Below are positions 1 through 64,000 of a stretch of DNA of 64,000 nt, in pieces. A program made the translations under genes and the position numbers. The notes below the pieces were generated by a model, which saw nothing but the letters and a program-made list of their open reading frames with translations, made no database searches and was not told the origin of the DNA. The DNA lies in contig JAIQFH010000013.1 of NCBI GenBank assembly GCA_020073385.1, positions 1 to 64,000 of the forward strand. The letters run 5' to 3'. The DNA is from Terriglobia bacterium. GTDB taxonomy: Bacteria; Acidobacteriota; Terriglobia; Terriglobales; Acidobacteriaceae. Position 1 is the first letter of the stretch; every line of letters begins with the position of its first letter.

Positions 1-1
1 G

Positions 2-1057
2 TGGATGGCTGCAGGTCTCCTCTGGATTCTGGATGCATCGATCAACATCAGCATGGAGCCGTTTCGTGCTTTCGTCGCCGATTTGCTCCCGGAATCGCAA
101 CGGACCCGCGGCTTCGCCATGCAGAGCCTGTTTATTGGACTCGGAGCTGTCATCGCCTCGGCCCTGCCATGGATGCTGACCAACTGGTTCCATCTGGGCA
201 AAGGCACAGCCGGACACGCTATTCCCTTAACAGTACGCCTCTCATTTTTCACGGGAGCCGCCGTTTTTTTTGGCGCGGTTCTCTGGACCATCACCACAAC
301 TAAGGAATTTCCCCCGGATGACCTCGAAGCTTTTCAGCGCATGAAACGGGAGAAGCGCGGCTTAGTTGCAAACGCTCAAGAGATCCTCGATTCCATTGCC
401 AAGATGCCAAAGACTATGCAGCAGCTGGCGCCGGTGCAAATCCTTACCTGGCTAGGACTCTTTTGCATGTGGTTGTATTTTCCGGTGGCCGTCGCGCGGA
501 ACGTCTACGCTGCGCCTGACACGGCCTCGCCTCTTTATTCGGCCGGCGTCGAGTGGGGTGGCATCTGCTTCGGCTTTTACTCGGCGGTCTGCTTTGCTTT
601 CTCCTTCTTCCTTCCCCCGATCGCTAGCCTGCTCGGGCGCAAACACACTCATAGCCTCAGCCTCGTCGCAGGCGGCCTGGGATTGATCTCCGTTGCCTTC
701 ATCCACAATAAATATGTTCTGCTACTGACTATGGTGGGTGTCGGCATCGCATGGGCCAGCACTCTTGCCATGCCGTACTCGGTACTCGCGGGATCGCTGC
801 CCAAGGAGAAAACCGGCGTCTATATGGGCATCTTCAACTTCTTCATTGTCACGCCCGAAATTGTCGCTTCCCTGTTCTTCGGTTGGGTGATGAACCATTT
901 GCTGGGCAACAATCGGCTGACCGCTGTTGTTGCCGGAGGATGCTTCATGCTCGTTGCCGCCGTTCTCATGCAGAGGGTTTTTGACCCAGGGGAGCAGGAG
1001 CAGCGCATACAAGAAAAGCAGGATTCCAAGCAACTCGCAACCCCGCTTGCAAGATGA
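2..1057 (+). CDS. MFS sugar transporter, SLC45/GPH-like (5' truncated by window)
   Basis: This is the C-terminal ~350 residues of a polytopic inner-membrane transporter; the frame is open to the window edge, so the true start lies upstream. The segment begins with a helix containing MEPFRAFVADLLP, which resembles the conserved region after TM4 in sucrose/maltose-type MFS carriers. At least seven more hydrophobic helices follow, with a charged central loop (FQRMKREKRG) typical between the two six-helix halves. Substrate cannot be read from sequence; a mono- or disaccharide is the family expectation. It lies upstream of an exported PD40/TPR-haem gene on the same strand, about 180 bp away. The longer downstream ORF overlapping its 3' end is only an open-frame extension. 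Confidence 0.8.
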   Translation, partial: WMAAGLLWILDASINISMEPFRAFVADLLPESQRTRGFAMQSLFIGLGAVIASALPWMLTNWFHLGKGTAGHAIPLTVRLSFFTGAAVFFGAVLWTITTTKEFPPDDLEAFQRMKREKRGLVANAQEILDSIAKMPKTMQQLAPVQILTWLGLFCMWLYFPVAVARNVYAAPDTASPLYSAGVEWGGICFGFYSAVCFAFSFFLPPIASLLGRKHTHSLSLVAGGLGLISVAFIHNKYVLLLTMVGVGIAWASTLAMPYSVLAGSLPKEKTGVYMGIFNFFIVTPEIVASLFFGWVMNHLLGNNRLTAVVAGGCFMLVAAVLMQRVFDPGEQEQRIQEKQDSKQLATPLAR

Positions 1058-1241
1058 GCTTGCCCCGTTGCACGGCATCCGACAGCATCCTGTGACTGCA
1101 ATCACAGCGCCGTATTTCGCTGGCGCGACATACTCCCCAACTGTGGCACTTCCGTCAGGGGAACGGCCACGTTTGCCAATAGAGGACTCTCACCGCGCTT
1201 GCCGCAGTAAAGAGCTCTTCTGCATCATTACGGGAGTATTT

Positions 1242-3779
1242 GTGCGCACACAAGTTCGTGAGTCCTGCATTTCAGCCGTTGTTCCAACACGCTGGCCGAC
1301 CCTGACAACCGTGGCGTTCAAACTCACTCTGATCACTGTGGCTAGTGCATTCATTGCTTTCTGCGCTGCTGGAAGCCTTAAGGCTAATCGCTCTCTGGCC
1401 GGTGACAATCCGAGAGCGAACCTCGCGATCATCACGGTCGACTATCCATCCAACCACACGCTGTTCCCGCCCGACTTTGCACCCCCCACCTTTCAATGGC
1501 GCGATACGGATTCCTCCGCCACAGTGTGGCGAATTGACGTCCAGTTTGCGGGCCATCTCTCTGACATTCAGATCAAATCCAAGGGCGAGAGGATGCAGAT
1601 CGGCAGAATCGACGAACGGTGCGCGAAAGCCGGTGCTGTCCCACCAACGCTAACGCCGGAACAAGCCGCCGGCCACACCTGGAAACCCGATACTGCGACT
1701 TGGGAAGCGATACTCCGCCACTCCCTGAAGAAGGCGGCAACTGTCACTATTACCGGCTATTCCGATGAGGGCATGACGCAAGAGCTGTCCCGAGGGGAAG
1801 TCATGATTCAGACCTCCAGGGACCCGGTTGGAGCCCCGATTTTCTTCCGCGACGTGCCCCTGATCTCGGTTCCTACAGGCGAAAAGGGACTGATTATGCC
1901 CATCCCGACCGAGGCTGTTCCATTCATCGGATGGCGCTTGCGCTATGTCGGGGAATCCGAAAGTCGCTTGATGATGCAGGGATTGCCTACTTGCATTAAC
2001 TGCCATTCTTTTTCCCGTGACGGAGCGACCATGGGCCTGGATGTTGACGGCCCTGGTAACGACAAGGGACTGTACGGCATTGTGCCCCTCAAAAGGGAGA
2101 CCTCGATCCGCAACGAGGATGTGATTCGCTGGAGTTCCTTTGCCGAGGAGCGCGCCAGCAAACGCTTCGGCTTCATGTCGCAGATCTCCCCTGACGGTCA
2201 GTACGTGATTACTTCCATAGAGAATCCCGGTTCGCACATCAAGGATTTTGACAGCCGCTTCTACAACGGCTTCTATCGCGACTATGGCTTCGGGCAGGTG
2301 TTCTATCCGACCAAAGGGATTCTCGCGTGGTATAGCAAGGCGAGCGGCGAGCTGAAACCGCTAGCGGGAGCCGACGACCCGGCCTACGTACAGGCTGCCG
2401 CGTTCTGGAGCCCAGATGGCAAGTATCTGGTGTTCTCCAAGGCTGCCGCCAGGGAACCGTATCACGAAGGGCAGGGCGTAGCGGAGTTTGCGAACTCTTC
2501 GGACGAAACGCAGATCCAATACGACCTCTATCGCATTCCGTTTAACGAAGGTCGGGGTGGAACGCCGGAACGAATCGAGGGCGCATCGCAAAACGGAATG
2601 AGCAACAACTTTCCAAAGGTCTCTCCGGACGGCCGCTGGATTGTTTTCGTTCAGAATCGCAATGGTTTGCTCATGCGCCCAGACAGCCAGCTTTACATCG
2701 TTCCTTTGCAAGGCGGCACGGCCAGGCGTCTGAATTGCAATTTGTCCCGCATGAATTCCTGGCACACGTTTTCTCCCAATGGCCGCTGGCTCGCTTTTTC
2801 CTCGAAAGGCCGCTCCCTTTACACGCAGCTTTTCCTGACACACATTGACGAGAATGGCCAGGATTCCCCGGCCATTTTGGTGGAGAATGCGACCGCCGCC
2901 AATCGGGGAGTGAACATCCCCGAGTTCATCAATATTCCTCGGGATGGGCTGGCCAAGATGGACGCCCCTGCAACCGAGTTCTATCGGCTCACAGATGCTG
3001 CCGGAGAATTATCTCGCAAGGGCGACTACGCCGGGGCCGCGCTCGAATGGAGCAAAGCCATTGAACTCGATCCAGGCGATGGCAAGGCTCGCTACCATCT
3101 TGCCTACGCTCTCGACAAGCGAGGCCAACTGCAAGAAGCGATCCAGCAATACCGCAAGTCCATTGAATTGGATGGCTCGAATGCCTCTGCCTTTGCGAGC
3201 CTCTCGATTGCACTCGCTCGGACCGGTAATGCAGAGGAATCCATAAATTCAGCAAAGCAGGCGCTCGCGCTTAATCCAAGAGATGTCTTAACCGAGGGCA
3301 ATCTGGCGGCGAGCTTACTGGAGATCGGAAAGACCGACGAAGCCATCGAGCATATCCAGAAGGCTTTGGAGCTTGATCCGGATTTTGCTGATGCCCACAA
3401 CATGCTCGGCATCATTCTCGCCCGCGTCGGCAAGCTTGATGACGGTATCGCGCACCTGCAGCGAGCCGTTTCGCTTGTGCCCGATTCTCCCGAGTACCAC
3501 TTCAATTTCTGTCGTTTGCTCGCCGCAGGACATCGTTTCCCCGAAGCCATTCGGGAATGCGAGAAGGCGGTGCAGCTTTGGAGCGGGAACGAACCCCAAA
3601 GTCTGATGATGCTTGCAGCCATGTACTCGGAGGTCGGCCGCTTTCCCGACGCAGCCCAGACCGCGCGGCGGGCTTTTGCCCTTGCTTCAGGCCAAAACGA
3701 TGTTTCTCTTTCAGAAACCCTCCGCGCTAGAATCGCGTACTATGAGTCGCAAATGAGTGCCGTTCCAGCTCAACCCTGA
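1242..3779 (+). CDS. Exported PD40 (TolB-like) + TPR protein with one CxxCH haem motif
   Basis: The ORF track opens at a TTG inside the MFS gene, but GTG at 1242 has a GGGAG ribosome site about 5 nt upstream. It gives a protein of ~845 residues with a hydrophobic export segment at about residues 24-45. Around residue 251 is CINCHSFS, a c-type haem attachment site inside a block (GLDVDGPGNDKGLY) that I recognise from a widespread TolB-like family. Four PD40 strands follow (SPDGQYVITS, SPDGKYLVFS, SPDGRWIVFV, SPNGRWLAFS), suggesting a beta-propeller, then about six TPR units from residue ~590 to the end. It is likely periplasmic or outer-surface. The next two genes also encode a haem protein and a redox protein, so a joint extracytoplasmic redox role is plausible. 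The specific function is unknown. Confidence 0.75.
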   Translation: MRTQVRESCISAVVPTRWPTLTTVAFKLTLITVASAFIAFCAAGSLKANRSLAGDNPRANLAIITVDYPSNHTLFPPDFAPPTFQWRDTDSSATVWRIDVQFAGHLSDIQIKSKGERMQIGRIDERCAKAGAVPPTLTPEQAAGHTWKPDTATWEAILRHSLKKAATVTITGYSDEGMTQELSRGEVMIQTSRDPVGAPIFFRDVPLISVPTGEKGLIMPIPTEAVPFIGWRLRYVGESESRLMMQGLPTCINCHSFSRDGATMGLDVDGPGNDKGLYGIVPLKRETSIRNEDVIRWSSFAEERASKRFGFMSQISPDGQYVITSIENPGSHIKDFDSRFYNGFYRDYGFGQVFYPTKGILAWYSKASGELKPLAGADDPAYVQAAAFWSPDGKYLVFSKAAAREPYHEGQGVAEFANSSDETQIQYDLYRIPFNEGRGGTPERIEGASQNGMSNNFPKVSPDGRWIVFVQNRNGLLMRPDSQLYIVPLQGGTARRLNCNLSRMNSWHTFSPNGRWLAFSSKGRSLYTQLFLTHIDENGQDSPAILVENATAANRGVNIPEFINIPRDGLAKMDAPATEFYRLTDAAGELSRKGDYAGAALEWSKAIELDPGDGKARYHLAYALDKRGQLQEAIQQYRKSIELDGSNASAFASLSIALARTGNAEESINSAKQALALNPRDVLTEGNLAASLLEIGKTDEAIEHIQKALELDPDFADAHNMLGIILARVGKLDDGIAHLQRAVSLVPDSPEYHFNFCRLLAAGHRFPEAIRECEKAVQLWSGNEPQSLMMLAAMYSEVGRFPDAAQTARRAFALASGQNDVSLSETLRARIAYYESQMSAVPAQP

Positions 3780-3872
3780 TCCCCGGCTCTCTAGGTTCGA
3801 TGGGAAGACCTGCAGGTCTAGGGCAAACTGCGACTTGCCCTGTGGTACCGATACGCGCTGCAGTGTTTTCAA

Positions 3873-4943
3873 GTGGATCGAGATTTCAAACGGCTGCGTT
3901 TCATCGTGATACGGCCCTTACTGGTTGTGTTTCTTATTCCCGCTGTCGCCCCCGCCCAAGCGGTCAACACCGCCGCGAACGCTTGCGCTTCCTGCCATTC
4001 ACAGGGTAAGACTCAGCCTCATACGTCGATGGGACAGGCCCTTGAGACGGTCGCGGACTGCAAGGTACTGGTCGATCACCCTCTGCTTGCTGTGACGGTC
4101 GGAAGATATTCGTACCGAATCGAACGCAAGGGCAATCAGAGCGAGTACTCGGTTACCGATGGTACGCAGACCATCACTGCGCCAGTTCGCTGGGCGATGG
4201 GGGCCAGCTCTTCCATCGGGCAGACGTACATTCTGGAAAAAGATGGCCAACTCTATGAGAGCCGCGTCAGCTATTACCGCGAATTGAATGCACTGGGGCC
4301 CACTTTGGGTTCGGCAAATTCGGTTCCAGCCAGCCTGAATGAGGCGTTAGGCCGATTGATGACTCTCGAGGACAAGCTCACCTGCTTTGGCTGTCATTCC
4401 ACAGAGGCGGTATCACACGGCCAGTTCACACCGGAAAAGCTGAGGCCGGGAGTGCAATGCAGTCACTGTCATGAAGGCAGCGAGTCACATTTGTTAGCTA
4501 CGATTCAGTTTGGCGAGGGTGTGACGTCGGCGATCCCAAAGTCGATGGCCGGCGGACTTGCAGCGGAGAAAATCTCAGATTTTTGCGGGCAGTGTCATCG
4601 GACGTGGGCGGAAATTGTTCTGCAGCCGAATCTCGGGATTGGCAATGTGCGTTTCCAGCCCTATCGCTTGGCCGGCAGCAAGTGCTACGACGCGGATGAT
4701 CCGAGAATCAGCTGCCTCGCTTGTCACGACCCTCACCGTGAACTGGTCGCCGAGACCTCGACCTACGACGGCAAATGTCAGGCCTGCCATGGAGGAGGGA
4801 AGCCAGGCGCAAAACCCTGCCGCGTAGCTAAGTCGAACTGCGCTTCCTGTCACATGCCCAAGACCGAACTACCAGGGGCACACCATAGGTTCTCAGATCA
4901 TCGAATTCGAATCGTGAAACCGAACCAAGGCTATCCGGAATAG
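3873..4943 (+). CDS. Periplasmic seven-haem c-type cytochrome
   Basis: A 356-residue protein with a GTG start and a clear signal peptide (LLVVFLIPAVAPAQA) with cleavage near residue 30. Seven CxxCH motifs are visible: CASCHS, CFGCHS, CSHCHE, CGQCHR, CLACHD, CQACHG and CASCHM, with extra His residues available as distal ligands. This places it among multihaem cytochromes related to the cytochrome c554/NrfB/octahaem group, acting in periplasmic electron transfer. I see no catalytic motif that assigns a substrate. It follows the haem-bearing PD40/TPR gene by 93 bp and precedes a TPR-thioredoxin gene; the three probably form one unit. The last haem motif sits close to the C-terminus, so the protein appears complete. 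Confidence 0.85.
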   Translation: MDRDFKRLRFIVIRPLLVVFLIPAVAPAQAVNTAANACASCHSQGKTQPHTSMGQALETVADCKVLVDHPLLAVTVGRYSYRIERKGNQSEYSVTDGTQTITAPVRWAMGASSSIGQTYILEKDGQLYESRVSYYRELNALGPTLGSANSVPASLNEALGRLMTLEDKLTCFGCHSTEAVSHGQFTPEKLRPGVQCSHCHEGSESHLLATIQFGEGVTSAIPKSMAGGLAAEKISDFCGQCHRTWAEIVLQPNLGIGNVRFQPYRLAGSKCYDADDPRISCLACHDPHRELVAETSTYDGKCQACHGGGKPGAKPCRVAKSNCASCHMPKTELPGAHHRFSDHRIRIVKPNQGYPE

Positions 4944-5090
4944 GCTTCACCGATTTTACTTGTCCTGTTGCGCTCCTTGGGGACTGACCTATACTCATGC
5001 GGTATCTTCATGGTCGCTCCATACCGAGCCCGCAATGATCGCTGTATACTCCTGCAGCAGAGAGCCACTGCTCTCAATCAGAGCGCTCGA

Positions 5091-6116
5091 GTGACGGGGC
5101 GCGCCCTCTGCTGCGCAATTAACTTCCTTGTGATTCTTGCTTGCACCGCCGCCACCCAAGGCGGAGACAATCAACAAGATCCCGCCGCCCAGGAAATCAA
5201 GGCGGGAACGAGCCTGCTGCAGCAAGGCAACTATCCCGAGGCCAAAGTCCATTTCGAACGGGCCAAGACATTACAGGGCAAGCCCACGGCAGAGACGAAC
5301 GCGGGCATAGGGTTGGCCGAGTTGCAGATGGGACATCTTGAAGCCGCGCGCCAGATGTTCACGCTGGAGCTGCAATTTGTCACCAATGATCACGCACGGG
5401 CCCAGGCGCATTACATGATCGGATCGGCGTGGCTTCGCGAAACCGCAAACGGCGCTGCCGATAAAGAGAAGTTGCAGGCAGCGGAGGAATCATTCCGTGA
5501 GGCGGTGAAGTTCGATCCGCTGTACGACCTCGCATACTTCAACCTGGCCTATGCTCTACTGGGTCAGGACAGACAAAAGGAAAGTGACGCCGCCTTTCGG
5601 GATTTCATCAATGCTGCTGCAGCGAACCCCGAGTCGGCAAGAGATCTCCCGGTCACGCCGAAGTCTCACGTCCCGCAATTCACGGTTACCGACAGTACGG
5701 GCCACGCTGTGAGCTCAGACTCCCTGCGCGGACGCTTCGTGTTACTCGATTTCTGGGCGACCTGGTGCCCTCCCTGCATTCGGGCTCTCCCCGCAGTGCG
5801 GCAGCTCTCGAAGTTCTTTCCCGAAGACCAGTTCCTGCTCATCAGCATCAATGAGGACGCAAATCAAGACGAGTGGCAGAGATTTAGCCGTACTCATGAA
5901 ATGAATTGGACCCAAGTCTGGGACCAGAATTCGAATCTGTACGATGCCTTCAGGCTCGCGCCGTCCGGCTCGAAACTGAGCCTGCCGCGCTACATCCTGC
6001 TCGATCAGCATGGGTTCGTACGGCGCGTTTATAGCGGCACCGACCAACTCGGGTTGCTGATGGGCCAGGTGGTCAGGACAGTCCGAAGTGAATTCGACGA
6101 CCGAGCCAGGCACTAA
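5091..6116 (+). CDS. TPR protein fused to a TlpA/ResA-like thioredoxin domain
   Basis: Translation probably starts at GTG 5091, because a hydrophobic segment (INFLVILAC) begins a few residues later and ends in a lipobox-like ILAC; the track start at TTG 4968 would put ~55 residues before it. About 4 TPR-like helical pairs cover residues ~25-185. A C-terminal thioredoxin fold follows with the active site WCPPC at residue ~225 and the cis-Pro region LPRYILL. TlpA/ResA-type proteins keep apocytochrome cysteines reduced for haem attachment or act as extracytoplasmic thiol reductases. The placement directly after a seven-haem cytochrome gene fits a cytochrome c maturation or redox-partner role, but this is inference from context. 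Confidence 0.8.
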   Translation: MTGRALCCAINFLVILACTAATQGGDNQQDPAAQEIKAGTSLLQQGNYPEAKVHFERAKTLQGKPTAETNAGIGLAELQMGHLEAARQMFTLELQFVTNDHARAQAHYMIGSAWLRETANGAADKEKLQAAEESFREAVKFDPLYDLAYFNLAYALLGQDRQKESDAAFRDFINAAAANPESARDLPVTPKSHVPQFTVTDSTGHAVSSDSLRGRFVLLDFWATWCPPCIRALPAVRQLSKFFPEDQFLLISINEDANQDEWQRFSRTHEMNWTQVWDQNSNLYDAFRLAPSGSKLSLPRYILLDQHGFVRRVYSGTDQLGLLMGQVVRTVRSEFDDRARH

Positions 6117-6209
6117 ATGAACCCTGTGGCTCGCCAAAATCCTACCCACCCGCGAAATCAACAGGTTGGCAGTGCGTCCACAAGCTCCTATCTGCTATCA
6201 ACATGGCGC

Positions 6210-6548
6210 ATGTTCCGCCTCTGGCTGGGTCTGGTCTTGCGCTGTATTCATTCCCGTGGAAGGCTCTTGATGGAGAACTTGGCACTGCGGCAGCAGTTGA
6301 GTGCGCTAAAGCGCTGGCATCCTCGTCCGAAGCTCATGCCGGCGGGCAGACTCTTCTGGCTGTTAGCTCGCCGCCGTTGGTCCGGCTGGAAGGGAGCACT
6401 CATCTTGGTCAGTCCAGAGACAGTGGTTCGGTGGCATCGGGCTGGCTTTCGGGGTACTGGAGCATGTTCTCGAAGAGGGCGAAGGATTCCTTGGTGTCCA
6501 TTTGGTGTCCGGTCTGTCGGGTTCCAGGAAGAATTGCGGGAATTTTAG
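6210..6548 (+). pseudogene. Decayed IS transposase / integrase-core protein (N-terminal remnant)
   Basis: Residues from ATG 6210 read as the start of a familiar integrase-core transposase (LLMENLALRQQLSALKRW, then PETVVRWHRAGF). After HRAGF the expected continuation moves to another frame (GYWSMFSKRAKD), and further on the original frame again looks family-like (VGFQEELREF) before a stop at 6546-6548. Two compensating frameshifts plus loss of the DDE catalytic part leave about 110 of an expected ~350 residues, so it cannot be active. It begins about 90 bp after the TlpA-like gene and abuts one of a pair of dispersed repeats. Its position suggests that an insertion event shaped the left border of the accessory block at 6.8-11.1 kb. 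Confidence 0.75.
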
Positions 6549-6603
6549 AGACTATTGAGAATCCGGCTATCCCCCTGCACGCCAGGGGTTTGCAGGGTAA
6601 GTC

Positions 6604-6727
6604 TTGACACATCTATAATTTGCAAAAGGCAGCCCGCAAGAATTCGGCTTATAGGTCCGGCTGCCAACATAGCTTTACTTTCAATCACTTCCAAAGCCCG
6701 CAAAGCTCGTTGTGACGCGGGTGTGAC
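6604..6727. repeat. Non-coding dispersed repeat, copy A
   Basis: The intergenic stretch 6549-6775 has no credible gene but shares two blocks with 11251-11386. The block aattcggcttataggtccgg, continuing ctgcca, at 6641-6666 matches 11361-11386 at 24 of 26 positions. The block ttgtgacgcgggtgtgac at 6710-6727 matches 11251-11268 at 17 of 18. Short ttgacac and tttgcaa words are also shared. The two blocks occur in opposite order in the two copies, so this is not a simple direct duplication. It directly follows the IS remnant. I read it as debris of a mobile element family or its target site. Confidence 0.6.
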
Positions 6728-6775
6728 ACACTCTCGGAATTCCGACAACTGATCCTATTTCCAAGCCGTGTGGGC

Positions 6776-7231
6776 TTACTCGGTTATGGCATCACCGACA
6801 CGGATTATTCCGCCATTCACAATATCGGCCCGCAGTCCGCCGCGATGAACCAACGCCTTCAATATGCCGGCAGACGTGAGTCTTTGCAGATGCAAGCACG
6901 GCTCGCAGAATCTGACGCCGCGTAGACGCACTTCTCCAACCTGGAACGTACGCCCCACCAAATGATTGAGGCACACACCTCGGATTACCAGATTGCGTCG
7001 AGCGTCTCCAGCAGCGAGCACAATCTGCTGTTCCCGCAGAGCCTCGATGGCCTCAATTTCAATTAACGTAATTTCGTGACCAGGTCCAGGCTTGGAAAAC
7101 GTGCCCGCCCCAATCGAGTATCGGTCGCCCTCAAGGCCGGTTCCGGCGATGGCCTTCACCTCCTCGAGTTGTCGCATCGGCTGCTCCTTCGCGGAAGCAA
7201 TGTGGATCGAAACCAGCTCGCCCTTGAACAT
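6776..7231 (-). CDS. MOSC-domain protein
   Basis: The start is ATG 7231, preceded by GAAGGAGAG at good spacing; the track ORF starts 20 codons too early. The 151-residue product is a stand-alone MOSC domain with family-like stretches GTGLEGDRYS, HEITLIEIEAIE, RRNLVIRGV and a conserved Cys in RFCEPCLHL. MOSC proteins bind sulfur and molybdenum-cofactor-type ligands; the Cys is the presumed sulfur carrier. The length fits the small YiiM-like branch rather than the longer MOCOS-type proteins. The GNAT gene upstream ends 10 bp before this start, so the two are co-transcribed. The physiological substrate is not known. Confidence 0.85.
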   Translation of the reverse strand: MFKGELVSIHIASAKEQPMRQLEEVKAIAGTGLEGDRYSIGAGTFSKPGPGHEITLIEIEAIEALREQQIVLAAGDARRNLVIRGVCLNHLVGRTFQVGEVRLRGVRFCEPCLHLQRLTSAGILKALVHRGGLRADIVNGGIIRVGDAITE

Positions 7232-7241
7232 TTGCTCTCCT

Positions 7242-7751
7242 TCAAAGTTTGATCCGCATTTCGTTGCCGGTCTGGAAGCCCAAAGACTCATACAGCCTGC
7301 GGCCTTCCTGGCTCGCGTGCAGAATCACGATGTCGATTTCATTGGCTTTGCACCAATGGAGGGCGGCTTCGACCAGGCACCGGGCCAACCCTCTGCGGCG
7401 AAATCCCGGCTCCGTGTAAACGTTGAGAATATTTCCGCGGCGTGAGCCGGAGCCCACCATATGTGCCGGCCAGTCCATTAGCCAAAGACCGGCACCCGCC
7501 ACGACAAAGCCACCGGCGGTGACAGCCAGCCACTCCAGATAGTCGCCCGATGCGATCTTCTCTTTGACCCATGGCAGAAACTCCTCCATCATGGACTCGA
7601 GAGTTACTTCATCGTGATACCCGATATCGCGAAACATCGAACGGCGATGTCTCGCAATCGTCTCCGCGTCTTCCAACGTGGCACGCCGAAATGCTACGCC
7701 TTCGATTGCGTTTGTCTCCACGTCTCCTATTTGTGCAAGTAGGGCAGTCAT
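7242..7751 (-). CDS. GNAT-family N-acetyltransferase
   Basis: A 169-residue single-domain GNAT protein. The acetyl-CoA pyrophosphate-binding loop is visible as EPGFRRRGLARCLVEAAL (Q/RxxGxG/A pattern) around residues 114-131, followed by the typical ASQEGRRLYESLGF motif near the C-terminus. ATG 7751 is preceded by AAAGGAAAGGTG, a good ribosome site. It is the first gene of a two-gene unit with the MOSC protein 10 bp downstream. The substrate cannot be predicted; small-molecule amines are usual. The start of this gene lies 23 bp from the stop of the MddA-like gene on the same strand, so all three may be read together. Confidence 0.85.
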   Translation of the reverse strand: MTALLAQIGDVETNAIEGVAFRRATLEDAETIARHRRSMFRDIGYHDEVTLESMMEEFLPWVKEKIASGDYLEWLAVTAGGFVVAGAGLWLMDWPAHMVGSGSRRGNILNVYTEPGFRRRGLARCLVEAALHWCKANEIDIVILHASQEGRRLYESLGFQTGNEMRIKL

Positions 7752-7774
7752 CTCGATTCACCTTTCCTTTGTGC

Positions 7775-8557
7775 CTACGCTTCTGTTTCGAGTGCAGGCG
7801 TTTTAGGGACGTTTGAAGTTTCTTGCCGCCGAGCGGACCCGAGTGGCAGGATCATAGGCACTTGGCGACGGTACTCGGCGTATTCCGCATGGGCTCTGAC
7901 CAGGTCCCGCTCCTCGAATTGAATCGCGATGAGAATGTACGCGGTGGTAGCAACAGCGAAGACTAGATGCGCAGCCGTCATCGCGGGCGCAGACCAGAAC
8001 ACCAGCAGCCATCCTAGATACAGCGGGTGCCGCACGTAGCGGTAGAGCCCAGGCGTGCGGAACACAAGGGATGTGTAGGCGCGCCCGCGCAGATGCAGCC
8101 ACACCTGGCGCATGCCGAAGAGATCAAAATGGTTGATGAGAAATGTCGCGACGAGCACGGTCAGCCAGCCAATCGCATACAGACCATACAGAGTGAAGCG
8201 TCCTATGGCACTCTCCACTCTCCAGACCACGCCACCCATGGGTTGCCATTTCCAGAACAGAAGGAGCAACGCGACACTGGAGAGCAACACATAGGTACTG
8301 CGCTCAACGGGCGCAGGTACGATTCTGGTCCAGGCGCGCTTGAACCATTGCCGTGCCATCACACTGTGCTGAACAGCAAATAGACCCAGCAATGCACTGT
8401 TGATGGCCAATGCCTTGATGAAAGGCACCTGCGCTCCGGAGTCAATCGACTTCGGCACGCCAAAATTTCCCAGAAAGCCCACCGCATACAGAAAACTCAC
8501 GAGAAACATCAGATAGCAAGCAAGGCCGTACAAGAATGCCGTTATTCGGCTTAACAT
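7775..8557 (-). CDS. mddA: MddA-like methanethiol S-methyltransferase (integral membrane)
   Basis: The start is ATG 8557, with GAGGGAGGAAG just upstream. The 260-residue product has five or six membrane helices and resembles the MddA branch of the isoprenylcysteine methyltransferase/NnrU superfamily: the N-terminal VPKSIDSG and AVQHSVMAR stretches and the C-terminal SAM-binding signature RHPLYLGWLLVFW and QFEERDL match my memory of that family. MddA methylates methanethiol to dimethyl sulfide with S-adenosylmethionine. The gene sits upstream of a GNAT-MOSC pair, and a strong inverted repeat lies in its leader. A generic ICMT-like methyltransferase is the main alternative. Confidence is high for the superfamily and moderate for the substrate. 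Confidence 0.72.
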   Translation of the reverse strand: MLSRITAFLYGLACYLMFLVSFLYAVGFLGNFGVPKSIDSGAQVPFIKALAINSALLGLFAVQHSVMARQWFKRAWTRIVPAPVERSTYVLLSSVALLLLFWKWQPMGGVVWRVESAIGRFTLYGLYAIGWLTVLVATFLINHFDLFGMRQVWLHLRGRAYTSLVFRTPGLYRYVRHPLYLGWLLVFWSAPAMTAAHLVFAVATTAYILIAIQFEERDLVRAHAEYAEYRRQVPMILPLGSARRQETSNVPKTPALETEA

Positions 8558-8589
8558 AACTTCCTCCCTCAAAAGTTGTAGTTTCGGTT

Positions 8590-8625
8590 GTCGCCATTGC
8601 GTGCCTGAGCGAGCGCAATGGCGAC
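8590..8625 (-). other. Strong inverted repeat in the leader of the MddA-like gene
   Basis: gtcgccattgcg at 8590-8601 is perfectly complementary to cgcaatggcgac at 8614-8625, leaving a 12-nt loop. It sits between the stop of the exported unknown (8672) and the start of the MddA-like gene (8557), both on the minus strand. No T-run follows it on the minus strand, so it is not a canonical intrinsic terminator. It could be an mRNA processing or stabilising hairpin or an operator. Confidence 0.55.
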
Positions 8626-8671
8626 CGATACTCGATAAACAAAACACTTCCTCTCAGCCAGCAATCTGGAC

Positions 8672-9286
8672 TCAGGGGTTTTGTCCAGAGAATGACTGGC
8701 ACGAAACGTTGGGGTGCCAGTTCACAAACGTGCCGCTGGGATTTTCTTTCCAAGCCCAAACATGCAGGGTGTAGAAGGCGGGGAGCCCAAATCGATTGGG
8801 AGCATCGAACAGGTGAAAAAGCTGTCCCATCAGTTCGGGTGGAAACGAATGCGCCGAATTCCATGTGTCGGCGAGAACCAGATAGTCGGCGCCAATCAAC
8901 CGCAGACTTCCGTTTGGCAGCGGCTCATAGATCACAATCTGGGGACGAGTAGCATCGATGATTCCGCTGTTGAGTAGATCACTGTTTATGAAGTGAAGGC
9001 CCATTGCCCCTTCAGTGTCCCCACTCACGCAACCGAATTGGAGGGTATAGCCCGCAGCCTCAGCTACCGACACATCCTTAAAGCGCTCAGTCGCATTCCG
9101 GACAATCGTGAGCAATGCACTCGCTGTGCTCCGATGGTCCGCCGTGATGTCGTGCGTTTGCGTTGTGATGGCATACGAGTGGCCAGCCTGCGCGAGGGCT
9201 CGAGACGGACAAACGCCTACGAGACAGAGAGTAGTCAATAGAGCTATGGCCATTGTCACGGCTCCTGTCCATATTGTTTTCAACAT
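8672..9286 (-). CDS. Exported protein of unknown function
   Basis: The start is ATG 9286 (AAAGGAAAA upstream), giving 204 residues with a signal peptide ending near CPSRALAQA. The mature protein has no domain I can name with certainty; it contains two spaced Cys residues (FGCVSG and NVSCQSF), the aromatic stretch TLHVWAWKENPSG, and GAMGLHFINSDLL. Similar sequences occur as small hypothetical exported proteins in soil bacteria. It is transcribed divergently from the winged-helix-TPR regulator across a 127-bp gap, so that regulator is a candidate controller. Confidence 0.6.
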   Translation of the reverse strand: MLKTIWTGAVTMAIALLTTLCLVGVCPSRALAQAGHSYAITTQTHDITADHRSTASALLTIVRNATERFKDVSVAEAAGYTLQFGCVSGDTEGAMGLHFINSDLLNSGIIDATRPQIVIYEPLPNGSLRLIGADYLVLADTWNSAHSFPPELMGQLFHLFDAPNRFGLPAFYTLHVWAWKENPSGTFVNWHPNVSCQSFSGQNP

Positions 9287-9413
9287 ACTGTTTTTCCTTT
9301 TCTGGTTCTTATCTTGTCGTTCAAGTTTGGAAGAGCCGAGACCATTAGGCGGCATCGGTCTCCCGAATGTCCTTCCAGCCAGGTGACTTTTTTGTTACGT
9401 TTTTCTGATCCGT

Positions 9414-11081
9414 ATGCCTCACGTGGGGACGCGCTATCAGTTCGGACCTTTTGAGCTCGACGCTGCAGAACACCGGCTTCTGCGCGATGGAGTAGAGGTG
9501 TCTCTCCAGCTGAAGGCGTTCGCGATGCTATGTGTGCTGGTGGAGAACGCCGGCCGGCTGCTCAAGAAGGAAGACCTGTTGCGGCAGGTGTGGCCCGACA
9601 CAGTAGTGGAGGAAAACAACCTTAACAAGAGCGTTTCGTTGCTTCGCAAAGCGCTAGGGGAGCATGCCGCAGGGCAGTCATACATCGAGACGGTGCCGAG
9701 AGCGGGGTATCGCTTTGTCGCACCGGTCATACGGATCGAGCCCCAGGCAGCTTCGTCGGGCGCCAACGATCTGCTCGATGCATCTCTTCCTGACCAACCG
9801 GATCGGTCTGTCGCCGTCCTGTATTTCGAGAATCTGAGTGGAGCCAAAGAGGACGAGTATTTTCGTGATGGCATGACCGAAGATGTCATTACCGAACTCG
9901 CAAAGATCAAGAACCTGCGCGTTGTTCCGCGCTCTGCGGTGCTTGCCTTTCGCGACAAAACGCCACAGGTTGCACAGGTTGGTCAACAGCTACGGTCGGC
10001 CTACGTGCTTCAGGGCAGCATTCGCCGGGCTGATAGTCGTCTGCGTGTTACCGTGCAACTGGCGGAGGCCCGTACTGGGCACTCCGTGTGGGCAGAGCGT
10101 TACGATCGGCAAATGGAAGATGTCTTCGCCATTCAGGACGAGATCGCCCAGAACATTGCCCGAGCTCTGAGCGTTATGCTCACGGAAGGCGAAAAACACG
10201 AGATTGAGAAGACACCGACCCGCAACATTCAGGCATACGATTACTACCTGCGGGGCCGCCAGTTTTTCTACCAAATGACCCGCAAAGGCCTGGAGTCTGC
10301 GCGTCAGATGTTCGCCCGTGCCATCGTACTGGATCCGGGCTACGCGCGTGCGTATGCCGGGGTGGCAGACTGCTGCTGTTTTCTGTACATCTGGAGCGAT
10401 TCGAGTCTAGACAATCTTCGCGAAGCGCTCTCTGCGAGTTGTCGCGCCGCTGGTATGGACCCGCAATCGGCGGAGGCGCACGCCTCCTGTGGCTTCGCTG
10501 AGTATTTGAACAAGAACTACGAGCAAGCTGAGAAGGAATTCCAGATCGCTATTCATTTGGATTTCCGCCTTTTTGAGGCTTATTACTTCTACGCACGATC
10601 GTGCTTCGAACGAGGACAATACGAAAAAGCAGCTTCGCTTTTTGCCCGCGCCAGTCAAGCAAACCCGGACGACTATCAAGCCCACACGCTTCGTGGTCTT
10701 TGCTTTCAGGCACTCCACCGCGTAAGAGATGCCTGCGAAGCCTTCCGGCTTGGTGTCCAGAAGGCAGAACATCAGCTCGAACGCCACCCGGACGATGTGA
10801 AGGCATTCTCTACGGGAGCCAGCGCTCTTTACGGCATCGGCGACTGGGTTCGTGCCCGGGAATGGGCAGACCGCGCCTTGTCCTTGGAGCCTGAGGAAGG
10901 TCCGATTCTCTACAATGTCGCCTGTGTCTTCGCACTCCTCAGAGAGAGCGACAAAGCCATCGCTTGTTTGGAAAAGGCCTTCGCGTTGGGCTATGGCAAC
11001 AAGGCATGGATCAAGAACGACCCCGACTTGTCATCGGTGCGCGATCATCCGCGGTTCCAAGCCCTGATTCATGGAATGTGA
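9414..11081 (+). CDS. One-component regulator: OmpR-type winged helix + TolB-like domain + TPR
   Basis: A 555-residue protein. Residues ~5-105 form a Trans_reg_C winged helix (FGPFELDAAEHRL, then DLLRQVWPDTVVEENNLNKSV and a SYIETVPRAGYRFVAPV ending). Residues ~130-250 are the TolB/FlgO-like domain often found in this architecture (SVAVLYFENLSG, then YVLQGSIRRADSRLRVTVQL). The rest is a TPR array starting at YDYYLRGRQFFYQ. No transmembrane helix is evident, unlike CadC, so it is probably cytoplasmic. The architecture is very common in Acidobacteriota. It faces the exported unknown and MddA-like genes head-to-head and may regulate them or itself. The ligand sensed through the TolB/TPR part is unknown. 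Confidence 0.85.
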   Translation: MPHVGTRYQFGPFELDAAEHRLLRDGVEVSLQLKAFAMLCVLVENAGRLLKKEDLLRQVWPDTVVEENNLNKSVSLLRKALGEHAAGQSYIETVPRAGYRFVAPVIRIEPQAASSGANDLLDASLPDQPDRSVAVLYFENLSGAKEDEYFRDGMTEDVITELAKIKNLRVVPRSAVLAFRDKTPQVAQVGQQLRSAYVLQGSIRRADSRLRVTVQLAEARTGHSVWAERYDRQMEDVFAIQDEIAQNIARALSVMLTEGEKHEIEKTPTRNIQAYDYYLRGRQFFYQMTRKGLESARQMFARAIVLDPGYARAYAGVADCCCFLYIWSDSSLDNLREALSASCRAAGMDPQSAEAHASCGFAEYLNKNYEQAEKEFQIAIHLDFRLFEAYYFYARSCFERGQYEKAASLFARASQANPDDYQAHTLRGLCFQALHRVRDACEAFRLGVQKAEHQLERHPDDVKAFSTGASALYGIGDWVRAREWADRALSLEPEEGPILYNVACVFALLRESDKAIACLEKAFALGYGNKAWIKNDPDLSSVRDHPRFQALIHGM

Positions 11082-11250
11082 ACGTTAAGGCAAGAAAGCA
11101 CTGTTCGCCCACCCACCCATTCCTCGCCTCGTCAAGGAGGCGTGTTTCAAGGTTGAACGGCTAAGTAAGTCGGCACGAACCTAAGGCCATACGGGTTTTG
11201 TTCAGTGCCCCTTAGATCTGCGGGCCTCCAACTCGGCTCGTTGAAATGGA

Positions 11251-11386
11251 TTGTGACGCCGGTGTGACGCAAAACCTGCCATCACTGCCAAAGTTGACAT
11301 CATTGACACTTCACGACGATTGATTCTAAATAAGTTGTTTGTTTGCAACGCGACCTGGGAAATTCGGCATACAGGTCCGGCTGCCA
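11251..11386. repeat. Non-coding dispersed repeat, copy B (in the 11082-11394 gap)
   Basis: The 313-bp gap between the regulator and the PfkB kinase holds no credible gene. It contains ttgtgacgccggtgtgac at 11251-11268 and aattcggcatacaggtccgg, continuing ctgcca, at 11361-11386; both match blocks near 6.6-6.7 kb. Together the copies bracket the five-gene block 6776-11081. I see no recombinase here and no clean target duplication. Confidence 0.6.
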
Positions 11387-11394
11387 CAAACTGT

Positions 11395-12264
11395 TTATTT
11401 CATCCATTCCCTCGTTCCGCGGAATCGGCAGGATTCTGCAGCGATCCTGGTTGCTGACTGCAAAGCCTCCACAAACCCAAGCCCGATGGAGGAGTAATAA
11501 CAAAAGGCTCCATGAAAAATATCCCCGGCGCCCATGGTGTCGGCCACTTGGACCTGGGGGACTTGTACGACGCCAGAGGCGACGTTGGAGACAAAACGTA
11601 CTGATTCAGATCCCCTCGTGATGGCGATGTTGGTTACGCCGCATTTTTTCAGATAGCTGAGGACGTCGTTCTCAGTCGCGCACGTGGGGGGCAAGAAGTC
11701 GGCCGAGCAGATTGCCGTCTCAACCCTCTTAAGCAGTTCTTCGGTTCCGTCCTTCCAGCTTCCACCATCGAACACCACCGGAATTCCCCGAGCATGGGCC
11801 GTCCCGGCCCACGTTTGGCAGACCTGCATGTAATGGCCATCCACCAGGACCACGGATGCCTGCTTGAAGGCGGCTTCGTCGAGTTGCGCGGCGAGGGCGG
11901 TCACGCGGGTTGCATTGGCAGAGATGATATTGCGCTCTCCCGCTTTGTTGACGGAGATCGACGATATGACGGGTACGTCGTCGAAGGCGGGATTGAGATC
12001 GATGAGCCGGACCGAATAGCGCTCAAGTTCCTGCCGCACCAGGTTGGCTAACGGATGACGCCCGACAGCCGTTACTAGAGTTGCTGCTCCACCAAGGTGA
12101 CTGAATGTGATGGAGGCATTGGTCGCTGGTCCGCCGACGTGCACGTCCTGAGAGAGGGCCACTACTTTTTTGTTCGGTGAAGGGAAATGATCCACGGCGT
12201 AGACGACGTCGATTGTCGAGAGTCCCACGAAAATTCCGTTTGTCACAGTCTGCCTTCCATTCAA
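11395..12264 (-). CDS. PfkB-family sugar kinase
   Basis: A 289-residue ribokinase/PfkB-fold kinase. Signature 1 appears as GGPATNASITFSHLGG near residue 44. Signature 2 appears as DTMGAGDIFHGAF near residue 245, with the catalytic-base Asp in GAGD and the anion-hole glycines. Kinases of this family phosphorylate sugars such as ribose, fructose, tagatose-6-phosphate or 2-keto-3-deoxy acids; I cannot choose from sequence alone. Its near neighbour is a NagB-like deaminase, divergently oriented beyond a 469-bp gap, which fits a role after deamination of an amino sugar. The gene ends beside a dispersed repeat and is monocistronic. Confidence 0.85.
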   Translation of the reverse strand: MNGRQTVTNGIFVGLSTIDVVYAVDHFPSPNKKVVALSQDVHVGGPATNASITFSHLGGAATLVTAVGRHPLANLVRQELERYSVRLIDLNPAFDDVPVISSISVNKAGERNIISANATRVTALAAQLDEAAFKQASVVLVDGHYMQVCQTWAGTAHARGIPVVFDGGSWKDGTEELLKRVETAICSADFLPPTCATENDVLSYLKKCGVTNIAITRGSESVRFVSNVASGVVQVPQVQVADTMGAGDIFHGAFCYYSSIGLGFVEALQSATRIAAESCRFRGTREWMK

Positions 12265-12409
12265 ACGCCGCTTGCAAACATCTTAACTCCGTACGAAACG
12301 TCCGGATTCTTTCTGAGAAGCCGAGATGATTCAGGCTGATGCCGCTTGCTTCGCGCCTCAGGAATGGAAGAGAGTTGAGGGAGGAGCAAGCTGCGCGCTC
12401 CCCAAGGGC

Positions 12410-12640
12410 TAGAGAGTGTACGTGGGAACGGGTGTCGTCCCTACGGGACTTGCACATTTGTTCCACTTCCCCGGCACTTCCGTGCCGGGCTTTCATATCT
12501 CGCCGCTACACGGCTGGAGTTTTGGTGGTGCTTGTTCCACCGCTTGCGCTCAATGGCAGTACTCACACTCTAAAGCCGGCGTCCTTTGGCGCATCTAAAC
12601 GGCACGGCTGAAGCCGGTGCCCTACACAAAACCCGTGCCC
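12410..12640. repeat. REP-like cluster of palindromes in the 12265-12733 intergenic gap
   Basis: The 469-bp gap between the divergent kinase and deaminase genes carries no gene but holds several short hairpins. gtccc-tac-gggac lies at 12437-12449, cccggcac-ttcc-gtgccggg at 12470-12489, gccg-ctaca-cggc at 12502-12514, and an imperfect ggcacggct/agccggtgcc pair at 12601-12621. The composite resembles long REP-type elements that I recall recurring in Acidobacteriota genomes, often linked to REP-associated tyrosine transposases (RAYTs). No transposase lies nearby. The downstream deaminase promoter must lie within or after it. Confidence 0.55.
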
Positions 12641-12733
12641 AAAACCAAGTGTATGAGATGGCTTCCAGACAAGTACGGTATGGCTTCCCAGATAAACTGG
12701 AGCGCTAACTGTTCAGCGACAGGAGATGCCAAG

Positions 12734-13477
12734 GTGAAAGTCAGAGTCTTTTCCGATAAGTATGTCCTTGCCGCAGCTGCGGCCACAGACGCCGCCACTG
12801 CGATCCGGCGCGCTATCGATGATCGTGGAAGTGCACGGATCATCGCCGCCACCGGGGCGTCACAGTTTGAGTTTCTTGAGGAGCTCACAAAAGCGCCCGG
12901 CGTGGACTGGAAGAGGGTGGAGATGTTCCACCTCGACGAATACCTGGGGCTTCCCCCGACGCATCCGGCAAGTTTCCGGAAATATCTGCTCGACAGGCTC
13001 ATCAATAAAGTGGGAATTTCTCGCTATCACCTGCTGGATGGGGAAGGAGATCCAAAGCAAGTTATTGCCGAGGTGACTACCGAGATTCGGAAAGCGCCAA
13101 TCGACGTGGCATTTGTCGGGATCGGTGAGAATGGGCACCTGGCGTTCAACGATCCTCCGGCCGACTTTGAAACGGAGGAGGCTTACATCGTGGTGGAACT
13201 CGACGAAGCGTGCCGCAGACAGCAGATGGGTGAAGGTTGGTTCAAGAATCTGGCCGATGTTCCGGGACGCGCACTGTCAATGACAGTGCGGCAGATACTC
13301 GAGGCGAAAGAGATCATTTGCGTTGTCCCGGATGCCCGTAAAGCACAGGCTGTGGCGAAATGCCTTGCAGGCGAGATCAGCCCGATGGTCCCTGCGTCCA
13401 TCCTTCGCGGTCATGACCGGGCAGTGATTTATCTCGATAAAGATTCCGCAGCCTGGCTGCCGGCGGGGGCTCAATGA
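12734..13477 (+). CDS. nagB: NagB-like glucosamine-6-phosphate deaminase
   Basis: GTG 12734 follows AGGAGA by 8 nt and starts a 247-residue protein; the track start 39 codons upstream lies in the REP-like gap. Family motifs are [11 protein letters not shown] (phosphate loop), FHLDEYLG (contains the Asp that acts as proton acceptor in E. coli NagB) and [14 protein letters not shown]. Relative to the E. coli GxGxDGHxxFNEP motif, Asp is replaced by Asn and Glu by Asp while the catalytic His stays. That substitution marks a distinct subgroup. The expected reaction is amino-sugar phosphate to ketose phosphate plus ammonia. Its 3' end overlaps the converging esterase gene by 7 bp. The AgaS-like and AgaR-like genes further along support an amino-sugar role. 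Confidence 0.8.
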
Positions 13478-16146
13478 ACATAGGCTCCGCCCGGCAGCAG
13501 ATATTGCACCGGCCAGAGTTCCACTTTTTCGTTCACCAGTTCTGACCACTTCAAAGCTTGCGCGTTGGGTTGGGGAAGCAGCGTGAAGTCCGGGAGAGTT
13601 TCGGCAACGCCACTACCAAGAGTGTAGGTGTCACCAACGCCGGTAATTGCGAACTCAGAATGATCGCTCTGCTTTTCCCGAACGAAACGTGCCGCGATCT
13701 CAAAGTCCTCAATCATCTGCAGAAAATATGGCCTGCCTGTCAGCACTGAGTTGTAGACGTAGTCGGCCAGCACTCCGGAGATTGGGCTGACGTACGCAGC
13801 GTCCGCATCCATCTGGGCCAGGCTCGGATCGTCCTGAGAGGTGGCCTTGTACTGCATCCGGGTCTCGCCTTGCCCGCGTGGATCAATGGATACAACGTCG
13901 TACCCCTGATCGAGGTACTTCTTTACTTCGGGCCAATCTTCTGCGGTGAGTTTCCCTCTGGGGCCGAGCAAGAACAAAACCGGGCGGCGGGTCTCGCCTT
14001 TGTGGATATGAAGAAGAGGCATTTCGAGATACTGACTGTGGCGAATCACATACCGGTCGATGTTGACATCGGCGAATTGCGATTGCCCGGTGAGTTCCCA
14101 GCGAATTTCCCGCGCGCCCCACACCGGACCTTGATATGGCGAGACGCTCCACGACTGAATTTCGGGTCGAAGATTTGAGTTGTAGAGTTGCTTGAGAGTC
14201 GATCCAGCTTGTTTCTTGTGTTCCTCGTAGTATTCGCGGATAACGTCCATGAGCGATCGTGCGGCTGGATAGTCCATCAAAACCTGGCCGGTATGCGTGC
14301 ATTGCAGCGTCTTCTCATCCAATTCTTCAACAGGCGGAAGGTCTCGGCGATCCGGAAGACCATTGAAATGATCCAGAAACTGGAATGCCGCCGTCTGGTT
14401 TTCTATGGAGTACTCGTGGCCGTGATATCCCTCATGCATCGCGATTCGATCGGAATGCCCGAACCTTGAGTAAATATCTTCAACCTCACGAAATGTCTGG
14501 TGAGTGCCTTCAATGGGAAAGAAATCCAATACGGCTGCGGCTACGAAGACGGGCCGGGGATACATCATCAGCAGGAGTCCGGGATGATCGATCCCGTTCG
14601 AGATCGTCCCATATAGATCCTGCTCAGGATCGCTGTCGGGATCTTTGAAGATGCGGTTGTACATGCGCATGGACAGAGCAGTGATGTAGCAGGATGGAGC
14701 GACAACTTTGATTCGCGGATCGAGGGCAGCGATGTATGCAGCTTGGGTCCCTCCGCCGCTCGTACCGGTGATGCTGATGCGTTCCTGATCTACGTCAGGG
14801 CGCGTGAGCAGGTAGTCGAGTGCACGAATGCCATCCCAGATTTCCCAGCGCGCCAGGTTCGTTCCGGCAAGATAGGCCAGATTTCCCAGGACGGCGTGCT
14901 CGGCGCAAATCAAGTTATAGCGACTCTTTGCCTTCTTGCTGTCCCAAAACTGGCTGCGCTCGCCCTGGCCTACCGGGTCCCAGCTGATGACAACATATCC
15001 ACGCTGCACCAGTCGCTGGCAAATAGGTCCATAGTGCACCTTGCCATTCGCGGAGTGGCCACTTGGAACCAGAACGGCGGGGTGGCGCGTGTTTTCGTCA
15101 TCGGGCGCGTACACAAGGGCAGTGACATACACGCCGGGCAAGCTCTCAAAGATCAATTTCTCGATGTGAAAGCCCCGCATCTGAATTCGGCCAGTGATCT
15201 GAGGGTTGAGTGGAGTTTTTCTTGTTGGAAGTCCGCCGATCATCTCGAGCAGGCGCGCCCTCATCTCTTGCTGCAATTGCAGCAAGTCATTTTCGGTGCT
15301 GAGGGAGGCCCATCTCTTGCGACGTTGGTCGTCTTGATGCCACGCACGTTCGGTTTGATATTTCAAGTACGGAGTAATGGTTGGCCCGGGAGCCGAGCTT
15401 TGCGGAAGGACGCGGAAAGCATCGGCAGGGGGCGCGTCGCTGCCCGAGATACGGACGAGTTCCAGCAGACCGAATCGCTCCGGAACGTGGAAGCTATTAC
15501 TCATCGGGGGCTGCCACGCGATCTCGTGTCGAGCAGAAGCAGGTCCCTGGCTGCGAAACAGGTTTATCCGCAGAACGTTTCCCGCCGCCGCGGGACGTGA
15601 ATCAATCGCAGAATACGGAATCCGCATAGCTCCGTACCAAACGTGAGCCGCCTGATCGATTCGCACGGAGACTTCCATACCCGAATTCCACTTCCAACCT
15701 TCCTCGTGGTGAGGATTGTGAAGGTCTATGTCGAGATCGATCCATTCCCCTTGCGGGGAAATCTCAAATTCTTTATAGCGCTTGATGTCCTTGAAGTCGC
15801 TGCCAATGAAAGCCTCTGCCACATCCCAGTTCCACAGCTCGTTCGTCTCGGTGGACGCCTGCGGGTTCGGTTTTAGATTGAGCTGTTCGTACGGGCAGAT
15901 GTAGAGAATGTAGAGATTCTGATTCGTCCACCGCATGCGAATCTCGGTTCGATAGTGCGCGTCGGGCTTGCCGTGGGAATTGGCGTCCATGTATACGGGG
16001 ATCGCGCCGCGCCAGAATTGTGAGGATGAATTCGTATCCAGAGGAGCATCTTGCTCTGCCCACATAGCCTTGATCGTTGGGCTTGCAGCAAAAGCACTGG
16101 CGGCGAACGCGACGACGAGGATCAAGAATTTAAGAAAGCCATTCAT
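13471..16146 (-). CDS. Exported carbohydrate esterase: CBM9-like domain + tandem alpha/beta-hydrolase domains
   Basis: An 891-residue protein with a signal peptide ([14 protein letters not shown]). Residues ~30-230 look like a carbohydrate-binding family 9-like beta-sandwich ([21 protein letters not shown]). A first alpha/beta-hydrolase of acetyl-xylan-esterase type follows, with [11 protein letters not shown] and a GTSGGG nucleophile elbow, and a likely His in [10 protein letters not shown] second hydrolase-like domain covers the last ~220 residues ([11 protein letters not shown]), but its elbow reads GVGDTY, so the serine is missing. It is probably a sugar-ester deacylase or acyl esterase acting outside the inner membrane. 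It is the last gene of the 20818-13471 operon and overlaps the preceding DapA-like gene by 17 bp. Confidence 0.78.
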
Positions 16147-17143
16147 CGAGATGTTCCTTCACGAAAGAATTATCCTGCAGATGTGGGTACGCCTGGCAGA
16201 CGCGGTTGATCTCTTCGATCTGTCCTGGAGAAAGATCTTCGTTGGGATCGAGGCACCAGCGTCCCGCGAGCAGGCCTTGCTGGCGCAGGATCTCGTGAAT
16301 GCCGGGGATGCAGCCGTGAAAACTATGCGCTGGATCAAAGATGGCGGAGTTCGCGTCTGTCAATTGCTCTGCGAGCGTCAACAGATCAGCAGGGACGGGG
16401 CTTAGCCTGCCCTTGATAAGGTTAAGGTGACCGACCGCAGTTTTTGTCCAAACGGCCCATTGGCCGAGCAATCCCCCCGCAAAGCGAACTTTCTCGCCGC
16501 TAAAATCGAATTGAGTTACAAGATCAAGAAGAATGTGGTCGTCATTGCCTGTATAGAGCGCGATTTCGCGGGCACGGCCTGATTGAGCCACGGCTCGGAC
16601 GACATCCAGCGTGTGATATCGGTTGAATGGGGCAATCTTGATCGCTACCACATTTTCGATTTCTGCGAGCCCGCGCCAGAACTCGTAGGGCAGAACGCAG
16701 CCTCCGACACTGCTCTGTAAATAAAACCCCATGATCGGAATAGTCGAAGCGATCGAGTGGGCATGTTCCAGAAGTTGCGGAACGGGCTCGCCTCGTAAGG
16801 CAGCAAGGCTGAGAAGAGCAACATCGAAGCCTAACGTGGCGGCTAGCTCGGCTTCTTTCTCTGCCTGCTGCCGTTTGCCGCAGACTCCGGCAATCTTGAC
16901 TACTTCCTTATCCGCAGACTCTTCCATGGCAAGTTCCAGCACCGGGCGGAGCAACGCGAATTTGGGATCCCGGATCGCGAACTGCGTGGTGTGCACGCCC
17001 ACGGCGATGCCGCCTGCTCCCGCCGCCAGGTAGTAGCGTGTGAGAGCACGTTGCCGTCGCTCGTCCAATTTGCGTTCTGCCGTGAGCGCAAGCGGATGCG
17101 CCGGAATCACGAGGCCGGAAAGCAGTTTTTCGCGCACGTTCAT
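16130..17143 (-). CDS. DapA/NAL-family aldolase (dihydrodipicolinate synthase-like)
   Basis: A 337-residue class I aldolase of the DapA/N-acetylneuraminate lyase family. The Schiff-base lysine is likely K169 in NVVAIKIAPF, and Y141 in GFYLQSS matches the conserved catalytic Tyr. The GTxGE-type loop is not canonical (VGVHTTQF), so it is not a biosynthetic DapA; family members of this kind cleave 2-keto-3-deoxy sugar acids. It overlaps the upstream epimerase by 1 nt (TAATG) and the downstream esterase by 17 bp. It sits with a 2-hydroxyacid dehydrogenase and an isomerase, which suits a sugar-acid degradation route ending in pyruvate plus an aldehyde. The exact substrate is unknown. Confidence 0.8.
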   Translation of the reverse strand: MNVREKLLSGLVIPAHPLALTAERKLDERRQRALTRYYLAAGAGGIAVGVHTTQFAIRDPKFALLRPVLELAMEESADKEVVKIAGVCGKRQQAEKEAELAATLGFDVALLSLAALRGEPVPQLLEHAHSIASTIPIMGFYLQSSVGGCVLPYEFWRGLAEIENVVAIKIAPFNRYHTLDVVRAVAQSGRAREIALYTGNDDHILLDLVTQFDFSGEKVRFAGGLLGQWAVWTKTAVGHLNLIKGRLSPVPADLLTLAEQLTDANSAIFDPAHSFHGCIPGIHEILRQQGLLAGRWCLDPNEDLSPGQIEEINRVCQAYPHLQDNSFVKEHLDEWLS

Positions 17144-18168
17144 TAGAACTTTCCATCCCGCGTAGCGAAGTGCGTGGGCTTATTCAACAACGGGCCGCCG
17201 TGGCTGATCCAATCCGCGACCCAGTCGATGGCTTGTTCAGCGCTCACTGTGGGACGACCAAACAGGTGATGCGCTTTCGCTGCATTGCTGAGAAGGGCGG
17301 TATCACGCTCTTCTCCCGAGAAGATAGGCTTCAGCCCAAAACGGCGGCCGAACTCCTCGGCAAGAAGTCGCACCGAAAGAGTCTCGGGCCCGGTGATGTT
17401 TAGAACCAACGGCGGCGACTGGCAATAGGGAAACGAGCGAAGGCAGTAAGAGTTGGCGTCCCTCTGCCAGAGAACATTCACGTGCCCCATGCGTAGATCA
17501 ACTGGGCGACGTTCGAAAACTGCCAAGGCAATGTCGACGAGCACTCCGTAGCGCAGTTCAACCGCGTAGTTCAGACGCAGAATCGCCACCTTCGTACCCC
17601 AGCGATGAGATCCATACTCGAACATGCGCTCACGGCCAAGCGCCGACTGAGCGTATTCGCCCTGAGCATCGACTGGATCGGATTCGATAGATCCGCCTTC
17701 GTTCACGCGCTTCAGCGGGTAAACATTACCGGTCGAGAACGCCACGATGTGGGATTCGCCGTAGCGTTCCGCGACGAGACCGGGCAAGAACGTGTTCATC
17801 GCCCAGGTCATGTGTTCTGCGCCGGTAGTTCCAAACTTGCGGGCGGCCATGAAGATGACATTCCTCGCGTCGGGTAGCTTGGCCAGCGCACCGGGTTCGA
17901 GCAAATCGCAGGCGATGGTGTCGATGTTATGGGCGGAGAAATGGTGGCGCGAGGCTTCGTCTGCAAATCGAGAAACCGCGAGGATACGTTGTTTCGCCCG
18001 AGCCTCGTCTGCAGCCCGGCGTGCCAACCGACAGAGGCTGGGGCCCATCTTCCCACCCGCGCCGAGAATCAGCAGGTCGCCATCCATCTTGGCCAACGCC
18101 GCAACATCGGCATCGGTTGGGCGCGAGAGATGCTCCTCGAGTTCCTGAATTGTCCCAATGTTTGTCAT
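17143..18168 (-). CDS. NAD-dependent epimerase/dehydratase-like protein
   Basis: A 341-residue extended-SDR protein. The nucleotide-binding loop LILGAGGKMGPSL sits ~32 residues from the start, further in than usual because of an N-terminal extension. The region VAFSTGNVYP matches the strand with the catalytic Ser/Thr. The usual YxxxK appears degenerate (EYAQSALGRERM: Tyr kept, Lys position not Lys), so classic epimerase chemistry is uncertain. A C-terminal substrate part is present (VLNITGPETLSVR). The gene starts directly after the GNAT stop and shares one base with the DapA-like start. It is probably a sugar or sugar-acid oxidoreductase in the same pathway. Confidence 0.75.
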   Translation of the reverse strand: MTNIGTIQELEEHLSRPTDADVAALAKMDGDLLILGAGGKMGPSLCRLARRAADEARAKQRILAVSRFADEASRHHFSAHNIDTIACDLLEPGALAKLPDARNVIFMAARKFGTTGAEHMTWAMNTFLPGLVAERYGESHIVAFSTGNVYPLKRVNEGGSIESDPVDAQGEYAQSALGRERMFEYGSHRWGTKVAILRLNYAVELRYGVLVDIALAVFERRPVDLRMGHVNVLWQRDANSYCLRSFPYCQSPPLVLNITGPETLSVRLLAEEFGRRFGLKPIFSGEERDTALLSNAAKAHHLFGRPTVSAEQAIDWVADWISHGGPLLNKPTHFATRDGKF

Positions 18169-18987
18169 TTACCCAAGCTCAAAACCTGCAATCGCGTAGA
18201 CCATCTCGTCGCGGCCTCGCAAAGTCTGGCCTCGGCTCATGCGGGTCAAGATACGCTGGCGGGTGAAGCCCAGTTCTGAGGCGAGGGCAACGGCATTTCG
18301 ATTGTGCGGAAACAAGTCCCATGACCAGGCGACGGATGAAGATGCTTCCAACATGCTCGTAATTAGAGCTTGGGTCGAAGTGGGGTCACTTCCTACGCAC
18401 GGTCCGAGATAAGCTGTTGTGCGCCCTGAGCGGATAAACAGATAGGCATTGCTGCCGACGTACACGTGACTCCGCGTTGCCAGCCTTTCTAACATGGTCG
18501 AACGGTCGCTCCCGAAAGCAGCGGCATCTGAACCGAGCTGATCGGAACGGAAGTTCCCACCAGGAACGCAAAAACTCGAAATTCCTGCCCGCGACCATCG
18601 CTCGACTAATCCTTCTGACTGGAAGCCTAGGCGTTCGTAAAGCCGCAGTCCCTGGTCAGTAGCATCGAGTTTTACCGTTCTGATGCCCATGCAATCAGCC
18701 GTTTCCATCGCATGACTGACCAGTGTGCGTGCGAAACCGCGGCCGCGATATTCAGGTTTGGTCAGTACCATTCCGACCCAGGCCAATTGCTGTCCATAGG
18801 AGAACAGGGTTGTGGTCGCGACCAACTTGCCATCAGCGTCAATTCCAAAACAGCCTTCTGGCGCGAGATCCAATAGCATGCGCCAGTCGTCTACCGTCTG
18901 GTTCCATCCTGCGATGGTCGAGAGTTCGACCGCGGCGCACAAATCATCCGAGTGCAGCATGCGTACGCTAGTTGTAGAGCTTCGCAT
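18169..18987 (-). CDS. GNAT acetyltransferase with second C-terminal acetyltransferase-like domain
   Basis: ATG 18987 is preferred over the TTG at 19023, which would overlap the upstream isomerase. The product has ~272 residues. The first GNAT half shows TKPEYRGRGFARTLVSHAM for acetyl-CoA binding and LYERLGFQSEG. The second half (AYLGPCVGSDP, then AVALASELGFTRQRILTRM) matches the Acetyltransf_18/DUF1248-like domain often fused to GNATs. It is embedded in an apparently catabolic operon, immediately before the epimerase gene with no gap. An acetyltransferase there is unexpected: it could act on an amino sugar, or detoxify an intermediate. Confidence 0.8.
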   Translation of the reverse strand: MRSSTTSVRMLHSDDLCAAVELSTIAGWNQTVDDWRMLLDLAPEGCFGIDADGKLVATTTLFSYGQQLAWVGMVLTKPEYRGRGFARTLVSHAMETADCMGIRTVKLDATDQGLRLYERLGFQSEGLVERWSRAGISSFCVPGGNFRSDQLGSDAAAFGSDRSTMLERLATRSHVYVGSNAYLFIRSGRTTAYLGPCVGSDPTSTQALITSMLEASSSVAWSWDLFPHNRNAVALASELGFTRQRILTRMSRGQTLRGRDEMVYAIAGFELG

Positions 18988-18995
18988 TTCCGTGA

Positions 18996-19814
18996 TCAAT
19001 TCCCCGAAATCCGCCGAAACCAACGAGCGAAGTGTGGGATCGAGATTTCAGGCTCCGCCAGATGAGGATGCCATTTCTTCTCCCATTCGAAGGAGACGAA
19101 GCGATCGTACTTCTGGCGCTCCAACTCCGCCACAACTTCTCGCAAGGGGAACTGTCCTTCACCGCTAAGGACAAGCTCCCAGCGCGTGTCCCTGCATTCC
19201 AGGTCTTTCAAGTGCACATGCTGAAGTTTGTCGCCAAAGGCGTGAGTGCCATCAAGCGGCTGGTCTCTGCCATCGGTAAAGGCGTTGGCAGCATCCCACA
19301 CCACGCCAACGTTGTCGCGGCCTGATTCTTCAAGGATAGACATCGTTTCCTTTGAGGACGCGAAATCTCCGTGAGTTTCCAGCCAGACCTTCACACCCAT
19401 GGGTGCGGTTTTCTCAGCTAGTTCTCGAATACCTTCCGCGATCCATTTTCGGGTGGAGGCACGGTCGGCACCGGGTTGGATCTTGTCGCCGAAAACACGA
19501 ATGGCGGGCGAGCCTAATGATGCGGCGAGTTCGGCCATACGCACACCTTCTTCGACCCAGCTTGCTCTTTCCTGTGGATCAGGCGAGTGGAAACGGCAAC
19601 TCGTGTCCACGCACGCAACCACAAGCCCACGATCCGATATCTTTTGAATCGAAGTTTGCAGCGATGTGCCCTGCAATGCCGGCAGCTTCCAGAAGGAGTC
19701 TTCCCCCTCAAGGAATCTCAACTCGATGCCGTCGTAGCCTGAACCAGCCGCGATGTTGACCACCTGGTCCAGTGTCCAGGCAGGACACGCGAGGCTTGAA
19801 AAGCAGATCTTCAC
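18996..19814 (-). CDS. Sugar phosphate isomerase/epimerase (TIM barrel, AP-endonuclease-2 family)
   Basis: A 272-residue TIM-barrel protein of the xylose-isomerase-like/AP-endonuclease 2 superfamily. The metal-ligand set is visible: Glu in WLETHGDF, Asp in VVWDAANAF, His in HVHLKDLE and Glu in SFEWEKKWHP. Such proteins isomerise or epimerise sugars, inositol-like polyols or 3-keto sugars with a divalent metal. There is no signal peptide, so it is cytoplasmic. The start lies 2 bp after the dehydrogenase stop. Together these suggest that oxidation of a substrate is followed by rearrangement. Confidence 0.82.
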   Translation of the reverse strand: MKICFSSLACPAWTLDQVVNIAAGSGYDGIELRFLEGEDSFWKLPALQGTSLQTSIQKISDRGLVVACVDTSCRFHSPDPQERASWVEEGVRMAELAASLGSPAIRVFGDKIQPGADRASTRKWIAEGIRELAEKTAPMGVKVWLETHGDFASSKETMSILEESGRDNVGVVWDAANAFTDGRDQPLDGTHAFGDKLQHVHLKDLECRDTRWELVLSGEGQFPLREVVAELERQKYDRFVSFEWEKKWHPHLAEPEISIPHFARWFRRISGN

Positions 19815-19816
19815 AG

Positions 19817-20818
19817 CTAAGTCATCCTATCGAGCATGGCTTTGGTGACGCGGTTTTGCACGGGCTTCCCGGCCAAGAAACTCTCGAGATCATTCATAAC
19901 GGTATCGGCGATCTCGCGCCGCACGTGACGGCCGCCACCACCCACGTGTGGCGTCAGGATTGCCCCTGGTAATTTGCGCAAGGGGTGATTCAGTGTCAAG
20001 GGCTCTTCGGGATCGGTAACATCCAGTGCACAGCGAAGGCGCTTCCGTCGAACTTCAGCGGTTAGCGCCCCGAGATCGACCAGACCGCCGCGCGCGATGT
20101 TGATAAGGGCCGCTTTATCCGGAAGCAACGACAACGTTTTGCGGTTCAGCAGACCTCGGGTTTGATCCGTCAGCGCCGCAGTCAGGACGAGCAGATGTGC
20201 CATGCGAAGAAGAGGTTCGAGTTCACAAAAGACGACCGGATAACTATCGGCCAGAGAACGCGGCGCGAAGGGATCGTAAACCATCCACCTCAGATCGAAT
20301 CCGCGCATCAGGTCCACGAGAGCGCGCCCAACGCGCCCGAAGCCGATCATCGCTACTTCCCGGCCGTAGAGGAATTCCTCCGTACCGTGCTCATGAACCT
20401 CACTGAAAATTCGGTTGGATTGGCGGACTGCGGCACGATAGCGGTCGATGTCTCGGGCACAGTAGACAAGAAAGGCCGCGCCAAGCTCTGCCGTGGCGCG
20501 AGCCATGGGATCGGCTGCGTTGGTAATCGTTAGCTCCTCGAAGAGAGATGCGGCAAAGCGCGACTTCACCTCTCCTCCACAATGCCCGATGAAGCGGAGT
20601 TTCGGAGCCAAGTCGGCAAGGTCGTCCCCGAAACGTGGGCTGTCCCAGGTCGTGATGAGGGCGTCCGCGGAAGTGAGCTTGCGACGAAAGCCTGCGGCTG
20701 CAGTGCGAGCGGAGTCTCTCTGCCAGTTGCCAATGCTGGTTAGGCGCGACTGGTGATCCGCAGAAAAGAAGGAGTCGAATAGCAACCGTCCCGCAGAGAC
20801 GAGAACATTGGGGGGCAT
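19817..20818 (-). CDS. D-2-hydroxyacid dehydrogenase, NAD-dependent
   Basis: A 333-residue enzyme of the D-isomer-specific 2-hydroxyacid dehydrogenase family. The Rossmann loop MIGFGRVGRAL lies at ~157-167. The catalytic residues appear as Arg in NIARGGLVD (~243), the acid in DVTDPEEPL (~271) and His in LTPHVGGG (~291). It is the first gene of the six-gene minus-strand operon running to 13471, and faces the sodium:solute symporter across 97 bp. It would oxidise a hydroxyacid or reduce a 2-ketoacid derived from the imported substrate. Which acid is not clear. Confidence 0.85.
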   Translation of the reverse strand: MPPNVLVSAGRLLFDSFFSADHQSRLTSIGNWQRDSARTAAAGFRRKLTSADALITTWDSPRFGDDLADLAPKLRFIGHCGGEVKSRFAASLFEELTITNAADPMARATAELGAAFLVYCARDIDRYRAAVRQSNRIFSEVHEHGTEEFLYGREVAMIGFGRVGRALVDLMRGFDLRWMVYDPFAPRSLADSYPVVFCELEPLLRMAHLLVLTAALTDQTRGLLNRKTLSLLPDKAALINIARGGLVDLGALTAEVRRKRLRCALDVTDPEEPLTLNHPLRKLPGAILTPHVGGGGRHVRREIADTVMNDLESFLAGKPVQNRVTKAMLDRMT

Positions 20819-20853
20819 GGACGCACCAGTGTAGCATCCCTTGGCTGCGAATA

Positions 20854-20910
20854 CTTATCTTTGTTTATTTATTGCTTCCAATTGATGCGAAAAGACAGTA
20901 TAAGAAAGCG
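20854..20910. promoter_or_regulatory. Candidate AgaR-like operator between divergent operons (phased T-rich repeat)
   Basis: In the 97-bp gap between the dehydrogenase and symporter genes, the plus strand reads cttatctttg then tttatttatt then gcttcc in ~10-bp steps from 20854. A mirrored purine arm follows: gaaaag at 20889 and gaaag at 20904. The word ttatctttg also occurs at the 30.6-kb site. AgaR-type DeoR regulators are reported to use tandem CTTTC-like repeats. The gaaag nearest the symporter may simply be its ribosome site. Confidence 0.4.
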
Positions 20911-20915
20911 TCCAT

Positions 20916-22619
20916 ATGAGCAGCGCAAATGCAGTCGACTACTCGGTGATCGGAATCTATGGCCTGCTGATGGTCGTGGTGGGTCTTTATGTCATGCGTT
21001 TCAATCGCGGGGCTGCGGAATACTTCCGAGGAGGCAGCCGCGTACCCTGGTTAGTGGCCGGCTTGAGTTGCTTCATGTCCGGGTTCAGCGCATGGACTTT
21101 CACGGGCGCAGCGGGCGTAGCGTATCGAGCGGGAATCGCGGCCACCGGCCTCTACATCGGCAATGCGGCCAGCTTTCTACTCGGGTACTTCGTCTTTGCA
21201 CAGCGATGGCGGCGCAGCCGCGTCACCACCGTCATGGAGTATCTGTCTGACCGTTTCAATCCGGTGACGCACCAGACATTTTCCTGGGTCACGATATTCT
21301 TCCAGCTGTTTACCAGCGCCAGCACGTTGTATGGGCTGAGCCTGTTCATTTCCTCGGCGTGCGGATTCCCGGTGCATTGGACCATCATCGGCGCGGGAGC
21401 GCTGATCATCTTCTACTGTGTGGTTGGAGGACTATGGGCCGTTGTGATGACGGACTTCCTGCAGGCGTCCATCCTGATGCCGTTTTGCCTGGTGCTGGTG
21501 ATTACGTCTCTGGCGCGAGTCGGCGGACCGGTCGGACTAATCCATGCTCTGCCGCCGGAGATGAAGACATTGCACGTGTCCGGGGAATTTGGCTGGATCT
21601 ACCTGCTGAGTTGGACCGTCATGGTGTCGTTTGGCTACAACACAAGCGCGATGGCGCAGCGCTACTTCAGTGTTGACGATGAGCGCTCCGCCCGCAAGGT
21701 CGCGCTCTTGTGCTGCGGTCTCTTTTTCGCGGGAGCCTTTCTCTGGTTTATCCCGCCAATGGCGATGCGAGTGCTGTATCCCGACCTGCGGACGGTCTGG
21801 CCAACGCTGGCGAATCCGAGCGAGGCGGCTTATGCCGTTGCCAGCCTGACACTGTTGCCGCACGGCCTCATCGGAGTAATGCTGGCCGCCATGTTCAGCG
21901 CGACGATGGCAAATCTCTCCGCACAGTTCAATCTCAAATCGGCAATTTTGTCGAAAGATGTGTATCAGAAGCTCATCCGAAAGAGCGCCGGCGACCGGGA
22001 GCTTTTGCTGGTTGGGTGGATCACGACCTTGTTGATCGGCGCAACGACGACCGCGATTGCGGCCATCATGGCGGCGAGCGGGAAGAGCGTGTTTCAGATC
22101 ATGCTGACCTTCAATACGCTGATCTCGTTGGCTTACGGACCACCGGCCTTGCTAGGATTGGTGGTGCGGCGCACACCTACCTGGTCGGGCTTGGCCTCTT
22201 TTCTGACCGGACTGGTCCTGGGAATTCTCGGCGCCTTCGTCTTCCATTGGTCGTTGATTCAACAAGTCGCGATCATCATCCCATCATCCTTCGGCGTGTT
22301 CTTTCTCAGCGGATTTTTCGATCGCGGCGACAATCCCGGTCGCAAACATCTGTTCCAAAATCTGAATGCTCCAATCGACGTTGCGGTGGAATTAAAGGAA
22401 TCTCCGGATTTCACTCGTGAGGTGTTTCAATTCCTCAGCCGAACCATCATTGCCATCGGTTTGCTCAGCCTGCTGCTGTTGGGAACGGCTCCCCAAAATC
22501 AGCGAGGTACAGTTGTGTGGTTTGCGGGGCTCACGCTATTGATTGGAGTATCTCTGGGATTGATGAGGACCGCGGGCAAGCGGAAGCAGGTACCGGAGTA
22601 CACCGCGATATCTCGATAG
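20916..22619 (+). CDS. Sodium:solute symporter (SSS family)
   Basis: A 567-residue polytopic protein with about 13-14 hydrophobic helices. Early features are typical of the SSS family: EYFRGGSRVPWLVAGLS after TM1 and the FMSGFSAWTFTGAAG stretch in TM2. The middle part contains FLQASILMPF and a Ser/Thr-rich helix (AMFSATMANLSAQFN). It should import a sugar, sugar acid or similar nutrient with sodium. ATG 20916 is the only sensible start. It is transcribed divergently from the dehydrogenase/isomerase/aldolase operon and is the natural uptake system for that pathway. Its 3' end converges with the DUF5107-TPR gene 10 bp away. Confidence 0.88.
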   Translation: MSSANAVDYSVIGIYGLLMVVVGLYVMRFNRGAAEYFRGGSRVPWLVAGLSCFMSGFSAWTFTGAAGVAYRAGIAATGLYIGNAASFLLGYFVFAQRWRRSRVTTVMEYLSDRFNPVTHQTFSWVTIFFQLFTSASTLYGLSLFISSACGFPVHWTIIGAGALIIFYCVVGGLWAVVMTDFLQASILMPFCLVLVITSLARVGGPVGLIHALPPEMKTLHVSGEFGWIYLLSWTVMVSFGYNTSAMAQRYFSVDDERSARKVALLCCGLFFAGAFLWFIPPMAMRVLYPDLRTVWPTLANPSEAAYAVASLTLLPHGLIGVMLAAMFSATMANLSAQFNLKSAILSKDVYQKLIRKSAGDRELLLVGWITTLLIGATTTAIAAIMAASGKSVFQIMLTFNTLISLAYGPPALLGLVVRRTPTWSGLASFLTGLVLGILGAFVFHWSLIQQVAIIIPSSFGVFFLSGFFDRGDNPGRKHLFQNLNAPIDVAVELKESPDFTREVFQFLSRTIIAIGLLSLLLLGTAPQNQRGTVVWFAGLTLLIGVSLGLMRTAGKRKQVPEYTAISR

Positions 22620-22629
22620 TTGTCCAGGC

Positions 22630-25600
22630 CTACGGAGCAGCTTCGGAACGCGCGAGTCGGGTCAAGTGATAGGTAAGCAGCTGATCCGGATGAAGAAGAG
22701 CTTGGCGGAATTCGGATTCTGCCTCCTGTGTGTGTCCCAGAGCGCGGTCCAACATGGCAGCGTTGTACAGCCACCATCCGGTTCTTGAGCTGATTTCGCT
22801 GGTGCTGCTGGTGCGCTGCAGAACGTTCTCCAACTTCTGCTTTGCCGGGTCAGACTGAACGCCGGGCAATTGTTGCGAGGCTTTCCATGCCCAGATCCCA
22901 TCTTCCAGATCCGAGCGTGATTCAGCATCCTTGAACCTGGCCTGCGCTTTTTCGGGCAACTTGCAGGTCTGGTACAAACTCCCGATGAGGTAGTTGAATC
23001 GAGCTGAGTGCAACAGCGGCTCGAGACCATCCTGTGTGAACGCCAGATCGCGAACTGGATCTTTCAGGTGATCGACCATAGAGATTGCTTCTGAGCAATG
23101 TCCCTGTTGGGCGAGCGATAGGGCGTCCTGCAGTTGCACCTCGAGCCACACCTGGCGGACGTTGGTGCCGCCTTCTTCGCGCTGGAAGAAGCGATTGTGA
23201 AATAGAGCCACTGCCTTCTCGTATTCACCCGACTCTGATAGATTCAAGATCAACTCGTACACGAGGGGTGACGGCATGCTTGCGCGGTCAGGGTACCGAT
23301 CGAGTGCCGCCACTCGTTCCTGCGCAGGTCGGCGCAAGATACTCAAAGCCTGATCCATGCCGGTATAAAGCTCGACATTCGCCGGATCGGCTCGCAGGCC
23401 TTCCTGGAACACGGTCAGCGCATCCTCAGGATCGTTTTTCGCATTTAGAAGTGCGCGCCCTAAGCTCGCATGTAAAACAGGAATTTGCGAATTGAATTTG
23501 CGTGCCAGCTCCCATTCTTTCAGGGCGTCGTCCGTCAGGCCGCGCGAGAAATAGAGTGTTCCGAGCAAGTAGTGGGCAGTTGCGTCTTCTGGATTGGAGT
23601 GCAGGGCACTGTTCAAGACGGCGATGTCCTCTGCCCGGCTCGGGAAAACATAGGCAGTCGAGAGTTTTGAGGCCGAAGCAAAATCGGCCGACCCTGAGCC
23701 GCCGAGCTTCTCCCGGCAATATCCGCGGTAGTAACTGACCAGGGGGTGTTTCTGTGGGGGAAGGGCTCCGGGTTCAGTTTCGTCCGCAACTGAAGGTGGA
23801 TACTGCCGGGAGAGGGCATCAAGAGCCTGGGAGCATAGTCCAAGCCGAATCTCCTCAGATACCACGTTTAAGACGCGCTCGGCATCATCGGCGAGATGGT
23901 GCAGATCAGGCTTCACAGTTTGCTCGAGCAGGAAGTACCTCTGAGGAAATCGATCTAACCATTCCCTTGCCAGTCTCTGAGATTCTTCAGTTTTCCCTTC
24001 GGCTCGCAGGACAGCCACCAACTCTTCCGCCGTTCGAAGATCATCGGGCGCCGCACGAAGTGCGTCTTTCAGGAATTGCTCGGCCTGCTGCAGATCTCCG
24101 TCTCGAGCCAGAAGCTCGGCCAGTCGCAATCCTCCTGCGGCGCGGTAGGCGGGCTGCCGATATGCTGCTTCATACGATTCACGCGCCTCTCGGGTTTGGC
24201 CGAGACCCTCATACGAAATGCCAAGATAGTACGAGATTTCGGAATCGGAAGTATCGCGATCATGCACCGGTTCGAGATAGCCCTTGGCCTCCTGATGTCG
24301 CAGCAAGCTGGCGCACAGGCGTCCCGCGGCCTTCCGCGCTTCGAAGCTGTCCGGAAACTTCGCAATGGCATCTTGATACGCCTGCAGAGCCTGCAGCAGC
24401 CGCCCATTGAGCTCGTGCTCAGACCCAAGTTGGATCCAATCATCTTCCGTGCGGTTTTCTGGATCCGGGATGCGATGGGAAGGCTGCGGCCCTACGTGAA
24501 TATCCTCGAGCGGAGTCCAGTCGTACGCACCTTCGGTCTGGTGCAATAGAACCGCTCCCTTGTTGTCGCGCAATTCGAATGTGTATTTCTGTTGCGGATC
24601 AACGTTGGCGATCTCGTGCGACCATGTCCGCTCGGGCGTGAGGTCGGCCTTATCCTCAAATACTGCCTGATTTCCAACCGCAATGCGTATCGCTGCGCCC
24701 GGATGTGCCTGGTTCACGTTAAGGCTGGCAGTAAGCGCGCTTCCGTGGCGATTTAAATATACAACTCCTGCGAGGTTGGCCCTGGAGATTCCGCCGATCT
24801 CTCGCACTGGCATCCAGAATTCAGAGAAGCTGATCGTTTGGCGAGGCTCAAGAAAGGCATACGTCTCCTGATTACGAAGCAGACCCGCCTGGATTTCTAC
24901 GTAAATGCTGTTGTTGTCCGAAAGAGCTTTTCGCCAGTCGAGTCCGTCGGCATCGGAACCCCACGACCAGATCTTCTTGCCGGGGAGTTGCGCGTAATCC
25001 GCGTAGTGCACTATTCCGGTGTTCGTGTGCGGATTCCACACACCCATGAAAGGCTCCCGGCTGCCATGCACGAACAGGGATACGGGACCTTTGGTGTGAT
25101 TCTTGATGATGCTGAGGTCCGTGCCGTCAGCCTCGACCGGCCACGGCTCGACTTCGCGAAAACCGTGGCTGGCGGTGAAGCGCATCGGGTATTGAATGCG
25201 CGAGTCATCCCAAACCTGGACTCCGGCATTGTTCCACCAATAAAAGCGGTGCCTGACATCGCTGCGATTGTTGAGAGTGACTTTCTCTTCAAGGACCGTA
25301 GAGTGGGGCCGCAGAATGAGTTCTACGGTCCACTGCATGCCGTACACGCGATCGACGTTGCCCACCTGAACGTAAGCGCTGCCATCCTCGCGTTGCGCAA
25401 ATGCAAAATCGACGGGCGAGGCCGTCACCCAGTTGTGGGAAACCGGAAAGTTGAACTCGATGCCGAAGGCCGCCCAGGCTCCGCGGTAGGCGACATCAGC
25501 TTTCTTGATGGAAGGATTCTCGTAAAATATTGGCTTGCCGCTGATCTTGTCGGTGCAGCTGTACAGATGTCCGCCAATGTCGGGCAACACCGAGCACTTC

Positions 25601-25845
25601 AGATATTCGTTTTCAAGAAACAGCGCGCGCCAGGCGTGATCGGTGCGGTGATCAGTCAGATTGCGGCGCAGCGTGTACGGATAATTGAAGCGCGTGTTCT
25701 GATATTGATCGAATGGCGGATTAGGATCAGGCGCACCTTCTTCATACGTCGGCAGGGTCAACGTTCCCTGCCAAACACGTACTTGGGACGACGCGCAACC
25801 AACAGCCAACAGGAGAAAAAAGAAGACGAATTTCGGTCGAATCAT
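22630..25845 (-). CDS. DUF5107 domain + TPR lipoprotein-like exported protein
   Basis: The start is ATG 25845, overlapping the upstream stop as ATGA; the track start is 29 codons too long. The 1,071-residue product has an export signal ending in LAVGC, which looks like a lipobox. Residues ~30-380 match my recollection of DUF5107 (LTLPTYEEG, LENEYLKCSVLPDIGGHLYS, AAFGIEFNFPVSHNW), a galactose-mutarotase-like beta-sandwich. A long TPR array fills the remainder (residues ~470-1071). Such proteins accompany glycan-degradation genes and may bind or process oligosaccharides at the cell surface; catalysis is not proven. It is the last gene of the operon starting at 30622. Confidence 0.78.
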   Translation of the reverse strand: MIRPKFVFFFLLLAVGCASSQVRVWQGTLTLPTYEEGAPDPNPPFDQYQNTRFNYPYTLRRNLTDHRTDHAWRALFLENEYLKCSVLPDIGGHLYSCTDKISGKPIFYENPSIKKADVAYRGAWAAFGIEFNFPVSHNWVTASPVDFAFAQREDGSAYVQVGNVDRVYGMQWTVELILRPHSTVLEEKVTLNNRSDVRHRFYWWNNAGVQVWDDSRIQYPMRFTASHGFREVEPWPVEADGTDLSIIKNHTKGPVSLFVHGSREPFMGVWNPHTNTGIVHYADYAQLPGKKIWSWGSDADGLDWRKALSDNNSIYVEIQAGLLRNQETYAFLEPRQTISFSEFWMPVREIGGISRANLAGVVYLNRHGSALTASLNVNQAHPGAAIRIAVGNQAVFEDKADLTPERTWSHEIANVDPQQKYTFELRDNKGAVLLHQTEGAYDWTPLEDIHVGPQPSHRIPDPENRTEDDWIQLGSEHELNGRLLQALQAYQDAIAKFPDSFEARKAAGRLCASLLRHQEAKGYLEPVHDRDTSDSEISYYLGISYEGLGQTREARESYEAAYRQPAYRAAGGLRLAELLARDGDLQQAEQFLKDALRAAPDDLRTAEELVAVLRAEGKTEESQRLAREWLDRFPQRYFLLEQTVKPDLHHLADDAERVLNVVSEEIRLGLCSQALDALSRQYPPSVADETEPGALPPQKHPLVSYYRGYCREKLGGSGSADFASASKLSTAYVFPSRAEDIAVLNSALHSNPEDATAHYLLGTLYFSRGLTDDALKEWELARKFNSQIPVLHASLGRALLNAKNDPEDALTVFQEGLRADPANVELYTGMDQALSILRRPAQERVAALDRYPDRASMPSPLVYELILNLSESGEYEKAVALFHNRFFQREEGGTNVRQVWLEVQLQDALSLAQQGHCSEAISMVDHLKDPVRDLAFTQDGLEPLLHSARFNYLIGSLYQTCKLPEKAQARFKDAESRSDLEDGIWAWKASQQLPGVQSDPAKQKLENVLQRTSSTSEISSRTGWWLYNAAMLDRALGHTQEAESEFRQALLHPDQLLTYHLTRLARSEAAP

Positions 25846-27065
25846 AAAGTGATCCCTAAGAGGCGGGCAGCGTTCTGGTGATAGACCTTGCGCAGCACCG
25901 AGTCGGGCAGTTCGATGCCGTAGATGCGCCAACGGCCCTGCGGCGGCACATTTGCCGGCGCGTAGTCGAAATACTCGTCAGCGGTTTCAAGAAAGCGATA
26001 GTAGATCTCGTACAGTTTCTGGTTGAACAATTGCTGTGGAGTCTCGTCTCCGTGCGGCGTCGCATCGGTGCCGAAAAGAATGCGGTCTTGATGGCGATCA
26101 AAGAACCGCCGCGCTCGGCGCGGCTGACGGCCCAATTCTCCGATTCGCGCTGCAAGATCGACCGTCATATTCGGGAAACGGTCGAGATTTTCGGATACGT
26201 TGTCCAGGTCTTCGGCGAAGTTTCCTACGTGCAAGACAAGGAACTGCGTCTTGGGATGCCGCGCGAATACCCGATTGCGTGCCTCAAGCAGTTCGGCATT
26301 GCTGGGATAGTCCTGTCCGTAAAACGACCAATCGGGATGATTGTTGAGTTCCTCATACCTTTCGTTGAAACGATCCGTCGGCGTAAAGAAGGCGATGGGA
26401 TCCGACACATGAATCGCGACTGGCATGTTGAACTGGCCGCAGGCATCCCACATCGGATCAAACCTGGGATCATCCACTCGTACCAATTTGCCTGACGTCA
26501 GGTTCTCGCGCAGATAGAGTCCAAGTGTCTTCAGGATCTTCAATCCTTTGGCTCCAGCGCGATGCGCGCGCTCGACGGCGTCTGCCTGAATCTGCGGATA
26601 GTTCGGCTCCAGAAACCGCGAGTAGGTCGGTTCGGCGAAGGTGTAGAAGCGGTGAGGATAAGATTGGTCATATTCGCGAATCGTGTCGACGAGCCCGTCA
26701 TCGAATCCACCGGTTAGATTGACCATCGCCCGGATATTCTTGGCGTCCATCACGCGAAGCAGTTCGTCCGGTTTGGCGAGGTAGGTCCGCTCCGCGCCGA
26801 GATCGATTCCCTTCTCCGACTTCGCCGATACGGTGATGTGGGTATGGACATCAATGACCGGGAATTTGGCGCGGTCAATGTGCGTCTCCTGGACGTGAAG
26901 CATACTCTTGGGTTCAAAATCGACGAGCGCCAAGGGCTGACCCGAAGCAGATTGTTGCGCGGTTGGTTCCGCGGCTGCATATGCCAAAGCGTGTGAGCTA
27001 CGTGGTTGAGCGGCCGCTCCAATGGCGACGCCCAGCCCTTGCAGCACTTTTCTTCGGTTGATCAC
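25842..27065 (-). CDS. Tat-exported amidohydrolase (Amidohydro_2-type TIM barrel)
   Basis: A 407-residue protein. The GTG start overlaps the SIS stop as GTGA. The N-terminus NRRKVLQGLGVAIGAAAQ is a twin-arginine signal. Metal-ligand motifs of the amidohydrolase superfamily are visible: DVHTHITV (HxH), AIHVSDP, LHVGNFAED and FGTDATPHGDE. It resembles the PF04909 branch (decarboxylase/lactonase-like) rather than NagA deacetylases, so I do not call it an N-acetyl sugar deacetylase. Tat export implies that a folded metal enzyme works in the periplasm. It overlaps the DUF5107-TPR gene by four bases, indicating translational coupling. Confidence 0.8.
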   Translation of the reverse strand: MINRRKVLQGLGVAIGAAAQPRSSHALAYAAAEPTAQQSASGQPLALVDFEPKSMLHVQETHIDRAKFPVIDVHTHITVSAKSEKGIDLGAERTYLAKPDELLRVMDAKNIRAMVNLTGGFDDGLVDTIREYDQSYPHRFYTFAEPTYSRFLEPNYPQIQADAVERAHRAGAKGLKILKTLGLYLRENLTSGKLVRVDDPRFDPMWDACGQFNMPVAIHVSDPIAFFTPTDRFNERYEELNNHPDWSFYGQDYPSNAELLEARNRVFARHPKTQFLVLHVGNFAEDLDNVSENLDRFPNMTVDLAARIGELGRQPRRARRFFDRHQDRILFGTDATPHGDETPQQLFNQKLYEIYYRFLETADEYFDYAPANVPPQGRWRIYGIELPDSVLRKVYHQNAARLLGITL

Positions 27066-28303
27066 TGACCTTCTCCTAAGGACGATCCAGCAGGAAAGTG
27101 CAGAGCGAAATTCTGCACGACGCGGTTGATAACACCACTCTCGGAGGGCGAATCGGGCCGTAATCCTGCCCGCATGCAGCGGAAGAATCCCAGCAACTGA
27201 CCAATGATGACCTCGATGACTGGGGCACTATATTCACCAAGTTCGGCGAGACCGGGACAATCAATGACCACATCCCGATCTCGCGCCAGGTCCGCAGGAA
27301 CCGCATCTCCCACAATTAACTTCGTCATGCCCAGGTCTTTCTGATTGAGTTCGTGAATGAGGTCGCACTCGTAAGATCTCGCGGTTGCATCGGAGGAAAG
27401 GTAGCAGACTACCAGAGTGTCAGCGTGCACATAGCTCATCGGCCCGTGGCGAAGACCGAGGTAGGTTTCGGACATAGCGCCGACGTGGCCTGCCGTCATT
27501 TCGAGCATCTTCAAGGCCGCTTCGAGGATGGCGCCCAATCGCGGCCCACTTCCCAAAAATACGGCCCGCTTGAAGCCCAGGGCGCCGACTTGCGCCAATG
27601 TGTCAAATTGTGTTTCCAAGAGCTGCTTTGCGATGTTGCTCAGGTGACGGCAGTGCGATGTGTATAGCTCAGGCTCGTCGAGGAATCCAAGAGCGTAGGC
27701 GGCCAAGGCCAGATTCGTGAAACTGCTCGTCATCACCAGGCTGCGATCGTTGGTCTCATCATGCAAGGTAACGACCCGAACGCGCGGGTCTTGTTGAAAG
27801 TTCGTCGCCACCTTCCCACCGGCATTACAGGTCAAGACCAGGTGATGAATCGCGGGATCGGTTTTGAGCAACAAGGAAAGTGCGCCTACGCTTTCCGGGC
27901 TGTCGCCCGATCGAGCGATCGAAATCAGCAGCGCAGGACGTCCCGGAGGCAGTGCATGCAAATGCGTCAGCAAAGCACCGCCGCCAATGGCGAGGGTGTT
28001 CACTCCGAGTCGAGTCTGCAGCGCGAGACGCGCACAGTGACCCGCATACTCGGAACTCCCGGACCCCGTCAGGACTATGTTTCGGAGTTCTGACACGCAA
28101 GACCGCAAGTCGGGGGCGAGTCTCACTATCTGATCCGCAGTTCGGATCCAACTGAAGGGCTGCTGCACGATTTCCCGAAGAGTGTGATAGTAGCCGCGAC
28201 TGCGCTGCTCGTCTTCGGTCGCACGGAACAATCGGGCAGCTTGCGGTTGTCGTTCGCAGACATCATGGAGCCACTCGGGGGACGCGATGGTTGAGGTAAA
28301 CAT
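27062..28303 (-). CDS. agaS: AgaS-like SIS-domain sugar-phosphate isomerase/deaminase
   Basis: ATG 28303 has AAGGATG about 8 nt upstream and gives 413 residues. Two SIS domains are recognisable: LTGSGSSEYAGHCARLAL and SIARSGDSPESVGAL in the first half, FLGSGPRLGAILEAALKMLEMT in the second. The arrangement and length match the AgaS family, which acts on galactosamine-6-phosphate, and the isomerase half of GlmS; no glutaminase domain is present. It should be cytoplasmic. It follows the Asp-box gene by 57 bp and overlaps the Tat amidohydrolase. An AgaR-like repressor lies 7.5 kb away, supporting the amino-sugar assignment. Confidence 0.78.
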   Translation of the reverse strand: MFTSTIASPEWLHDVCERQPQAARLFRATEDEQRSRGYYHTLREIVQQPFSWIRTADQIVRLAPDLRSCVSELRNIVLTGSGSSEYAGHCARLALQTRLGVNTLAIGGGALLTHLHALPPGRPALLISIARSGDSPESVGALSLLLKTDPAIHHLVLTCNAGGKVATNFQQDPRVRVVTLHDETNDRSLVMTSSFTNLALAAYALGFLDEPELYTSHCRHLSNIAKQLLETQFDTLAQVGALGFKRAVFLGSGPRLGAILEAALKMLEMTAGHVGAMSETYLGLRHGPMSYVHADTLVVCYLSSDATARSYECDLIHELNQKDLGMTKLIVGDAVPADLARDRDVVIDCPGLAELGEYSAPVIEVIIGQLLGFFRCMRAGLRPDSPSESGVINRVVQNFALHFPAGSSLGEGQ

Positions 28304-28360
28304 GCCAGTACATCCTTGTCTGATGCGGCAACCGGCTGAGCCGCGATGCAACGACCCGGA

Positions 28361-30622
28361 TCATTCCCGTCCAGGCTGCAATTCTGGTGTGGCGATATCC
28401 AACGGTTCGTCCCGGCCCGACAGCGAACCATGCCAGACGCTGCCTCCGAAGGTCGAGACGTATATCTTATTGTGATCAATCGGATCAGGAATCACCCGGT
28501 ACGACCATTTGAAGTTGAATCCGGGAATCCGGGCCCAGTGTTCGCCGCGATCGTTCGAACGCCAGGCGGAAGACTCGAATCCGGACGCGTACAGAACACT
28601 CGAGTCATTGGGATCGATGGTGACGTCGTAAACATGCCGGTCCCGGTCAAAGATCGGCCGCCAACTGCGACCAGCATCTTCGGAAAGAAAAATGCCGCCG
28701 CCGTCGCCGTGTGTGCCGGCGGCGCGCGCCCATGCTGCGAGATACAACCGCTGTGGGGACTTCGGATCTACGGTGAGCGCATTGGGTCCGTTCACCCCTT
28801 GAGGCAATTGGATGGGATTCCAATGCTCTGCACCGTCCCGAGAGGAATAGAGGGCGCCGTCATACGGAGTGCCAATGCTGCCGTCCTCCGAACGGCGCGC
28901 AATCACCACATAGAGAGTACCGTCAGAGGCCAGGGACAATCGCCATGCGAACGGTTGCTTCTGCATGATCCCCTGATTCTTCAGCGACCAGGTCTTGCCG
29001 CCATCGGTACTCTTATATACACCTCGCCCGAATCCTGCGACGTACAGAACGCGATCGTCGGGCGGGCTGTTGGGGTCGAGCAGAATGTGGGTTGGCGCAG
29101 TGTCGTCCATTCCTGAGTTCGATTTGCGCCATGTCTTTCCGCCATCCTCGCTCAGACAGACTCCGCCTTTGTACTTCGCCGGATCCGTGTGTCGCCACAT
29201 CTTCGGACGCGGCAGGTCGTGCACATAGCTGTTCACGCTCCACATGCGACCCCGCACCTTCGGATCAAACGCCACCCAGTAGGTGGTGTTGGTCCACCCG
29301 GACGGAACTCCCGCGGTGGAGCTCTGCCAACTCGCGCCACCGTCTTCGCTGCGGAAAAGACCTATGTCGGTGTAGGTAATGAATTGACGACTGGGATCAA
29401 ACGGATCGAAGTGGATTCCGTATGCATTCGTTACATCCAGACCTGTACTTACCCATCCTCCCGACGGCACCTTCCGCGAATAGACTGCCCACCAGGTGGC
29501 GCCACCGTCGCTGGTCTTCATGGTTCGGCCGAGATCAGTGCCGTAAGCGAGGTTCGCATCTTGATCAGCGACTCCGAGCGCGAGCGGGTTCTCTCCCCAC
29601 ACAACACCGAAACGCGGAGTAATCCAGGCATCGTGGACATTGGGAGCGGCAGCATCAGCTTCCTTCCAGACCAGTTGCCAGGATTCTCCGGCGTTCTCGG
29701 TCTTCGCTACCCCCATCCATTTCTTCCCGTCGAGTGCTAACTCGCTGTATGACAGATAGGCCACGTTGCCGTTGCGGCGGCTGGTTGCGACTGCCCGAAC
29801 CTGAGCTCCAGAGCCGGGAAGAGATGTCGAGTGCCAAGTGCGGCCCCCGTCTTTCGAAACGAATGCGCCCTTCTCCGAAACGCCATAAATCACCTGCCCG
29901 GATCCCTCGGTGAAGCCGGCTGAGACATCTGTGAATGTCACCGACTTGGGCGCCGGAAAGTTATGCAATCCAGCGCTGTCTTTCACCGATACATACTGCG
30001 GCCCGGCCAGGTAGATCGTGCGAGATTCGCGCGGAGACTTCGGATCGATCCAGATGCGGCGGGGAATCTCAGCCAAAGCATCTGTTCGCGTCCAACTCTT
30101 TCCCCAGTCATGCGAGACAAAAAGCGCCAAGTGCGCCTTGTCGCCCGTGGCATACAGAACCTTGGAGTTCTCCGGGTCTGCCGCCAGAGCGGTGAGCAGG
30201 CCCATCGGATTGTCATCGCTCACCAAGTCTTCATCTGAGTGATCAGATCGCATCACGATGGTCTTGATCTTTTCGGGTGCGGGATACACTAGCTTCCAAC
30301 TCTCACCGCTGTCCGTGCTGCGCCAGAGCCCGGTCGCCTGCGCATACATCACCTTCGGATCTGTCGGATCGAACAAAAAAAAACGCACGACGCCCCGCAG
30401 ATTAAACATTCGCCACGACTGTCCTCCGTCGTGGGTAATGTAGGAACCCGTCATGTCACAGGAAATGAGAACCGTGTTCGGGTCATGAGGGCTGATCGTC
30501 GGGTTGAACATCGCGCCACCACCGCCGGGACCGATGACCTTGAAATCCCCGGGACGCACTGCAAAAGCTGCGGCTGTAAGAAGAAGAAGGAGGAAGGCAG
30601 ACCATAGCCTGACGTTTACCAT
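28361..30622 (-). CDS. Exported multi-Asp-box (BNR/GH74-sialidase-like) protein
   Basis: A 753-residue protein with a signal peptide (FLLLLLTAAAFAV). It contains twelve Asp-box-like turns, among them THDGGQSW, STDSGESW, SHDWGKSW, SKDGGRTW, TSDGGATW, SEDGGKTW, STDGGKTW and SEDAGRSW. That repeat number suits a tandem pair of seven-bladed propellers as in GH74 xyloglucanases and VPS10-like proteins. I did not find a sure catalytic Asp pair, so either a glycosidase or a binding propeller is possible. It is the first gene of the operon ending at 22630. The phased CTTTC repeat is directly upstream of its ATG. Confidence 0.78.
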   Translation of the reverse strand: MVNVRLWSAFLLLLLTAAAFAVRPGDFKVIGPGGGGAMFNPTISPHDPNTVLISCDMTGSYITHDGGQSWRMFNLRGVVRFFLFDPTDPKVMYAQATGLWRSTDSGESWKLVYPAPEKIKTIVMRSDHSDEDLVSDDNPMGLLTALAADPENSKVLYATGDKAHLALFVSHDWGKSWTRTDALAEIPRRIWIDPKSPRESRTIYLAGPQYVSVKDSAGLHNFPAPKSVTFTDVSAGFTEGSGQVIYGVSEKGAFVSKDGGRTWHSTSLPGSGAQVRAVATSRRNGNVAYLSYSELALDGKKWMGVAKTENAGESWQLVWKEADAAAPNVHDAWITPRFGVVWGENPLALGVADQDANLAYGTDLGRTMKTSDGGATWWAVYSRKVPSGGWVSTGLDVTNAYGIHFDPFDPSRQFITYTDIGLFRSEDGGASWQSSTAGVPSGWTNTTYWVAFDPKVRGRMWSVNSYVHDLPRPKMWRHTDPAKYKGGVCLSEDGGKTWRKSNSGMDDTAPTHILLDPNSPPDDRVLYVAGFGRGVYKSTDGGKTWSLKNQGIMQKQPFAWRLSLASDGTLYVVIARRSEDGSIGTPYDGALYSSRDGAEHWNPIQLPQGVNGPNALTVDPKSPQRLYLAAWARAAGTHGDGGGIFLSEDAGRSWRPIFDRDRHVYDVTIDPNDSSVLYASGFESSAWRSNDRGEHWARIPGFNFKWSYRVIPDPIDHNKIYVSTFGGSVWHGSLSGRDEPLDIATPELQPGRE

Positions 30623-30628
30623 TTGATT

Positions 30629-30653
30629 CTTTCTTTTACTTTCGTTATCTTTG
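30629..30653. promoter_or_regulatory. Candidate AgaR-like operator: CTTTC x3 at exact 10-bp spacing
   Basis: The plus strand reads CTTTC at 30629, CTTTC at 30639 and CTTTG at 30649, one helical turn apart, 7-31 nt upstream of the Asp-box gene. On the transcribed strand the nearest copy (gaaag) may double as a weak ribosome site, but three phased copies are not explained by that. It lies between that gene and the divergent Tat-exported gene at 30714. Confidence 0.5.
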
Positions 30654-30713
30654 CGTCACCACTCTGCTGCAAAGTTTTAGAAATGTCAACCGCAAAGTGG
30701 CGAGGCGTTCCCC

Positions 30714-32252
30714 ATGCAAAGAAGAAGCTTGTTGAAGGGCGCGGCTGCGGTAGCGGCACTGGCGCCCGCCGCGGCACTTGCGCAGGCATTCGGAAACCAG
30801 AGGTTCAGTTCACCCATACCCTCGCACGATCGCCTGGAACAGGGACCGTTCGACATCGACCAGGATGAGGGATGGCTTACCGCGCTCTACACCACGCCAT
30901 CGGAAAAGCCTGTGCGCAATCCCGGCCTCGGACTTGTCGGATACACATGGGAGGAAAGCGGCCCGTCACTGGCTGCTCGCGCCGGGCGTGAAACGCTCGA
31001 ACAGCACGTGGAGAATATTTCCAGTCTGCCCTTCGTCGACGTTCTTTACATTCGCTGCGACTGGCGCAATGTGCAGTCCCGGCCGGGAAGGCTCGACCTC
31101 GATCCCGTGTGGAGACTCACCCTTGACGCTGCGAAGCGACACGGCTTGAGGGTTGCCTTTCGAGTGCAGATCTCGAATACTTCGTTCCAACCGGAACAGA
31201 TCGCGTTACCAGAATTTTTGCGCTCGCGCGTTCCGACGGCCAAGATCGGCCGCATTCCCGGACAAGGCAACGCGGAATGGGTTGAACCGCGCTACGACCA
31301 TCCGGAATTCCAGAAAGCTTTCGCCGAACTCAACGGTCTGCTGGCAGCCGAGTTTGACGGAAACCCACTCATCGAATGGACGGACGTCATGCAATATGGA
31401 TTCTGGGGCGAAGGCCATACCAGCAATTATCCGAATCCATTTCTCGACTACCCGACGGCGGAGCGCACATTTGTTGAGATGACGGAGCTCCAACTGGAAA
31501 CGTGGAAGAAAACTCCTCTCGCCTTTAACACTCAGCCCGACATCAGCAATGTCGGCAACCGCAAGACCCTGGCCATGGCGATGAGTGCCGGAGCCTGGCT
31601 TCGCTCGGACAGTATCATCGTCGAGGAACCGATCCAGATTGACCAGATTGCGAACCGGCCACCGTGGCTGGCGGCAATTCTCGAGGACGGATACTTTCGT
31701 CAGTACGATACTGCCAAGCTGTCCAAAGACGAGAGCGGAATGAACATTCTTGAGAGCTACATGCTGCACACGCTGGACGTGCGCGCGAACTACTGGGGGT
31801 TGTGGACTGAGTCTGCGAACCTTGCGCATTACAACCAGATGTATCCTCGCGGTTTCGAGCGACTGCGCACGAATCTCGGCTACCGCTTACGGCCGTCGTG
31901 GGTGTGGCAGCGAAAACGCCATGGAACCGCCGAAGTGATTGTCGCAGTGTCCAATCGCGGGGTTGCGGGAGTTCCTGGCATGCTTTGGCTGCAATTGGCG
32001 AGCCCTGACGGGAAGCTGAAATTGCGCGGCACGCTTGATGCCGGACTTCCGTCCGGTGGAGGCATTCGCCTCGCCTCATTCTTCTTGCCGGCAGGATTCA
32101 CCGGCACGGTTCACCTCTCGGCAGAGTTGGAGATTCGCCCTGGGGTCGTAAACCCGATTGCATGGGCGTGCGAACAACCGCTCAACCCTGATGGATCGAT
32201 CGCCATCGAAGTGCGAAAGAACGATGATCCTGGCTGGAGAAAGGGGGTGTAA
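30714..32252 (+). CDS. Tat-exported putative glycoside hydrolase (TIM-barrel, DUF4832/GH42-like)
   Basis: A 512-residue protein beginning QRRSLLKGAAAVAAL, a clear twin-arginine signal. The middle looks like a TIM barrel of beta-galactosidase/DUF4832 style: VDVLYIRCDWRNVQ and RHGLRVAFRVQIS strands, then EWTDVMQYGFWGEGHTSNY, where the Glu of WGEGH is a plausible acid/base. A C-terminal beta-sandwich-like part ends the protein. I cannot assign a GH family or substrate. It is divergent from the Asp-box operon across 91 bp and converges with the heparinase-like gene. Both neighbours act on glycans, which is the main support for the call. Confidence 0.6.
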   Translation: MQRRSLLKGAAAVAALAPAAALAQAFGNQRFSSPIPSHDRLEQGPFDIDQDEGWLTALYTTPSEKPVRNPGLGLVGYTWEESGPSLAARAGRETLEQHVENISSLPFVDVLYIRCDWRNVQSRPGRLDLDPVWRLTLDAAKRHGLRVAFRVQISNTSFQPEQIALPEFLRSRVPTAKIGRIPGQGNAEWVEPRYDHPEFQKAFAELNGLLAAEFDGNPLIEWTDVMQYGFWGEGHTSNYPNPFLDYPTAERTFVEMTELQLETWKKTPLAFNTQPDISNVGNRKTLAMAMSAGAWLRSDSIIVEEPIQIDQIANRPPWLAAILEDGYFRQYDTAKLSKDESGMNILESYMLHTLDVRANYWGLWTESANLAHYNQMYPRGFERLRTNLGYRLRPSWVWQRKRHGTAEVIVAVSNRGVAGVPGMLWLQLASPDGKLKLRGTLDAGLPSGGGIRLASFFLPAGFTGTVHLSAELEIRPGVVNPIAWACEQPLNPDGSIAIEVRKNDDPGWRKGV

Positions 32253-32293
32253 CGTTAGGCGTTTCACCTCGCATGCGAAGTAGAAATCTGTAG

Positions 32294-34705
32294 CTATCGG
32301 ATGAGGTGGATCCGCAGCCGTCCGTCTTTGTGGCCGGCAAATGGAATGCGCAGCACTCCGGCGCGATCGGTGTCCGCTGCCCCGCTCCACAGATGAACTC
32401 CTTGAAATAATCCGCCGCCCCATGTTTTCGTCTTGCCGCCCGTGAGTTCCAGTTCGTACTTCGATTCTGGTTTTAGCCCAGTCGCGATAAGAGTCTGAGT
32501 CTCGACATCAGGTACTGTAATTTCGCCGTCCGTCACCGGAACCTGGTCGGTCGCGAACACCACAAGCGTCTGGCCTCCGATTACGGCACCTGTGAGATTG
32601 CTGCCATCTGCCAGTTCAACGTGAAGATTTCTGGCGTCACCTTTATTTCCGATTTCCAACACATTCAAGAAAAGATCATCTCTGCTGGGTTTGGCGGGGG
32701 AAATTTCAATTCGCCATGATCCGGGCACCACGTGCAGCATATTGGAGGGTGAGATGCGATCGAGATCGTTCCCCCAAAACGTGAGCCACATCTTCTTCAG
32801 ATAGGGATCGGTGGGCAGAGGACCGCCTTTCGCATCTTCGATAGGCCAGTTCTTTCCCGTGCCCCACGCGCCACCGAACTCGTCGCCCGGCGTCCAGAAT
32901 TCCCAGCCTGGCCCACCGCGCTTCACCGTTTCGTGTTCACGCGGCAGTAGCGTGTGAACGAGCAGACGTCCACCGCCATCTTTGAAAGAGAAGCTGTCGG
33001 CATTTGTGTACAAAGTGCCGCCGTGGCCCTCGTCTTGTCCTGGCTGCGTCGCGTCAACTGACGGCTCATTCACGCCGTGCAACAGCCATACTTTTTTGTA
33101 GGAGGGATCCTTGGCGCGCACGTGATCAAACACCACGAGGGTATTCGTGTGTGGAAGATAAAGAAGCTCTCGAGTGAACAAGTCGAGTTTGGATGAGCTA
33201 TAGGCATGGGTGGCATCGCCACGTGCATATTGGAACTCGCCAGGCACATGGTCCGTAATCTGCATGCGAGCCAAGTCCCACAGGTCACGCGTTTGCTCCC
33301 AATCTTCCACGCTGCGGATGGTATTCCAGTAACGTGACGAGTCCATCCGCTGTCCGCCATCGTTGGCCGCAGGCCAGAGATTCTCCGCCCAAAAAAATGG
33401 CTCGCCCTGCTTGTAGATGAGCATGGTGTTGTGCGCGATGGTTCGGCGGTAGTAGTTGAGATAGTTGGGACTTTCGGTCTCGGTATAGTCCGCCGCGGTG
33501 TCAAGCGCCAGATATCCGCGGTGGTAAATCGTGAACTGGTTTTGATCCAGGTGCTGATGTTTCGAACTGTAGGGTCCCGCCGTGAACTCGATCCAGGTCG
33601 AATCGGGGCCCCAACCATCTCGCATCACCAAATCGCCAACACCACTGAATAGATGTTGACGCGGCAACTCTGTCTCAGTCGCCAGCGCAGGATCGCGCGG
33701 CGTGACCAAAGGGTCGTCCCACAGAAACTGCAGGATCGGGATGTACCATTTTGAAGTGGAAGGCCATCCGCTCTTGCGCAGCATCCAGGCCGCGTAGGGA
33801 TCCTTGAACCGGTTCACGGTATAGCCGAGCACGTCATTGTCTTGCGCGAGATAGTACGGCCACTCGTTGTCTCCACGGCGCGACGTCGTTCCATCGGGAA
33901 GTGTTTTGTAGAGGTAGGTGTCGCCATAGTGCGAGTAGACGGTGAAGCGACGCGCCGGATCATCGCCGGTCGTAGTTCTTCGGAGCTCAGCCAGCAGCGC
34001 CATGGGCAGGAATGTGATTCGCTGGTAGTCCATGGATTCGTGATAACCACCCTCGGGCGTCACGAATTGGCTGATCGCGAGCACATTATTGAGCGAACGG
34101 CGGGCACGGTCACGCAGCGCCGCAGCGCGGGCTTCGGTAGAGGGATGCCCTTCGATCGCCGTCAGCGCAAATGTCGCCAGAGTAAGAAAGCGGACCGCGT
34201 AATTGTGATACGAGACCAGCGCGGGATCGGCGAGTGCGTTGTCCTGAAACATGCGCTCGGCTCCATTCAGCAACTCGCCGGCGATGCGATCTTTTAGCGC
34301 GCTATCAAATTGATTGCAGTCGTACAGCCAGTCAAAGGCGAGCGACCAGCGGACGTAATCCATGTATGTGCGCGATCCCACCTTCTCCGGCAGGTGCGTT
34401 CGCCGCATCTCATCCAGTGCCCGTTTCGCGAACGTTTCATCGCTTGTCAGCAGGTAGGTCAGAGCCTGTCCGGCGATGTCATCACTCGGGCGCATGCCTG
34501 CGACGTATCTGGCTCGCAAGATCGAGAGACCCGTAAAAGGATCCTCTTGCCCGATCAAGAGCCGTGGCCTCGTTAAGCTGGCGGATGTCTGTGCGAGCGC
34601 GACGGAGCAAGGCAGCATCAGCAACCAGGCCCAAATGGTGAAACGGAGATACAGAGGACGCAGAGAGTGAGTCCGATAGTTCCTATGATTTCGATAGAGC
34701 TTCAT
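32294..34705 (-). CDS. Heparinase II/III-family polysaccharide lyase
   Basis: ATG 34705 (inside the longer track ORF) gives ~803 residues with a long N-terminal charged region and a signal segment (WAWLLMLPCSVALAQ). Residues ~70-330 form the helical toroid of alginate/heparinase lyases (SRTYMDYVRWSLAFDWLYD, YHNYAVRF). A Hepar_II_III beta-sandwich follows with SKHQHLDQNQFTIYHRGYLALD, where the His/Asp/Tyr cluster sits. The family cleaves uronic-acid-containing glycans by beta-elimination. The precise substrate is unclear; amino-sugar genes nearby make a glycosaminoglycan-like or bacterial polysaccharide possible. It is divergent from a Gfo/Idh/MocA oxidoreductase with only 88 bp between starts. 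The ribosome site is weak. Confidence 0.8.
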   Translation of the reverse strand: MKLYRNHRNYRTHSLRPLYLRFTIWAWLLMLPCSVALAQTSASLTRPRLLIGQEDPFTGLSILRARYVAGMRPSDDIAGQALTYLLTSDETFAKRALDEMRRTHLPEKVGSRTYMDYVRWSLAFDWLYDCNQFDSALKDRIAGELLNGAERMFQDNALADPALVSYHNYAVRFLTLATFALTAIEGHPSTEARAAALRDRARRSLNNVLAISQFVTPEGGYHESMDYQRITFLPMALLAELRRTTTGDDPARRFTVYSHYGDTYLYKTLPDGTTSRRGDNEWPYYLAQDNDVLGYTVNRFKDPYAAWMLRKSGWPSTSKWYIPILQFLWDDPLVTPRDPALATETELPRQHLFSGVGDLVMRDGWGPDSTWIEFTAGPYSSKHQHLDQNQFTIYHRGYLALDTAADYTETESPNYLNYYRRTIAHNTMLIYKQGEPFFWAENLWPAANDGGQRMDSSRYWNTIRSVEDWEQTRDLWDLARMQITDHVPGEFQYARGDATHAYSSSKLDLFTRELLYLPHTNTLVVFDHVRAKDPSYKKVWLLHGVNEPSVDATQPGQDEGHGGTLYTNADSFSFKDGGGRLLVHTLLPREHETVKRGGPGWEFWTPGDEFGGAWGTGKNWPIEDAKGGPLPTDPYLKKMWLTFWGNDLDRISPSNMLHVVPGSWRIEISPAKPSRDDLFLNVLEIGNKGDARNLHVELADGSNLTGAVIGGQTLVVFATDQVPVTDGEITVPDVETQTLIATGLKPESKYELELTGGKTKTWGGGLFQGVHLWSGAADTDRAGVLRIPFAGHKDGRLRIHLIR

Positions 34706-34793
34706 AACGAGGAGAATTATAGGAGCCACGTCAAACGAATCGATTTCTGGGGATCGGTGGCATGCTCCGCTCGCATCGACTACACTACGCGCC

Positions 34794-35768
34794 ATGAGCA
34801 TTCGGATTGGATTGCTCGGTTGCGGCGAGCACTCTGAGGTCGGCCACGCAGTTCCGCTGGCACACTATTCCGCTAAACACCCGGGTGCCGTTGTCCTCGT
34901 CGGAGCCTGTGACCTCCGCCGTGAGCGGGCAGAATTGTTCTGTCAAAAGTACGGCTTCGCACGCGCCTATTCTGATATGGACGCCATGCTCCAGAGCGAG
35001 AGACTCGATGTCTGCATTGCTGTGATTCCGGTCGAACATATTCCGTCCGTGGGCATCAGGCTCCTCCAGGCGCACGTTCCTTGCGTTGTGGAGAAGCCGC
35101 TGGGGCCGTCTATCGCTGAGGTCGAAGTGTTGCGTGATGCTGCGCGGGCCACGAACACAGTCAACATGGTGTCAGTAAATCGGCGTTTCATGCCGTTACT
35201 CAAACAGGGAATCGAGTGGACGAAGAGCACCGGACCTCTTCGCTACGTGCGCGCAACGATGTTGCGGCACCAGCGAACCGAGCCAGATTTTCTCGGTTTC
35301 ACAGCTATACATGCCCTGGATACGGTTCGGTTCATCGGCGGAGACTTTGCCTCCAGTAACATCCGGGCAATCACGCCGGCAGCCCCGCACTCGTTCGTCA
35401 TCGATATTCAATTCGAGGCGGGAATCGTTGGCCGTGTTGATGTGCTGCCGACGTCTGGCATGGTTGAAGAAACCTATGAACTGATCGGCGACGGCTTTCG
35501 TTGTGTCGTTACCAGCCCCTTCGGACCGCAGCGGTTCTTACGCTGCTATCAGAAGAACCGTCTTGTGCAGGAAGAGATCGCAGACGACCAACCGGAGGAT
35601 GTGATCTTTGGGTTCTACGGAGAGGCTGCCGAATTGGTCGATGCGTTCAAACAAGGTCGACGCCCAGAACCCACAATCGAAGACATCTTTCCATCGGTGC
35701 AGGCTTGTTTTGAACTCGTAAAGCGCGTAGAAAACAATCCTACATCGATCGCCCCTTTCTCGCGCTAG
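34794..35768 (+). CDS. Gfo/Idh/MocA-family oxidoreductase
   Basis: A 324-residue NAD(P)-dependent oxidoreductase. The N-terminal Rossmann motif GLLGCGEHSEVGHA is slightly unusual, with Glu-His where family members often have small residues. The catalytic-lysine motif is CVVEKPLGPS at ~98. The C-terminal half is the typical open beta-sheet domain. Members oxidise sugars, inositols or keto-sugars, or act in unusual glycosidase routes. The start ATG 34794 lies 88 bp from the divergent lyase start, suggesting shared control. The following gene, the AgaR-like repressor, converges on it. Confidence 0.85.
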   Translation: MSIRIGLLGCGEHSEVGHAVPLAHYSAKHPGAVVLVGACDLRRERAELFCQKYGFARAYSDMDAMLQSERLDVCIAVIPVEHIPSVGIRLLQAHVPCVVEKPLGPSIAEVEVLRDAARATNTVNMVSVNRRFMPLLKQGIEWTKSTGPLRYVRATMLRHQRTEPDFLGFTAIHALDTVRFIGGDFASSNIRAITPAAPHSFVIDIQFEAGIVGRVDVLPTSGMVEETYELIGDGFRCVVTSPFGPQRFLRCYQKNRLVQEEIADDQPEDVIFGFYGEAAELVDAFKQGRRPEPTIEDIFPSVQACFELVKRVENNPTSIAPFSR

Positions 35769-35789
35769 TCAGGGCTGCAACTTGAGCGA

Positions 35790-36575
35790 TCAGACCACGA
35801 CGACTTCAATGCCCTTTTTGCGGAGCGCATCGGTAAAACTCTCGGGCGCGTGCTCGTCGGTGATCAAGCGATGAATATTCTCAAGGGGACCAATGTGGAA
35901 GAGACTGCGGCGGCCGAGCTTCGTGGAATCGGCTACGACTGTCACTTCGCGCGAGACTTTCATCATCAGCCCGTTGAGTTGCGCCTCGAGTACATCAGCC
36001 GTGAATGGCCCCGCGTCAAGGTCCAGGCCGTCAACGGCGAGAAACAGCCGGTCGGCGTGCAATTCGCGAAGCATGGCCTCGGCCTGCGGTCCGACAAACG
36101 AGTAAGACACCGTTCTCAATAGGCCGCCCAGCATAAACAGCGCAATTTCCGGAGCATCCACGAGCTCGTTCGCGATGTTGAGTGCGCTGGTAATTACCGA
36201 TACTTTGAGCTTCGCGCGTTTCAGGCTCTTTGCAATCTCCGCCGTCGTCGTGCCTGAATCCAAAATGACGGTTTCATTGGGCTGTACCAGCTGCGCAGCG
36301 GCCTGACCGATGCGCACCTTCTCCGAGCGGTGCAACGTCGCCTTGAGTTTTAAGGGATAGTCTTGAGTGGGCGCGTAGCGAACCGCGCCTCCATGCGAGC
36401 GCAGCACCGCGCCCTGACTCGATAGAGCATCGAGGTCGCTCCGAGCAGTGACTGCCGAAACCGCGAACCTTTTGACCAGGTCATGAATGGTGACCTGCCC
36501 AGACAGCTCAACCAATTCAAGGATCTTGCGGCGGCGGCCCTCGGCGAGCAGCCGTGAATTGTCGGATTTCGACAT
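35790..36575 (-). CDS. agaR: DeoR-family transcriptional repressor, AgaR-like
   Basis: A 261-residue DeoR-type regulator. The N-terminal HTH spans ~15-57 (RRRKILELVELSGQVTIHDLVKRFAVSAVTARSDLDAL), followed by RSHGGAVR, the usual hinge. The C-terminal sugar-phosphate sensor has DSGTTTAEIAKSL (phosphate loop), FMLGG and ADSTKLGRRSLF. The effector in this family is a phosphorylated sugar; in AgaR an amino-sugar phosphate. It is divergent from TonB receptor 1. T-rich 10-bp-phased repeats in the shared 183-bp gap are the best candidate operator, and similar repeats precede two other operons. The AgaR label rests on neighbouring agaS/nagB-like genes. Confidence 0.8.
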   Translation of the reverse strand: MSKSDNSRLLAEGRRRKILELVELSGQVTIHDLVKRFAVSAVTARSDLDALSSQGAVLRSHGGAVRYAPTQDYPLKLKATLHRSEKVRIGQAAAQLVQPNETVILDSGTTTAEIAKSLKRAKLKVSVITSALNIANELVDAPEIALFMLGGLLRTVSYSFVGPQAEAMLRELHADRLFLAVDGLDLDAGPFTADVLEAQLNGLMMKVSREVTVVADSTKLGRRSLFHIGPLENIHRLITDEHAPESFTDALRKKGIEVVVV

Positions 36576-36680
36576 GAACGCCAGACCGAGTCTATTCGTT
36601 GAAAGCGCCTTTGGTCAAATTATTGCTTACCATTGCCCCCTTCTGACTTGTGATTTTCTTTTTATTGCCTTGCGTTACAT

Positions 36681-36710
36681 TTTTCTTTTGCTTGTTTTTG
36701 CTTTCGTTTT
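36681..36710. promoter_or_regulatory. Candidate AgaR-like operator: three 10-bp T-rich repeats
   Basis: Three consecutive decamers, ttttcttttg cttgtttttg ctttcgtttt, lie 49-78 nt upstream of the TonB receptor 1 start and ~106 nt from the repressor start. This part of the gap is much more T-rich than the surrounding DNA. The orientation (CTTTC on the plus strand) is the same as at 30.6 kb. The rest of the 36576-36758 gap shows no gene. Confidence 0.5.
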
Positions 36711-36758
36711 GTGATACAAGTCCGGCGTCGCTCATTTAATGCATTCACGGAGTTGCTT

Positions 36759-39700
36759 ATGAAACGGCGTTGTCTTCTCTTGGTGTGTACGCTGATCGCT
36801 TTCGCACTCGTCAGCAGTGTTTTTGTGCTCGGCCAAGGTACCGATCTTGGCACCATTCGAGGGACGGTCACGGATTCCAGCGGAGCATTGATCCCCAATG
36901 CCCGAGTGACGATCACCGACCAGGCAACGGGCACCCCCCGACTTACGACCACCAACTCACACGGCGAATACCAGATATTCGGGCTGCCGTCGGGTGTCTA
37001 CAAGGTCACGATCTCAATGCAGGGTATGGCTACCCAGGACATTACCGGGGTGACGCTGACCGGCAGCGACGTCGTCAGTGCGAACGCCGTGCTTAAGGTT
37101 TCTACGGCCAAGGAGGAAGTGATCGTAACCGCCGAGGCGCCCATCATCAACACGGCCGATCAGACGATTACTGCCACGATCTCGAATCGTGAGGTGATCG
37201 ACCTGCCGCGTGACAGCCGGGATGTTTACTCCTTTCTCTACCTAAATCCCAATATCACGCAAGGTACCGACGACGGCACCTACAAATTCCTCGGATTCCA
37301 GAGTTACGGCGCCAATTTCACGCTCGACGGTCAGCGCGCTACGAACACAGTCTTCGGCGAGCCTACTACGAGTCAGCCCTCACTTGAGGCGGTTGCTGAG
37401 GTGAACGTGTTGTCAAACAATTTCAGCGCCGAATATGCGGGAATTTCCAACATCCGAGTGACCACCAAACGTGGCACCTCGGAGTTCCATGGGTCGGTCT
37501 TTTACAACAATAAGAATTCGGCTCTAGCTGCATGGCAGATCCAGGACAAAGAGGGATTAGCGGATTTTGTCCCCAATGACTTCCAGAGCAAATACCCAAC
37601 CCCATATTTCAACTACAACGACGTCGGAGGGTCCTTCGGCGGACCGATTCCGAAGCTCAAGAGAACGTGGTTTTTCACTTCGTACGAGAGAAACTATTCC
37701 CGATCTCCGGTCGGCGTCTCGAACAACAAATTGCCACATCCCACTCTTTGGGGAGGGGATTTCTCGCTGTTAATTGACCCGGAGGTGGTGGCTCCAGATC
37801 CTCAGCCGCTACTTCCGGACGTACCGGCGGGCATAACTCTAACTGCAAACGAGATCGCTAATAATACTTGGGGTGGCCTTGGCCAGCAGTTCGTGAGCAT
37901 CCCTTCGCGCCTAGTGGATTCGAACGTACAGCAGCTAATCGCCCAGTATTTTCCAAAGATCAGTCCCTCGGTGCAGATCAATACCAGCAACGGTAGGATT
38001 CTGCAAAGATTTCAGACGCTGCTTCCTGGCGGCTACACGCGGGATCTAGGGACCTTTCGCGTGGATCACGACTTCAGCGACAAAGACCGCGTTTACGTCG
38101 TCTACGAGGCGCAGGCTCGGGTCGGCACCGGTTCGTCCGTTGTCTCCCCTTTTACGGGACTGGGCCTCACCCAGACTGACACGCGCGACAACACTGTCTC
38201 CGTGTCCTATGTGCGCACGATTCACAACAATCTGATCAACGAAGCGCGCGGCGGATTTAACCGGGAAAACAGGGTCACCCACAGCAATACAACACTTGAG
38301 GGTTTCCTCTCCGGCATCGGCTTCGATTCCAGCGCTATCGCTGCCTATGGGGCAGTGGTCGGTGAAGACCAGCTCAAGACCCATGGACACCCGCAAATCA
38401 GTTATGGGAGCACGTATCAGGGGTTCACCTCAGGGGGAAGAAACACACAACGTGAGCTAAGCCAGTACCCCACTACCTTTGGCGATACGCTGACCTGGGT
38501 TATCAACAACCACAGCCTTAAAATGGGCGCGGACTTCGTCCGTAATGTGGGATGGGATGGCTTCGCATCGGGCCGCGGCAATCCGCGCGGAACTATGACC
38601 TACACGAATCCGACGGCCTGTGCTGGAACGTGTAACGACGCCACAACGGACCCCTTTGCGGAATTCATATTAGGCCTTCCGCCCACCACGACCACCTACA
38701 TCGCCCAGCCACGACCGCCCATGGATGTGCACAACTGGGAGCAAGGCTACTTCTTCCAGGATGACTGGAAGGCGACATCGAAGCTGACCCTGAATCTTGG
38801 ACTGCGGTATGAACTGGTGTCGCCATACGTCGATAAGAATGACATCATGCTCAACTTCGATCCCACATTTAACAACAACACCGGCCGCTTCGTGGTTGGA
38901 TCTGACAAGACGGCTCAATACCTGGACTCTCGATTTACGTCGGGGGTTCTGCTGCCGCTGGTCACGGCTAGCCAATCAGGGCTCGGCATCGGCCGAGGGT
39001 TGGTGCGCACCGACAAGAACAACTTTGCACCCCGCGTCGGCGTCGCTTGGCGGCTGGGAGAAAAATCGGTGGTGCGCGGCGGATACGGTATCAATTTCCC
39101 AACATCCGCAGCCCAAGGCATCCGCGATCCGCTATCCACCAACGCCTTCAATCAGGCATTGCAGAAGAGGAACCTGGGGACACCGATGCAGCCTTGGCCG
39201 ACTCCTCTCTCCGGAGGTGACTACGACAGCAGCTCGTTGAACGGCCTTCCCTCTGTTAATGCTGTACCGGTCACTCTTCACCAGCCTTTGATCCAGCAGT
39301 ACAACGCAACCTTTGAACGCCAAGTCGGGTTCCAGACCGCGGTCCGCTTCTCCTACCTTGGTACAACGTCCCATGGGCTGATTGCCGGAAAGGACTTAAA
39401 CGAACTCAGACCCAACGACACTGGTTGGGACACGACTCAGGACACAACTGGTTCGGGGTATGGAGACGGAGTAACTGCCTGCAATGTTGACGACGGTGAC
39501 TGTCTGCCTTCCCTCGCTGATCTTGCACGGTTGCCCTATCCCAAACTAGGTGATTACCTGATGAGCTTCGGAAACTTTGGCCACAGCCAATCGAATGCTT
39601 TTCAAACTCAGGTTGAGCATCGCTATCGCCAAGGCCTGATGTTCAACGCGTCTTATACCTACCTAGACCAAAAATCCAGTGGTTTGGATTCTGGGAATTC

Positions 39701-40508
39701 CAGCCTTGGCGGTGTCGCTTACGATCCATTCAATCCTGAACGCGACTACGGCACCGATTCCTGGGCACCTCACCATCGGTTTGTGTTCTACGGAATCTAT
39801 GACCTGCCCGTCGGTCGGGGCAGGCAGTTCGGAAGTTCATTTTCCAAGTTGGCCGATGCTGTGATCGGAGGCTGGCAGACCAGCTTCCAGATGTTCGCCA
39901 AAACTGGCACCTCATTTACTCCGTTCTGGACCTGTGACAACTGCGGGAACGGCTCCACTCTTCCCGGGAACATCGCAGTTACATCCGTGACGGCCGTGGG
40001 GGACTTCAGCGACTTCATCACTTACCGGCCGCTGGTTACGGGCAACTACAACCATCAGGTTGGAGACCAGTTGTTCGATCCGAGCGCCTTTGCTGCGCCT
40101 ACCATGGGCTCCGATGTATTTACCAATTCACAGGTGGCCAAGCGGAATATCCTCTTGGGGCCCGGAGCTTGGGGCGTGAATCTTGGCCTGCACAAGGAGT
40201 TTCATCTGGGCGAGCGTGTGGTCGCCAGTCTGGGCGCGGACTTCAACAATCTCTTCAATCACCCCCTCCGTGCCCCGAATGCTGACTTCGCCGGCGGCGG
40301 CGGAACCTTTGCCTACCTCGGTGGGTTCAACATCGGGATAAATCCCAGCACGTTCGCGCCGGAGCTCAAGATGAACGCGGATCGCACTGGTCCTGCTGAT
40401 GATAGGTTCAACCCAAACCCCGATTTCGGACGCGCATTCGAAACCTTCCCGCAGGAGGGTGTTGACAGCCGCCGGACCGTCCGGCTACGGCTGCGGATCA
40501 CCTTCTAG
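36759..40508 (+). CDS. TonB-dependent receptor 1 (carboxypeptidase-regulatory-like N-domain)
   Basis: ATG 36759 (CGGAG 7 nt upstream) gives 1,249 residues with signal peptide LIAFALVSSVFVLGQ. Residues ~28-115 are the Cna-B/carboxypeptidase-regulatory-like domain (GTIRGTVTDSSGALIPNARVTI). The plug follows (VTAEAPIINTADQ, then FTLDGQRATN), then a long outer-membrane barrel ending in RLRLRITF with the terminal aromatic. The architecture is the common Acidobacteriota OMP type, presumed to import oligosaccharides with TonB energy. The nearby AgaR-like repressor and phased repeats suggest sugar-controlled expression. A strong terminator-like hairpin follows. Confidence 0.9.
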   Translation: MKRRCLLLVCTLIAFALVSSVFVLGQGTDLGTIRGTVTDSSGALIPNARVTITDQATGTPRLTTTNSHGEYQIFGLPSGVYKVTISMQGMATQDITGVTLTGSDVVSANAVLKVSTAKEEVIVTAEAPIINTADQTITATISNREVIDLPRDSRDVYSFLYLNPNITQGTDDGTYKFLGFQSYGANFTLDGQRATNTVFGEPTTSQPSLEAVAEVNVLSNNFSAEYAGISNIRVTTKRGTSEFHGSVFYNNKNSALAAWQIQDKEGLADFVPNDFQSKYPTPYFNYNDVGGSFGGPIPKLKRTWFFTSYERNYSRSPVGVSNNKLPHPTLWGGDFSLLIDPEVVAPDPQPLLPDVPAGITLTANEIANNTWGGLGQQFVSIPSRLVDSNVQQLIAQYFPKISPSVQINTSNGRILQRFQTLLPGGYTRDLGTFRVDHDFSDKDRVYVVYEAQARVGTGSSVVSPFTGLGLTQTDTRDNTVSVSYVRTIHNNLINEARGGFNRENRVTHSNTTLEGFLSGIGFDSSAIAAYGAVVGEDQLKTHGHPQISYGSTYQGFTSGGRNTQRELSQYPTTFGDTLTWVINNHSLKMGADFVRNVGWDGFASGRGNPRGTMTYTNPTACAGTCNDATTDPFAEFILGLPPTTTTYIAQPRPPMDVHNWEQGYFFQDDWKATSKLTLNLGLRYELVSPYVDKNDIMLNFDPTFNNNTGRFVVGSDKTAQYLDSRFTSGVLLPLVTASQSGLGIGRGLVRTDKNNFAPRVGVAWRLGEKSVVRGGYGINFPTSAAQGIRDPLSTNAFNQALQKRNLGTPMQPWPTPLSGGDYDSSSLNGLPSVNAVPVTLHQPLIQQYNATFERQVGFQTAVRFSYLGTTSHGLIAGKDLNELRPNDTGWDTTQDTTGSGYGDGVTACNVDDGDCLPSLADLARLPYPKLGDYLMSFGNFGHSQSNAFQTQVEHRYRQGLMFNASYTYLDQKSSGLDSGNSSLGGVAYDPFNPERDYGTDSWAPHHRFVFYGIYDLPVGRGRQFGSSFSKLADAVIGGWQTSFQMFAKTGTSFTPFWTCDNCGNGSTLPGNIAVTSVTAVGDFSDFITYRPLVTGNYNHQVGDQLFDPSAFAAPTMGSDVFTNSQVAKRNILLGPGAWGVNLGLHKEFHLGERVVASLGADFNNLFNHPLRAPNADFAGGGGTFAYLGGFNIGINPSTFAPELKMNADRTGPADDRFNPNPDFGRAFETFPQEGVDSRRTVRLRLRITF

Positions 40509-40534
40509 CGAATCACAAGTTCTGATAACTTGTC

Positions 40535-40565
40535 AGCCAGAACAGGATTTGATCCTGTTCTGGCT
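40535..40565 (+). terminator. Rho-independent terminator-like hairpin after TonB receptor 1
   Basis: agccagaacaggat at 40535-40548 pairs perfectly with atcctgttctggct at 40552-40565 around a 3-nt loop, followed by ttt. A second small hairpin (acaagtt-ctgat-aacttgt) precedes it at 40515-40533. It separates the receptor from the CocE-type hydrolase. Confidence 0.8.
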
Positions 40566-40622
40566 TTTGAATTTGCGCATTCGATGCGGAATACTTTCTC
40601 TCATTCCCAACGGAGCCTACAA

Positions 40623-42386
40623 GTGAGAATCTCCTTGGCACCCGCACTCCTCTGCTTCATGCTCGTCGGACACTCTGCCTGGGCGTCCGATCCATATGAG
40701 GTCACTATTGAGCGCAACGTTCAGGCGAAGATGCGTGATGGCGTGATCCTTCGCGCTGACATTTACCGTCCGAAGGCAGAAGGAAAATTTCCGGTTCTTC
40801 TGCAGCGCACTCCGTACAACAAGGAAGGCGACGACTTTGGTCTGCGCGGGGCCGCGCATGGCTATGTGGTCATCATTCAGGACGTGCGTGGACGGTACTC
40901 TTCTGAGGGCGAATGGTATCCCTTCCGCAACGAGTCGAACGACGGCTATGACACGGTGGAGTGGGCAGCTTCACTGCCCTATTCGAACGAAAAAGTCGGG
41001 ATGTTCGGAGGCTCGTACGTTGGCGCTACTCAGATGTTGGCCGCCATCGCACACCCGCCTCATCTTGCCGGAATATGCCCCGACGTTACCGCCAGCAACT
41101 ATCACGACGGGTGGACCTACCAAGGTGGTGCGTTCGAGCAGTGGTTCAACGAGTCGTGGACATCGGGACTTGCACAAGACACATTGCAGCGTACGGTTCA
41201 GAAGAATACAAACGCGCTGAACGGAATCTGGAAGCTACCGTTATCCGGTTATCCACTCTTCTTTCCAGGTGTCCCAGCAACGGATTCCACCACCGCTCTG
41301 GCGCCCTACTTTCTCGACTGGCTTGCCCATCCGAACTACGACGACTACTGGAAGAAGTGGTCGATCGAAGAACATTTCTCCGACATCAACGTCCCGTCGC
41401 TCACGATCGCGGCCTGGTACGACATTTTCCTGGGAGGATCTCTCCGTAATTATGTGGGATTGAAAGAGCATGCCGCCAGCGAGGCAGCGCGGCACGGCCA
41501 ACGACTGCTGGTCGTTATCGGAGGACACGCTGGCTCCGGCCGCAAGATCGGTGATGTCGACTTCGGTCCCACAGCGAATCTGGAGGTCGACGACCTGATC
41601 CTGCCCTGGTACGACTACCTTTTTAAGAACGTGCAGAACGAGTTCGCCACCGGGAAGTCGGTCAAGATCTTCGTGATGGGCAAGAATGAATGGCGTTCAG
41701 AGGATGACTGGCCGCTCCGCCGCGCCGTCAGCACGAAGTATTTCCTTCACTCCTCCGGAAAGGCCAACACGCTGCGCGGCGATGGCACGCTCGCGACCAG
41801 CGCTCCGCGTTCGGAAACTCCGGACCAGTTCGTCTACGATCCCGCGAACCCGGCTCCCACGATCGGCGGGCCCTTGTGTTGTGACTCCACACATCTGGCT
41901 CCTGGTCCTCGGGATCAGCGGCCCGTCGAGGCTCGCAGTGATGTTCTGGTCTATTCGACTGCTCCCCTGGACCGAGACGTGGAAGTCACCGGTCCCATCA
42001 GCGTTGAACTGTATGTGAAGTCCTCCGCGGTCGACACCGACTTCACAGGCAAACTGGTGGATGTGTGGCCAAATGGTTTCGCCCAGAACTTGACCGAAGG
42101 AATCATACGGGCGCGCTACCGGGGTTCTCAGGAGAAGCCTGAATTAATGAACCCAGGGCAGATCTACAAACTCGAACTCGATCTGTGGGCCACAAGCAAT
42201 GACTTTCGCAAGGGACATATTCTGCGACTCGAGATCAGCAGCAGCAACTTCCCGCGGTTTGACAGGAATTTGAATACCGGCCTGGACGTTGCTCACGCGC
42301 AGGACTTCGTATCAGCCACAAATGCGATTTACCATGACGATCAGCATCCGTCGGTGCTGATCGTGCCGATTGTTCCGGCGGAATAA
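40623..42386 (+). CDS. CocE/NonD-family exported hydrolase (X-Pro dipeptidyl-peptidase S15-like)
   Basis: GTG 40623 is preferred: CGGAG lies 8 nt upstream and the signal peptide (LAPALLCFMLVGHSAWAS) starts at once, whereas the track start lies inside the terminator hairpin. The 587-residue product has the CocE/NonD alpha/beta-hydrolase fold (MRDGVILRADIYRP, VVIIQDVRGRYSSEGEW). The nucleophile elbow is GGSYVG with Ser ~139, and a helical cap follows. A C-terminal jelly-roll (PLDRDVEVTGPISVELYV) matches the X-Pro dipeptidyl-peptidase C-terminal domain. Family members act as acyl esterases, glutaryl-7-ACA acylases or dipeptidyl peptidases; substrate here is unknown. Confidence 0.87.
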   Translation: MRISLAPALLCFMLVGHSAWASDPYEVTIERNVQAKMRDGVILRADIYRPKAEGKFPVLLQRTPYNKEGDDFGLRGAAHGYVVIIQDVRGRYSSEGEWYPFRNESNDGYDTVEWAASLPYSNEKVGMFGGSYVGATQMLAAIAHPPHLAGICPDVTASNYHDGWTYQGGAFEQWFNESWTSGLAQDTLQRTVQKNTNALNGIWKLPLSGYPLFFPGVPATDSTTALAPYFLDWLAHPNYDDYWKKWSIEEHFSDINVPSLTIAAWYDIFLGGSLRNYVGLKEHAASEAARHGQRLLVVIGGHAGSGRKIGDVDFGPTANLEVDDLILPWYDYLFKNVQNEFATGKSVKIFVMGKNEWRSEDDWPLRRAVSTKYFLHSSGKANTLRGDGTLATSAPRSETPDQFVYDPANPAPTIGGPLCCDSTHLAPGPRDQRPVEARSDVLVYSTAPLDRDVEVTGPISVELYVKSSAVDTDFTGKLVDVWPNGFAQNLTEGIIRARYRGSQEKPELMNPGQIYKLELDLWATSNDFRKGHILRLEISSSNFPRFDRNLNTGLDVAHAQDFVSATNAIYHDDQHPSVLIVPIVPAE

Positions 42387-42495
42387 GATTCTCTGCCATC
42401 TGGTGGTTGGGCGATAGTCGACGAAACTGCGATTATCCCCTTACTTCTGTCTTGACGACCATTGCATTTTCTCATTGCTGCATGCAGGTGTCGCT

Positions 42496-44544
42496 TCACC
42501 AAATCGCAACGCGATCTTCAGGCTTTAGATACAACTTGTCGCTGGGCTTCGCATCGTAGGCCTTGTACCATGCCTCGACATTGCGCACCGTATCGCTTCG
42601 ATATTCTCCCGGCGCATGAGTGTCGGTTTTGATCTGCCGGCGAAGCACGGCTTCGCTCTGGGCTTTCCGCCATCTCTGGGCGAACGCCAGGAAGAATCGC
42701 TGTTCGCCGGTCAGTCCGTTGATGACAACATCGGTTTTGCCTTTCAGCGACAACACATAAGCGTCATGGGCGGTCAGCAGCCCCGCCAGGTCGGCGATAT
42801 TTTCAGTCAGGACCTGCTTGCCATTCACGCAAAGATCTGGGAGAGGGCAGTAGCCGTTGAACTGCGCCACCAGTTTCTCAGCTGCAGCGTGGTATTTGGC
42901 GAGATCCTCGGTCGTCCACCAATTGCCGAGGCGGCCCTGGGTATCGTAAATATCGCCCAGTTCGTCGAAGCTGTGACTGATTTCGTGGGCGATGCCTGCT
43001 CCTGCAGACCCGTAGTTCGAAGCTGCGTCGCCCTGGGAATCGAAAAAGGGCGGCTGCAAGATGCCTGCTGAAAAGGTCTCGGTGTTCGGCGAAAACAGAA
43101 TGACCGCGCCAACGATTTGCGGATCAATCCTCCACTCGTCCGGGTCGGCCGGCTGTTTCAGCTTCGCCAGATTGCGCAAACGATTGAAAGCTTCCGCTCT
43201 TCGCATATTTCCGAAAGCTTCGCCGCGCTTGATCTCCAGCGTCGAATAGTCGATCCAGAGATCAGGGTAGCCGACGCCGATCCGGAGCGCGTTTAGCTTG
43301 GCCAATGCCTTCTGCTTCGTCTGCGGGGACATCCAGGTGAGATTCGAAATTCGGACACGATAAGCTGCGATCAAGTCGCTGACCATCGCCTTGGCTCGCG
43401 CCTTGGCCTCCGGTGGAAAATAACGTTGCGTATAGAGTTGTCCGACGGCCTGTCCCAGAGCGGCATTGGTAGCTGCGATCGCGTCATGGCTCCGGTCTGC
43501 TGCTTGCTCCACGCCCGACAAAACCGTGCCGTAAAAAGCAAAGTGTTCGGCAGCCACGGCTTTGGGCAAGACACTGGCATAGTGTTCGATCAAGTGAAAC
43601 CTGAGATAGTCCTTCCACAGATCGACGCTCTCACTCCCGACTAGCGCAGAGGTTCCGGTCACAGCCGATGGCTGCCACACGATGAATTCTGGTTGTTCCG
43701 CAACCCCAGCTGCTTTGAAATAGGCGTCCCAATCCATGCCCGGCGCCTTGACGCCAAAGTCGGTGCGCTTCCACGGATTGTTTTGCTTGAACACATCAGC
43801 GGCGTCCGCATCCGGGGCGTGGGCTTCAGCGATCTTGATTTCTAGCGTCAAAATACGCTCCGCCCTGGTCTCCACGTCGTCGATGCCCGCCAGTTTCAAC
43901 ATTGCTGCAATGTGCGACCGATACTGCCCGCGCAGCGCTGACATTTTCGGCGACTGGTCGAGGTAATCATCGCGATCCGGCATTGCGAGACCGCCCTGCA
44001 ACAAATGGAAAACGTAGTGCTGCGAATCTGTGAAACTCTGATTCACCCATACGCCAAAAACATGGTCGGCATTGCCGGTCAGCCCGTCTGCCTCGCTATT
44101 CAACGTGGTACCCAGATAAGCTGACAGGGATTTCTTGCTATTGATCGCCGAGATCGCGGACATCTCATCGGCCAGCGGAGTCATTCCCTTGGCCTCGATG
44201 CTACTTTCGTCCATAAAGCTCGCGTAGTAGTCGCCAACCTTCTGGACGACGCTACCTTTGGCGGGCTGGGCCGCAGCGGCCACCTGGACGAGATCGCGGA
44301 CTTGCTGGGTGGTTCTCGCTACCAGTATTGAGCGGGTATCGTAGGTGGCCTGACCTGCAGGGATCACTGCCGTTCTGAGCCAACTCCCATTCGCGTAGTC
44401 GTAGAAGTCGTCCCCGGCTTTGATGGAGCGATCGATGTCTTCTGTGCTGTCCCGCGGACTCGCATTTTGATCGGCAGGAGCCGAGCTCAGTACAAATGTG
44501 TAAGCGAATAGCGAGATCAGCGCCGTAGTGCGAAGAGGAATCAT
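42496..44544 (-). CDS. M13-family (neprilysin/PepO-like) metallopeptidase
   Basis: ATG 44544 has AAGG close upstream; the product has 682 residues with an export segment (LISLFAYTFVLSSAPA). The zinc site HEISH is at ~520-524, and the third ligand lies in TENIADLAGL, as in neprilysin. The upstream NAYY-like substrate-binding motif is not clear. The C-terminus (GEYRSDTVRNVEAW, DRVAIW) is typical of M13. It cleaves oligopeptides on the amino side of hydrophobic residues and is probably periplasmic or surface-bound. It is divergent from the histidine kinase gene across 212 bp and convergent with the CocE-type gene, so it seems monocistronic. Confidence 0.9.
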   Translation of the reverse strand: MIPLRTTALISLFAYTFVLSSAPADQNASPRDSTEDIDRSIKAGDDFYDYANGSWLRTAVIPAGQATYDTRSILVARTTQQVRDLVQVAAAAQPAKGSVVQKVGDYYASFMDESSIEAKGMTPLADEMSAISAINSKKSLSAYLGTTLNSEADGLTGNADHVFGVWVNQSFTDSQHYVFHLLQGGLAMPDRDDYLDQSPKMSALRGQYRSHIAAMLKLAGIDDVETRAERILTLEIKIAEAHAPDADAADVFKQNNPWKRTDFGVKAPGMDWDAYFKAAGVAEQPEFIVWQPSAVTGTSALVGSESVDLWKDYLRFHLIEHYASVLPKAVAAEHFAFYGTVLSGVEQAADRSHDAIAATNAALGQAVGQLYTQRYFPPEAKARAKAMVSDLIAAYRVRISNLTWMSPQTKQKALAKLNALRIGVGYPDLWIDYSTLEIKRGEAFGNMRRAEAFNRLRNLAKLKQPADPDEWRIDPQIVGAVILFSPNTETFSAGILQPPFFDSQGDAASNYGSAGAGIAHEISHSFDELGDIYDTQGRLGNWWTTEDLAKYHAAAEKLVAQFNGYCPLPDLCVNGKQVLTENIADLAGLLTAHDAYVLSLKGKTDVVINGLTGEQRFFLAFAQRWRKAQSEAVLRRQIKTDTHAPGEYRSDTVRNVEAWYKAYDAKPSDKLYLKPEDRVAIW

Positions 44545-44756
44545 GAGAGCCTTTCGCGCAGTCCGAACTGCAGCGTGATTGTCGCACTCGCGGTGATTCA
44601 AAAGTGGACGTTCCCGGACCTCAATTCATTCGCTTTTCGAGATCATGCGGCAAGACAATCATCCGCGATCAAAACGCGAACGCACATCGCATGGGAAGGC
44701 ATGACGCACTGAGCTTGAGATCGGCCTTTTGCTTAGACCATGTTTTCCGATAGGCT

Positions 44757-46856
44757 ATGTCTGCAGAAATGCAGGCCATGCTTCAATCACCGGTTAATCT
44801 AGGGCAAGCTCGTAAAATCGTTCGCCGCTTAGCGAATGTTGTCTGCTTGCTGGCTCTCACTACAACCTCCTGGGCGCAAACTTCTAACCGCTCGCTCCCT
44901 GTGCTGACCCATGCCGACCAGGTTCGGCAACTGAGCCCCGAACAGGCGGCCATGGGATATCCCGTGCACATTCGCGGCGTAGTGACCGACGATGTTCCGG
45001 CGCCGGACTTTTTTGTGCAGGATTCCTCCGCTGGAGTCTATGTCGAGGGTGCGCAACCGGTTCACTTCACCCATCATTTCGGCGATCTGATTGAGGTTGA
45101 GGGAATTACCGGACCGGGAAAATTCGCGCCTGTCGTCATCGAGCAGAGCTCGCGCGCACTCGGCAGAGCACCTCTGCCAAAGTCGCGCACGTATTCGTTC
45201 GACGAGCTGGCCGACGGCCAATTGGATAGTCAGTGGGTGCAGGTTCGAGGGATTGTACGCGCGGTTTCCGTCGACCGGACATCGTGGCGGGAAACGACAC
45301 TTGCCATGCGGATCGCCGCGGGCGGCGGACTGTTGAGCGTTCGCGTCCCAATTTCAGACGAGCAGGATTTTTCATCATGGATCGACAGCGAGGTGCTTCT
45401 CGAAGGAGTGTGCGGAAGCCTGTTCAATGCGCAGCGGCAATTGACCGCCGTGTTGCTCTACGTTCCACGATTGAGCTTCATCACAGTTGCAGCACATGCA
45501 CGCGCTGTGCCTCTTTCTTCGCTCCTAACGTTCAGTCCTGGACCGGGTATGGAGCACAGAGTACGCGTTCGCGGAGTCGTGGGTTACCAGCAACCGGGAA
45601 AGGCTTTGTTCCTGCAGGCAGAAGGCAGGGGGCTACGGGTTCTTACAGAACAGGAGACCAAACTGAATGTCGGCGACCTGGTTGATGCGGTGGGTTTCCC
45701 TGCCATGGGCGAGTCCGCCCCCGTTTTGAAAGATGCCGCGTTCTATCGTTTGGGTTCGCAGGCGCCCGTAGATGCTATTCGTCTAGACATTACCGTCCCG
45801 TGGGAGCGATATGACGGAGCTGTGATCGAAACGGAAGCGACCCTCCTGGGCCGGGACGTGCAAGCGGACGGAGTGCGTTTTCTCCTCCAGCAGGAGCCGG
45901 ATCATATCTTGTTCGATGCAACGTTGTCGCCCGTGGGCTCGGCAATGCCGCTGCTGTCGGTTCCCCTGAACAGTCAGGTCCGCGTGACAGGCATTTGTCT
46001 GGTGCAGAGCGGAGGACTTTGGTCGGTGCCGCAGGCTTTTCGCATGCTGCTGCGCACCCCGCACGATCTGGTGGTTTTACATGCGCCATCCTGGTGGAAC
46101 CTGCGTCATACGCTTTGGGTGCTGGGTGGCACAGTAGGAGTCCTGCTTTTGGTGATGGCGTGGATCGTAGTGCTGGGGCGCAGGCTGCGCGAACAGATGG
46201 AGCTGATCCGGCAGAAGATACGCAGCGGAGGCGTCCTGCAGGAACGCAACCGCATAGCCCGCGAGCTGCACGACAACCTGGAGCAGGAGTTGGCGGGCAT
46301 CACCATGCAGCTTGATCTGGCCGTGGACTGTTTTCAGCAGGCACCGCGAGTGGCGCAGCAGGCTCTGGAAACTGCCCGCAACATGAGCCGGCACAGCATG
46401 CTCGACGCTCGCCGGTCGGTTTGGGATCTTCGCTGCCATTTGCTCGAGGAAGGAGACCTGGTGTCTGCCTTGCGCCAGACGGTGCAACCTGCGGCTTCTC
46501 ACGATCATGTGAAAGTGGACGTGAGTGTCACCGGCGCTCCGGTTCGTTTGCCTGCCTCCATCGAGATGAACCTGCTCCGCATTGGGCAGGAAGCCGTGGC
46601 CAACGCGATCCGGCACGGCGCAGCACGCTCGGTGAAAGCCGTACTGCAGTACGACGAAAATAAAGTCCGCCTCTCCGTCACCGATGACGGGCAAGGCTTC
46701 CGCCCACAAGACACTACGCCGAGCGGACACTTCGGTCTTCTCGATATGCGAGAACGCGCACATTCCATGGGGTCCGTTTTGCAGGTCGAGAGCGAACCGC
46801 AGCGCGGGACCAGAGTCGCGGTGGAGATTCCCGTGAAAGAGCAGGTGACGCGTTGA
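44757..46856 (+). CDS. NarL-type sensor histidine kinase with repeated OB-like periplasmic blocks
   Basis: A 699-residue protein. A signal-like segment (VCLLALTTTSWAQ) leads to a ~400-residue extracytoplasmic region with repeated strands HIRGVVTDD, VQVRGIVRA and VRVRGVVGY, each followed by a beta-rich block; these look like OB-fold-like repeats. A transmembrane helix lies at ~450-472 (HTLWVLGGTVGVLLLVMAWIV). The HisKA_3 motif ERNRIARELHDNLEQELAG carries the phospho-His at ~505. The HATPase domain has N-box QEAVANAIRHGAA and DDGQGF. The start at ATG 44757 could be a few codons later. It overlaps the response regulator by TTGA and precedes TonB receptor 2. Confidence 0.85.
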   Translation: MSAEMQAMLQSPVNLGQARKIVRRLANVVCLLALTTTSWAQTSNRSLPVLTHADQVRQLSPEQAAMGYPVHIRGVVTDDVPAPDFFVQDSSAGVYVEGAQPVHFTHHFGDLIEVEGITGPGKFAPVVIEQSSRALGRAPLPKSRTYSFDELADGQLDSQWVQVRGIVRAVSVDRTSWRETTLAMRIAAGGGLLSVRVPISDEQDFSSWIDSEVLLEGVCGSLFNAQRQLTAVLLYVPRLSFITVAAHARAVPLSSLLTFSPGPGMEHRVRVRGVVGYQQPGKALFLQAEGRGLRVLTEQETKLNVGDLVDAVGFPAMGESAPVLKDAAFYRLGSQAPVDAIRLDITVPWERYDGAVIETEATLLGRDVQADGVRFLLQQEPDHILFDATLSPVGSAMPLLSVPLNSQVRVTGICLVQSGGLWSVPQAFRMLLRTPHDLVVLHAPSWWNLRHTLWVLGGTVGVLLLVMAWIVVLGRRLREQMELIRQKIRSGGVLQERNRIARELHDNLEQELAGITMQLDLAVDCFQQAPRVAQQALETARNMSRHSMLDARRSVWDLRCHLLEEGDLVSALRQTVQPAASHDHVKVDVSVTGAPVRLPASIEMNLLRIGQEAVANAIRHGAARSVKAVLQYDENKVRLSVTDDGQGFRPQDTTPSGHFGLLDMRERAHSMGSVLQVESEPQRGTRVAVEIPVKEQVTR

Positions 46857-47488
46857 TCACTGCTTCGAAGCCGACCCGCATTCTGGTCGTAGATGATCAC
46901 TTCATGGTGCGGATGGGCCTGTCGTCGTCGCTGAACGCGGAGGAAGACATGGAAGTGATTGCCGAAGCCGGCAACGGCGAAGATGCCCTCGGCGCGTATC
47001 GCAAGCACCATCCGAATTTGGTGCTGATGGATGTGCGACTTCCGAAAATGAGCGGCGCTGAAGCGGTCGCAGCGATCACCCGTGAATTCCCTGATGCGTG
47101 CATCCTTATGTTGTCGACGCATTCGGGCGAAGAAGAAGTCTATCGCTCTTTGCAGGCTGGGGCGCGCGGATACATCTTGAAGAGCGCCATGCGCGAGGAG
47201 TTGTTGCGAGCCATTCGCCAGGTGCGCGACGGCAAGCATTACCTGGATCCAGTGGTCGCCCCTCTGCTGGCCGAGCACCTGACCCATCGTCCCCTGACCA
47301 GTCGCGAGATAGAAGTCTTAAAGATGGTGGCGAAAGGAATGGGGAACAAGGAGATTGCCGCGAACTTGAAGATCGCGGAGGTCACGGTCAAGCTCCACGT
47401 CAGCCACGTTTTGGAGAAATTGAACGTCAAGGACCGAACCGAAGCCGCCACGGCCGCGCTGAAGCGAGGCATTATCGCATTGGAATAA
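46853..47488 (+). CDS. NarL/LuxR-family response regulator
   Basis: A 211-residue regulator. The receiver has VVDDHFMVRMGL, phospho-acceptor D60 in LVLMDVRLPKMSG and Lys in YILKSAMRE. The C-terminal LuxR HTH reads LTSREIEVLKMVAKGMGNKEIAANL followed by TVKLHVSHVLEKLNV. TTG 46853 overlaps the kinase stop as TTGA, showing translational coupling. The kinase is its obvious partner. The next gene downstream is TonB receptor 2, followed by GH30 and GH3, so these are the likely targets. Confidence 0.9.
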   Translation: MITASKPTRILVVDDHFMVRMGLSSSLNAEEDMEVIAEAGNGEDALGAYRKHHPNLVLMDVRLPKMSGAEAVAAITREFPDACILMLSTHSGEEEVYRSLQAGARGYILKSAMREELLRAIRQVRDGKHYLDPVVAPLLAEHLTHRPLTSREIEVLKMVAKGMGNKEIAANLKIAEVTVKLHVSHVLEKLNVKDRTEAATAALKRGIIALE

Positions 47489-47700
47489 CCGGCTCAGCGT
47501 TAGCCATCAGTTAACAAGACATCCTCTTCATCGGGAATCTCAGCACAACCTATGCAAAAGTACAGTGTCCCCGCCTGCCTTGTGCATAGCAGACTTTCGC
47601 CTGCTTCGGCTCTACAATGATGCGTTTTTCCGATCAAAACAATCACTGAAACAATTTGGGTGAAGGCAGGCTTGTCTTGCCGGGGAACGGGAGGCCGCAA

Positions 47701-50700
47701 ATGAGTGGTTATCTTCGGAGTAACAGATCAACAAAAACTATCGCAGCCATTGGAGTGGCGCTGTTCGTGTGCCTGGAGTCTGCGCTGCTGTTCGCGCAAG
47801 TCACCTCGGGCACGATATTTGGCCGCGTGAAGGACGTTTCCGGGGCCTACATCGCAGGCGCCACCGTGACCGTGAGGAGCCCGGAAACCGGTGCCCAGAG
47901 AACCGTCACTACTAGTGACAGCGGCGACTTCGTCGTGCCCAATATGCCTCCGGACACTTATACGATCACGGTCGAGGCGAAGAGTTTCAAAAAGCTCGAG
48001 TCCAAGGGAGTCCGGCTCAGCGCGGCGGACAAGTTGAACGCGGGAGAATTCGAGCTATCGCCTGGGGCAGCTACGGAGTCGGTGACCGTCACCGCTGACG
48101 CAGGACAGTTGCAGCTGCAATCGAATTCCGGGGAACGTTCGGATGTCGTGACCAGCAGGCAGCTCAACGACGTTGCCCTGAACGGCCGCAATGTGCTCGA
48201 TTACCTGAAGCTGGTACCGGGCGTGTCTGGAATGGTTGACGGCCACGTTTCGGGTACAGGAGGCCTCGACTCAGTCAACATCAACGGTACGCGCTCCAAC
48301 CAGCATGAGTTCACCATCGACGGCGCTTCGAACGTCGACACCGGAAACAATGGGGGCACCCACGTTACCCTCAATCCGGACGCCATCGATGAGGTTAAGA
48401 TTCTGACCTCCAATTATCAGGCTGAGTTCGGCAAAGCCGCTGGCGGACAGATCGCTATCACAACGAAGGGTGGAACCAACTCATGGCATGGAAATGGCCG
48501 CTTCTTCCATCGAAATGACGGCCTGAATGCAAATGAATGGTTCAACAAGAAGAACGAACTGCTGAATACGCAACCGAACGCTCCCTACATTTACCGCTAT
48601 AACTACTTCGGCTATCAGTTCGGCGGACCAATCAAGAAGGACAAACTCTTCGTCTTCTGGAGCCAGGAGTTCTACCGGCAACTGATACCTATCGGTAACA
48701 CGACAACGTTCTACACACCCACTGATCTGGAACGTCAGGGCGATTTCTCGCAGTCGGTCGACGGCAACAATGTGCCGATTATTATCTATGACCCGTCGAC
48801 TGGGCTTCCGTTCCCTGGCAATAAGATCGATCCGGCTCAGCTGCCGGCAGCGCAGCAGGCAGTATTCGCACAGGTCTCGAAAATTCTGAGCCTGTATCCT
48901 CAGCCGAATGTGCCGGGCTTCGGTGCAAACGGATTGAACTACAACTATTCAACCGCATTGTCGTATTCGGATCCACGGCGGGAAGACATTTTTCGCGCCG
49001 ACTACCAGATTAATAGCAACCATCGACTATTCGCGCGCTGGATTCACAATAGCGACCACGAGCAGGCCCCATTTTCGCCCGGAGGCTTGGGCGCGGTGGA
49101 TTGTCTGGCGGCGATCAATTTCCCTGGAGGCTGCCTCCAGGAACATCCAGGGTGGAATCTTTCTGTCAACATCGTAAGCACGATCACCTCAACTCTGCTC
49201 AATGAGTTCTCGGTCGGACCCAGTGTCACGAAGTCACTGGTAACTGGAACGAACGGCAACATTTCGCGCGGCAAGAATGGCATCGACCTGCCGCTGCTTT
49301 TCCCCGTTCCGTCCGATCAGGCCATACCGGATATGGGGTTCGGCGGCCTGGACAATGTCAACTTCGGTTGGAGCTATCTGGGTTCCATGCCCTGGCACCA
49401 GGCCAACACCACGATCAATGTGAACGACAACATAACCTGGGTAAGGAACAAGCACACCCTGAAGTTTGGGATGTTCTATCAGCGCAATCGCAAGGACCAG
49501 ATCGCTTGGAACAACATCAACGGGCAATTTCAGTTTCAGGCTAGTTCCACAGCGAGTTCGAGTTGCCCGGATGGAAGCTTCTGCGGGGACCCTTACGCCA
49601 GTGCTTTGCTCGGAATGTTCAATGGCGGTCCTGGTTTTGCACAGTCTACAGCGCGTCCTGTGGGTCAGTTCCGTTATAACCAGTTGGAGTTTTATGCCCA
49701 AGATACATGGAAGGTAACCAACCGGCTCACGCTCGACTACGGCATGCGTTTTGCCTGGATTCCTCCGCAGTACGACGCCAAGAACCAGATCGCGCTGTTT
49801 GATCCCGGGTCCTACGTTTCTGCACAAGCTGTTCAGATCACCAGCGGCGGCGGCATCGTCGCCGGAAGTGGCAATCCTTTGGAAGGAATGCGGTTCTCCA
49901 ACAACGGAACCCTTCCCAAGGGCGGTTGGAATGACCGCGGCATTATGCCCGAACCGCGGTTCGGTTTTGCTTATAGCCTTTTTAGCAACAACAAGACGAT
50001 TCTTCGCGGCGGTGTTGGCATGATGCACGATCGCGTTCAGGGCAACTTGATCTTCAATCCTGTGTTCAACAATCCGGCCGTCGTTCAAACCCCGCAGATT
50101 GGTTCAGGCAATATTGCCGACCTTCCCACCCTGCAGGGCTCTACAGGCGTTCTCGGCAACGTCGTCGGCGCCGACCGAGCCGGGCAGGTACCCACCGTTT
50201 ACAGCTTCAGTCTCGGAGTGCAGCAGGAACTGGGGCGAGGAACCACGCTCGACATCGCCTACGTCGGAACACAATCGCGCCACCTGGTAACTTCACGGGA
50301 TATCAACGCCATTCCTTACGGTTACGCGTTCACTGCGGCAGCCCAGGATCCAAATGCCTGCGGTTGGAACGGCACAGTGGGCACCGATCCCAATCTGGCG
50401 GGTTCGCCATATCAGGCTGCCGGGTACAGCTTCACAGGAATCTGCGCATTGGGGCACGACTCGTATACCGATGCTCCCCTGGTGCCCTACAAAGGCTACG
50501 CCCAGATGTCCTATATGAAGTTCGATGGGACAGCCAACTACAACTCGCTGCAGACGTCGCTCCAGCGCCGCTTTACCAAAGGCCTGACTTTGGGAGCTGT
50601 GTACACCTGGTCGCACTCGCAGACTACAGCCAACGCAGATCAGGACACGCAGGATCCCTTTAACCCCCGCTTGCTCGACTATCGGTCTGCGAGCTGGGAT

Positions 50701-51282
50701 CGCAGGCACGTCTTTGCGGCCAGCTACGTCTATGACCTGCCGGGGCTGACCAAACACTTCAATGGACCGAAGTGGCTCTCCTACGTCACCGATAATTATC
50801 AGCTCAGCGGTGTCACCAATCTATCGTCGGGAACGCCAATCGATTTGGGCAATGGGTGGCAGGGCGAGCCGGGAGCCATCAACGGCGGAAACATGTGGGG
50901 CGCAATCCCTTACTACTACACACTCGACCAGAGTCTGAACCCGATTTATCCCGCCTCCATCGGAGCTCCGATTCGCCCTTCGCGGGATGTGTTACGCACG
51001 GGCGGATTGCAGACCTGGGATATGTCGTTGTTCAAGAATATTCCCGTGGGATCGAACGAGGCGCGCTACATTCAGCTTCGGCTGGAGGCGTTCAACGTGT
51101 TCAACCATCCCAACTTCATCGACAAGAACGTTGGCTTCGCTGAGAACGGACCATGGCAGTGGCAGCCGGGAACGCCGTTCAGTATCACGAAGAATTCGAA
51201 CTGGGGCACCAACTCTGACACACCCGGAACGGCGCCCGGAGGTTTCCGCGTGATACAGCTTGGCGCCAAGATTTACTTCTAG
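47701..51282 (+). CDS. TonB-dependent receptor 2 (carboxypeptidase-regulatory-like N-domain)
   Basis: ATG 47701 has GGGAGG ~7 nt upstream; 1,193 residues with signal peptide AIGVALFVCLESALLFAQ. The carboxypeptidase-regulatory-like domain covers ~35-115 (GTIFGRVKDVSGAYIAGATVTV). The plug follows (VTVTADAGQLQLQ, ALNGRNVLDYLKLVPGV, FTIDGASNVDTG) and the barrel runs to the C-terminus FRVIQLGAKIYF. It has the same architecture as receptor 1, though the two are divergent in sequence. It sits between a two-component system and two glucan hydrolases, so a beta-glucan oligosaccharide is the likely cargo. A terminator-like hairpin follows. Confidence 0.9.
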   Translation: MSGYLRSNRSTKTIAAIGVALFVCLESALLFAQVTSGTIFGRVKDVSGAYIAGATVTVRSPETGAQRTVTTSDSGDFVVPNMPPDTYTITVEAKSFKKLESKGVRLSAADKLNAGEFELSPGAATESVTVTADAGQLQLQSNSGERSDVVTSRQLNDVALNGRNVLDYLKLVPGVSGMVDGHVSGTGGLDSVNINGTRSNQHEFTIDGASNVDTGNNGGTHVTLNPDAIDEVKILTSNYQAEFGKAAGGQIAITTKGGTNSWHGNGRFFHRNDGLNANEWFNKKNELLNTQPNAPYIYRYNYFGYQFGGPIKKDKLFVFWSQEFYRQLIPIGNTTTFYTPTDLERQGDFSQSVDGNNVPIIIYDPSTGLPFPGNKIDPAQLPAAQQAVFAQVSKILSLYPQPNVPGFGANGLNYNYSTALSYSDPRREDIFRADYQINSNHRLFARWIHNSDHEQAPFSPGGLGAVDCLAAINFPGGCLQEHPGWNLSVNIVSTITSTLLNEFSVGPSVTKSLVTGTNGNISRGKNGIDLPLLFPVPSDQAIPDMGFGGLDNVNFGWSYLGSMPWHQANTTINVNDNITWVRNKHTLKFGMFYQRNRKDQIAWNNINGQFQFQASSTASSSCPDGSFCGDPYASALLGMFNGGPGFAQSTARPVGQFRYNQLEFYAQDTWKVTNRLTLDYGMRFAWIPPQYDAKNQIALFDPGSYVSAQAVQITSGGGIVAGSGNPLEGMRFSNNGTLPKGGWNDRGIMPEPRFGFAYSLFSNNKTILRGGVGMMHDRVQGNLIFNPVFNNPAVVQTPQIGSGNIADLPTLQGSTGVLGNVVGADRAGQVPTVYSFSLGVQQELGRGTTLDIAYVGTQSRHLVTSRDINAIPYGYAFTAAAQDPNACGWNGTVGTDPNLAGSPYQAAGYSFTGICALGHDSYTDAPLVPYKGYAQMSYMKFDGTANYNSLQTSLQRRFTKGLTLGAVYTWSHSQTTANADQDTQDPFNPRLLDYRSASWDRRHVFAASYVYDLPGLTKHFNGPKWLSYVTDNYQLSGVTNLSSGTPIDLGNGWQGEPGAINGGNMWGAIPYYYTLDQSLNPIYPASIGAPIRPSRDVLRTGGLQTWDMSLFKNIPVGSNEARYIQLRLEAFNVFNHPNFIDKNVGFAENGPWQWQPGTPFSITKNSNWGTNSDTPGTAPGGFRVIQLGAKIYF

Positions 51283-51307
51283 TTCTACAACACTGACTTT
51301 TCGATGG

Positions 51308-51336
51308 AGGAGACGGCCGGTTCACGGCCGTCTCCT
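51308..51336 (+). terminator. Terminator-like hairpin after TonB receptor 2
   Basis: aggagacggccg at 51308-51319 pairs perfectly with cggccgtctcct at 51325-51336 around a 5-nt loop. Only a weak T-rich tail follows (atcttc), so it may reduce rather than stop read-through into GH30. Confidence 0.7.
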
Positions 51337-51430
51337 ATCTTCAAATCATTCTGCCGGCGCGATGTTCGCGACACTAATTCGTAAACGCGCAGGCTGGTGT
51401 GGTAGGACGGCTTTATCTGCTGGAGTGGTG

Positions 51431-52900
51431 ATGCACACGGTTCTCAACCGTCGTATGACCGGTCCCCTGATGATTTGCATCGCGCTTCTGTGCTGCTATT
51501 CCTGCTCCGGCGGGCAGAATTTCACTACGCCCATTCGACCCTCCGGTCCAACCGTGCAGGTCGTGGAGACGACCGGCGACCGCGCGATGTTGCTCCAGAC
51601 ACAACCGAGCGTGACATTCGGAACGGGTGGATCCTCCACCGGACTCGTGATCACGGTGAACGACTCCACGAAGTACCAACAGATGGACGGATTCGGAGCG
51701 TCACTTACGGATTCCTCGGCGTGGGTGATCTCACACAAGCTGAGTTCCGCGCAGCAAAATAGTCTGTGGCAGAGTTTGTTCAGCCCTACTGGCGGTATCG
51801 GCATCAGCTTTTTGCGCCAGCCGATGGGGGCGACGGACTTTTCGGCCAGCGGCAACTATAGCTATGACGATGTGCCGGCCGGGCAAACCGATCCCAACCT
51901 CACGAACTTTTCCATCGCGCACGATACCGCTTATCTCACCCCGCTCTTGCAGCAGGCGTTAACGGTAAATCCGACCATCAAGGTCGCGGCCGTGCCCTGG
52001 AGTCCGCCAGCCTGGATGAAGACTTCGGGCACGATGAACGGCGGAAACATGAACACGGCGTACTTCCCCAGCCTGGCCCAATATTTCGTCAAGTTCGTGC
52101 AGAGCTATCAGCAGCAAGGCATCCCGATCTACGCTGTTGCAGCGCAGAACGAGCCGCTTAATTCGAACAGCAGCTATCCCACAGAGTACCTCGCCGCCGG
52201 TGACGAGACCACATTTATCGGCACGCACCTCGGCCCCGCATTGAATACAGCGGGGTTGAGCAGCGTAAAGATCTTCGGCTATGACCACAACTGGGACAAT
52301 ACTTCGTACGCGGAAACGTTGCTCGCGGATGCCACGGCATCCCGCTATATCGCGGGAAGCGCGTTTCACTGCTACGCGGGGGACGTCACGGCGCAATCGA
52401 CAGTAAAGACCGCTTACGCGAACAAGGACATCTGGTTCACGGAATGCTCAGGAACCGTCGGATCGAACTTCGGCGGCGACCTGGCCTGGGACACGGAAAA
52501 CCTGTTGATCGGCGCGACCCGCAACTGGGCACGCAGCATCGCGCTATGGAACCTTGCTCTCGATCAGAACTCAGGCCCGCAAAATGGCGGCTGCACGACT
52601 TGCCGTGGCGTTGTAACCATTGACGACAGTACCTCGCCTCCGACGATCACAAACAATGTTGAGTACTACGTTTTGGGACACGCCGCAAAGTTTGTCGTTC
52701 CCGGGGCCTACCGCATCGATTCCAACAGCTTCGGCCACGGCAGCGTGGAAGATGTGGCTTTTCAGAATCCCGACGGCTCGATCGTGCTGATCGTGCTCAA
52801 TTCAGGCAGCACCACTAGTTTTTCCGTGAACTGGAAAGGTCAGAACTTCTCTTACACTCTGCCTGCGGGTGCGGTAGCAACCTTCCAATGGAAACAGTAG
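51431..52900 (+). CDS. Glycoside hydrolase family 30 (glucosylceramidase/beta-1,6-glucanase-like)
   Basis: ATG 51431 follows GGAG and gives 489 residues; the track ORF starts inside the receptor gene. The export segment MICIALLCCYSCSGG may be a lipoprotein signal, though the lipobox is imperfect. GH30 hallmarks are the QMDGFGASLTDSSAW opening, PWSPPAWMKTSG, acid/base Glu ~241 in AAQNEPLN and nucleophile Glu ~338 in WFTECSG. A C-terminal beta-sandwich typical of GH30 ends the protein. The family includes beta-glucosylceramidases, beta-1,6-glucanases and xylanases; the NEP and TEC contexts suit the glucan-active branch. GH3 follows 65 bp downstream. Confidence 0.9.
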   Translation: MHTVLNRRMTGPLMICIALLCCYSCSGGQNFTTPIRPSGPTVQVVETTGDRAMLLQTQPSVTFGTGGSSTGLVITVNDSTKYQQMDGFGASLTDSSAWVISHKLSSAQQNSLWQSLFSPTGGIGISFLRQPMGATDFSASGNYSYDDVPAGQTDPNLTNFSIAHDTAYLTPLLQQALTVNPTIKVAAVPWSPPAWMKTSGTMNGGNMNTAYFPSLAQYFVKFVQSYQQQGIPIYAVAAQNEPLNSNSSYPTEYLAAGDETTFIGTHLGPALNTAGLSSVKIFGYDHNWDNTSYAETLLADATASRYIAGSAFHCYAGDVTAQSTVKTAYANKDIWFTECSGTVGSNFGGDLAWDTENLLIGATRNWARSIALWNLALDQNSGPQNGGCTTCRGVVTIDDSTSPPTITNNVEYYVLGHAAKFVVPGAYRIDSNSFGHGSVEDVAFQNPDGSIVLIVLNSGSTTSFSVNWKGQNFSYTLPAGAVATFQWKQ

Positions 52901-52965
52901 CGAACAAACGAAAACCCAACCTATTTCCCACTCGCATTCGTTCAACTTCCTTACGAGCAAAAATT

Positions 52966-55461
52966 ATGAAGAAAAATCAACGAGTTGCAGTTCTGCTTTT
53001 CATGTTAGTACAGTGCTGTCTGGCGCAGTCCACGCCACAAAAGCCGGACGTGGAAAACCGTGTCAACTCGATCCTCGACAAGATGACGGTCGAGGAGAAG
53101 ATCGAGATTCTTGGCGGGATTAACGACTTCTATACGCGCCCCATTCCTCGACTGGGAGTTCCATCGCTCAAAATGTCGGATGGGCCCATGGGAGTTCACG
53201 ACTACGGCCTCACCACGGCGTATCCTGCCGGGATCGCATTAGCGGCATCCTGGGACGTCGATCTTGCCCACCGATTCGGCGTAGCCATGGGCGAAGATGC
53301 ACGAGCTCGTGGCGTTCACTTCATACTTGCTCCCGGAATGAATATCTATCGAGCGCCCATGAACGGCCGCAACTTCGAATACTTTGGAGAGGATCCTTTC
53401 CTCGCGTCGCGCATGGCAGTCAACGAGATCAAAGGAATTCAAGAGCAGGGAGTCATTGCGACGGCAAAACATTTTGCCGGAAATAACTCCGAGTTCGCGC
53501 GCATGACATTGAGTTCCGACATCGACGAACGAACCTTGCGCGAAATCTATCTGCCGGCGTTTGAAGCGTCCGTAAAGGAAGCCAAAGTTGGCGCCATCAT
53601 GGATGCGTACAACCTGGTCAATGGCGTTTTCATGACCGCAAACAATCTTCTGAACAATGAAATCCTCAAGAAAGAGTGGGGATTCGATGGCATTGTTATG
53701 TCCGATTGGGGTGCCACTCACGACGGCGTGGCTGGCACGAATGGTGGGCTGGATATGGAGATGCCGTCTCCGTCGTTCATGAATCGTGAAACGCTGCTAC
53801 CCGCACTCAAAGACGGCAGGATTTCCATCGAGACGATTGACGACAAGGTGCGGCGGATACTGCGAAAGGCCATCGAGTTCGGATTCTTCGATCGGCAGCA
53901 GACCGATACCGGCATTCCCTTCTACAGCCAGGAGGGCCGCCAAGTCGCATTAGAGGAAGCGAGAGGCGCAATGGTCCTGTTGAAGAACGCAGGCAATCTA
54001 CTGCCGCTGGATGAGACGAAACTGAAGACAATCGCTGTGATTGGGCCAGATGCCTACCCGGCTGTCATCTCCGGAGGAGGCAGCGCGGAGAGCAAGCCGT
54101 TCAACGCCGTTAGCTATCTCGAAGGCATCAGCAATCGCCTCGGAGCAAAAGTCAGAGTCTTGTATGACGTTGACGTTCCCGTTCTCGACCCGATGTTTGA
54201 GAACTCCGAATTCGTGACTTCACCCGGAGGCGAAAATGGCCTGAAGGGAGAGTATTTCGACAACGAGGATTTGAAGGGCACTCCAGTTCTGGTTCGCACC
54301 GACCGTCACGTGCACTTCGATTGGGGAGAGGGCAGTTTTGCTCCGGGCCAGCCGGTAGATCACTTCGCTGTACGATGGACTGGATATTTCGTTCCAAAGC
54401 AGTCAGGAGATTACCAGTTCTTCACCTCCGCAGATGACGGAGTTCGCCTGTATATCGACGATGAAAGAGGGATCGACGATTGGTTGCCTCATTTGCAGAC
54501 ACTGGACACCTGGAGCAAGCATCTGGAACGTGGGCAGGCCTATAAGATTCGTCTCGAGTATTTCGACTCCGTGAGCACTGCCATCGTGGGTTTCGGAGTC
54601 ACTCGCGCGGATTCATACGTTGGGAATAAAACCAAAGCGCTGGCGGCCAAGGCGGATGCAGTCATCATCTGCGTTGGGTTCGACGACAAGACCGAAGGAG
54701 AAGGTTTCGATCGGAGATTTCAGCTTCCCGGAGGACAGGACGAACTGATCCGCCAGATCAGTGCGGTCAACAAAAACACAATCGTTGTGATTACCGCCGG
54801 AGGCAACGTCGATATGACGCAATGGATCGACAAGGTTCCGGCGGTACTCGACGCCTGGTATCCCGGCCAGGAGGGCGGCACCGCGCTAGTGCAAATTCTC
54901 TTTGGCGACTACAGCCCCACGGGCAAGCTTCCGGTATCGTTTGAGCGCCAGTGGGAGGATAACCCTGTCTTCCACAGTTACTATCCGGCAAAGGGCGAGT
55001 CGCGAGTTCAGTATTCCGAGGGCGTGTTCGTCGGATACCGCCACTATGATCGCTCCGAAACCAAACCACTCTTTCCCTTTGGATTTGGCCTGTCCTACAC
55101 GACCTTCGCGTATAGCAATCTGTCAGTGACTCCTGCTTCCGGAAGCCTTGACCAACCGGTGACAGTCTCATTCGAGGTCAAGAACACCGGCGGTCGGAAC
55201 GGAGCCGAGGTGGCGGAAGTGTACGTCGGTGATCCGCATGCGAGTATTCCCCGCCCTTTAAAAGAGCTCGAAGGTTTTGCCAAAGTACGTCTGAAGCCCG
55301 GAGAGAGCAAACGAGTGAGCATCCATCTCGATCGGCGGGCATTTTCCTTCTACGACGTAGGGAAGAAAGATTGGAATGCTGAACCAGGGTTGTTCAATAT
55401 CCTGATCGGCGGTTCTTCCGACAAGATACAACTGCAGAGCACATTCACTCTAACGCGCTGA
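52966..55461 (+). CDS. Glycoside hydrolase family 3 beta-glucosidase with PA14 insert
   Basis: ATG 52966 begins a signal peptide (VAVLLFMLVQCCLAQ), so it is preferred over the earlier track start, though the ribosome site is weak. The product has 831 residues. The GH3 barrel has MSDGPMGVHDYG, KHFAGNNSEF and nucleophile Asp ~247 in VMSDWGATHDG. A PA14 domain sits in the second half (LKGEYFDNEDLKG to about 560), followed by the rest of the C-domain and a fibronectin III-like end (SFEVKNTGGRNGAEVAEVYV). The architecture matches exported beta-glucosidases. It likely finishes oligosaccharides released by GH30. It converges with the DUF5695-like gene 12 bp away. Confidence 0.92.
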   Translation: MKKNQRVAVLLFMLVQCCLAQSTPQKPDVENRVNSILDKMTVEEKIEILGGINDFYTRPIPRLGVPSLKMSDGPMGVHDYGLTTAYPAGIALAASWDVDLAHRFGVAMGEDARARGVHFILAPGMNIYRAPMNGRNFEYFGEDPFLASRMAVNEIKGIQEQGVIATAKHFAGNNSEFARMTLSSDIDERTLREIYLPAFEASVKEAKVGAIMDAYNLVNGVFMTANNLLNNEILKKEWGFDGIVMSDWGATHDGVAGTNGGLDMEMPSPSFMNRETLLPALKDGRISIETIDDKVRRILRKAIEFGFFDRQQTDTGIPFYSQEGRQVALEEARGAMVLLKNAGNLLPLDETKLKTIAVIGPDAYPAVISGGGSAESKPFNAVSYLEGISNRLGAKVRVLYDVDVPVLDPMFENSEFVTSPGGENGLKGEYFDNEDLKGTPVLVRTDRHVHFDWGEGSFAPGQPVDHFAVRWTGYFVPKQSGDYQFFTSADDGVRLYIDDERGIDDWLPHLQTLDTWSKHLERGQAYKIRLEYFDSVSTAIVGFGVTRADSYVGNKTKALAAKADAVIICVGFDDKTEGEGFDRRFQLPGGQDELIRQISAVNKNTIVVITAGGNVDMTQWIDKVPAVLDAWYPGQEGGTALVQILFGDYSPTGKLPVSFERQWEDNPVFHSYYPAKGESRVQYSEGVFVGYRHYDRSETKPLFPFGFGLSYTTFAYSNLSVTPASGSLDQPVTVSFEVKNTGGRNGAEVAEVYVGDPHASIPRPLKELEGFAKVRLKPGESKRVSIHLDRRAFSFYDVGKKDWNAEPGLFNILIGGSSDKIQLQSTFTLTR

Positions 55462-55473
55462 CACCGCGACTCC

Positions 55474-58263
55474 TTATCTTGCCAACTCCACCCAAGTCTC
55501 GGATGAGGAGAGTGCGATTACGTAAGCTCCACGCTCCAGAAGCGGTGAGCCAGCCATGTGAAAAGGCTGCACTCCGGCAAGATGCGCCGGTTGCTCGATC
55601 CGGATGCGCGCCTGAGGCGTGAATCCGTCTTTTGGCGCGAGTGCGATTCGCAGTTTCCCGGATCTTTTATTCCAAACCAGACGCTCGAATTGACCGGAAG
55701 CCAATGTGAGCCAAAGGCCGGCAGGTGCTAAGTAAAACCTGCTGCGCGAAGCGTCGTGAGGCTCGACGGTGATTTCATCGCCGGCAACCGAAATGTTCCC
55801 GCCGAAGCAGATCCATCCGAAATCCGGATGGTTGGCAACGTACGTTCCGGTATTCCACGCGTGTCCGAAAAAGTTCGGCCCGTTGTCCCCGGATAAAGGA
55901 TCGAAGCGCAGCATATCGGGAAAGGAATGAAAGGCGGGCGCATCGAAGCCCTGTTCGTCGATATCAGTCAGCGCACCCATCACGCCGCCGTACCCCGTGC
56001 GAAGCAAGTGAAAATCATCGGGATGCTCGCGGTATTCCGCAAGTATCGGTATGGCATTGATGCCCGATCCATAATGATGAAGCTGGCGCTCGATGCGGCT
56101 ATATTTTGCAGCGTATATAAAATCCCAGTAACGGCGCGCGCTCCCGTTGTATCCCCAATGCGGAACCGTCGGCATGTATCCGATGATCGCGTTCACCGTG
56201 ACTTCAGCCTTGTCGTTGTAACCGAAATACTTGCTCCAGGCATACACCTCTTCCTGCCCGGTCGAATCCCACGGCATCTCGCTGCCGAAGGGATATGCTT
56301 CTGACTTCCAGTGGTCGGCGCGAGCTTTCATCGCAGCCTCAAGTTGAGCGGCTTGTTCGCTTTTTCCCTCCGCTTTGAGGTCGGTCAAGATTGCCACGAA
56401 GATGTCGCCTTCCATCTGACCGAATTGCGCTAGATCTGGCGCAAATCGCGTCATCGCAAGCGATGTTTGGTAAGCCTGATCGAGATACCAATCCCACGGA
56501 TGATGCTTGACCAGATCCGTGTGATTTCGGGCAAGCCGGTAAAGAACCCAATACGCGGCCGCTACGTGCGGATAGTTGAACGATCGATCTACGGCCTCGG
56601 ACGCTTGCTTGCTCCAACTCGTCCAACTCTTCCAATCGAGATCAGAGCGATAGTAGTTCGCTGGGAATTCATCAGGCTGATAGTAGAAGAGACTTTTTCT
56701 CACTCCGTATTTCTTCGGTCCATCATTGAACTGGATGCCACCCCAAACCACGCTATCGACAAACTGCTCCAGCTTGGCGACTTCTTCCGGATTAGGCTCC
56801 ACATATTCCTTCATGGCGAATGCGAGCCATGATCCTGCTCCACCCTCGTCGCTTAAACCGGCGATCCACACTCGGCTGTCCTGAGTCACTATATGGTTGG
56901 CTTCCCGGTCATAGGTCATCACTGAGGGTCCGCGGTGGAATGGATCTTTGGGATCATCGAACCACTGCTCGTGCGTGAGAAAACGACCCATATCGGCGAC
57001 GGCCTCGGCCTGCGGCTTGATGACGAAATAATGGATCGACTGCGTGAGTCCATCCGCGTAGGTGACAGTGAGCCGGGCACGTCCCCACTGCTTTCCGGTG
57101 AGCGCATATTCGGTGAATTCGCGGTTCGATGCTTCCCTTTTTTTCTGAATGTCGATCGCGCCGGTCGGCTCCACTTCGATTGATTTCACTGGTTCCGAGT
57201 AGCGCAGGAAGAGTTCCGCATGAATGTCTTTTGGAAGAACGTATCCCGGGATGCCAACCGCGACCGGGCGATGGTTCTCTGCAAGTGCAACTTCAATATT
57301 CTGGATGGAAGTGACAACCACGAACTGGAAGCCCACGCTCCAGCTTTCGTTGGGCGCCAGGATCTTCGACGTCGGCGGATTCCATGGTTGAGCTTTCTTC
57401 CATTCGTTCTCAGCGAAGGCTTGACTGACAACCATCCAGTCGTAGAAGCCCTCAAATGTTATTCCGCGAGGGGTCAAGTCCATGTAGATTTCTGGCTTAG
57501 GCTCCTGATGTTGCCTCCAACGCGGACTCAGAATCGGCTTGTAGGCTTCAAACGAGGTCTTGCCTTCCGGGATCACAAGCAATGCAGGCCCGTGGCCGTT
57601 CAGCCTGGTGACTTGAAGATAGCCTCCCTGCTGCCCGATGTAGGGATCGGAAAACGAGCAGATGGCGTGCGCTTGCTCGAGGGTGCGCTCGTTCACGTCG
57701 TTGTTGAAGACCATCGGAACGCCCAGGCCGCCGATCTCGATCGGAGCGTTCGTGTGATTCGCAATGGTGAAACGCAGAGTGAGCTTCCCCTTGATGACAC
57801 GCCAAGTGCGAATGACCTGCACGGGAATGGAGTCGGAAAACGCATTACTCAGATCGGCCGCCGCGAGAACGCCGCTCTCGTGGGGCGCATTCTTTGCGGG
57901 AGTTCGGCGGAGAGCTGTTGAGTAATCTTTCCACTCGCCATTCCCGGCTCTCAGGCGAATGTCGATGTCACCCAGATGATAGTAGCCGTCGTGCGAACGT
58001 TCGGTGAGGCGATCCCCCGGCGTGAAATCGAATTGTGCGTCTGTCTTGGGATGAAGGGCTGCTGCCGTCTGCGAAGAGCGCACGAGTGACAACTGAAAGT
58101 CTGGCGTGTCAAAGTTCTCGACTCCATCGGCGAGCATCGGCCCCGGCTGTGGAGGAGCTTTCTTCGGTTCCTGCGCGAGGGGGCCAACGCTCACGGAAAA
58201 CAAAAGTCCGGCACAGCAACTCAATGCCAGCAGACGTAACCGGGGAGGTACTTGGCTGATCAT
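55474..58263 (-). CDS. Large exported protein, DUF5695-like
   Basis: A 929-residue protein with a signal peptide (LLALSCCAGLLFSVSVGPLAQ). The N-terminal ~400 residues look like beta-sandwich (FDTPDFQLSLVRSSQ, DYHLGDIDIRLRAG-like stretch). The rest is helix-rich with many aromatic residues (YPHVAAAYWVLYRLARNHT, EVYAWSKYFGYND), which suggests an alpha/alpha-toroid of glycosidase or lyase type. I believe it belongs to DUF5695, seen in soil bacteria, but cannot name catalytic residues. It is the last gene of a minus-strand run that includes the beta-L-arabinofuranosidase-family protein 93 bp upstream, so a role on the same glycan is likely. Confidence 0.65.
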   Translation of the reverse strand: MISQVPPRLRLLALSCCAGLLFSVSVGPLAQEPKKAPPQPGPMLADGVENFDTPDFQLSLVRSSQTAAALHPKTDAQFDFTPGDRLTERSHDGYYHLGDIDIRLRAGNGEWKDYSTALRRTPAKNAPHESGVLAAADLSNAFSDSIPVQVIRTWRVIKGKLTLRFTIANHTNAPIEIGGLGVPMVFNNDVNERTLEQAHAICSFSDPYIGQQGGYLQVTRLNGHGPALLVIPEGKTSFEAYKPILSPRWRQHQEPKPEIYMDLTPRGITFEGFYDWMVVSQAFAENEWKKAQPWNPPTSKILAPNESWSVGFQFVVVTSIQNIEVALAENHRPVAVGIPGYVLPKDIHAELFLRYSEPVKSIEVEPTGAIDIQKKREASNREFTEYALTGKQWGRARLTVTYADGLTQSIHYFVIKPQAEAVADMGRFLTHEQWFDDPKDPFHRGPSVMTYDREANHIVTQDSRVWIAGLSDEGGAGSWLAFAMKEYVEPNPEEVAKLEQFVDSVVWGGIQFNDGPKKYGVRKSLFYYQPDEFPANYYRSDLDWKSWTSWSKQASEAVDRSFNYPHVAAAYWVLYRLARNHTDLVKHHPWDWYLDQAYQTSLAMTRFAPDLAQFGQMEGDIFVAILTDLKAEGKSEQAAQLEAAMKARADHWKSEAYPFGSEMPWDSTGQEEVYAWSKYFGYNDKAEVTVNAIIGYMPTVPHWGYNGSARRYWDFIYAAKYSRIERQLHHYGSGINAIPILAEYREHPDDFHLLRTGYGGVMGALTDIDEQGFDAPAFHSFPDMLRFDPLSGDNGPNFFGHAWNTGTYVANHPDFGWICFGGNISVAGDEITVEPHDASRSRFYLAPAGLWLTLASGQFERLVWNKRSGKLRIALAPKDGFTPQARIRIEQPAHLAGVQPFHMAGSPLLERGAYVIALSSSETWVELAR

Positions 58264-58356
58264 TGCGGGTTGTCCTTCCTTCTTCTGTCGGTGAGCGTCA
58301 GCGCCTGCGCGATCGCTGCAGAGTCGGCTACGATTACGATCGATCTGAAAAGCGAG

Positions 58357-60795
58357 CTAAGGCGCTTCATCTGCCCGCACAGTTCGCACACCGAAGATGC
58401 CTCCGATGTCATTTCCATCCGTGGCTTGGAAGCGAACCGTCACTTTGCTCTTGCCTGTAATGAGTTCCGCCGGGATGACGTAGCTGACATCTACGAATTG
58501 CTTCTCCTGGTCTGGGCTGAGGTGCGGTTCTACGTGATCGCCAATCTTCTTGCCTTCAACCAGGATATCGAGTGTGCTCTTTCGCCATCTATCGCCACCG
58601 TAGGTCACCCACAAGGCAATCGGCAGGGAATTCACGACCGGCATGTCGAACGAGAACCAGCCTTTGCCTCCTCGCCCATGGTGGCCGCGCCAAAGCAGAG
58701 GGGCTGAGTCCTCTCCTTGTTCATTGAAATCGCGCTCCGACTGCATCTCGCCCGGCTGAGCAAAGGCGATCGTCGCTGCCTGAAGCTTCTGTTGTTTCTC
58801 CTGCTCAGCTTTGTATTCGGCGGAACGCTTACTCCACTCTTCCGGTGTAAAGACATCCCAATAGACTGCGTATTTCCGGCGCGGGAGTTCGTATAAAGGA
58901 GCAAACTCGATGTCCTGACTCAGTCCAACGCCGCTCGTCTTAAACCAGCCGGGCCTTCCAGCTTCTGGCTTGAGGAACTGCCCGACTGGCTCTCTCGCAA
59001 CCACCAAGGCCGGAGCCGACGGCGCGGGCATGCTCTCCTCGTCGTCCTGATGAACTTCAGGACCAAGGTCCCCGGCCATTACCAGCGGCCCCCACAGGAA
59101 TGCCATTCGACCCGGGTTGTCGGGCAGAGGTTCGGTACGCAACACCTTTGGGAGATTGAGTTCAACGGTGTCTCCTTGCCGCCAGGCTCGGTTGATCTTG
59201 ACGTAAGAATCCACCGGCGGAAGATCTTTCACCACTTCGCCATTCACCTTCACGCTGAAGCCAACCCCCGCCCAATATGGCCTGCGCAGTGCGAGCGTGA
59301 ATTGTTTCGGCGTTTTAGTTCGAATTTTCACCGAGGCAGAAGACCCGAGCGGAAAGTCCGTCATCGTCTCCACTTCCACGCCCGCTGAATCCCACTTGGC
59401 AATCGACGGGGCGTACAAACCAATCCAAAATTCCTCGGAGCCTTTGTAGTAGTAGATACCCGCGCCATGCAGCGCGTGACTTTCCATGCCCGTACCGACG
59501 CAGCAGGTAAAATCCTCAAACATGCGCTGATATTCGTGTTGCACACCTCGGCCGACGGGTAGCATGTAAGTAACAGTTCCGTCCTTCGGATCCTGCGAGG
59601 CCAGAATGTGATTGAAAAGTGCGCGCTCGTGAAAGTCGGCATAGCGAATATCGGGCTCGATGGAGAAAAGCGTGCGCGTCATCTTCAGCATGTTATAGAC
59701 GTTGCACGTTTCTGCCGTACGCCCGTCCACCATGTCGCTAAATTTGTCTGGCTCGCCGAAGTACTCGTTCTTTCCGTGGCCACCGGTAGCAAAGCTGTAG
59801 TGATAGACCACCCGATCCCAGAAGAACTTCGCAGCCTCCTCGTCGGCGGTATTGCCCGTATACACGTACCGCATCAGCACACCATAGAGCTTCGGGACCT
59901 GGGTATTTCCGTGCGTGTGAGAAATGACGTCTTTGTCTTCTGAGAGTGGATCGATCATCGCCTTCTGGTGGAACTTATCGGCGAGCGTGAGCCAGCGTGG
60001 GTCTGCCGTGTCGGCATACAATTCGGCGAGCACTTCATTCATCCCACCAAATTCCGTGCCCAGCATGCTTTGCAGTTGATCGTCGTCCAGCTTCGAAAGA
60101 ATCTTTTCGACCCAGCCCGCAAATTTGATCTCCACCTGCAAGGCAGTTGCATTGTCCGTATACCTGTATGCGTCTCTGAGCCCGGCGAAGAGTTTATGCT
60201 CGACATACCAGGGTGACCAGAGGCCATTCAGATCGAAACCTCCAGACTTAATAACCCCGTTGCTCAGATCGACGAAGCGTTGTTTCCCATCAACGCCCTG
60301 GCCATCCTCGAGTGCTCCGATGTATCCATCTCCCTGCGCGCCCTGGATCTCTTTCAATTGATCAACAATGTAGTTGGCGCGATCCTTGAATCGGGCGTCG
60401 CCCGTGGCTGCCCACATCAGGCTCACCGCCGACAAATAGTGACCCGCGATATGCCCGGTCAGATTGCGCTTCGGCCCATCCCATCCGCCGTAGCCCTCGG
60501 CCTTGGGCTTCAACCCGGCACGCTGGCGCAGGAACGCAAGCATACGATCGGGCTGGAGCTCGAGCAGATACTTTGCGTCGGCTTCCTGCGCTGCTTTGAG
60601 CGGCCCTCCCGTGAGCCTCACATGATTCAGCGGGAGCGGGTTCAGCTTGACGGTCTTGCTCTCCGCCAGTTGAGCAGGATTTACATTCCCGGCCGCGGCC
60701 TGCAACGGCAGGATTAAGCAGGCTGATAAACAAACCCACAGCGGGCTCCTCATCACGAGACTTCTTACAAGAAGGTAGAGCACAGCGTTCACCAT
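58357..60795 (-). CDS. Beta-L-arabinofuranosidase-family glycoside hydrolase (GH127/GH146-like)
   Basis: The start is ambiguous: ATG 60795 has GAGGGTG upstream, while ATG 60753 gives the cleaner signal peptide (PLWVCLSACLILPLQAAA). The product has ~812 residues of the PF07944 (DUF1680) fold. Family residues are visible: HGNTQVPKLYG, Glu-x-Cys in TAETCNVYNMLK (~362/364) and the Cys pair in FTCCVGTGMESHA (~431/432), which match the zinc/nucleophile set of HypBA1-type enzymes. The enzyme removes beta-L-arabinofuranosyl residues; HypBA1 acts on hydroxyproline-linked arabinosides, GH146 on other arabinans. The hydroxyproline-type catabolic genes directly upstream favour the first. Confidence 0.82.
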   Translation of the reverse strand: MVNAVLYLLVRSLVMRSPLWVCLSACLILPLQAAAGNVNPAQLAESKTVKLNPLPLNHVRLTGGPLKAAQEADAKYLLELQPDRMLAFLRQRAGLKPKAEGYGGWDGPKRNLTGHIAGHYLSAVSLMWAATGDARFKDRANYIVDQLKEIQGAQGDGYIGALEDGQGVDGKQRFVDLSNGVIKSGGFDLNGLWSPWYVEHKLFAGLRDAYRYTDNATALQVEIKFAGWVEKILSKLDDDQLQSMLGTEFGGMNEVLAELYADTADPRWLTLADKFHQKAMIDPLSEDKDVISHTHGNTQVPKLYGVLMRYVYTGNTADEEAAKFFWDRVVYHYSFATGGHGKNEYFGEPDKFSDMVDGRTAETCNVYNMLKMTRTLFSIEPDIRYADFHERALFNHILASQDPKDGTVTYMLPVGRGVQHEYQRMFEDFTCCVGTGMESHALHGAGIYYYKGSEEFWIGLYAPSIAKWDSAGVEVETMTDFPLGSSASVKIRTKTPKQFTLALRRPYWAGVGFSVKVNGEVVKDLPPVDSYVKINRAWRQGDTVELNLPKVLRTEPLPDNPGRMAFLWGPLVMAGDLGPEVHQDDEESMPAPSAPALVVAREPVGQFLKPEAGRPGWFKTSGVGLSQDIEFAPLYELPRRKYAVYWDVFTPEEWSKRSAEYKAEQEKQQKLQAATIAFAQPGEMQSERDFNEQGEDSAPLLWRGHHGRGGKGWFSFDMPVVNSLPIALWVTYGGDRWRKSTLDILVEGKKIGDHVEPHLSPDQEKQFVDVSYVIPAELITGKSKVTVRFQATDGNDIGGIFGVRTVRADEAP

Positions 60796-60825
60796 TGCGG
60801 CACCCTCGTGCAAACTGAGCAAACG

Positions 60826-60870
60826 TTTTCTTCTGATTTCACGTCAGTTCCACTTAAGCGAACAACTTTC
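60826..60870. promoter_or_regulatory. Weak candidate phased repeat upstream of the arabinofuranosidase gene
   Basis: The plus strand reads TTTTC at 60826, ATTTC at 60836, AGTTC at 60846 and CTTTC at 60866, in 10-bp steps with one missing. It resembles the sites at 20.85, 30.63 and 36.68 kb but is less exact and T-rich enough to be chance. Confidence 0.25.
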
Positions 60871-62463
60871 TTACTTGCGCAGATTGCCGTCGATCATTCG
60901 CCAAATCCCCAGCGGATTGGCCTCTTTCAGTTCATCGGGCAGAGCGTTATCCGGGAATCCCTGGTAGCAGACCAGGCGTGTGAACCGGAAGATCGCCTGT
61001 GTTCCCACGGATGTGGAGCGTCCATCGGAGGTCGAAGGATACGGTCCGCCGTGGACCATTGCATGCGTGACTTCAACACCAGTGGGAAACCCGTTGAAGA
61101 TGAGCCGACCGACCTTGGTCTCCAGAATGGCGATGAGATCGGCGAAGTCGCGCAGGTCTTGTTCCGTCCCGTGAATGGTTGCGGTCAGATGGCCTTCCAG
61201 AGATCGCGCGATCTCCAAAATCTGTTCGCGGCTGGAATGCCGAACAAGCAGCGTAGTTGGCCCGAAGATCTCGGCCTCAAGGTCGGACCCCAGAAACGCA
61301 TTGGTGTCCGTCTCAAATACAGCAGAATGCGCACAAAATCCTGCCGCTCCGGAATGCTGCTTCTCGGCAAGCACTGTCACTGCTGGATTTGCCTTCCGCT
61401 TCGCAATGGCCGAATCGTAAGACGAATGGATCGCGCCAGTCAGAAGATGGAAGTGCGCAGAGCCAGCCACCAATTCTGCTAATTTCTTGGCGAACTTGTC
61501 GGACTCCGATCCCCGCTCGAGAAACACCATCCCCGGCTTGGTGCAAAATTGTCCAGCTCCCAGCGTGAAGGAGGCATGCAGACCGGACGCGATGTTATCG
61601 GCACGCTCACGCAAAGCTCCCGGCAGAATGAAGACCGGATTGGTGCTGCTCATCTCGGCATAGAAAGGAATCGGTTCCGGGCGGGAAGCAGCCACGTCCA
61701 TCAGAATTCGCCCGGCCGTTCGTGATCCGGTGAAACCACCCGCTCGCACGAGAGGGTGCTTCATCAGAGCGATTCCAATCTGCGAACCGTGTCCAAAAAG
61801 CAAGGAGAAGACGCCCTCGGGCATGCCGCATTCGCGAACGCTCTCCTGGAGTGCGCGACCGACCAATTCGCTGGTGCCGGGATGAGCGGCGTGTGCCTTC
61901 ACAATCACCGTGTTCCCACCGGCCAGCGCCGACGCCGTGTCTCCGCCGGCTACAGAGAAAGCCAGTGGAAAGTTGCTCGCCCCAAACACCACCACCGGCC
62001 CCAGTGGCCGCATCAGTGAGCGAATGTCCGGCTTCGGAAGGGGCTTGCGTTCCGGATCAGCGTGGTCGATCCGCGCGTTCACCCACGAGCCTTCTTCCGC
62101 AACTTGGGCAAACAACCGAAGCTGATGGCAGGTGCGCGCCGTCTCGCCTTGCAGCCGCGCTACGGGAAGCGCCGTCTCCTGCGCAGCCCTTTCGACAATG
62201 TCACCCGTGATGGACTCAAGTCTGTCCGCAATTTTTCGCAGGAACGCACCGCGCTCCCGGCCCGATGTGCGGCTGTAGGTCTTGAATGCATCGGCCGCGA
62301 GCTGTACGGCACCGTCGACTTCCTCGGCCGTAGCGGGAATGAACCCCGGCTGCAACTGCTGACCGGTGGTTGGGTCATGCGCATACAGAGGATTTCCCGA
62401 ACCTGCACCCTCGCGAAAGCCAACCAGCGAGCGCCCTGATAGTTTTGCCATCTCACCCAACAT
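60871..62463 (-). CDS. Alpha-ketoglutarate-semialdehyde dehydrogenase (aldehyde dehydrogenase)
   Basis: ATG 62463 has AGGAAGTG ~8 nt upstream and is better than the GTG at 62472. The 530-residue aldehyde dehydrogenase has N ~164 in GASNFPLAF, general-base Glu ~270 in FYAEMSST and nucleophile Cys ~307 in GAGQFCTKPG. The GQFCTxPG form and the C-terminal HGGPYPSTSDGRSTSVG stretch match the KGSADH group that finishes L-arabinose, glucarate or hydroxyproline routes by making 2-oxoglutarate. The HypD-like gene ends 5 bp upstream and an FAD oxidoreductase precedes that, which points to the hydroxyproline version. Confidence 0.85.
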   Translation of the reverse strand: MLGEMAKLSGRSLVGFREGAGSGNPLYAHDPTTGQQLQPGFIPATAEEVDGAVQLAADAFKTYSRTSGRERGAFLRKIADRLESITGDIVERAAQETALPVARLQGETARTCHQLRLFAQVAEEGSWVNARIDHADPERKPLPKPDIRSLMRPLGPVVVFGASNFPLAFSVAGGDTASALAGGNTVIVKAHAAHPGTSELVGRALQESVRECGMPEGVFSLLFGHGSQIGIALMKHPLVRAGGFTGSRTAGRILMDVAASRPEPIPFYAEMSSTNPVFILPGALRERADNIASGLHASFTLGAGQFCTKPGMVFLERGSESDKFAKKLAELVAGSAHFHLLTGAIHSSYDSAIAKRKANPAVTVLAEKQHSGAAGFCAHSAVFETDTNAFLGSDLEAEIFGPTTLLVRHSSREQILEIARSLEGHLTATIHGTEQDLRDFADLIAILETKVGRLIFNGFPTGVEVTHAMVHGGPYPSTSDGRSTSVGTQAIFRFTRLVCYQGFPDNALPDELKEANPLGIWRMIDGNLRK

Positions 62464-62468
62464 AAGTT

Positions 62469-63392
62469 TCACTTCCTATTCGGTAAGGCATACGAAGCGA
62501 CAGATTCCGGCCGCGCTCGTAATGCTTCACGGATGATTTTCTTCGCCTGCTCGAGTTCGCTCCCCACCAATTCCAATCGCGGCGGCCTCACACGGGTGGT
62601 TCCCATCCCGACCTCGGCCTGCACTAGTTTGATGAGCTGCACGAACTTTGGCACCGTATCCATTCTCAACAGGGGCAGGAACCAGCGATACAATTCAAAC
62701 GCTTTTCGATCTTCTCCCCGGATTCCATGGTTGAAAAGGTCCACTGACTCGCGCGGCAACGCATTCGCCAGGCCAGCAACCCATCCTGTCGCGCCCACGC
62801 CGATCGCTTCCAGTACCGCGTCATCCACACCTACGGAAATCTCGACCCGGTTATCGACAAGCGCGCGAATCGCCGACACTCGCCTCGCGTCGGTACTCGA
62901 TTCCTTGACCGCCCTGAAGTTCTCGAACTCTGACGCAAGTTCCTGGATGTGCTCCGGGAGAAAATCAGTTCCGTATGCGACCGGATTGTTGTACAGCATG
63001 CAGGAGAGCGGCGTAGCGCGGAACACCGACGCAACGTGAGCTTTCATCTCGCGCCAGTCACCGAGATACACATACGGCGGCAAAACCATCAGCCCGGAAC
63101 AGCCCAGGTCGCTCGCAGCGTTCGCCAGCGACACCGACTCAGAAGTCGTGAGAGACGAAATCGAGGCGACCAGGGTCCCGCCGCCATTCACTGCCTTTCC
63201 GAGCGTGCGGAGGATTTCAGTCTTTTCGTCGAACGACAGTGTCGCGCCCTCGCCCAGCGACCCCAAGGCAACTACGCCGGCGCACCCTTTCTCCAGCAGC
63301 CAGCGCGAATGTTCCGCAAGGAATCCATGATCGACGCTGAGATTCTGGTTGAAAGGAGTTGTGATTGCCGGCGTGACGCCTTTCCAGTTCAT
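62469..63392 (-). CDS. HypD-like pyrroline-4-hydroxy-2-carboxylate deaminase (DapA family)
   Basis: A 307-residue member of the DapA/NAL aldolase family. GSLGEGATLS is the GTxGE-type loop, Y134 lies in LYNNPVAYGT and the Schiff-base Lys is K163 in FRAVKESS. It is short and lacks lysine-biosynthesis context. In hydroxyproline catabolism such a protein converts pyrroline-4-hydroxy-2-carboxylate to alpha-ketoglutarate semialdehyde, the substrate of the next gene's product. It overlaps the upstream FAD oxidoreductase as ATGA and is followed by the dehydrogenase after 5 bp. A 2-keto-3-deoxy-acid dehydratase for L-arabinose is the main alternative, and would share the same last step. Confidence 0.75.
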   Translation of the reverse strand: MNWKGVTPAITTPFNQNLSVDHGFLAEHSRWLLEKGCAGVVALGSLGEGATLSFDEKTEILRTLGKAVNGGGTLVASISSLTTSESVSLANAASDLGCSGLMVLPPYVYLGDWREMKAHVASVFRATPLSCMLYNNPVAYGTDFLPEHIQELASEFENFRAVKESSTDARRVSAIRALVDNRVEISVGVDDAVLEAIGVGATGWVAGLANALPRESVDLFNHGIRGEDRKAFELYRWFLPLLRMDTVPKFVQLIKLVQAEVGMGTTRVRPPRLELVGSELEQAKKIIREALRARPESVASYALPNRK

Positions 63393-64000
63393 TGAATTTC
63401 TCCTGTCACTTCTGGGATCGACTGCGGCTGCGCAGCCAAGAGTTCAACTCGCGCCGGGAAGAGCGGCGGGCGAACGGAATCCGGGTTCCATTTGAAGAGA
63501 AACTGCGTGGCTGGTCCGCAAATTCTTCCCTGGCAAGGCCCCATTCCGCAACGTGTGTGCAGCTTCGCGGAACGCCACGATGTGTGCTCGCGAAGCCGCG
63601 AGTAGGGAACGTCTTCGCATCGGCAAATCAGAGTGTCCGGCGACGGCAGGCTTCTCAGTTCCGAGCGCAGACAGAATGTTGCGTCCAGCAGGCGCGCAAA
63701 CCGGCGGAATCTCTCCCGCTTGGGAAACAGCGCTTGCGCTTCGGAGGTTCGGCCGGTCGCGGCCAGTCCGGCAATCTGTCCCTCAATCAGGGCCAAGTCG
63801 ACTCCGCCGATGCCTGTCGGTTCGCCTGCGCACAAGATTCCTTCCACCGTGGTCTGCTGAAGGTCGTTCACCTGTACGTAGCCGTTTCTGGTTCGACATC
63901 CCAGCAGGATCGCGAGCTCCGTGTTGGGAACAAGATGAAAGCCGCACGCCAGATAATCGCACTTGATAACTCCAGTGCGGCCGGCGTGCGAAACGGTCAC
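63389..64000 (-). CDS. FAD-dependent oxidoreductase with C-terminal BFD-like [2Fe-2S] domain (truncated by window)
   Basis: The last ~203 residues of a longer protein; the frame is open to the window edge. The FAD-binding part ends with a TTVEGILCAGEPTGIGGVDLALIEGQIAG motif, typical of two-dinucleotide-binding flavoproteins. The C-terminal segment has four Cys in CRCEDV and CGMGPCQGRICGP, as in BFD-like Fe-S domains of HcnB, opine oxidase A and D-hydroxyproline dehydrogenase subunits. The stop overlaps the HypD-like start by four bases, so they are coupled. Partner subunits would lie beyond the window. Confidence 0.8.
   Translation of the reverse strand: MTVSHAGRTGVIKCDYLACGFHLVPNTELAILLGCRTRNGYVQVNDLQQTTVEGILCAGEPTGIGGVDLALIEGQIAGLAATGRTSEAQALFPKRERFRRFARLLDATFCLRSELRSLPSPDTLICRCEDVPYSRLREHTSWRSAKLHTRCGMGPCQGRICGPATQFLFKWNPDSVRPPLFPARVELLAAQPQSIPEVTGEIQ

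Follow-up and report, generated by a model that had tools for sequence, protein, structure and literature searches.

Three putative redox genes at the contig start

The window, the whole 64,000-nucleotide stretch of Terriglobia bacterium DNA that was analysed, is the start of contig C50 in an 8.2-Mb genome (G000), so the upstream context beyond its first gene, which encodes an MFS transporter, is not visible. Behind this gene, ORFs A, B and C lie in a row on the plus strand, with gaps of 93 bases between A and B and of 24 bases between B and C. All three genes carry the features that the sequence-only reading had described and are placed as it had described, as judged by ORFs, Pfam matches and motif counts. 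The features are as follows:

5..1057, plus strand: MFS transporter gene at the contig end, separated from ORF A by about 185 bases
about 1242..3779, plus strand: ORF A, with an N-terminal beta domain, a PD40 (TolB-like) beta-propeller with one haem-c motif and a C-terminal TPR tail
1992..2006, plus strand: C251-I-N-C254-H255, haem-attachment motif of ORF A (conservation and model strand)
2763..2765, plus strand: His508 of ORF A, candidate second haem-iron ligand (cross-phylum invariance)
3873..4943, plus strand: ORF B, seven-haem c-type cytochrome (exactly seven CxxCH)
4968..6116, plus strand: ORF C, TPR and ResA/TlpA-like thioredoxin domain (WCPPC at 5763-5777)

The same reading had placed a sugar transporter next to the three genes. 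An MFS gene does lie upstream of ORF A, but its resemblance to the sucrose/GPH symporter model is weak (54 bits, cut-off 511) and its link to A is not established. The ORF directly 3′ of ORF C (window 6117-6607) gave no match in the Pfam search; from its motif we take it to be a decayed transposase or integrase remnant, possibly at an insertion boundary. Further along, a polysaccharide-degradation region (window 11395-40508) encodes a PfkB kinase, an AXE1-like esterase, a DHDPS-like aldolase, an SSF symporter, a DUF5107-TPR protein, a heparinase-like protein and a TonB-type barrel.

ORF A starts with GTG, with GGGAG just upstream. Its product matches PD40 (57 bits) and TPR models and has a sole CxxCH, within CINCHSFS. 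It is apparently exported, as a hydrophobic segment can be seen by eye at the N-terminus and the Bacteroidota homologues resemble lipoproteins. The structure model (mean pLDDT 89.8, pTM 0.91) consists of an N-terminal beta domain followed by the propeller. The fold is TolB-like by Foldseek, and a fold search of the PDB returned generic propellers alone (S9 peptidases, TolB, and HZS-beta at rank 36). The protein shares PD40 repeats and fold with the TolB/PD40 propellers (TIGR02800; structure 2ojh) but differs from them in the CxNCH motif, the extra N-terminal domain and the TPR tail, and it scores only 32.8 bits against the TolB model, below the curated cut-off of 343. An S9/DPPIV peptidase was rejected because the alpha/beta-hydrolase catalytic domain is absent; apart from TPR, all Pfam matches are of the propeller type.

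ORF B matches the MtrC/MtrF II-IV domain (36 bits, cut-off 30). Compared with the MtrC/OmcA decahaem cytochromes it has seven haem motifs and not ten, and only the II/IV domain model matches. All seven CxxCH motifs are invariant in 16 homologues, and the family, a conserved seven-haem family in its own right, is matched in 33 of 61 close relatives; the structure model of ORF B is of low confidence (pLDDT 59). ORF C, whose true start is probably internal, has TPR and AhpC-TSA/Redoxin matches in Pfam. It resembles the ResA/TlpA thiol-disulfide oxidoreductases in its Redoxin domain and WCxxC motif, but carries a TPR fusion and scores far below the curated cut-offs (64 bits against 170 for ResA). 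B and C probably encode proteins that work independently, in electron transfer and in thiol-redox chemistry, respectively.

The CxNCH motif and His508 of the propeller

CxNCH is invariant in all 79 acidobacterial copies of the main alignment and in every further intact copy that was read, and both CxNCH and H508 are kept in 8 of 8 remote Bacteroidota homologues. The objection that the sequence-only reading had raised against itself, a CxxCH that homologues of the PD40 protein fail to conserve, therefore falls away. Residues C251, N253, C254, H255, S256, H508 and H534 are each at least 97% conserved in the 79 aligned copies of the family (family A). Across 34 aligned sequences, from Acidobacteriota to Bacteroidota, the only invariant histidines are those of CxNCH and H508. 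M312 was also considered as a haem ligand, but it is not conserved in Bacteroidota; H508 is preferred for that reason and is the candidate for the second iron ligand.

In the structure model, where residue numbers are those of ORF A minus 54, CINCH (197-201) opens an inner propeller strand (198-203) and H508 (454) opens another (454-456). Each lies three residues ahead of the serine in a PD40-type S-x-D/N-G turn. This common offset puts them, by sequence, in matching places of two blades, and they may face each other across the propeller channel. The genome also encodes ResB, a haem-c maturation gene.

Haem-c motifs are usually helical, whereas the model places the CxxCH of A on a beta-strand, and the Asn and Ser flanking the cysteine pair are nearly fixed as well. 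Both points would fit a haem-free site at the mouth of the propeller, either a redox disulfide or a metal site (e.g. zinc or copper). We regard such a site as unlikely, given that the motif is a canonical CxxCH in an apparently exported protein, that the host has ResB and that A co-occurs with other haem proteins. If real, a haem site with its haem-c motif in a blade of the propeller and a conserved histidine as partner would be out of the ordinary, and it would be common to soil Acidobacteriota and gut Bacteroidota. In principle it would recall cytochrome cd1 (PF02239), where a haem also sits at the mouth of a beta-propeller; in cytochrome cd1, that haem is d1, and a separate domain holds the c-haem. 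ORF A was rejected as a cytochrome cd1 because the Pfam search found no PF02239 domain in it.

Distribution and gene neighbourhoods of the propeller family

No description of family A was found in the literature. The family is patchy, with copies in 22 of 396 acidobacterial genomes and in 3 of 37 within the window's own genus. A query alignment of A with three near homologues found relatives in 222 stretches of GTDB genomes, in records mostly labelled Acidobacteria, Bryobacterales or Terriglobia, and the best 80 of these stretches were taken with their flanks. Together with 20 loci from across the phylum, a second copy in one genome (G017) and the window itself, this gave 101 distinct A loci.

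Homologous PD40 proteins of Parabacteroides, Phocaeicola and Bacteroides were found in a search of a plasmid collection. A DUF6057 gene lies directly upstream in most of the Bacteroidota cases, and SusD or TonB-receptor genes lie near some; in four gut Bacteroidota loci (L170, L171, L174, L175), CxNCH PD40 lipoproteins are encoded directly 3′ of DUF6057 membrane proteins. These lipoproteins (e.g. Parabacteroides distasonis WP_009276472.1) have a homologous propeller, CxNCH and an equivalent of H508, but they differ from A in the missing TPR tail and in the DUF6057 partner gene, with 21-27% identity in the three compared. Judged from these likenesses, they and A are the same family in the wide sense. 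Counting the Myxococcales bins, identified by record titles, family A thus spans at least three groups, the other two being Acidobacteriota and Bacteroidota.

The sequence-only reading had viewed A, B and C as an extracytoplasmic electron-transfer or oxidative degradation module and had looked to co-occurrence of A with multihaem cytochromes. Such co-occurrence is essentially absent. Among the 101 loci, only the window and L047 have a full-length B homologue no farther than 6 kb from A, and L062 has a distant one within that range, in opposite orientation. In L047, A is followed by a TPR gene and then by a seven-haem B homologue (44% identity, same strand); this single independent A-B adjacency is suggestive only. 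The window is the sole locus with a complete C near A, and L028 has a 27% partial match to the thioredoxin part of C. In the same-genus relatives G004 and G017, A sits beside a TonB/Oar-like receptor and a VWA-like protein, with neither B nor C adjacent. Since B and C near A are almost confined to the window, the trio is a local arrangement. The proposed module thus does not hold as a conserved trio; for A by itself, a role in redox chemistry outside the cytoplasm is plausible.

It would still be conceivable that the three proteins form one extracytoplasmic unit for electron transfer or oxidation, in which C reduces the CxxCH cysteines and B carries electrons to or from A. The shared strand and the gaps of only 93 and 24 bases, the gene order in L047, the B-family genes in 3 of 3 A-positive close relatives (p 0.03) and the resemblance of C to ResA all agree with this. 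We consider it distinctly improbable, because beyond the window a full-length B adjoins A in 1 of 100 loci and C in none, and because G004 and G017 carry A and B on separate contigs. In the same-genus relatives examined, the usual gene 5′ of B encodes a TPR protein of about 400 residues, and ASPIC/UnbV, TonB-type or VWA-like genes lie close by. The recurring partners of A are instead the genes of an HZS-like/CRTAC1/RidA/DAHPS cluster, and perhaps TonB-type receptors too.

Co-occurrence with a hydrazine-synthase-like cluster

Hydrazine synthase (HZS) is the signature enzyme of anammox bacteria. An HZS-like operon is present in the window's own genome:

1897-11298 of locus L150 (G000:C128:92000-111000): seven-gene HZS-like operon

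Its genes encode a DAHP synthase (DAHPS, identified from its sequence), an HZS_alpha-domain propeller, a CRTAC1/ASPIC-UnbV protein, a YVTN-type propeller, a Reg_prop protein, a RidA-like protein and a Peripla_BP_6 protein. The HZS_alpha-domain protein carries CVGCH and the YVTN-type propeller carries two CxxCH. HZS homologue clusters of clades I-III have been described outside anammox bacteria (Hagglund et al. 2025, PMC12758564), and the core of HZS-alpha-like, CRTAC1, HZS-beta-gamma-like and ABC binding protein genes matches these clusters. The terms RidA and DAHP do not occur in the main text of that paper; the RidA-like and DAHP-synthase genes extend the reported clusters, and family A co-occurs with them. 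The RidA-like subfamily often sits in the conserved operon, as in this genome, and is also found in other contexts (L153, L155, L160). The RidA-like protein shows a further resemblance, well below cut-off, to the C-terminal part of the FkbO/Hyg5 chorismatase model.

At seven loci, from several other acidobacterial lineages, A itself abuts genes of these types: both a RidA/YjgF-like gene and a type I DAHP synthase in L131 and L132, DAHPS in L140 and L142, and a RidA-type gene in L141, L145 and L135 (a double-domain form in L135). At a threshold of 54 bits or more, HZS_alpha was found in 20 of the 396 genomes, namely in 12 of 22 with A and in 8 of 374 without it. The expected overlap is 1.1 genomes (Fisher 2.6e-12). 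Of the 11 and 10 acidobacterial families in which the two occur, seven have both. The RidA-like subfamily, present in 24 of the 396 genomes, shares 12 with A where 1.3 would be expected. In 45 further A-positive genomes, HZS_alpha was found in 38 and the RidA-like subfamily likewise in 38, 34 of the latter at E 1e-30 or better; this set is made up largely of Terriglobia/Bryobacterales, in which the cluster is found more often, and it apparently overlaps the 396-genome sample in at least two genomes. Among close relatives, HZS_alpha occurs in 3 of 3 with A and in 15 of 58 without it (p 0.02). All these tests correct only in part for phylogeny, ecology and genome size. The B family shares 9 close relatives with the cluster (p 0.06), and no association is claimed. 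The statistics show the HZS-like operon to be strongly enriched among genomes with A. A and the cluster lie unlinked in most genomes, and a common ecology or large genome size could also account for their co-occurrence.

ORF A itself is not recognisable as an HZS alpha subunit. It resembles the HZS alpha subunit and the non-anammox clusters (PF18582; Hagglund et al. 2025, PMC12758564) in its propeller, its c-haem motif and its predicted place outside the cytoplasm, but the PF18582 middle domain was not found in it and the order of parts is reversed, A running from beta domain through CxNCH and propeller to TPR. The CxxCH contexts of the two look similar by eye, but profile comparison gives homology no support (hhalign probability about 2%). 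No HZS beta-gamma homologue is present among the window neighbours of ORF A.

Our favoured reading, to which we assign a probability of roughly 45%, is that A represents a hitherto undescribed family of beta-propellers that carry a single c-type haem, work outside the cytoplasm and serve the HZS-like pathway. A covalently attached haem would sit where the propeller channel opens, its iron ligated by H255 and probably by H508. The TPR tail would dock a partner, and A would either catalyse a redox step on a substrate or product of the pathway or carry electrons for it. B may serve as a multihaem electron conduit of general use, and C may be a thiol-disulfide reductase with a possible part in haem-c maturation; each would be a neighbour of A and not an obligate partner. 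This reading draws on the invariance of CxNCH and H508, the position of CINCH at a strand start in the model, ResB in the host genome, the genome co-occurrence with HZS_alpha and the RidA-like subfamily, and the seven loci where A abuts RidA-like or DAHPS genes. Against it stand the lack of linkage in most genomes, a co-occurrence that ecology or large genomes could explain, the other contexts of the RidA-like gene, the weighting and apparent repeats of the 45-genome set, the lack of profile similarity to HZS-alpha, and the Bacteroidota homologues, which lie beside DUF6057 and glycan-uptake genes instead.

A more far-reaching version of this reading is very unlikely in our estimate. Here A would be a haem-c propeller enzyme, its iron held across the channel by histidines of two blades, in an unrecognised but widespread pathway that joins DAHP synthase and the RidA/chorismatase-like protein (aromatic precursor supply) to extracytoplasmic HZS-like haem proteins and that makes or transforms a secreted redox-active or N-N compound. 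Family A and the enlarged clusters give concrete genes and metabolites to examine.

The neighbourhoods also suggest an accessory role in glycan uptake, in which A would be a surface redox or binding propeller working with TonB/SusC-type transporters and unrelated to the HZS-like pathway. TonB-type receptors are encoded no more than 6 kb from A in 35 of 101 loci (a count without a matched background), SusD or TonB-receptor genes lie near three Bacteroidota copies, glycoside-hydrolase or sugar-transporter genes lie near A in L137 and L147, and the window has its polysaccharide-degradation region. TonB-type receptors abound in these genomes, and such a role would leave the RidA/DAHPS/HZS association unexplained; we hold it to be improbable.

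Other redox genes were seen beside some A homologues. [NiFe] hydrogenase subunit or maturation-protease-like genes, identified from sequence, lie upstream of or near the homologue in L080, L088 and L101, and a hydrogenase link of A was rejected as confined to these three loci. Directly downstream of the homologue in L077 (12237-14033) lies a gene for a flavocytochrome-like protein with an FAD-binding start and three CxxCH motifs.

Follow-up and report, generated by a model that had tools for sequence, protein, structure and literature searches.

Phased CTTTC-like boxes as candidate operators of an AgaR-like regulator in an acidobacterial polysaccharide-utilisation cluster

The window (the whole 64-kb stretch of Terriglobia bacterium DNA analysed here) contains the gene of an AgaR-like DeoR-family regulator, divergent from that of TonB receptor 1, an Asp-box/AgaS operon divergent from a gene for an exported protein with a Tat-type signal (the Tat-signal gene below), and a dehydrogenase operon divergent from a symporter gene (Table 1). 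The first-pass annotation had placed a DeoR protein at 35790-36575; the family assignment stands, with both Pfam domains above their cut-offs (PF08220, 53.7 bits; PF00455, 169.9 bits), and the bounds are corrected to 35793-36575 on the minus strand. The best NCBIfam model is AgaR (NF040755, an equivalog) at 258.3 bits, and since this lies 1.7 bits below the curated cut-off of 260 we call the protein AgaR-like. With the same model the orthologs in L202 (260.8) and L218 (265.9) pass, and that in L199 (256.2) falls under the cut-off. The regulator is 41% identical to Escherichia coli AgaR over 251 residues, and the two have the VILDSGTTT loop in common.

Among the remaining genes, the AgaS-family product scores 270 bits, under its NCBIfam family cut-off of 529, and no phosphotransferase system component was found among the cluster genes scanned with Pfam and NCBIfam. 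The exported protein is 51-75% identical in relatives; its predicted structure (mean pLDDT 80) is nearest to barrel glycoside hydrolases, for example GH35 beta-galactosidases, at low TM scores of about 0.4. We note that in the 891-residue CBM9/acetyl-esterase-like protein (13471-16146) residues 1-231 and 232-891 match different places in several relatives, which suggests a fusion in the Terriglobia bacterium genome.

Table 1. Features of the window, with the fused regulator genes of relatives in the last row.
Feature	Position	Strand	Remarks
Dehydrogenase operon	13471..20818	-	Pfam; 2-hydroxyacid dehydrogenase, xylose-isomerase-like barrel, GNAT, epimerase, DHDPS-like, CBM9/acetyl-xylan-esterase-like protein
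Degenerate array CTTAT/TTTAT/GCTTC	20854..20880	+	between dehydrogenase operon (minus) and symporter gene (plus); 17.4 bits
Purine arm, same promoter	20883..20908	-	minus strand CTTTCTTATACTGTCTTTTCGCATCA; 18.3 bits; adjoins conserved GTATAAG of symporter promoter
Sodium:solute symporter	20916..22619	+	Pfam SSF
Asp-box/AgaS operon	22630..30622	-	Pfam, NCBIfam
DUF5107-TPR protein (Asp-box/AgaS operon)	22630-25920	-	
Amidohydrolase (Asp-box/AgaS operon)	25842-27065	-	
AgaS-family sugar isomerase (Asp-box/AgaS operon)	27062-28351	-	
Asp-box/sortilin-like protein (Asp-box/AgaS operon)	28361-30622	-	
Predicted operator array	30627..30660	-	between Asp-box/AgaS operon (minus) and Tat-signal gene (plus)
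Exported protein, Tat-type signal	30714..32252	+	no Pfam family; predicted barrel fold
AgaR-like DeoR-family regulator, 261 aa	35793..36575	-	Pfam HTH_DeoR + DeoRC
Second predicted array, regulator's side of intergenic region	36652..36685	-	GTAACGCAAGGCAATAAAAAGAAAAT; 17.0 bits
Predicted TonB receptor 1 operator array	36679..36712	-	36681-36710 in the first-pass annotation; minus strand CGAAAGCAAA AACAAGCAAA AGAAA
TonB-dependent receptor 1, carboxypeptidase-regulatory N domain	36759..40508	+	Pfam
Fusion regulator gene	L053:2106-3395; L098 from 2665		further copies in G020, G017, G034, G027, G021

All three intergenic regions carry CTTTC-like arrays at operon heads, as had been annotated. At 30629-30653 the plus strand reads CTTTC TTTTA CTTTC GTTAT CTTTG; the three boxes follow one another at intervals of exactly 10 bp, just as previously described, and neither strand of the window has another 14/15 match with this spacing. 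The array occupies the spacer of a promoter read by eye, TTGATT-17-TATCTT, with the same spacing in L202, L204 and L199; a consensus promoter scan gives no sigma-70 promoter at 30.6 kb. The orthologous promoters carry CTTTCTTTTGCTTTCGATATCTTTTC (L202), CTTTCTTTTGCTTTCGTTATTTTTCC (L204) and CTTTCGTTTTCTTTCGATATGCTTCT (L199), and in clusters where AgaS is the neighbour of the Tat-signal gene the series is AGAAAG/AGAAAC/CGAAAG.

Between the regulator and TonB receptor 1, the three T-rich decamers reported at 36681-36710 read TTTTCTTTTG CTTGTTTTTG CTTTCGTTTT on the plus strand, and they overlap the receptor's core promoter as read by eye, TTGTTT-17-TACAAG. Within the window alone the 10-bp step has no clear advantage here over other steps. 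The array exactly matches a 23-base pattern present only four times in 8.2 Mb; the window sites were known when the pattern was drawn up, and its exact matches, four in all, are therefore no independent evidence. A second array at 36652-36685, absent from the first-pass annotation, lies between the TonB array and the regulator gene and faces the latter, for which the consensus scan finds only TTGACC-18-TAGACT (36618-36589). It is a probable autoregulatory site.

The region at 20854-20910 contains CTTATCTTTG TTTATTTATT GCTTCC followed by a purine arm, CGAAAAGACAGTATAAGAAAG. The decamer series and purine arm claimed there are thus present, and they align with their orthologs, but the boxes are degenerate and the array taken alone is weak. 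Of ten orthologous promoters, most can be aligned to it gaplessly, its boxes in register with stronger ones, and GTATAA is conserved in 11/11 aligned dehydrogenase-symporter promoters. The consensus scan finds no sigma-70 promoter at 20.9 kb.

Two matrices, neither containing sequence from this genome, were used to score the arrays. The first was built from regions upstream of AgaR-like genes in the same genus and family, where 26 promoters share GACAAACGAAASNAAACGMTATAAAAAGAAAT shortly ahead of the gene and six others have CGAAAGTAAAAGTTATTAAACGMAATGATACGAAA in common. It ranks 36679-36712 highest in the window (22.1 bits), 36652-36685 second and 30627-30660 third (13.3 bits). In simulated 64-kb sequences the median maximum was near 6 and the highest 17.1, against which the 30.6-kb site appears marginal by this matrix alone. 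The 20.9-kb region reaches 3.5 bits and is by itself not significant in the window. The second, or cluster, matrix comprises twelve operators of relatives, chosen and registered by eye, and orders the window as follows: 30629 (24.8), 36685 (23.3), 36681 (21.7), 20883 on the minus strand (18.3), 9292 (17.8) and 20855 (17.4). The other promoters of the window (HepII-GFO, TonB2, M13-kinase) score low, and 450 kb sampled from the same genome has a maximum of 19.0, with no second position reaching 17.4. Because orthologs of the 20.9-kb promoter supplied four of the twelve training operators, the matrix score of that promoter measures retention rather than independent discovery.

The cluster matrix was fixed before any look at E. 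coli. Applied to the 11-kb aga region of strain K-12, it gives 24.3, 21.4, 19.4 and 18.2 bits in the agaS and agaR-kbaZ intergenic regions; these four are the only sites of the aga region at or above 18 bits, and 150 kb of other K-12 DNA has a maximum of 17.8. The phasing is likewise distinctive. For GMAAS triples in 28 promoters of relatives, compared with dinucleotide-preserving shuffles, step 10 has a combined z of 9.6, a value inflated because orthologous promoters are not independent, a kinship that does not explain the step preference. Steps 7-9 and 11-14 in the same promoters give z of 0.9 to 3.2, and 17 control promoters show no step preference. The predicted target promoters show the hallmark of AgaR-type operators, CTTTC-like boxes repeated in tandem every 10 bp.

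The cluster is conserved. The 28 loci with a Tat-signal gene come from metagenome-assembled genomes labelled Candidatus Sulfotelmatobacter, Acidobacteriaceae, Bryobacterales, Granulicella and others, nearly all of them Acidobacteriota, and many have the same gene set. Their operon heads (BNR-Tat, AgaS-Tat, dehydrogenase-symporter) keep the arrays, and relatives' HepII gene is preceded by CGCAAGTAAACACAAGTACTCGCAAGCAAAAG. The conservation check named at the outset thus came out in favour: arrays and 10-bp phasing are kept at orthologous promoters of relatives that retain the repressor's HTH. For example, L202 has an AgaR 65% identical to the window regulator, and its TonB-AgaR region, which was not in the training set, scores 28.1 bits with the cluster matrix. 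In several Tat-signal loci without a linked AgaR of the window type the arrays are absent; L218, with an AgaR 64% identical, yet has no array ahead of its Tat-signal gene.

How far does the putative regulon extend? Genome-wide work comprised pattern and profile searches and the 450 kb of sampled sequence. The loose pattern YTTTC-N5-YTTTC-N5-YTTT has 18 matches genome-wide against 24 for the reversed control; besides the window site, one further match is exact. The first-pass annotation had named a lack of genome-wide enrichment as a finding that would count against it, and there is indeed no enrichment; it follows that the regulon would be small and local, probably linked to AgaR and AgaS genes. 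A sequence-only covariance model, R1, proved too strict, recovering the promoters of the AgaR-like genes on contigs C26 and C66 and missing the window sites. Separately, a second AgaS gene on C63 (G000:C63:87357-87380; L112:7358) has a phased ATTTC-N5-CTTTC-N5-CTTTT conserved across the genus, about 90 bases ahead of the matched AgaS stretch, and arrays resembling YTTTC-N5-YTTTC-N5-CTTTT precede 12 of 24 AgaS genes in relatives.

We propose, with a probability of roughly 0.84, that the AgaR-like regulator uses the phased CTTTC/GAAAG boxes as operators; it would repress all three promoter regions. Sites lie next to the regulator gene, in the region that separates it from TonB receptor 1, and in front of the AgaS-containing operon, and the earlier proposal that the DeoR protein controls its own region, TonB receptor 1 and the Asp-box/AgaS and symporter/dehydrogenase operons gains support from the ortholog arrays and the E. 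coli matrix match. Regulator subunits would line up along a single DNA face, each turn of the helix presenting the next box, at sites that overlap or adjoin the core promoters. Three target sets would be repressed: the regulator's own gene with the divergent TonB receptor 1; the Asp-box/AgaS/amidohydrolase/DUF5107 operon with the exported hydrolase-like gene that diverges from it; and the 2-hydroxyacid dehydrogenase operon with the divergent symporter. Repression would be lifted when the DeoRC domain binds a phosphorylated sugar of the pathway inside the cell, perhaps an amino sugar given the AgaS in the cluster. We infer binding, repression, the ligand and the identity of the acting paralog, the ligand and the direction of control from knowledge of the family. 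If correct, the proposal tells which operators to look for, and which genes they would control, in a polysaccharide-utilisation cluster that is conserved among uncultured soil Acidobacteriota.

Which protein would read the arrays, and are they operators at all? The genome has three AgaR-like proteins, and the arrays could be real AgaR-type operators bound mainly by the paralog on C26 or C66, the window regulator having a minor or overlapping role. Both paralogs pass the AgaR cut-off, and their own promoters have a closely related array with a common operator consensus. We consider this improbable: the strongest sites cluster round the window gene, species with a 55-65% identical regulator or an HTH fusion retain both HTH and arrays, and the helix after the turn differs (SAVTARSDLDAL versus SQVTIRKDLEIL). 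Less probable still is that the repeats are general promoter features, either T-rich UP elements or Shine-Dalgarno complements of the divergent gene. The regions are AT-rich and one GAAAG at 30.6 kb does stand 6 bases ahead of the Asp-box gene's start codon; the Shine-Dalgarno explanation, which the first-pass annotation had listed as potentially fatal, was rejected for every box but that one; it accounts for at most one box at 30.6 kb and for no upstream box. Moreover, the excess at the 10-bp step over dinucleotide-preserving shuffles has no counterpart in control promoters, the array is still conserved where AgaS is the downstream gene, and the match to the E. coli aga promoters is specific.

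A narrower reading would leave the 20.9-kb element outside the regulon, with functional AgaR operators at 30.6 and 36.7 kb only. Its degenerate boxes and its 3.5 bits with the matrix from AgaR promoters favour exclusion; its position-by-position alignment with stronger ortholog arrays, and two cluster-matrix scores of a height reached once in 450 kb, speak for membership, and we regard exclusion as unlikely.

In Candidatus Sulfotelmatobacter, eight copies of the cluster encode an AgaR-type HTH followed by a LacI HTH and Peripla_BP_3; the carriers are G037, G020 (two), G039, G017, G034, G027 and G021, and partly G031. The fusion stands in the place of the normal AgaR, and its AgaR HTH is 63-73% identical to that of the window regulator. 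In the fusion genomes the closest AgaR is 47% identical, versus 64-65% for orthologs elsewhere, and the cluster promoters retain the arrays; the window genome has a normal AgaR-like protein and no fusion was found in it. We lean, by a modest margin, towards the view that in these sister species a chimeric regulator reads the same arrays, the DeoR phosphosugar sensor having given way to a LacI-family regulator that brings both an HTH of its own and a periplasmic-binding-type sensor, so that operator code and cluster are kept and the signal shifts from a phosphorylated intermediate to a free sugar. Such a natural series of sensor swaps (DeoR versus LacI sensor on the same operators) offers a model for a change of signal without loss of targets. 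In some fusion-regulator clusters AgaS is in pieces (L104:14917-15988 in G037; L196:8417-9155 in G027), and in L099, L101 and L104 a reading frame that by eye is HAD-phosphatase-like lies between AgaS and the Tat-signal gene. In the literature searched, we found neither a DeoR-LacI fusion nor an AgaR regulon of Acidobacteriota described.

How do these observations compare with known systems? AraR of Bacillus subtilis joins a GntR HTH to a LacI-type sensor. The relatives' fusion is like it in setting a foreign HTH on a LacI-type sensor, and unlike it in that this HTH is of the DeoR/AgaR type and the LacI-type HTH is retained as well. What is new here is the fusion that keeps the AgaR HTH and the arrays with a LacI-type sensor. 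Streptococcal AgaR1 and AgaR2 belong to the GntR/HutC family and use palindromic sites (PMC4694137); they have only the name and the amino-sugar pathway in common with the window's DeoR-type regulator and are unrelated to it. Reported targets of E. coli AgaR, the N-acetylgalactosamine/galactosamine aga repressor, are agaR itself, agaZ and agaS (PMC4694137), and the protein reportedly represses two operons, kbaZ-agaVWEFA and agaS-kbaY-agaBCDI (PMC10101011). The likeness lies in the DeoR family, the CTTTC-like boxes at 10-bp steps, and targets, predicted ones in the window, that include the regulator's own gene and an agaS-type gene. Unlike the E. coli protein, the window regulator falls just below the AgaR cut-off, its predicted targets are a TonB receptor, exported hydrolase-like proteins, a symporter, an amidohydrolase and dehydrogenases, and the genes scanned here include no phosphotransferase system. 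The comparison points to a CTTTC operator code that E. coli AgaR has in common with regulators of another phylum.
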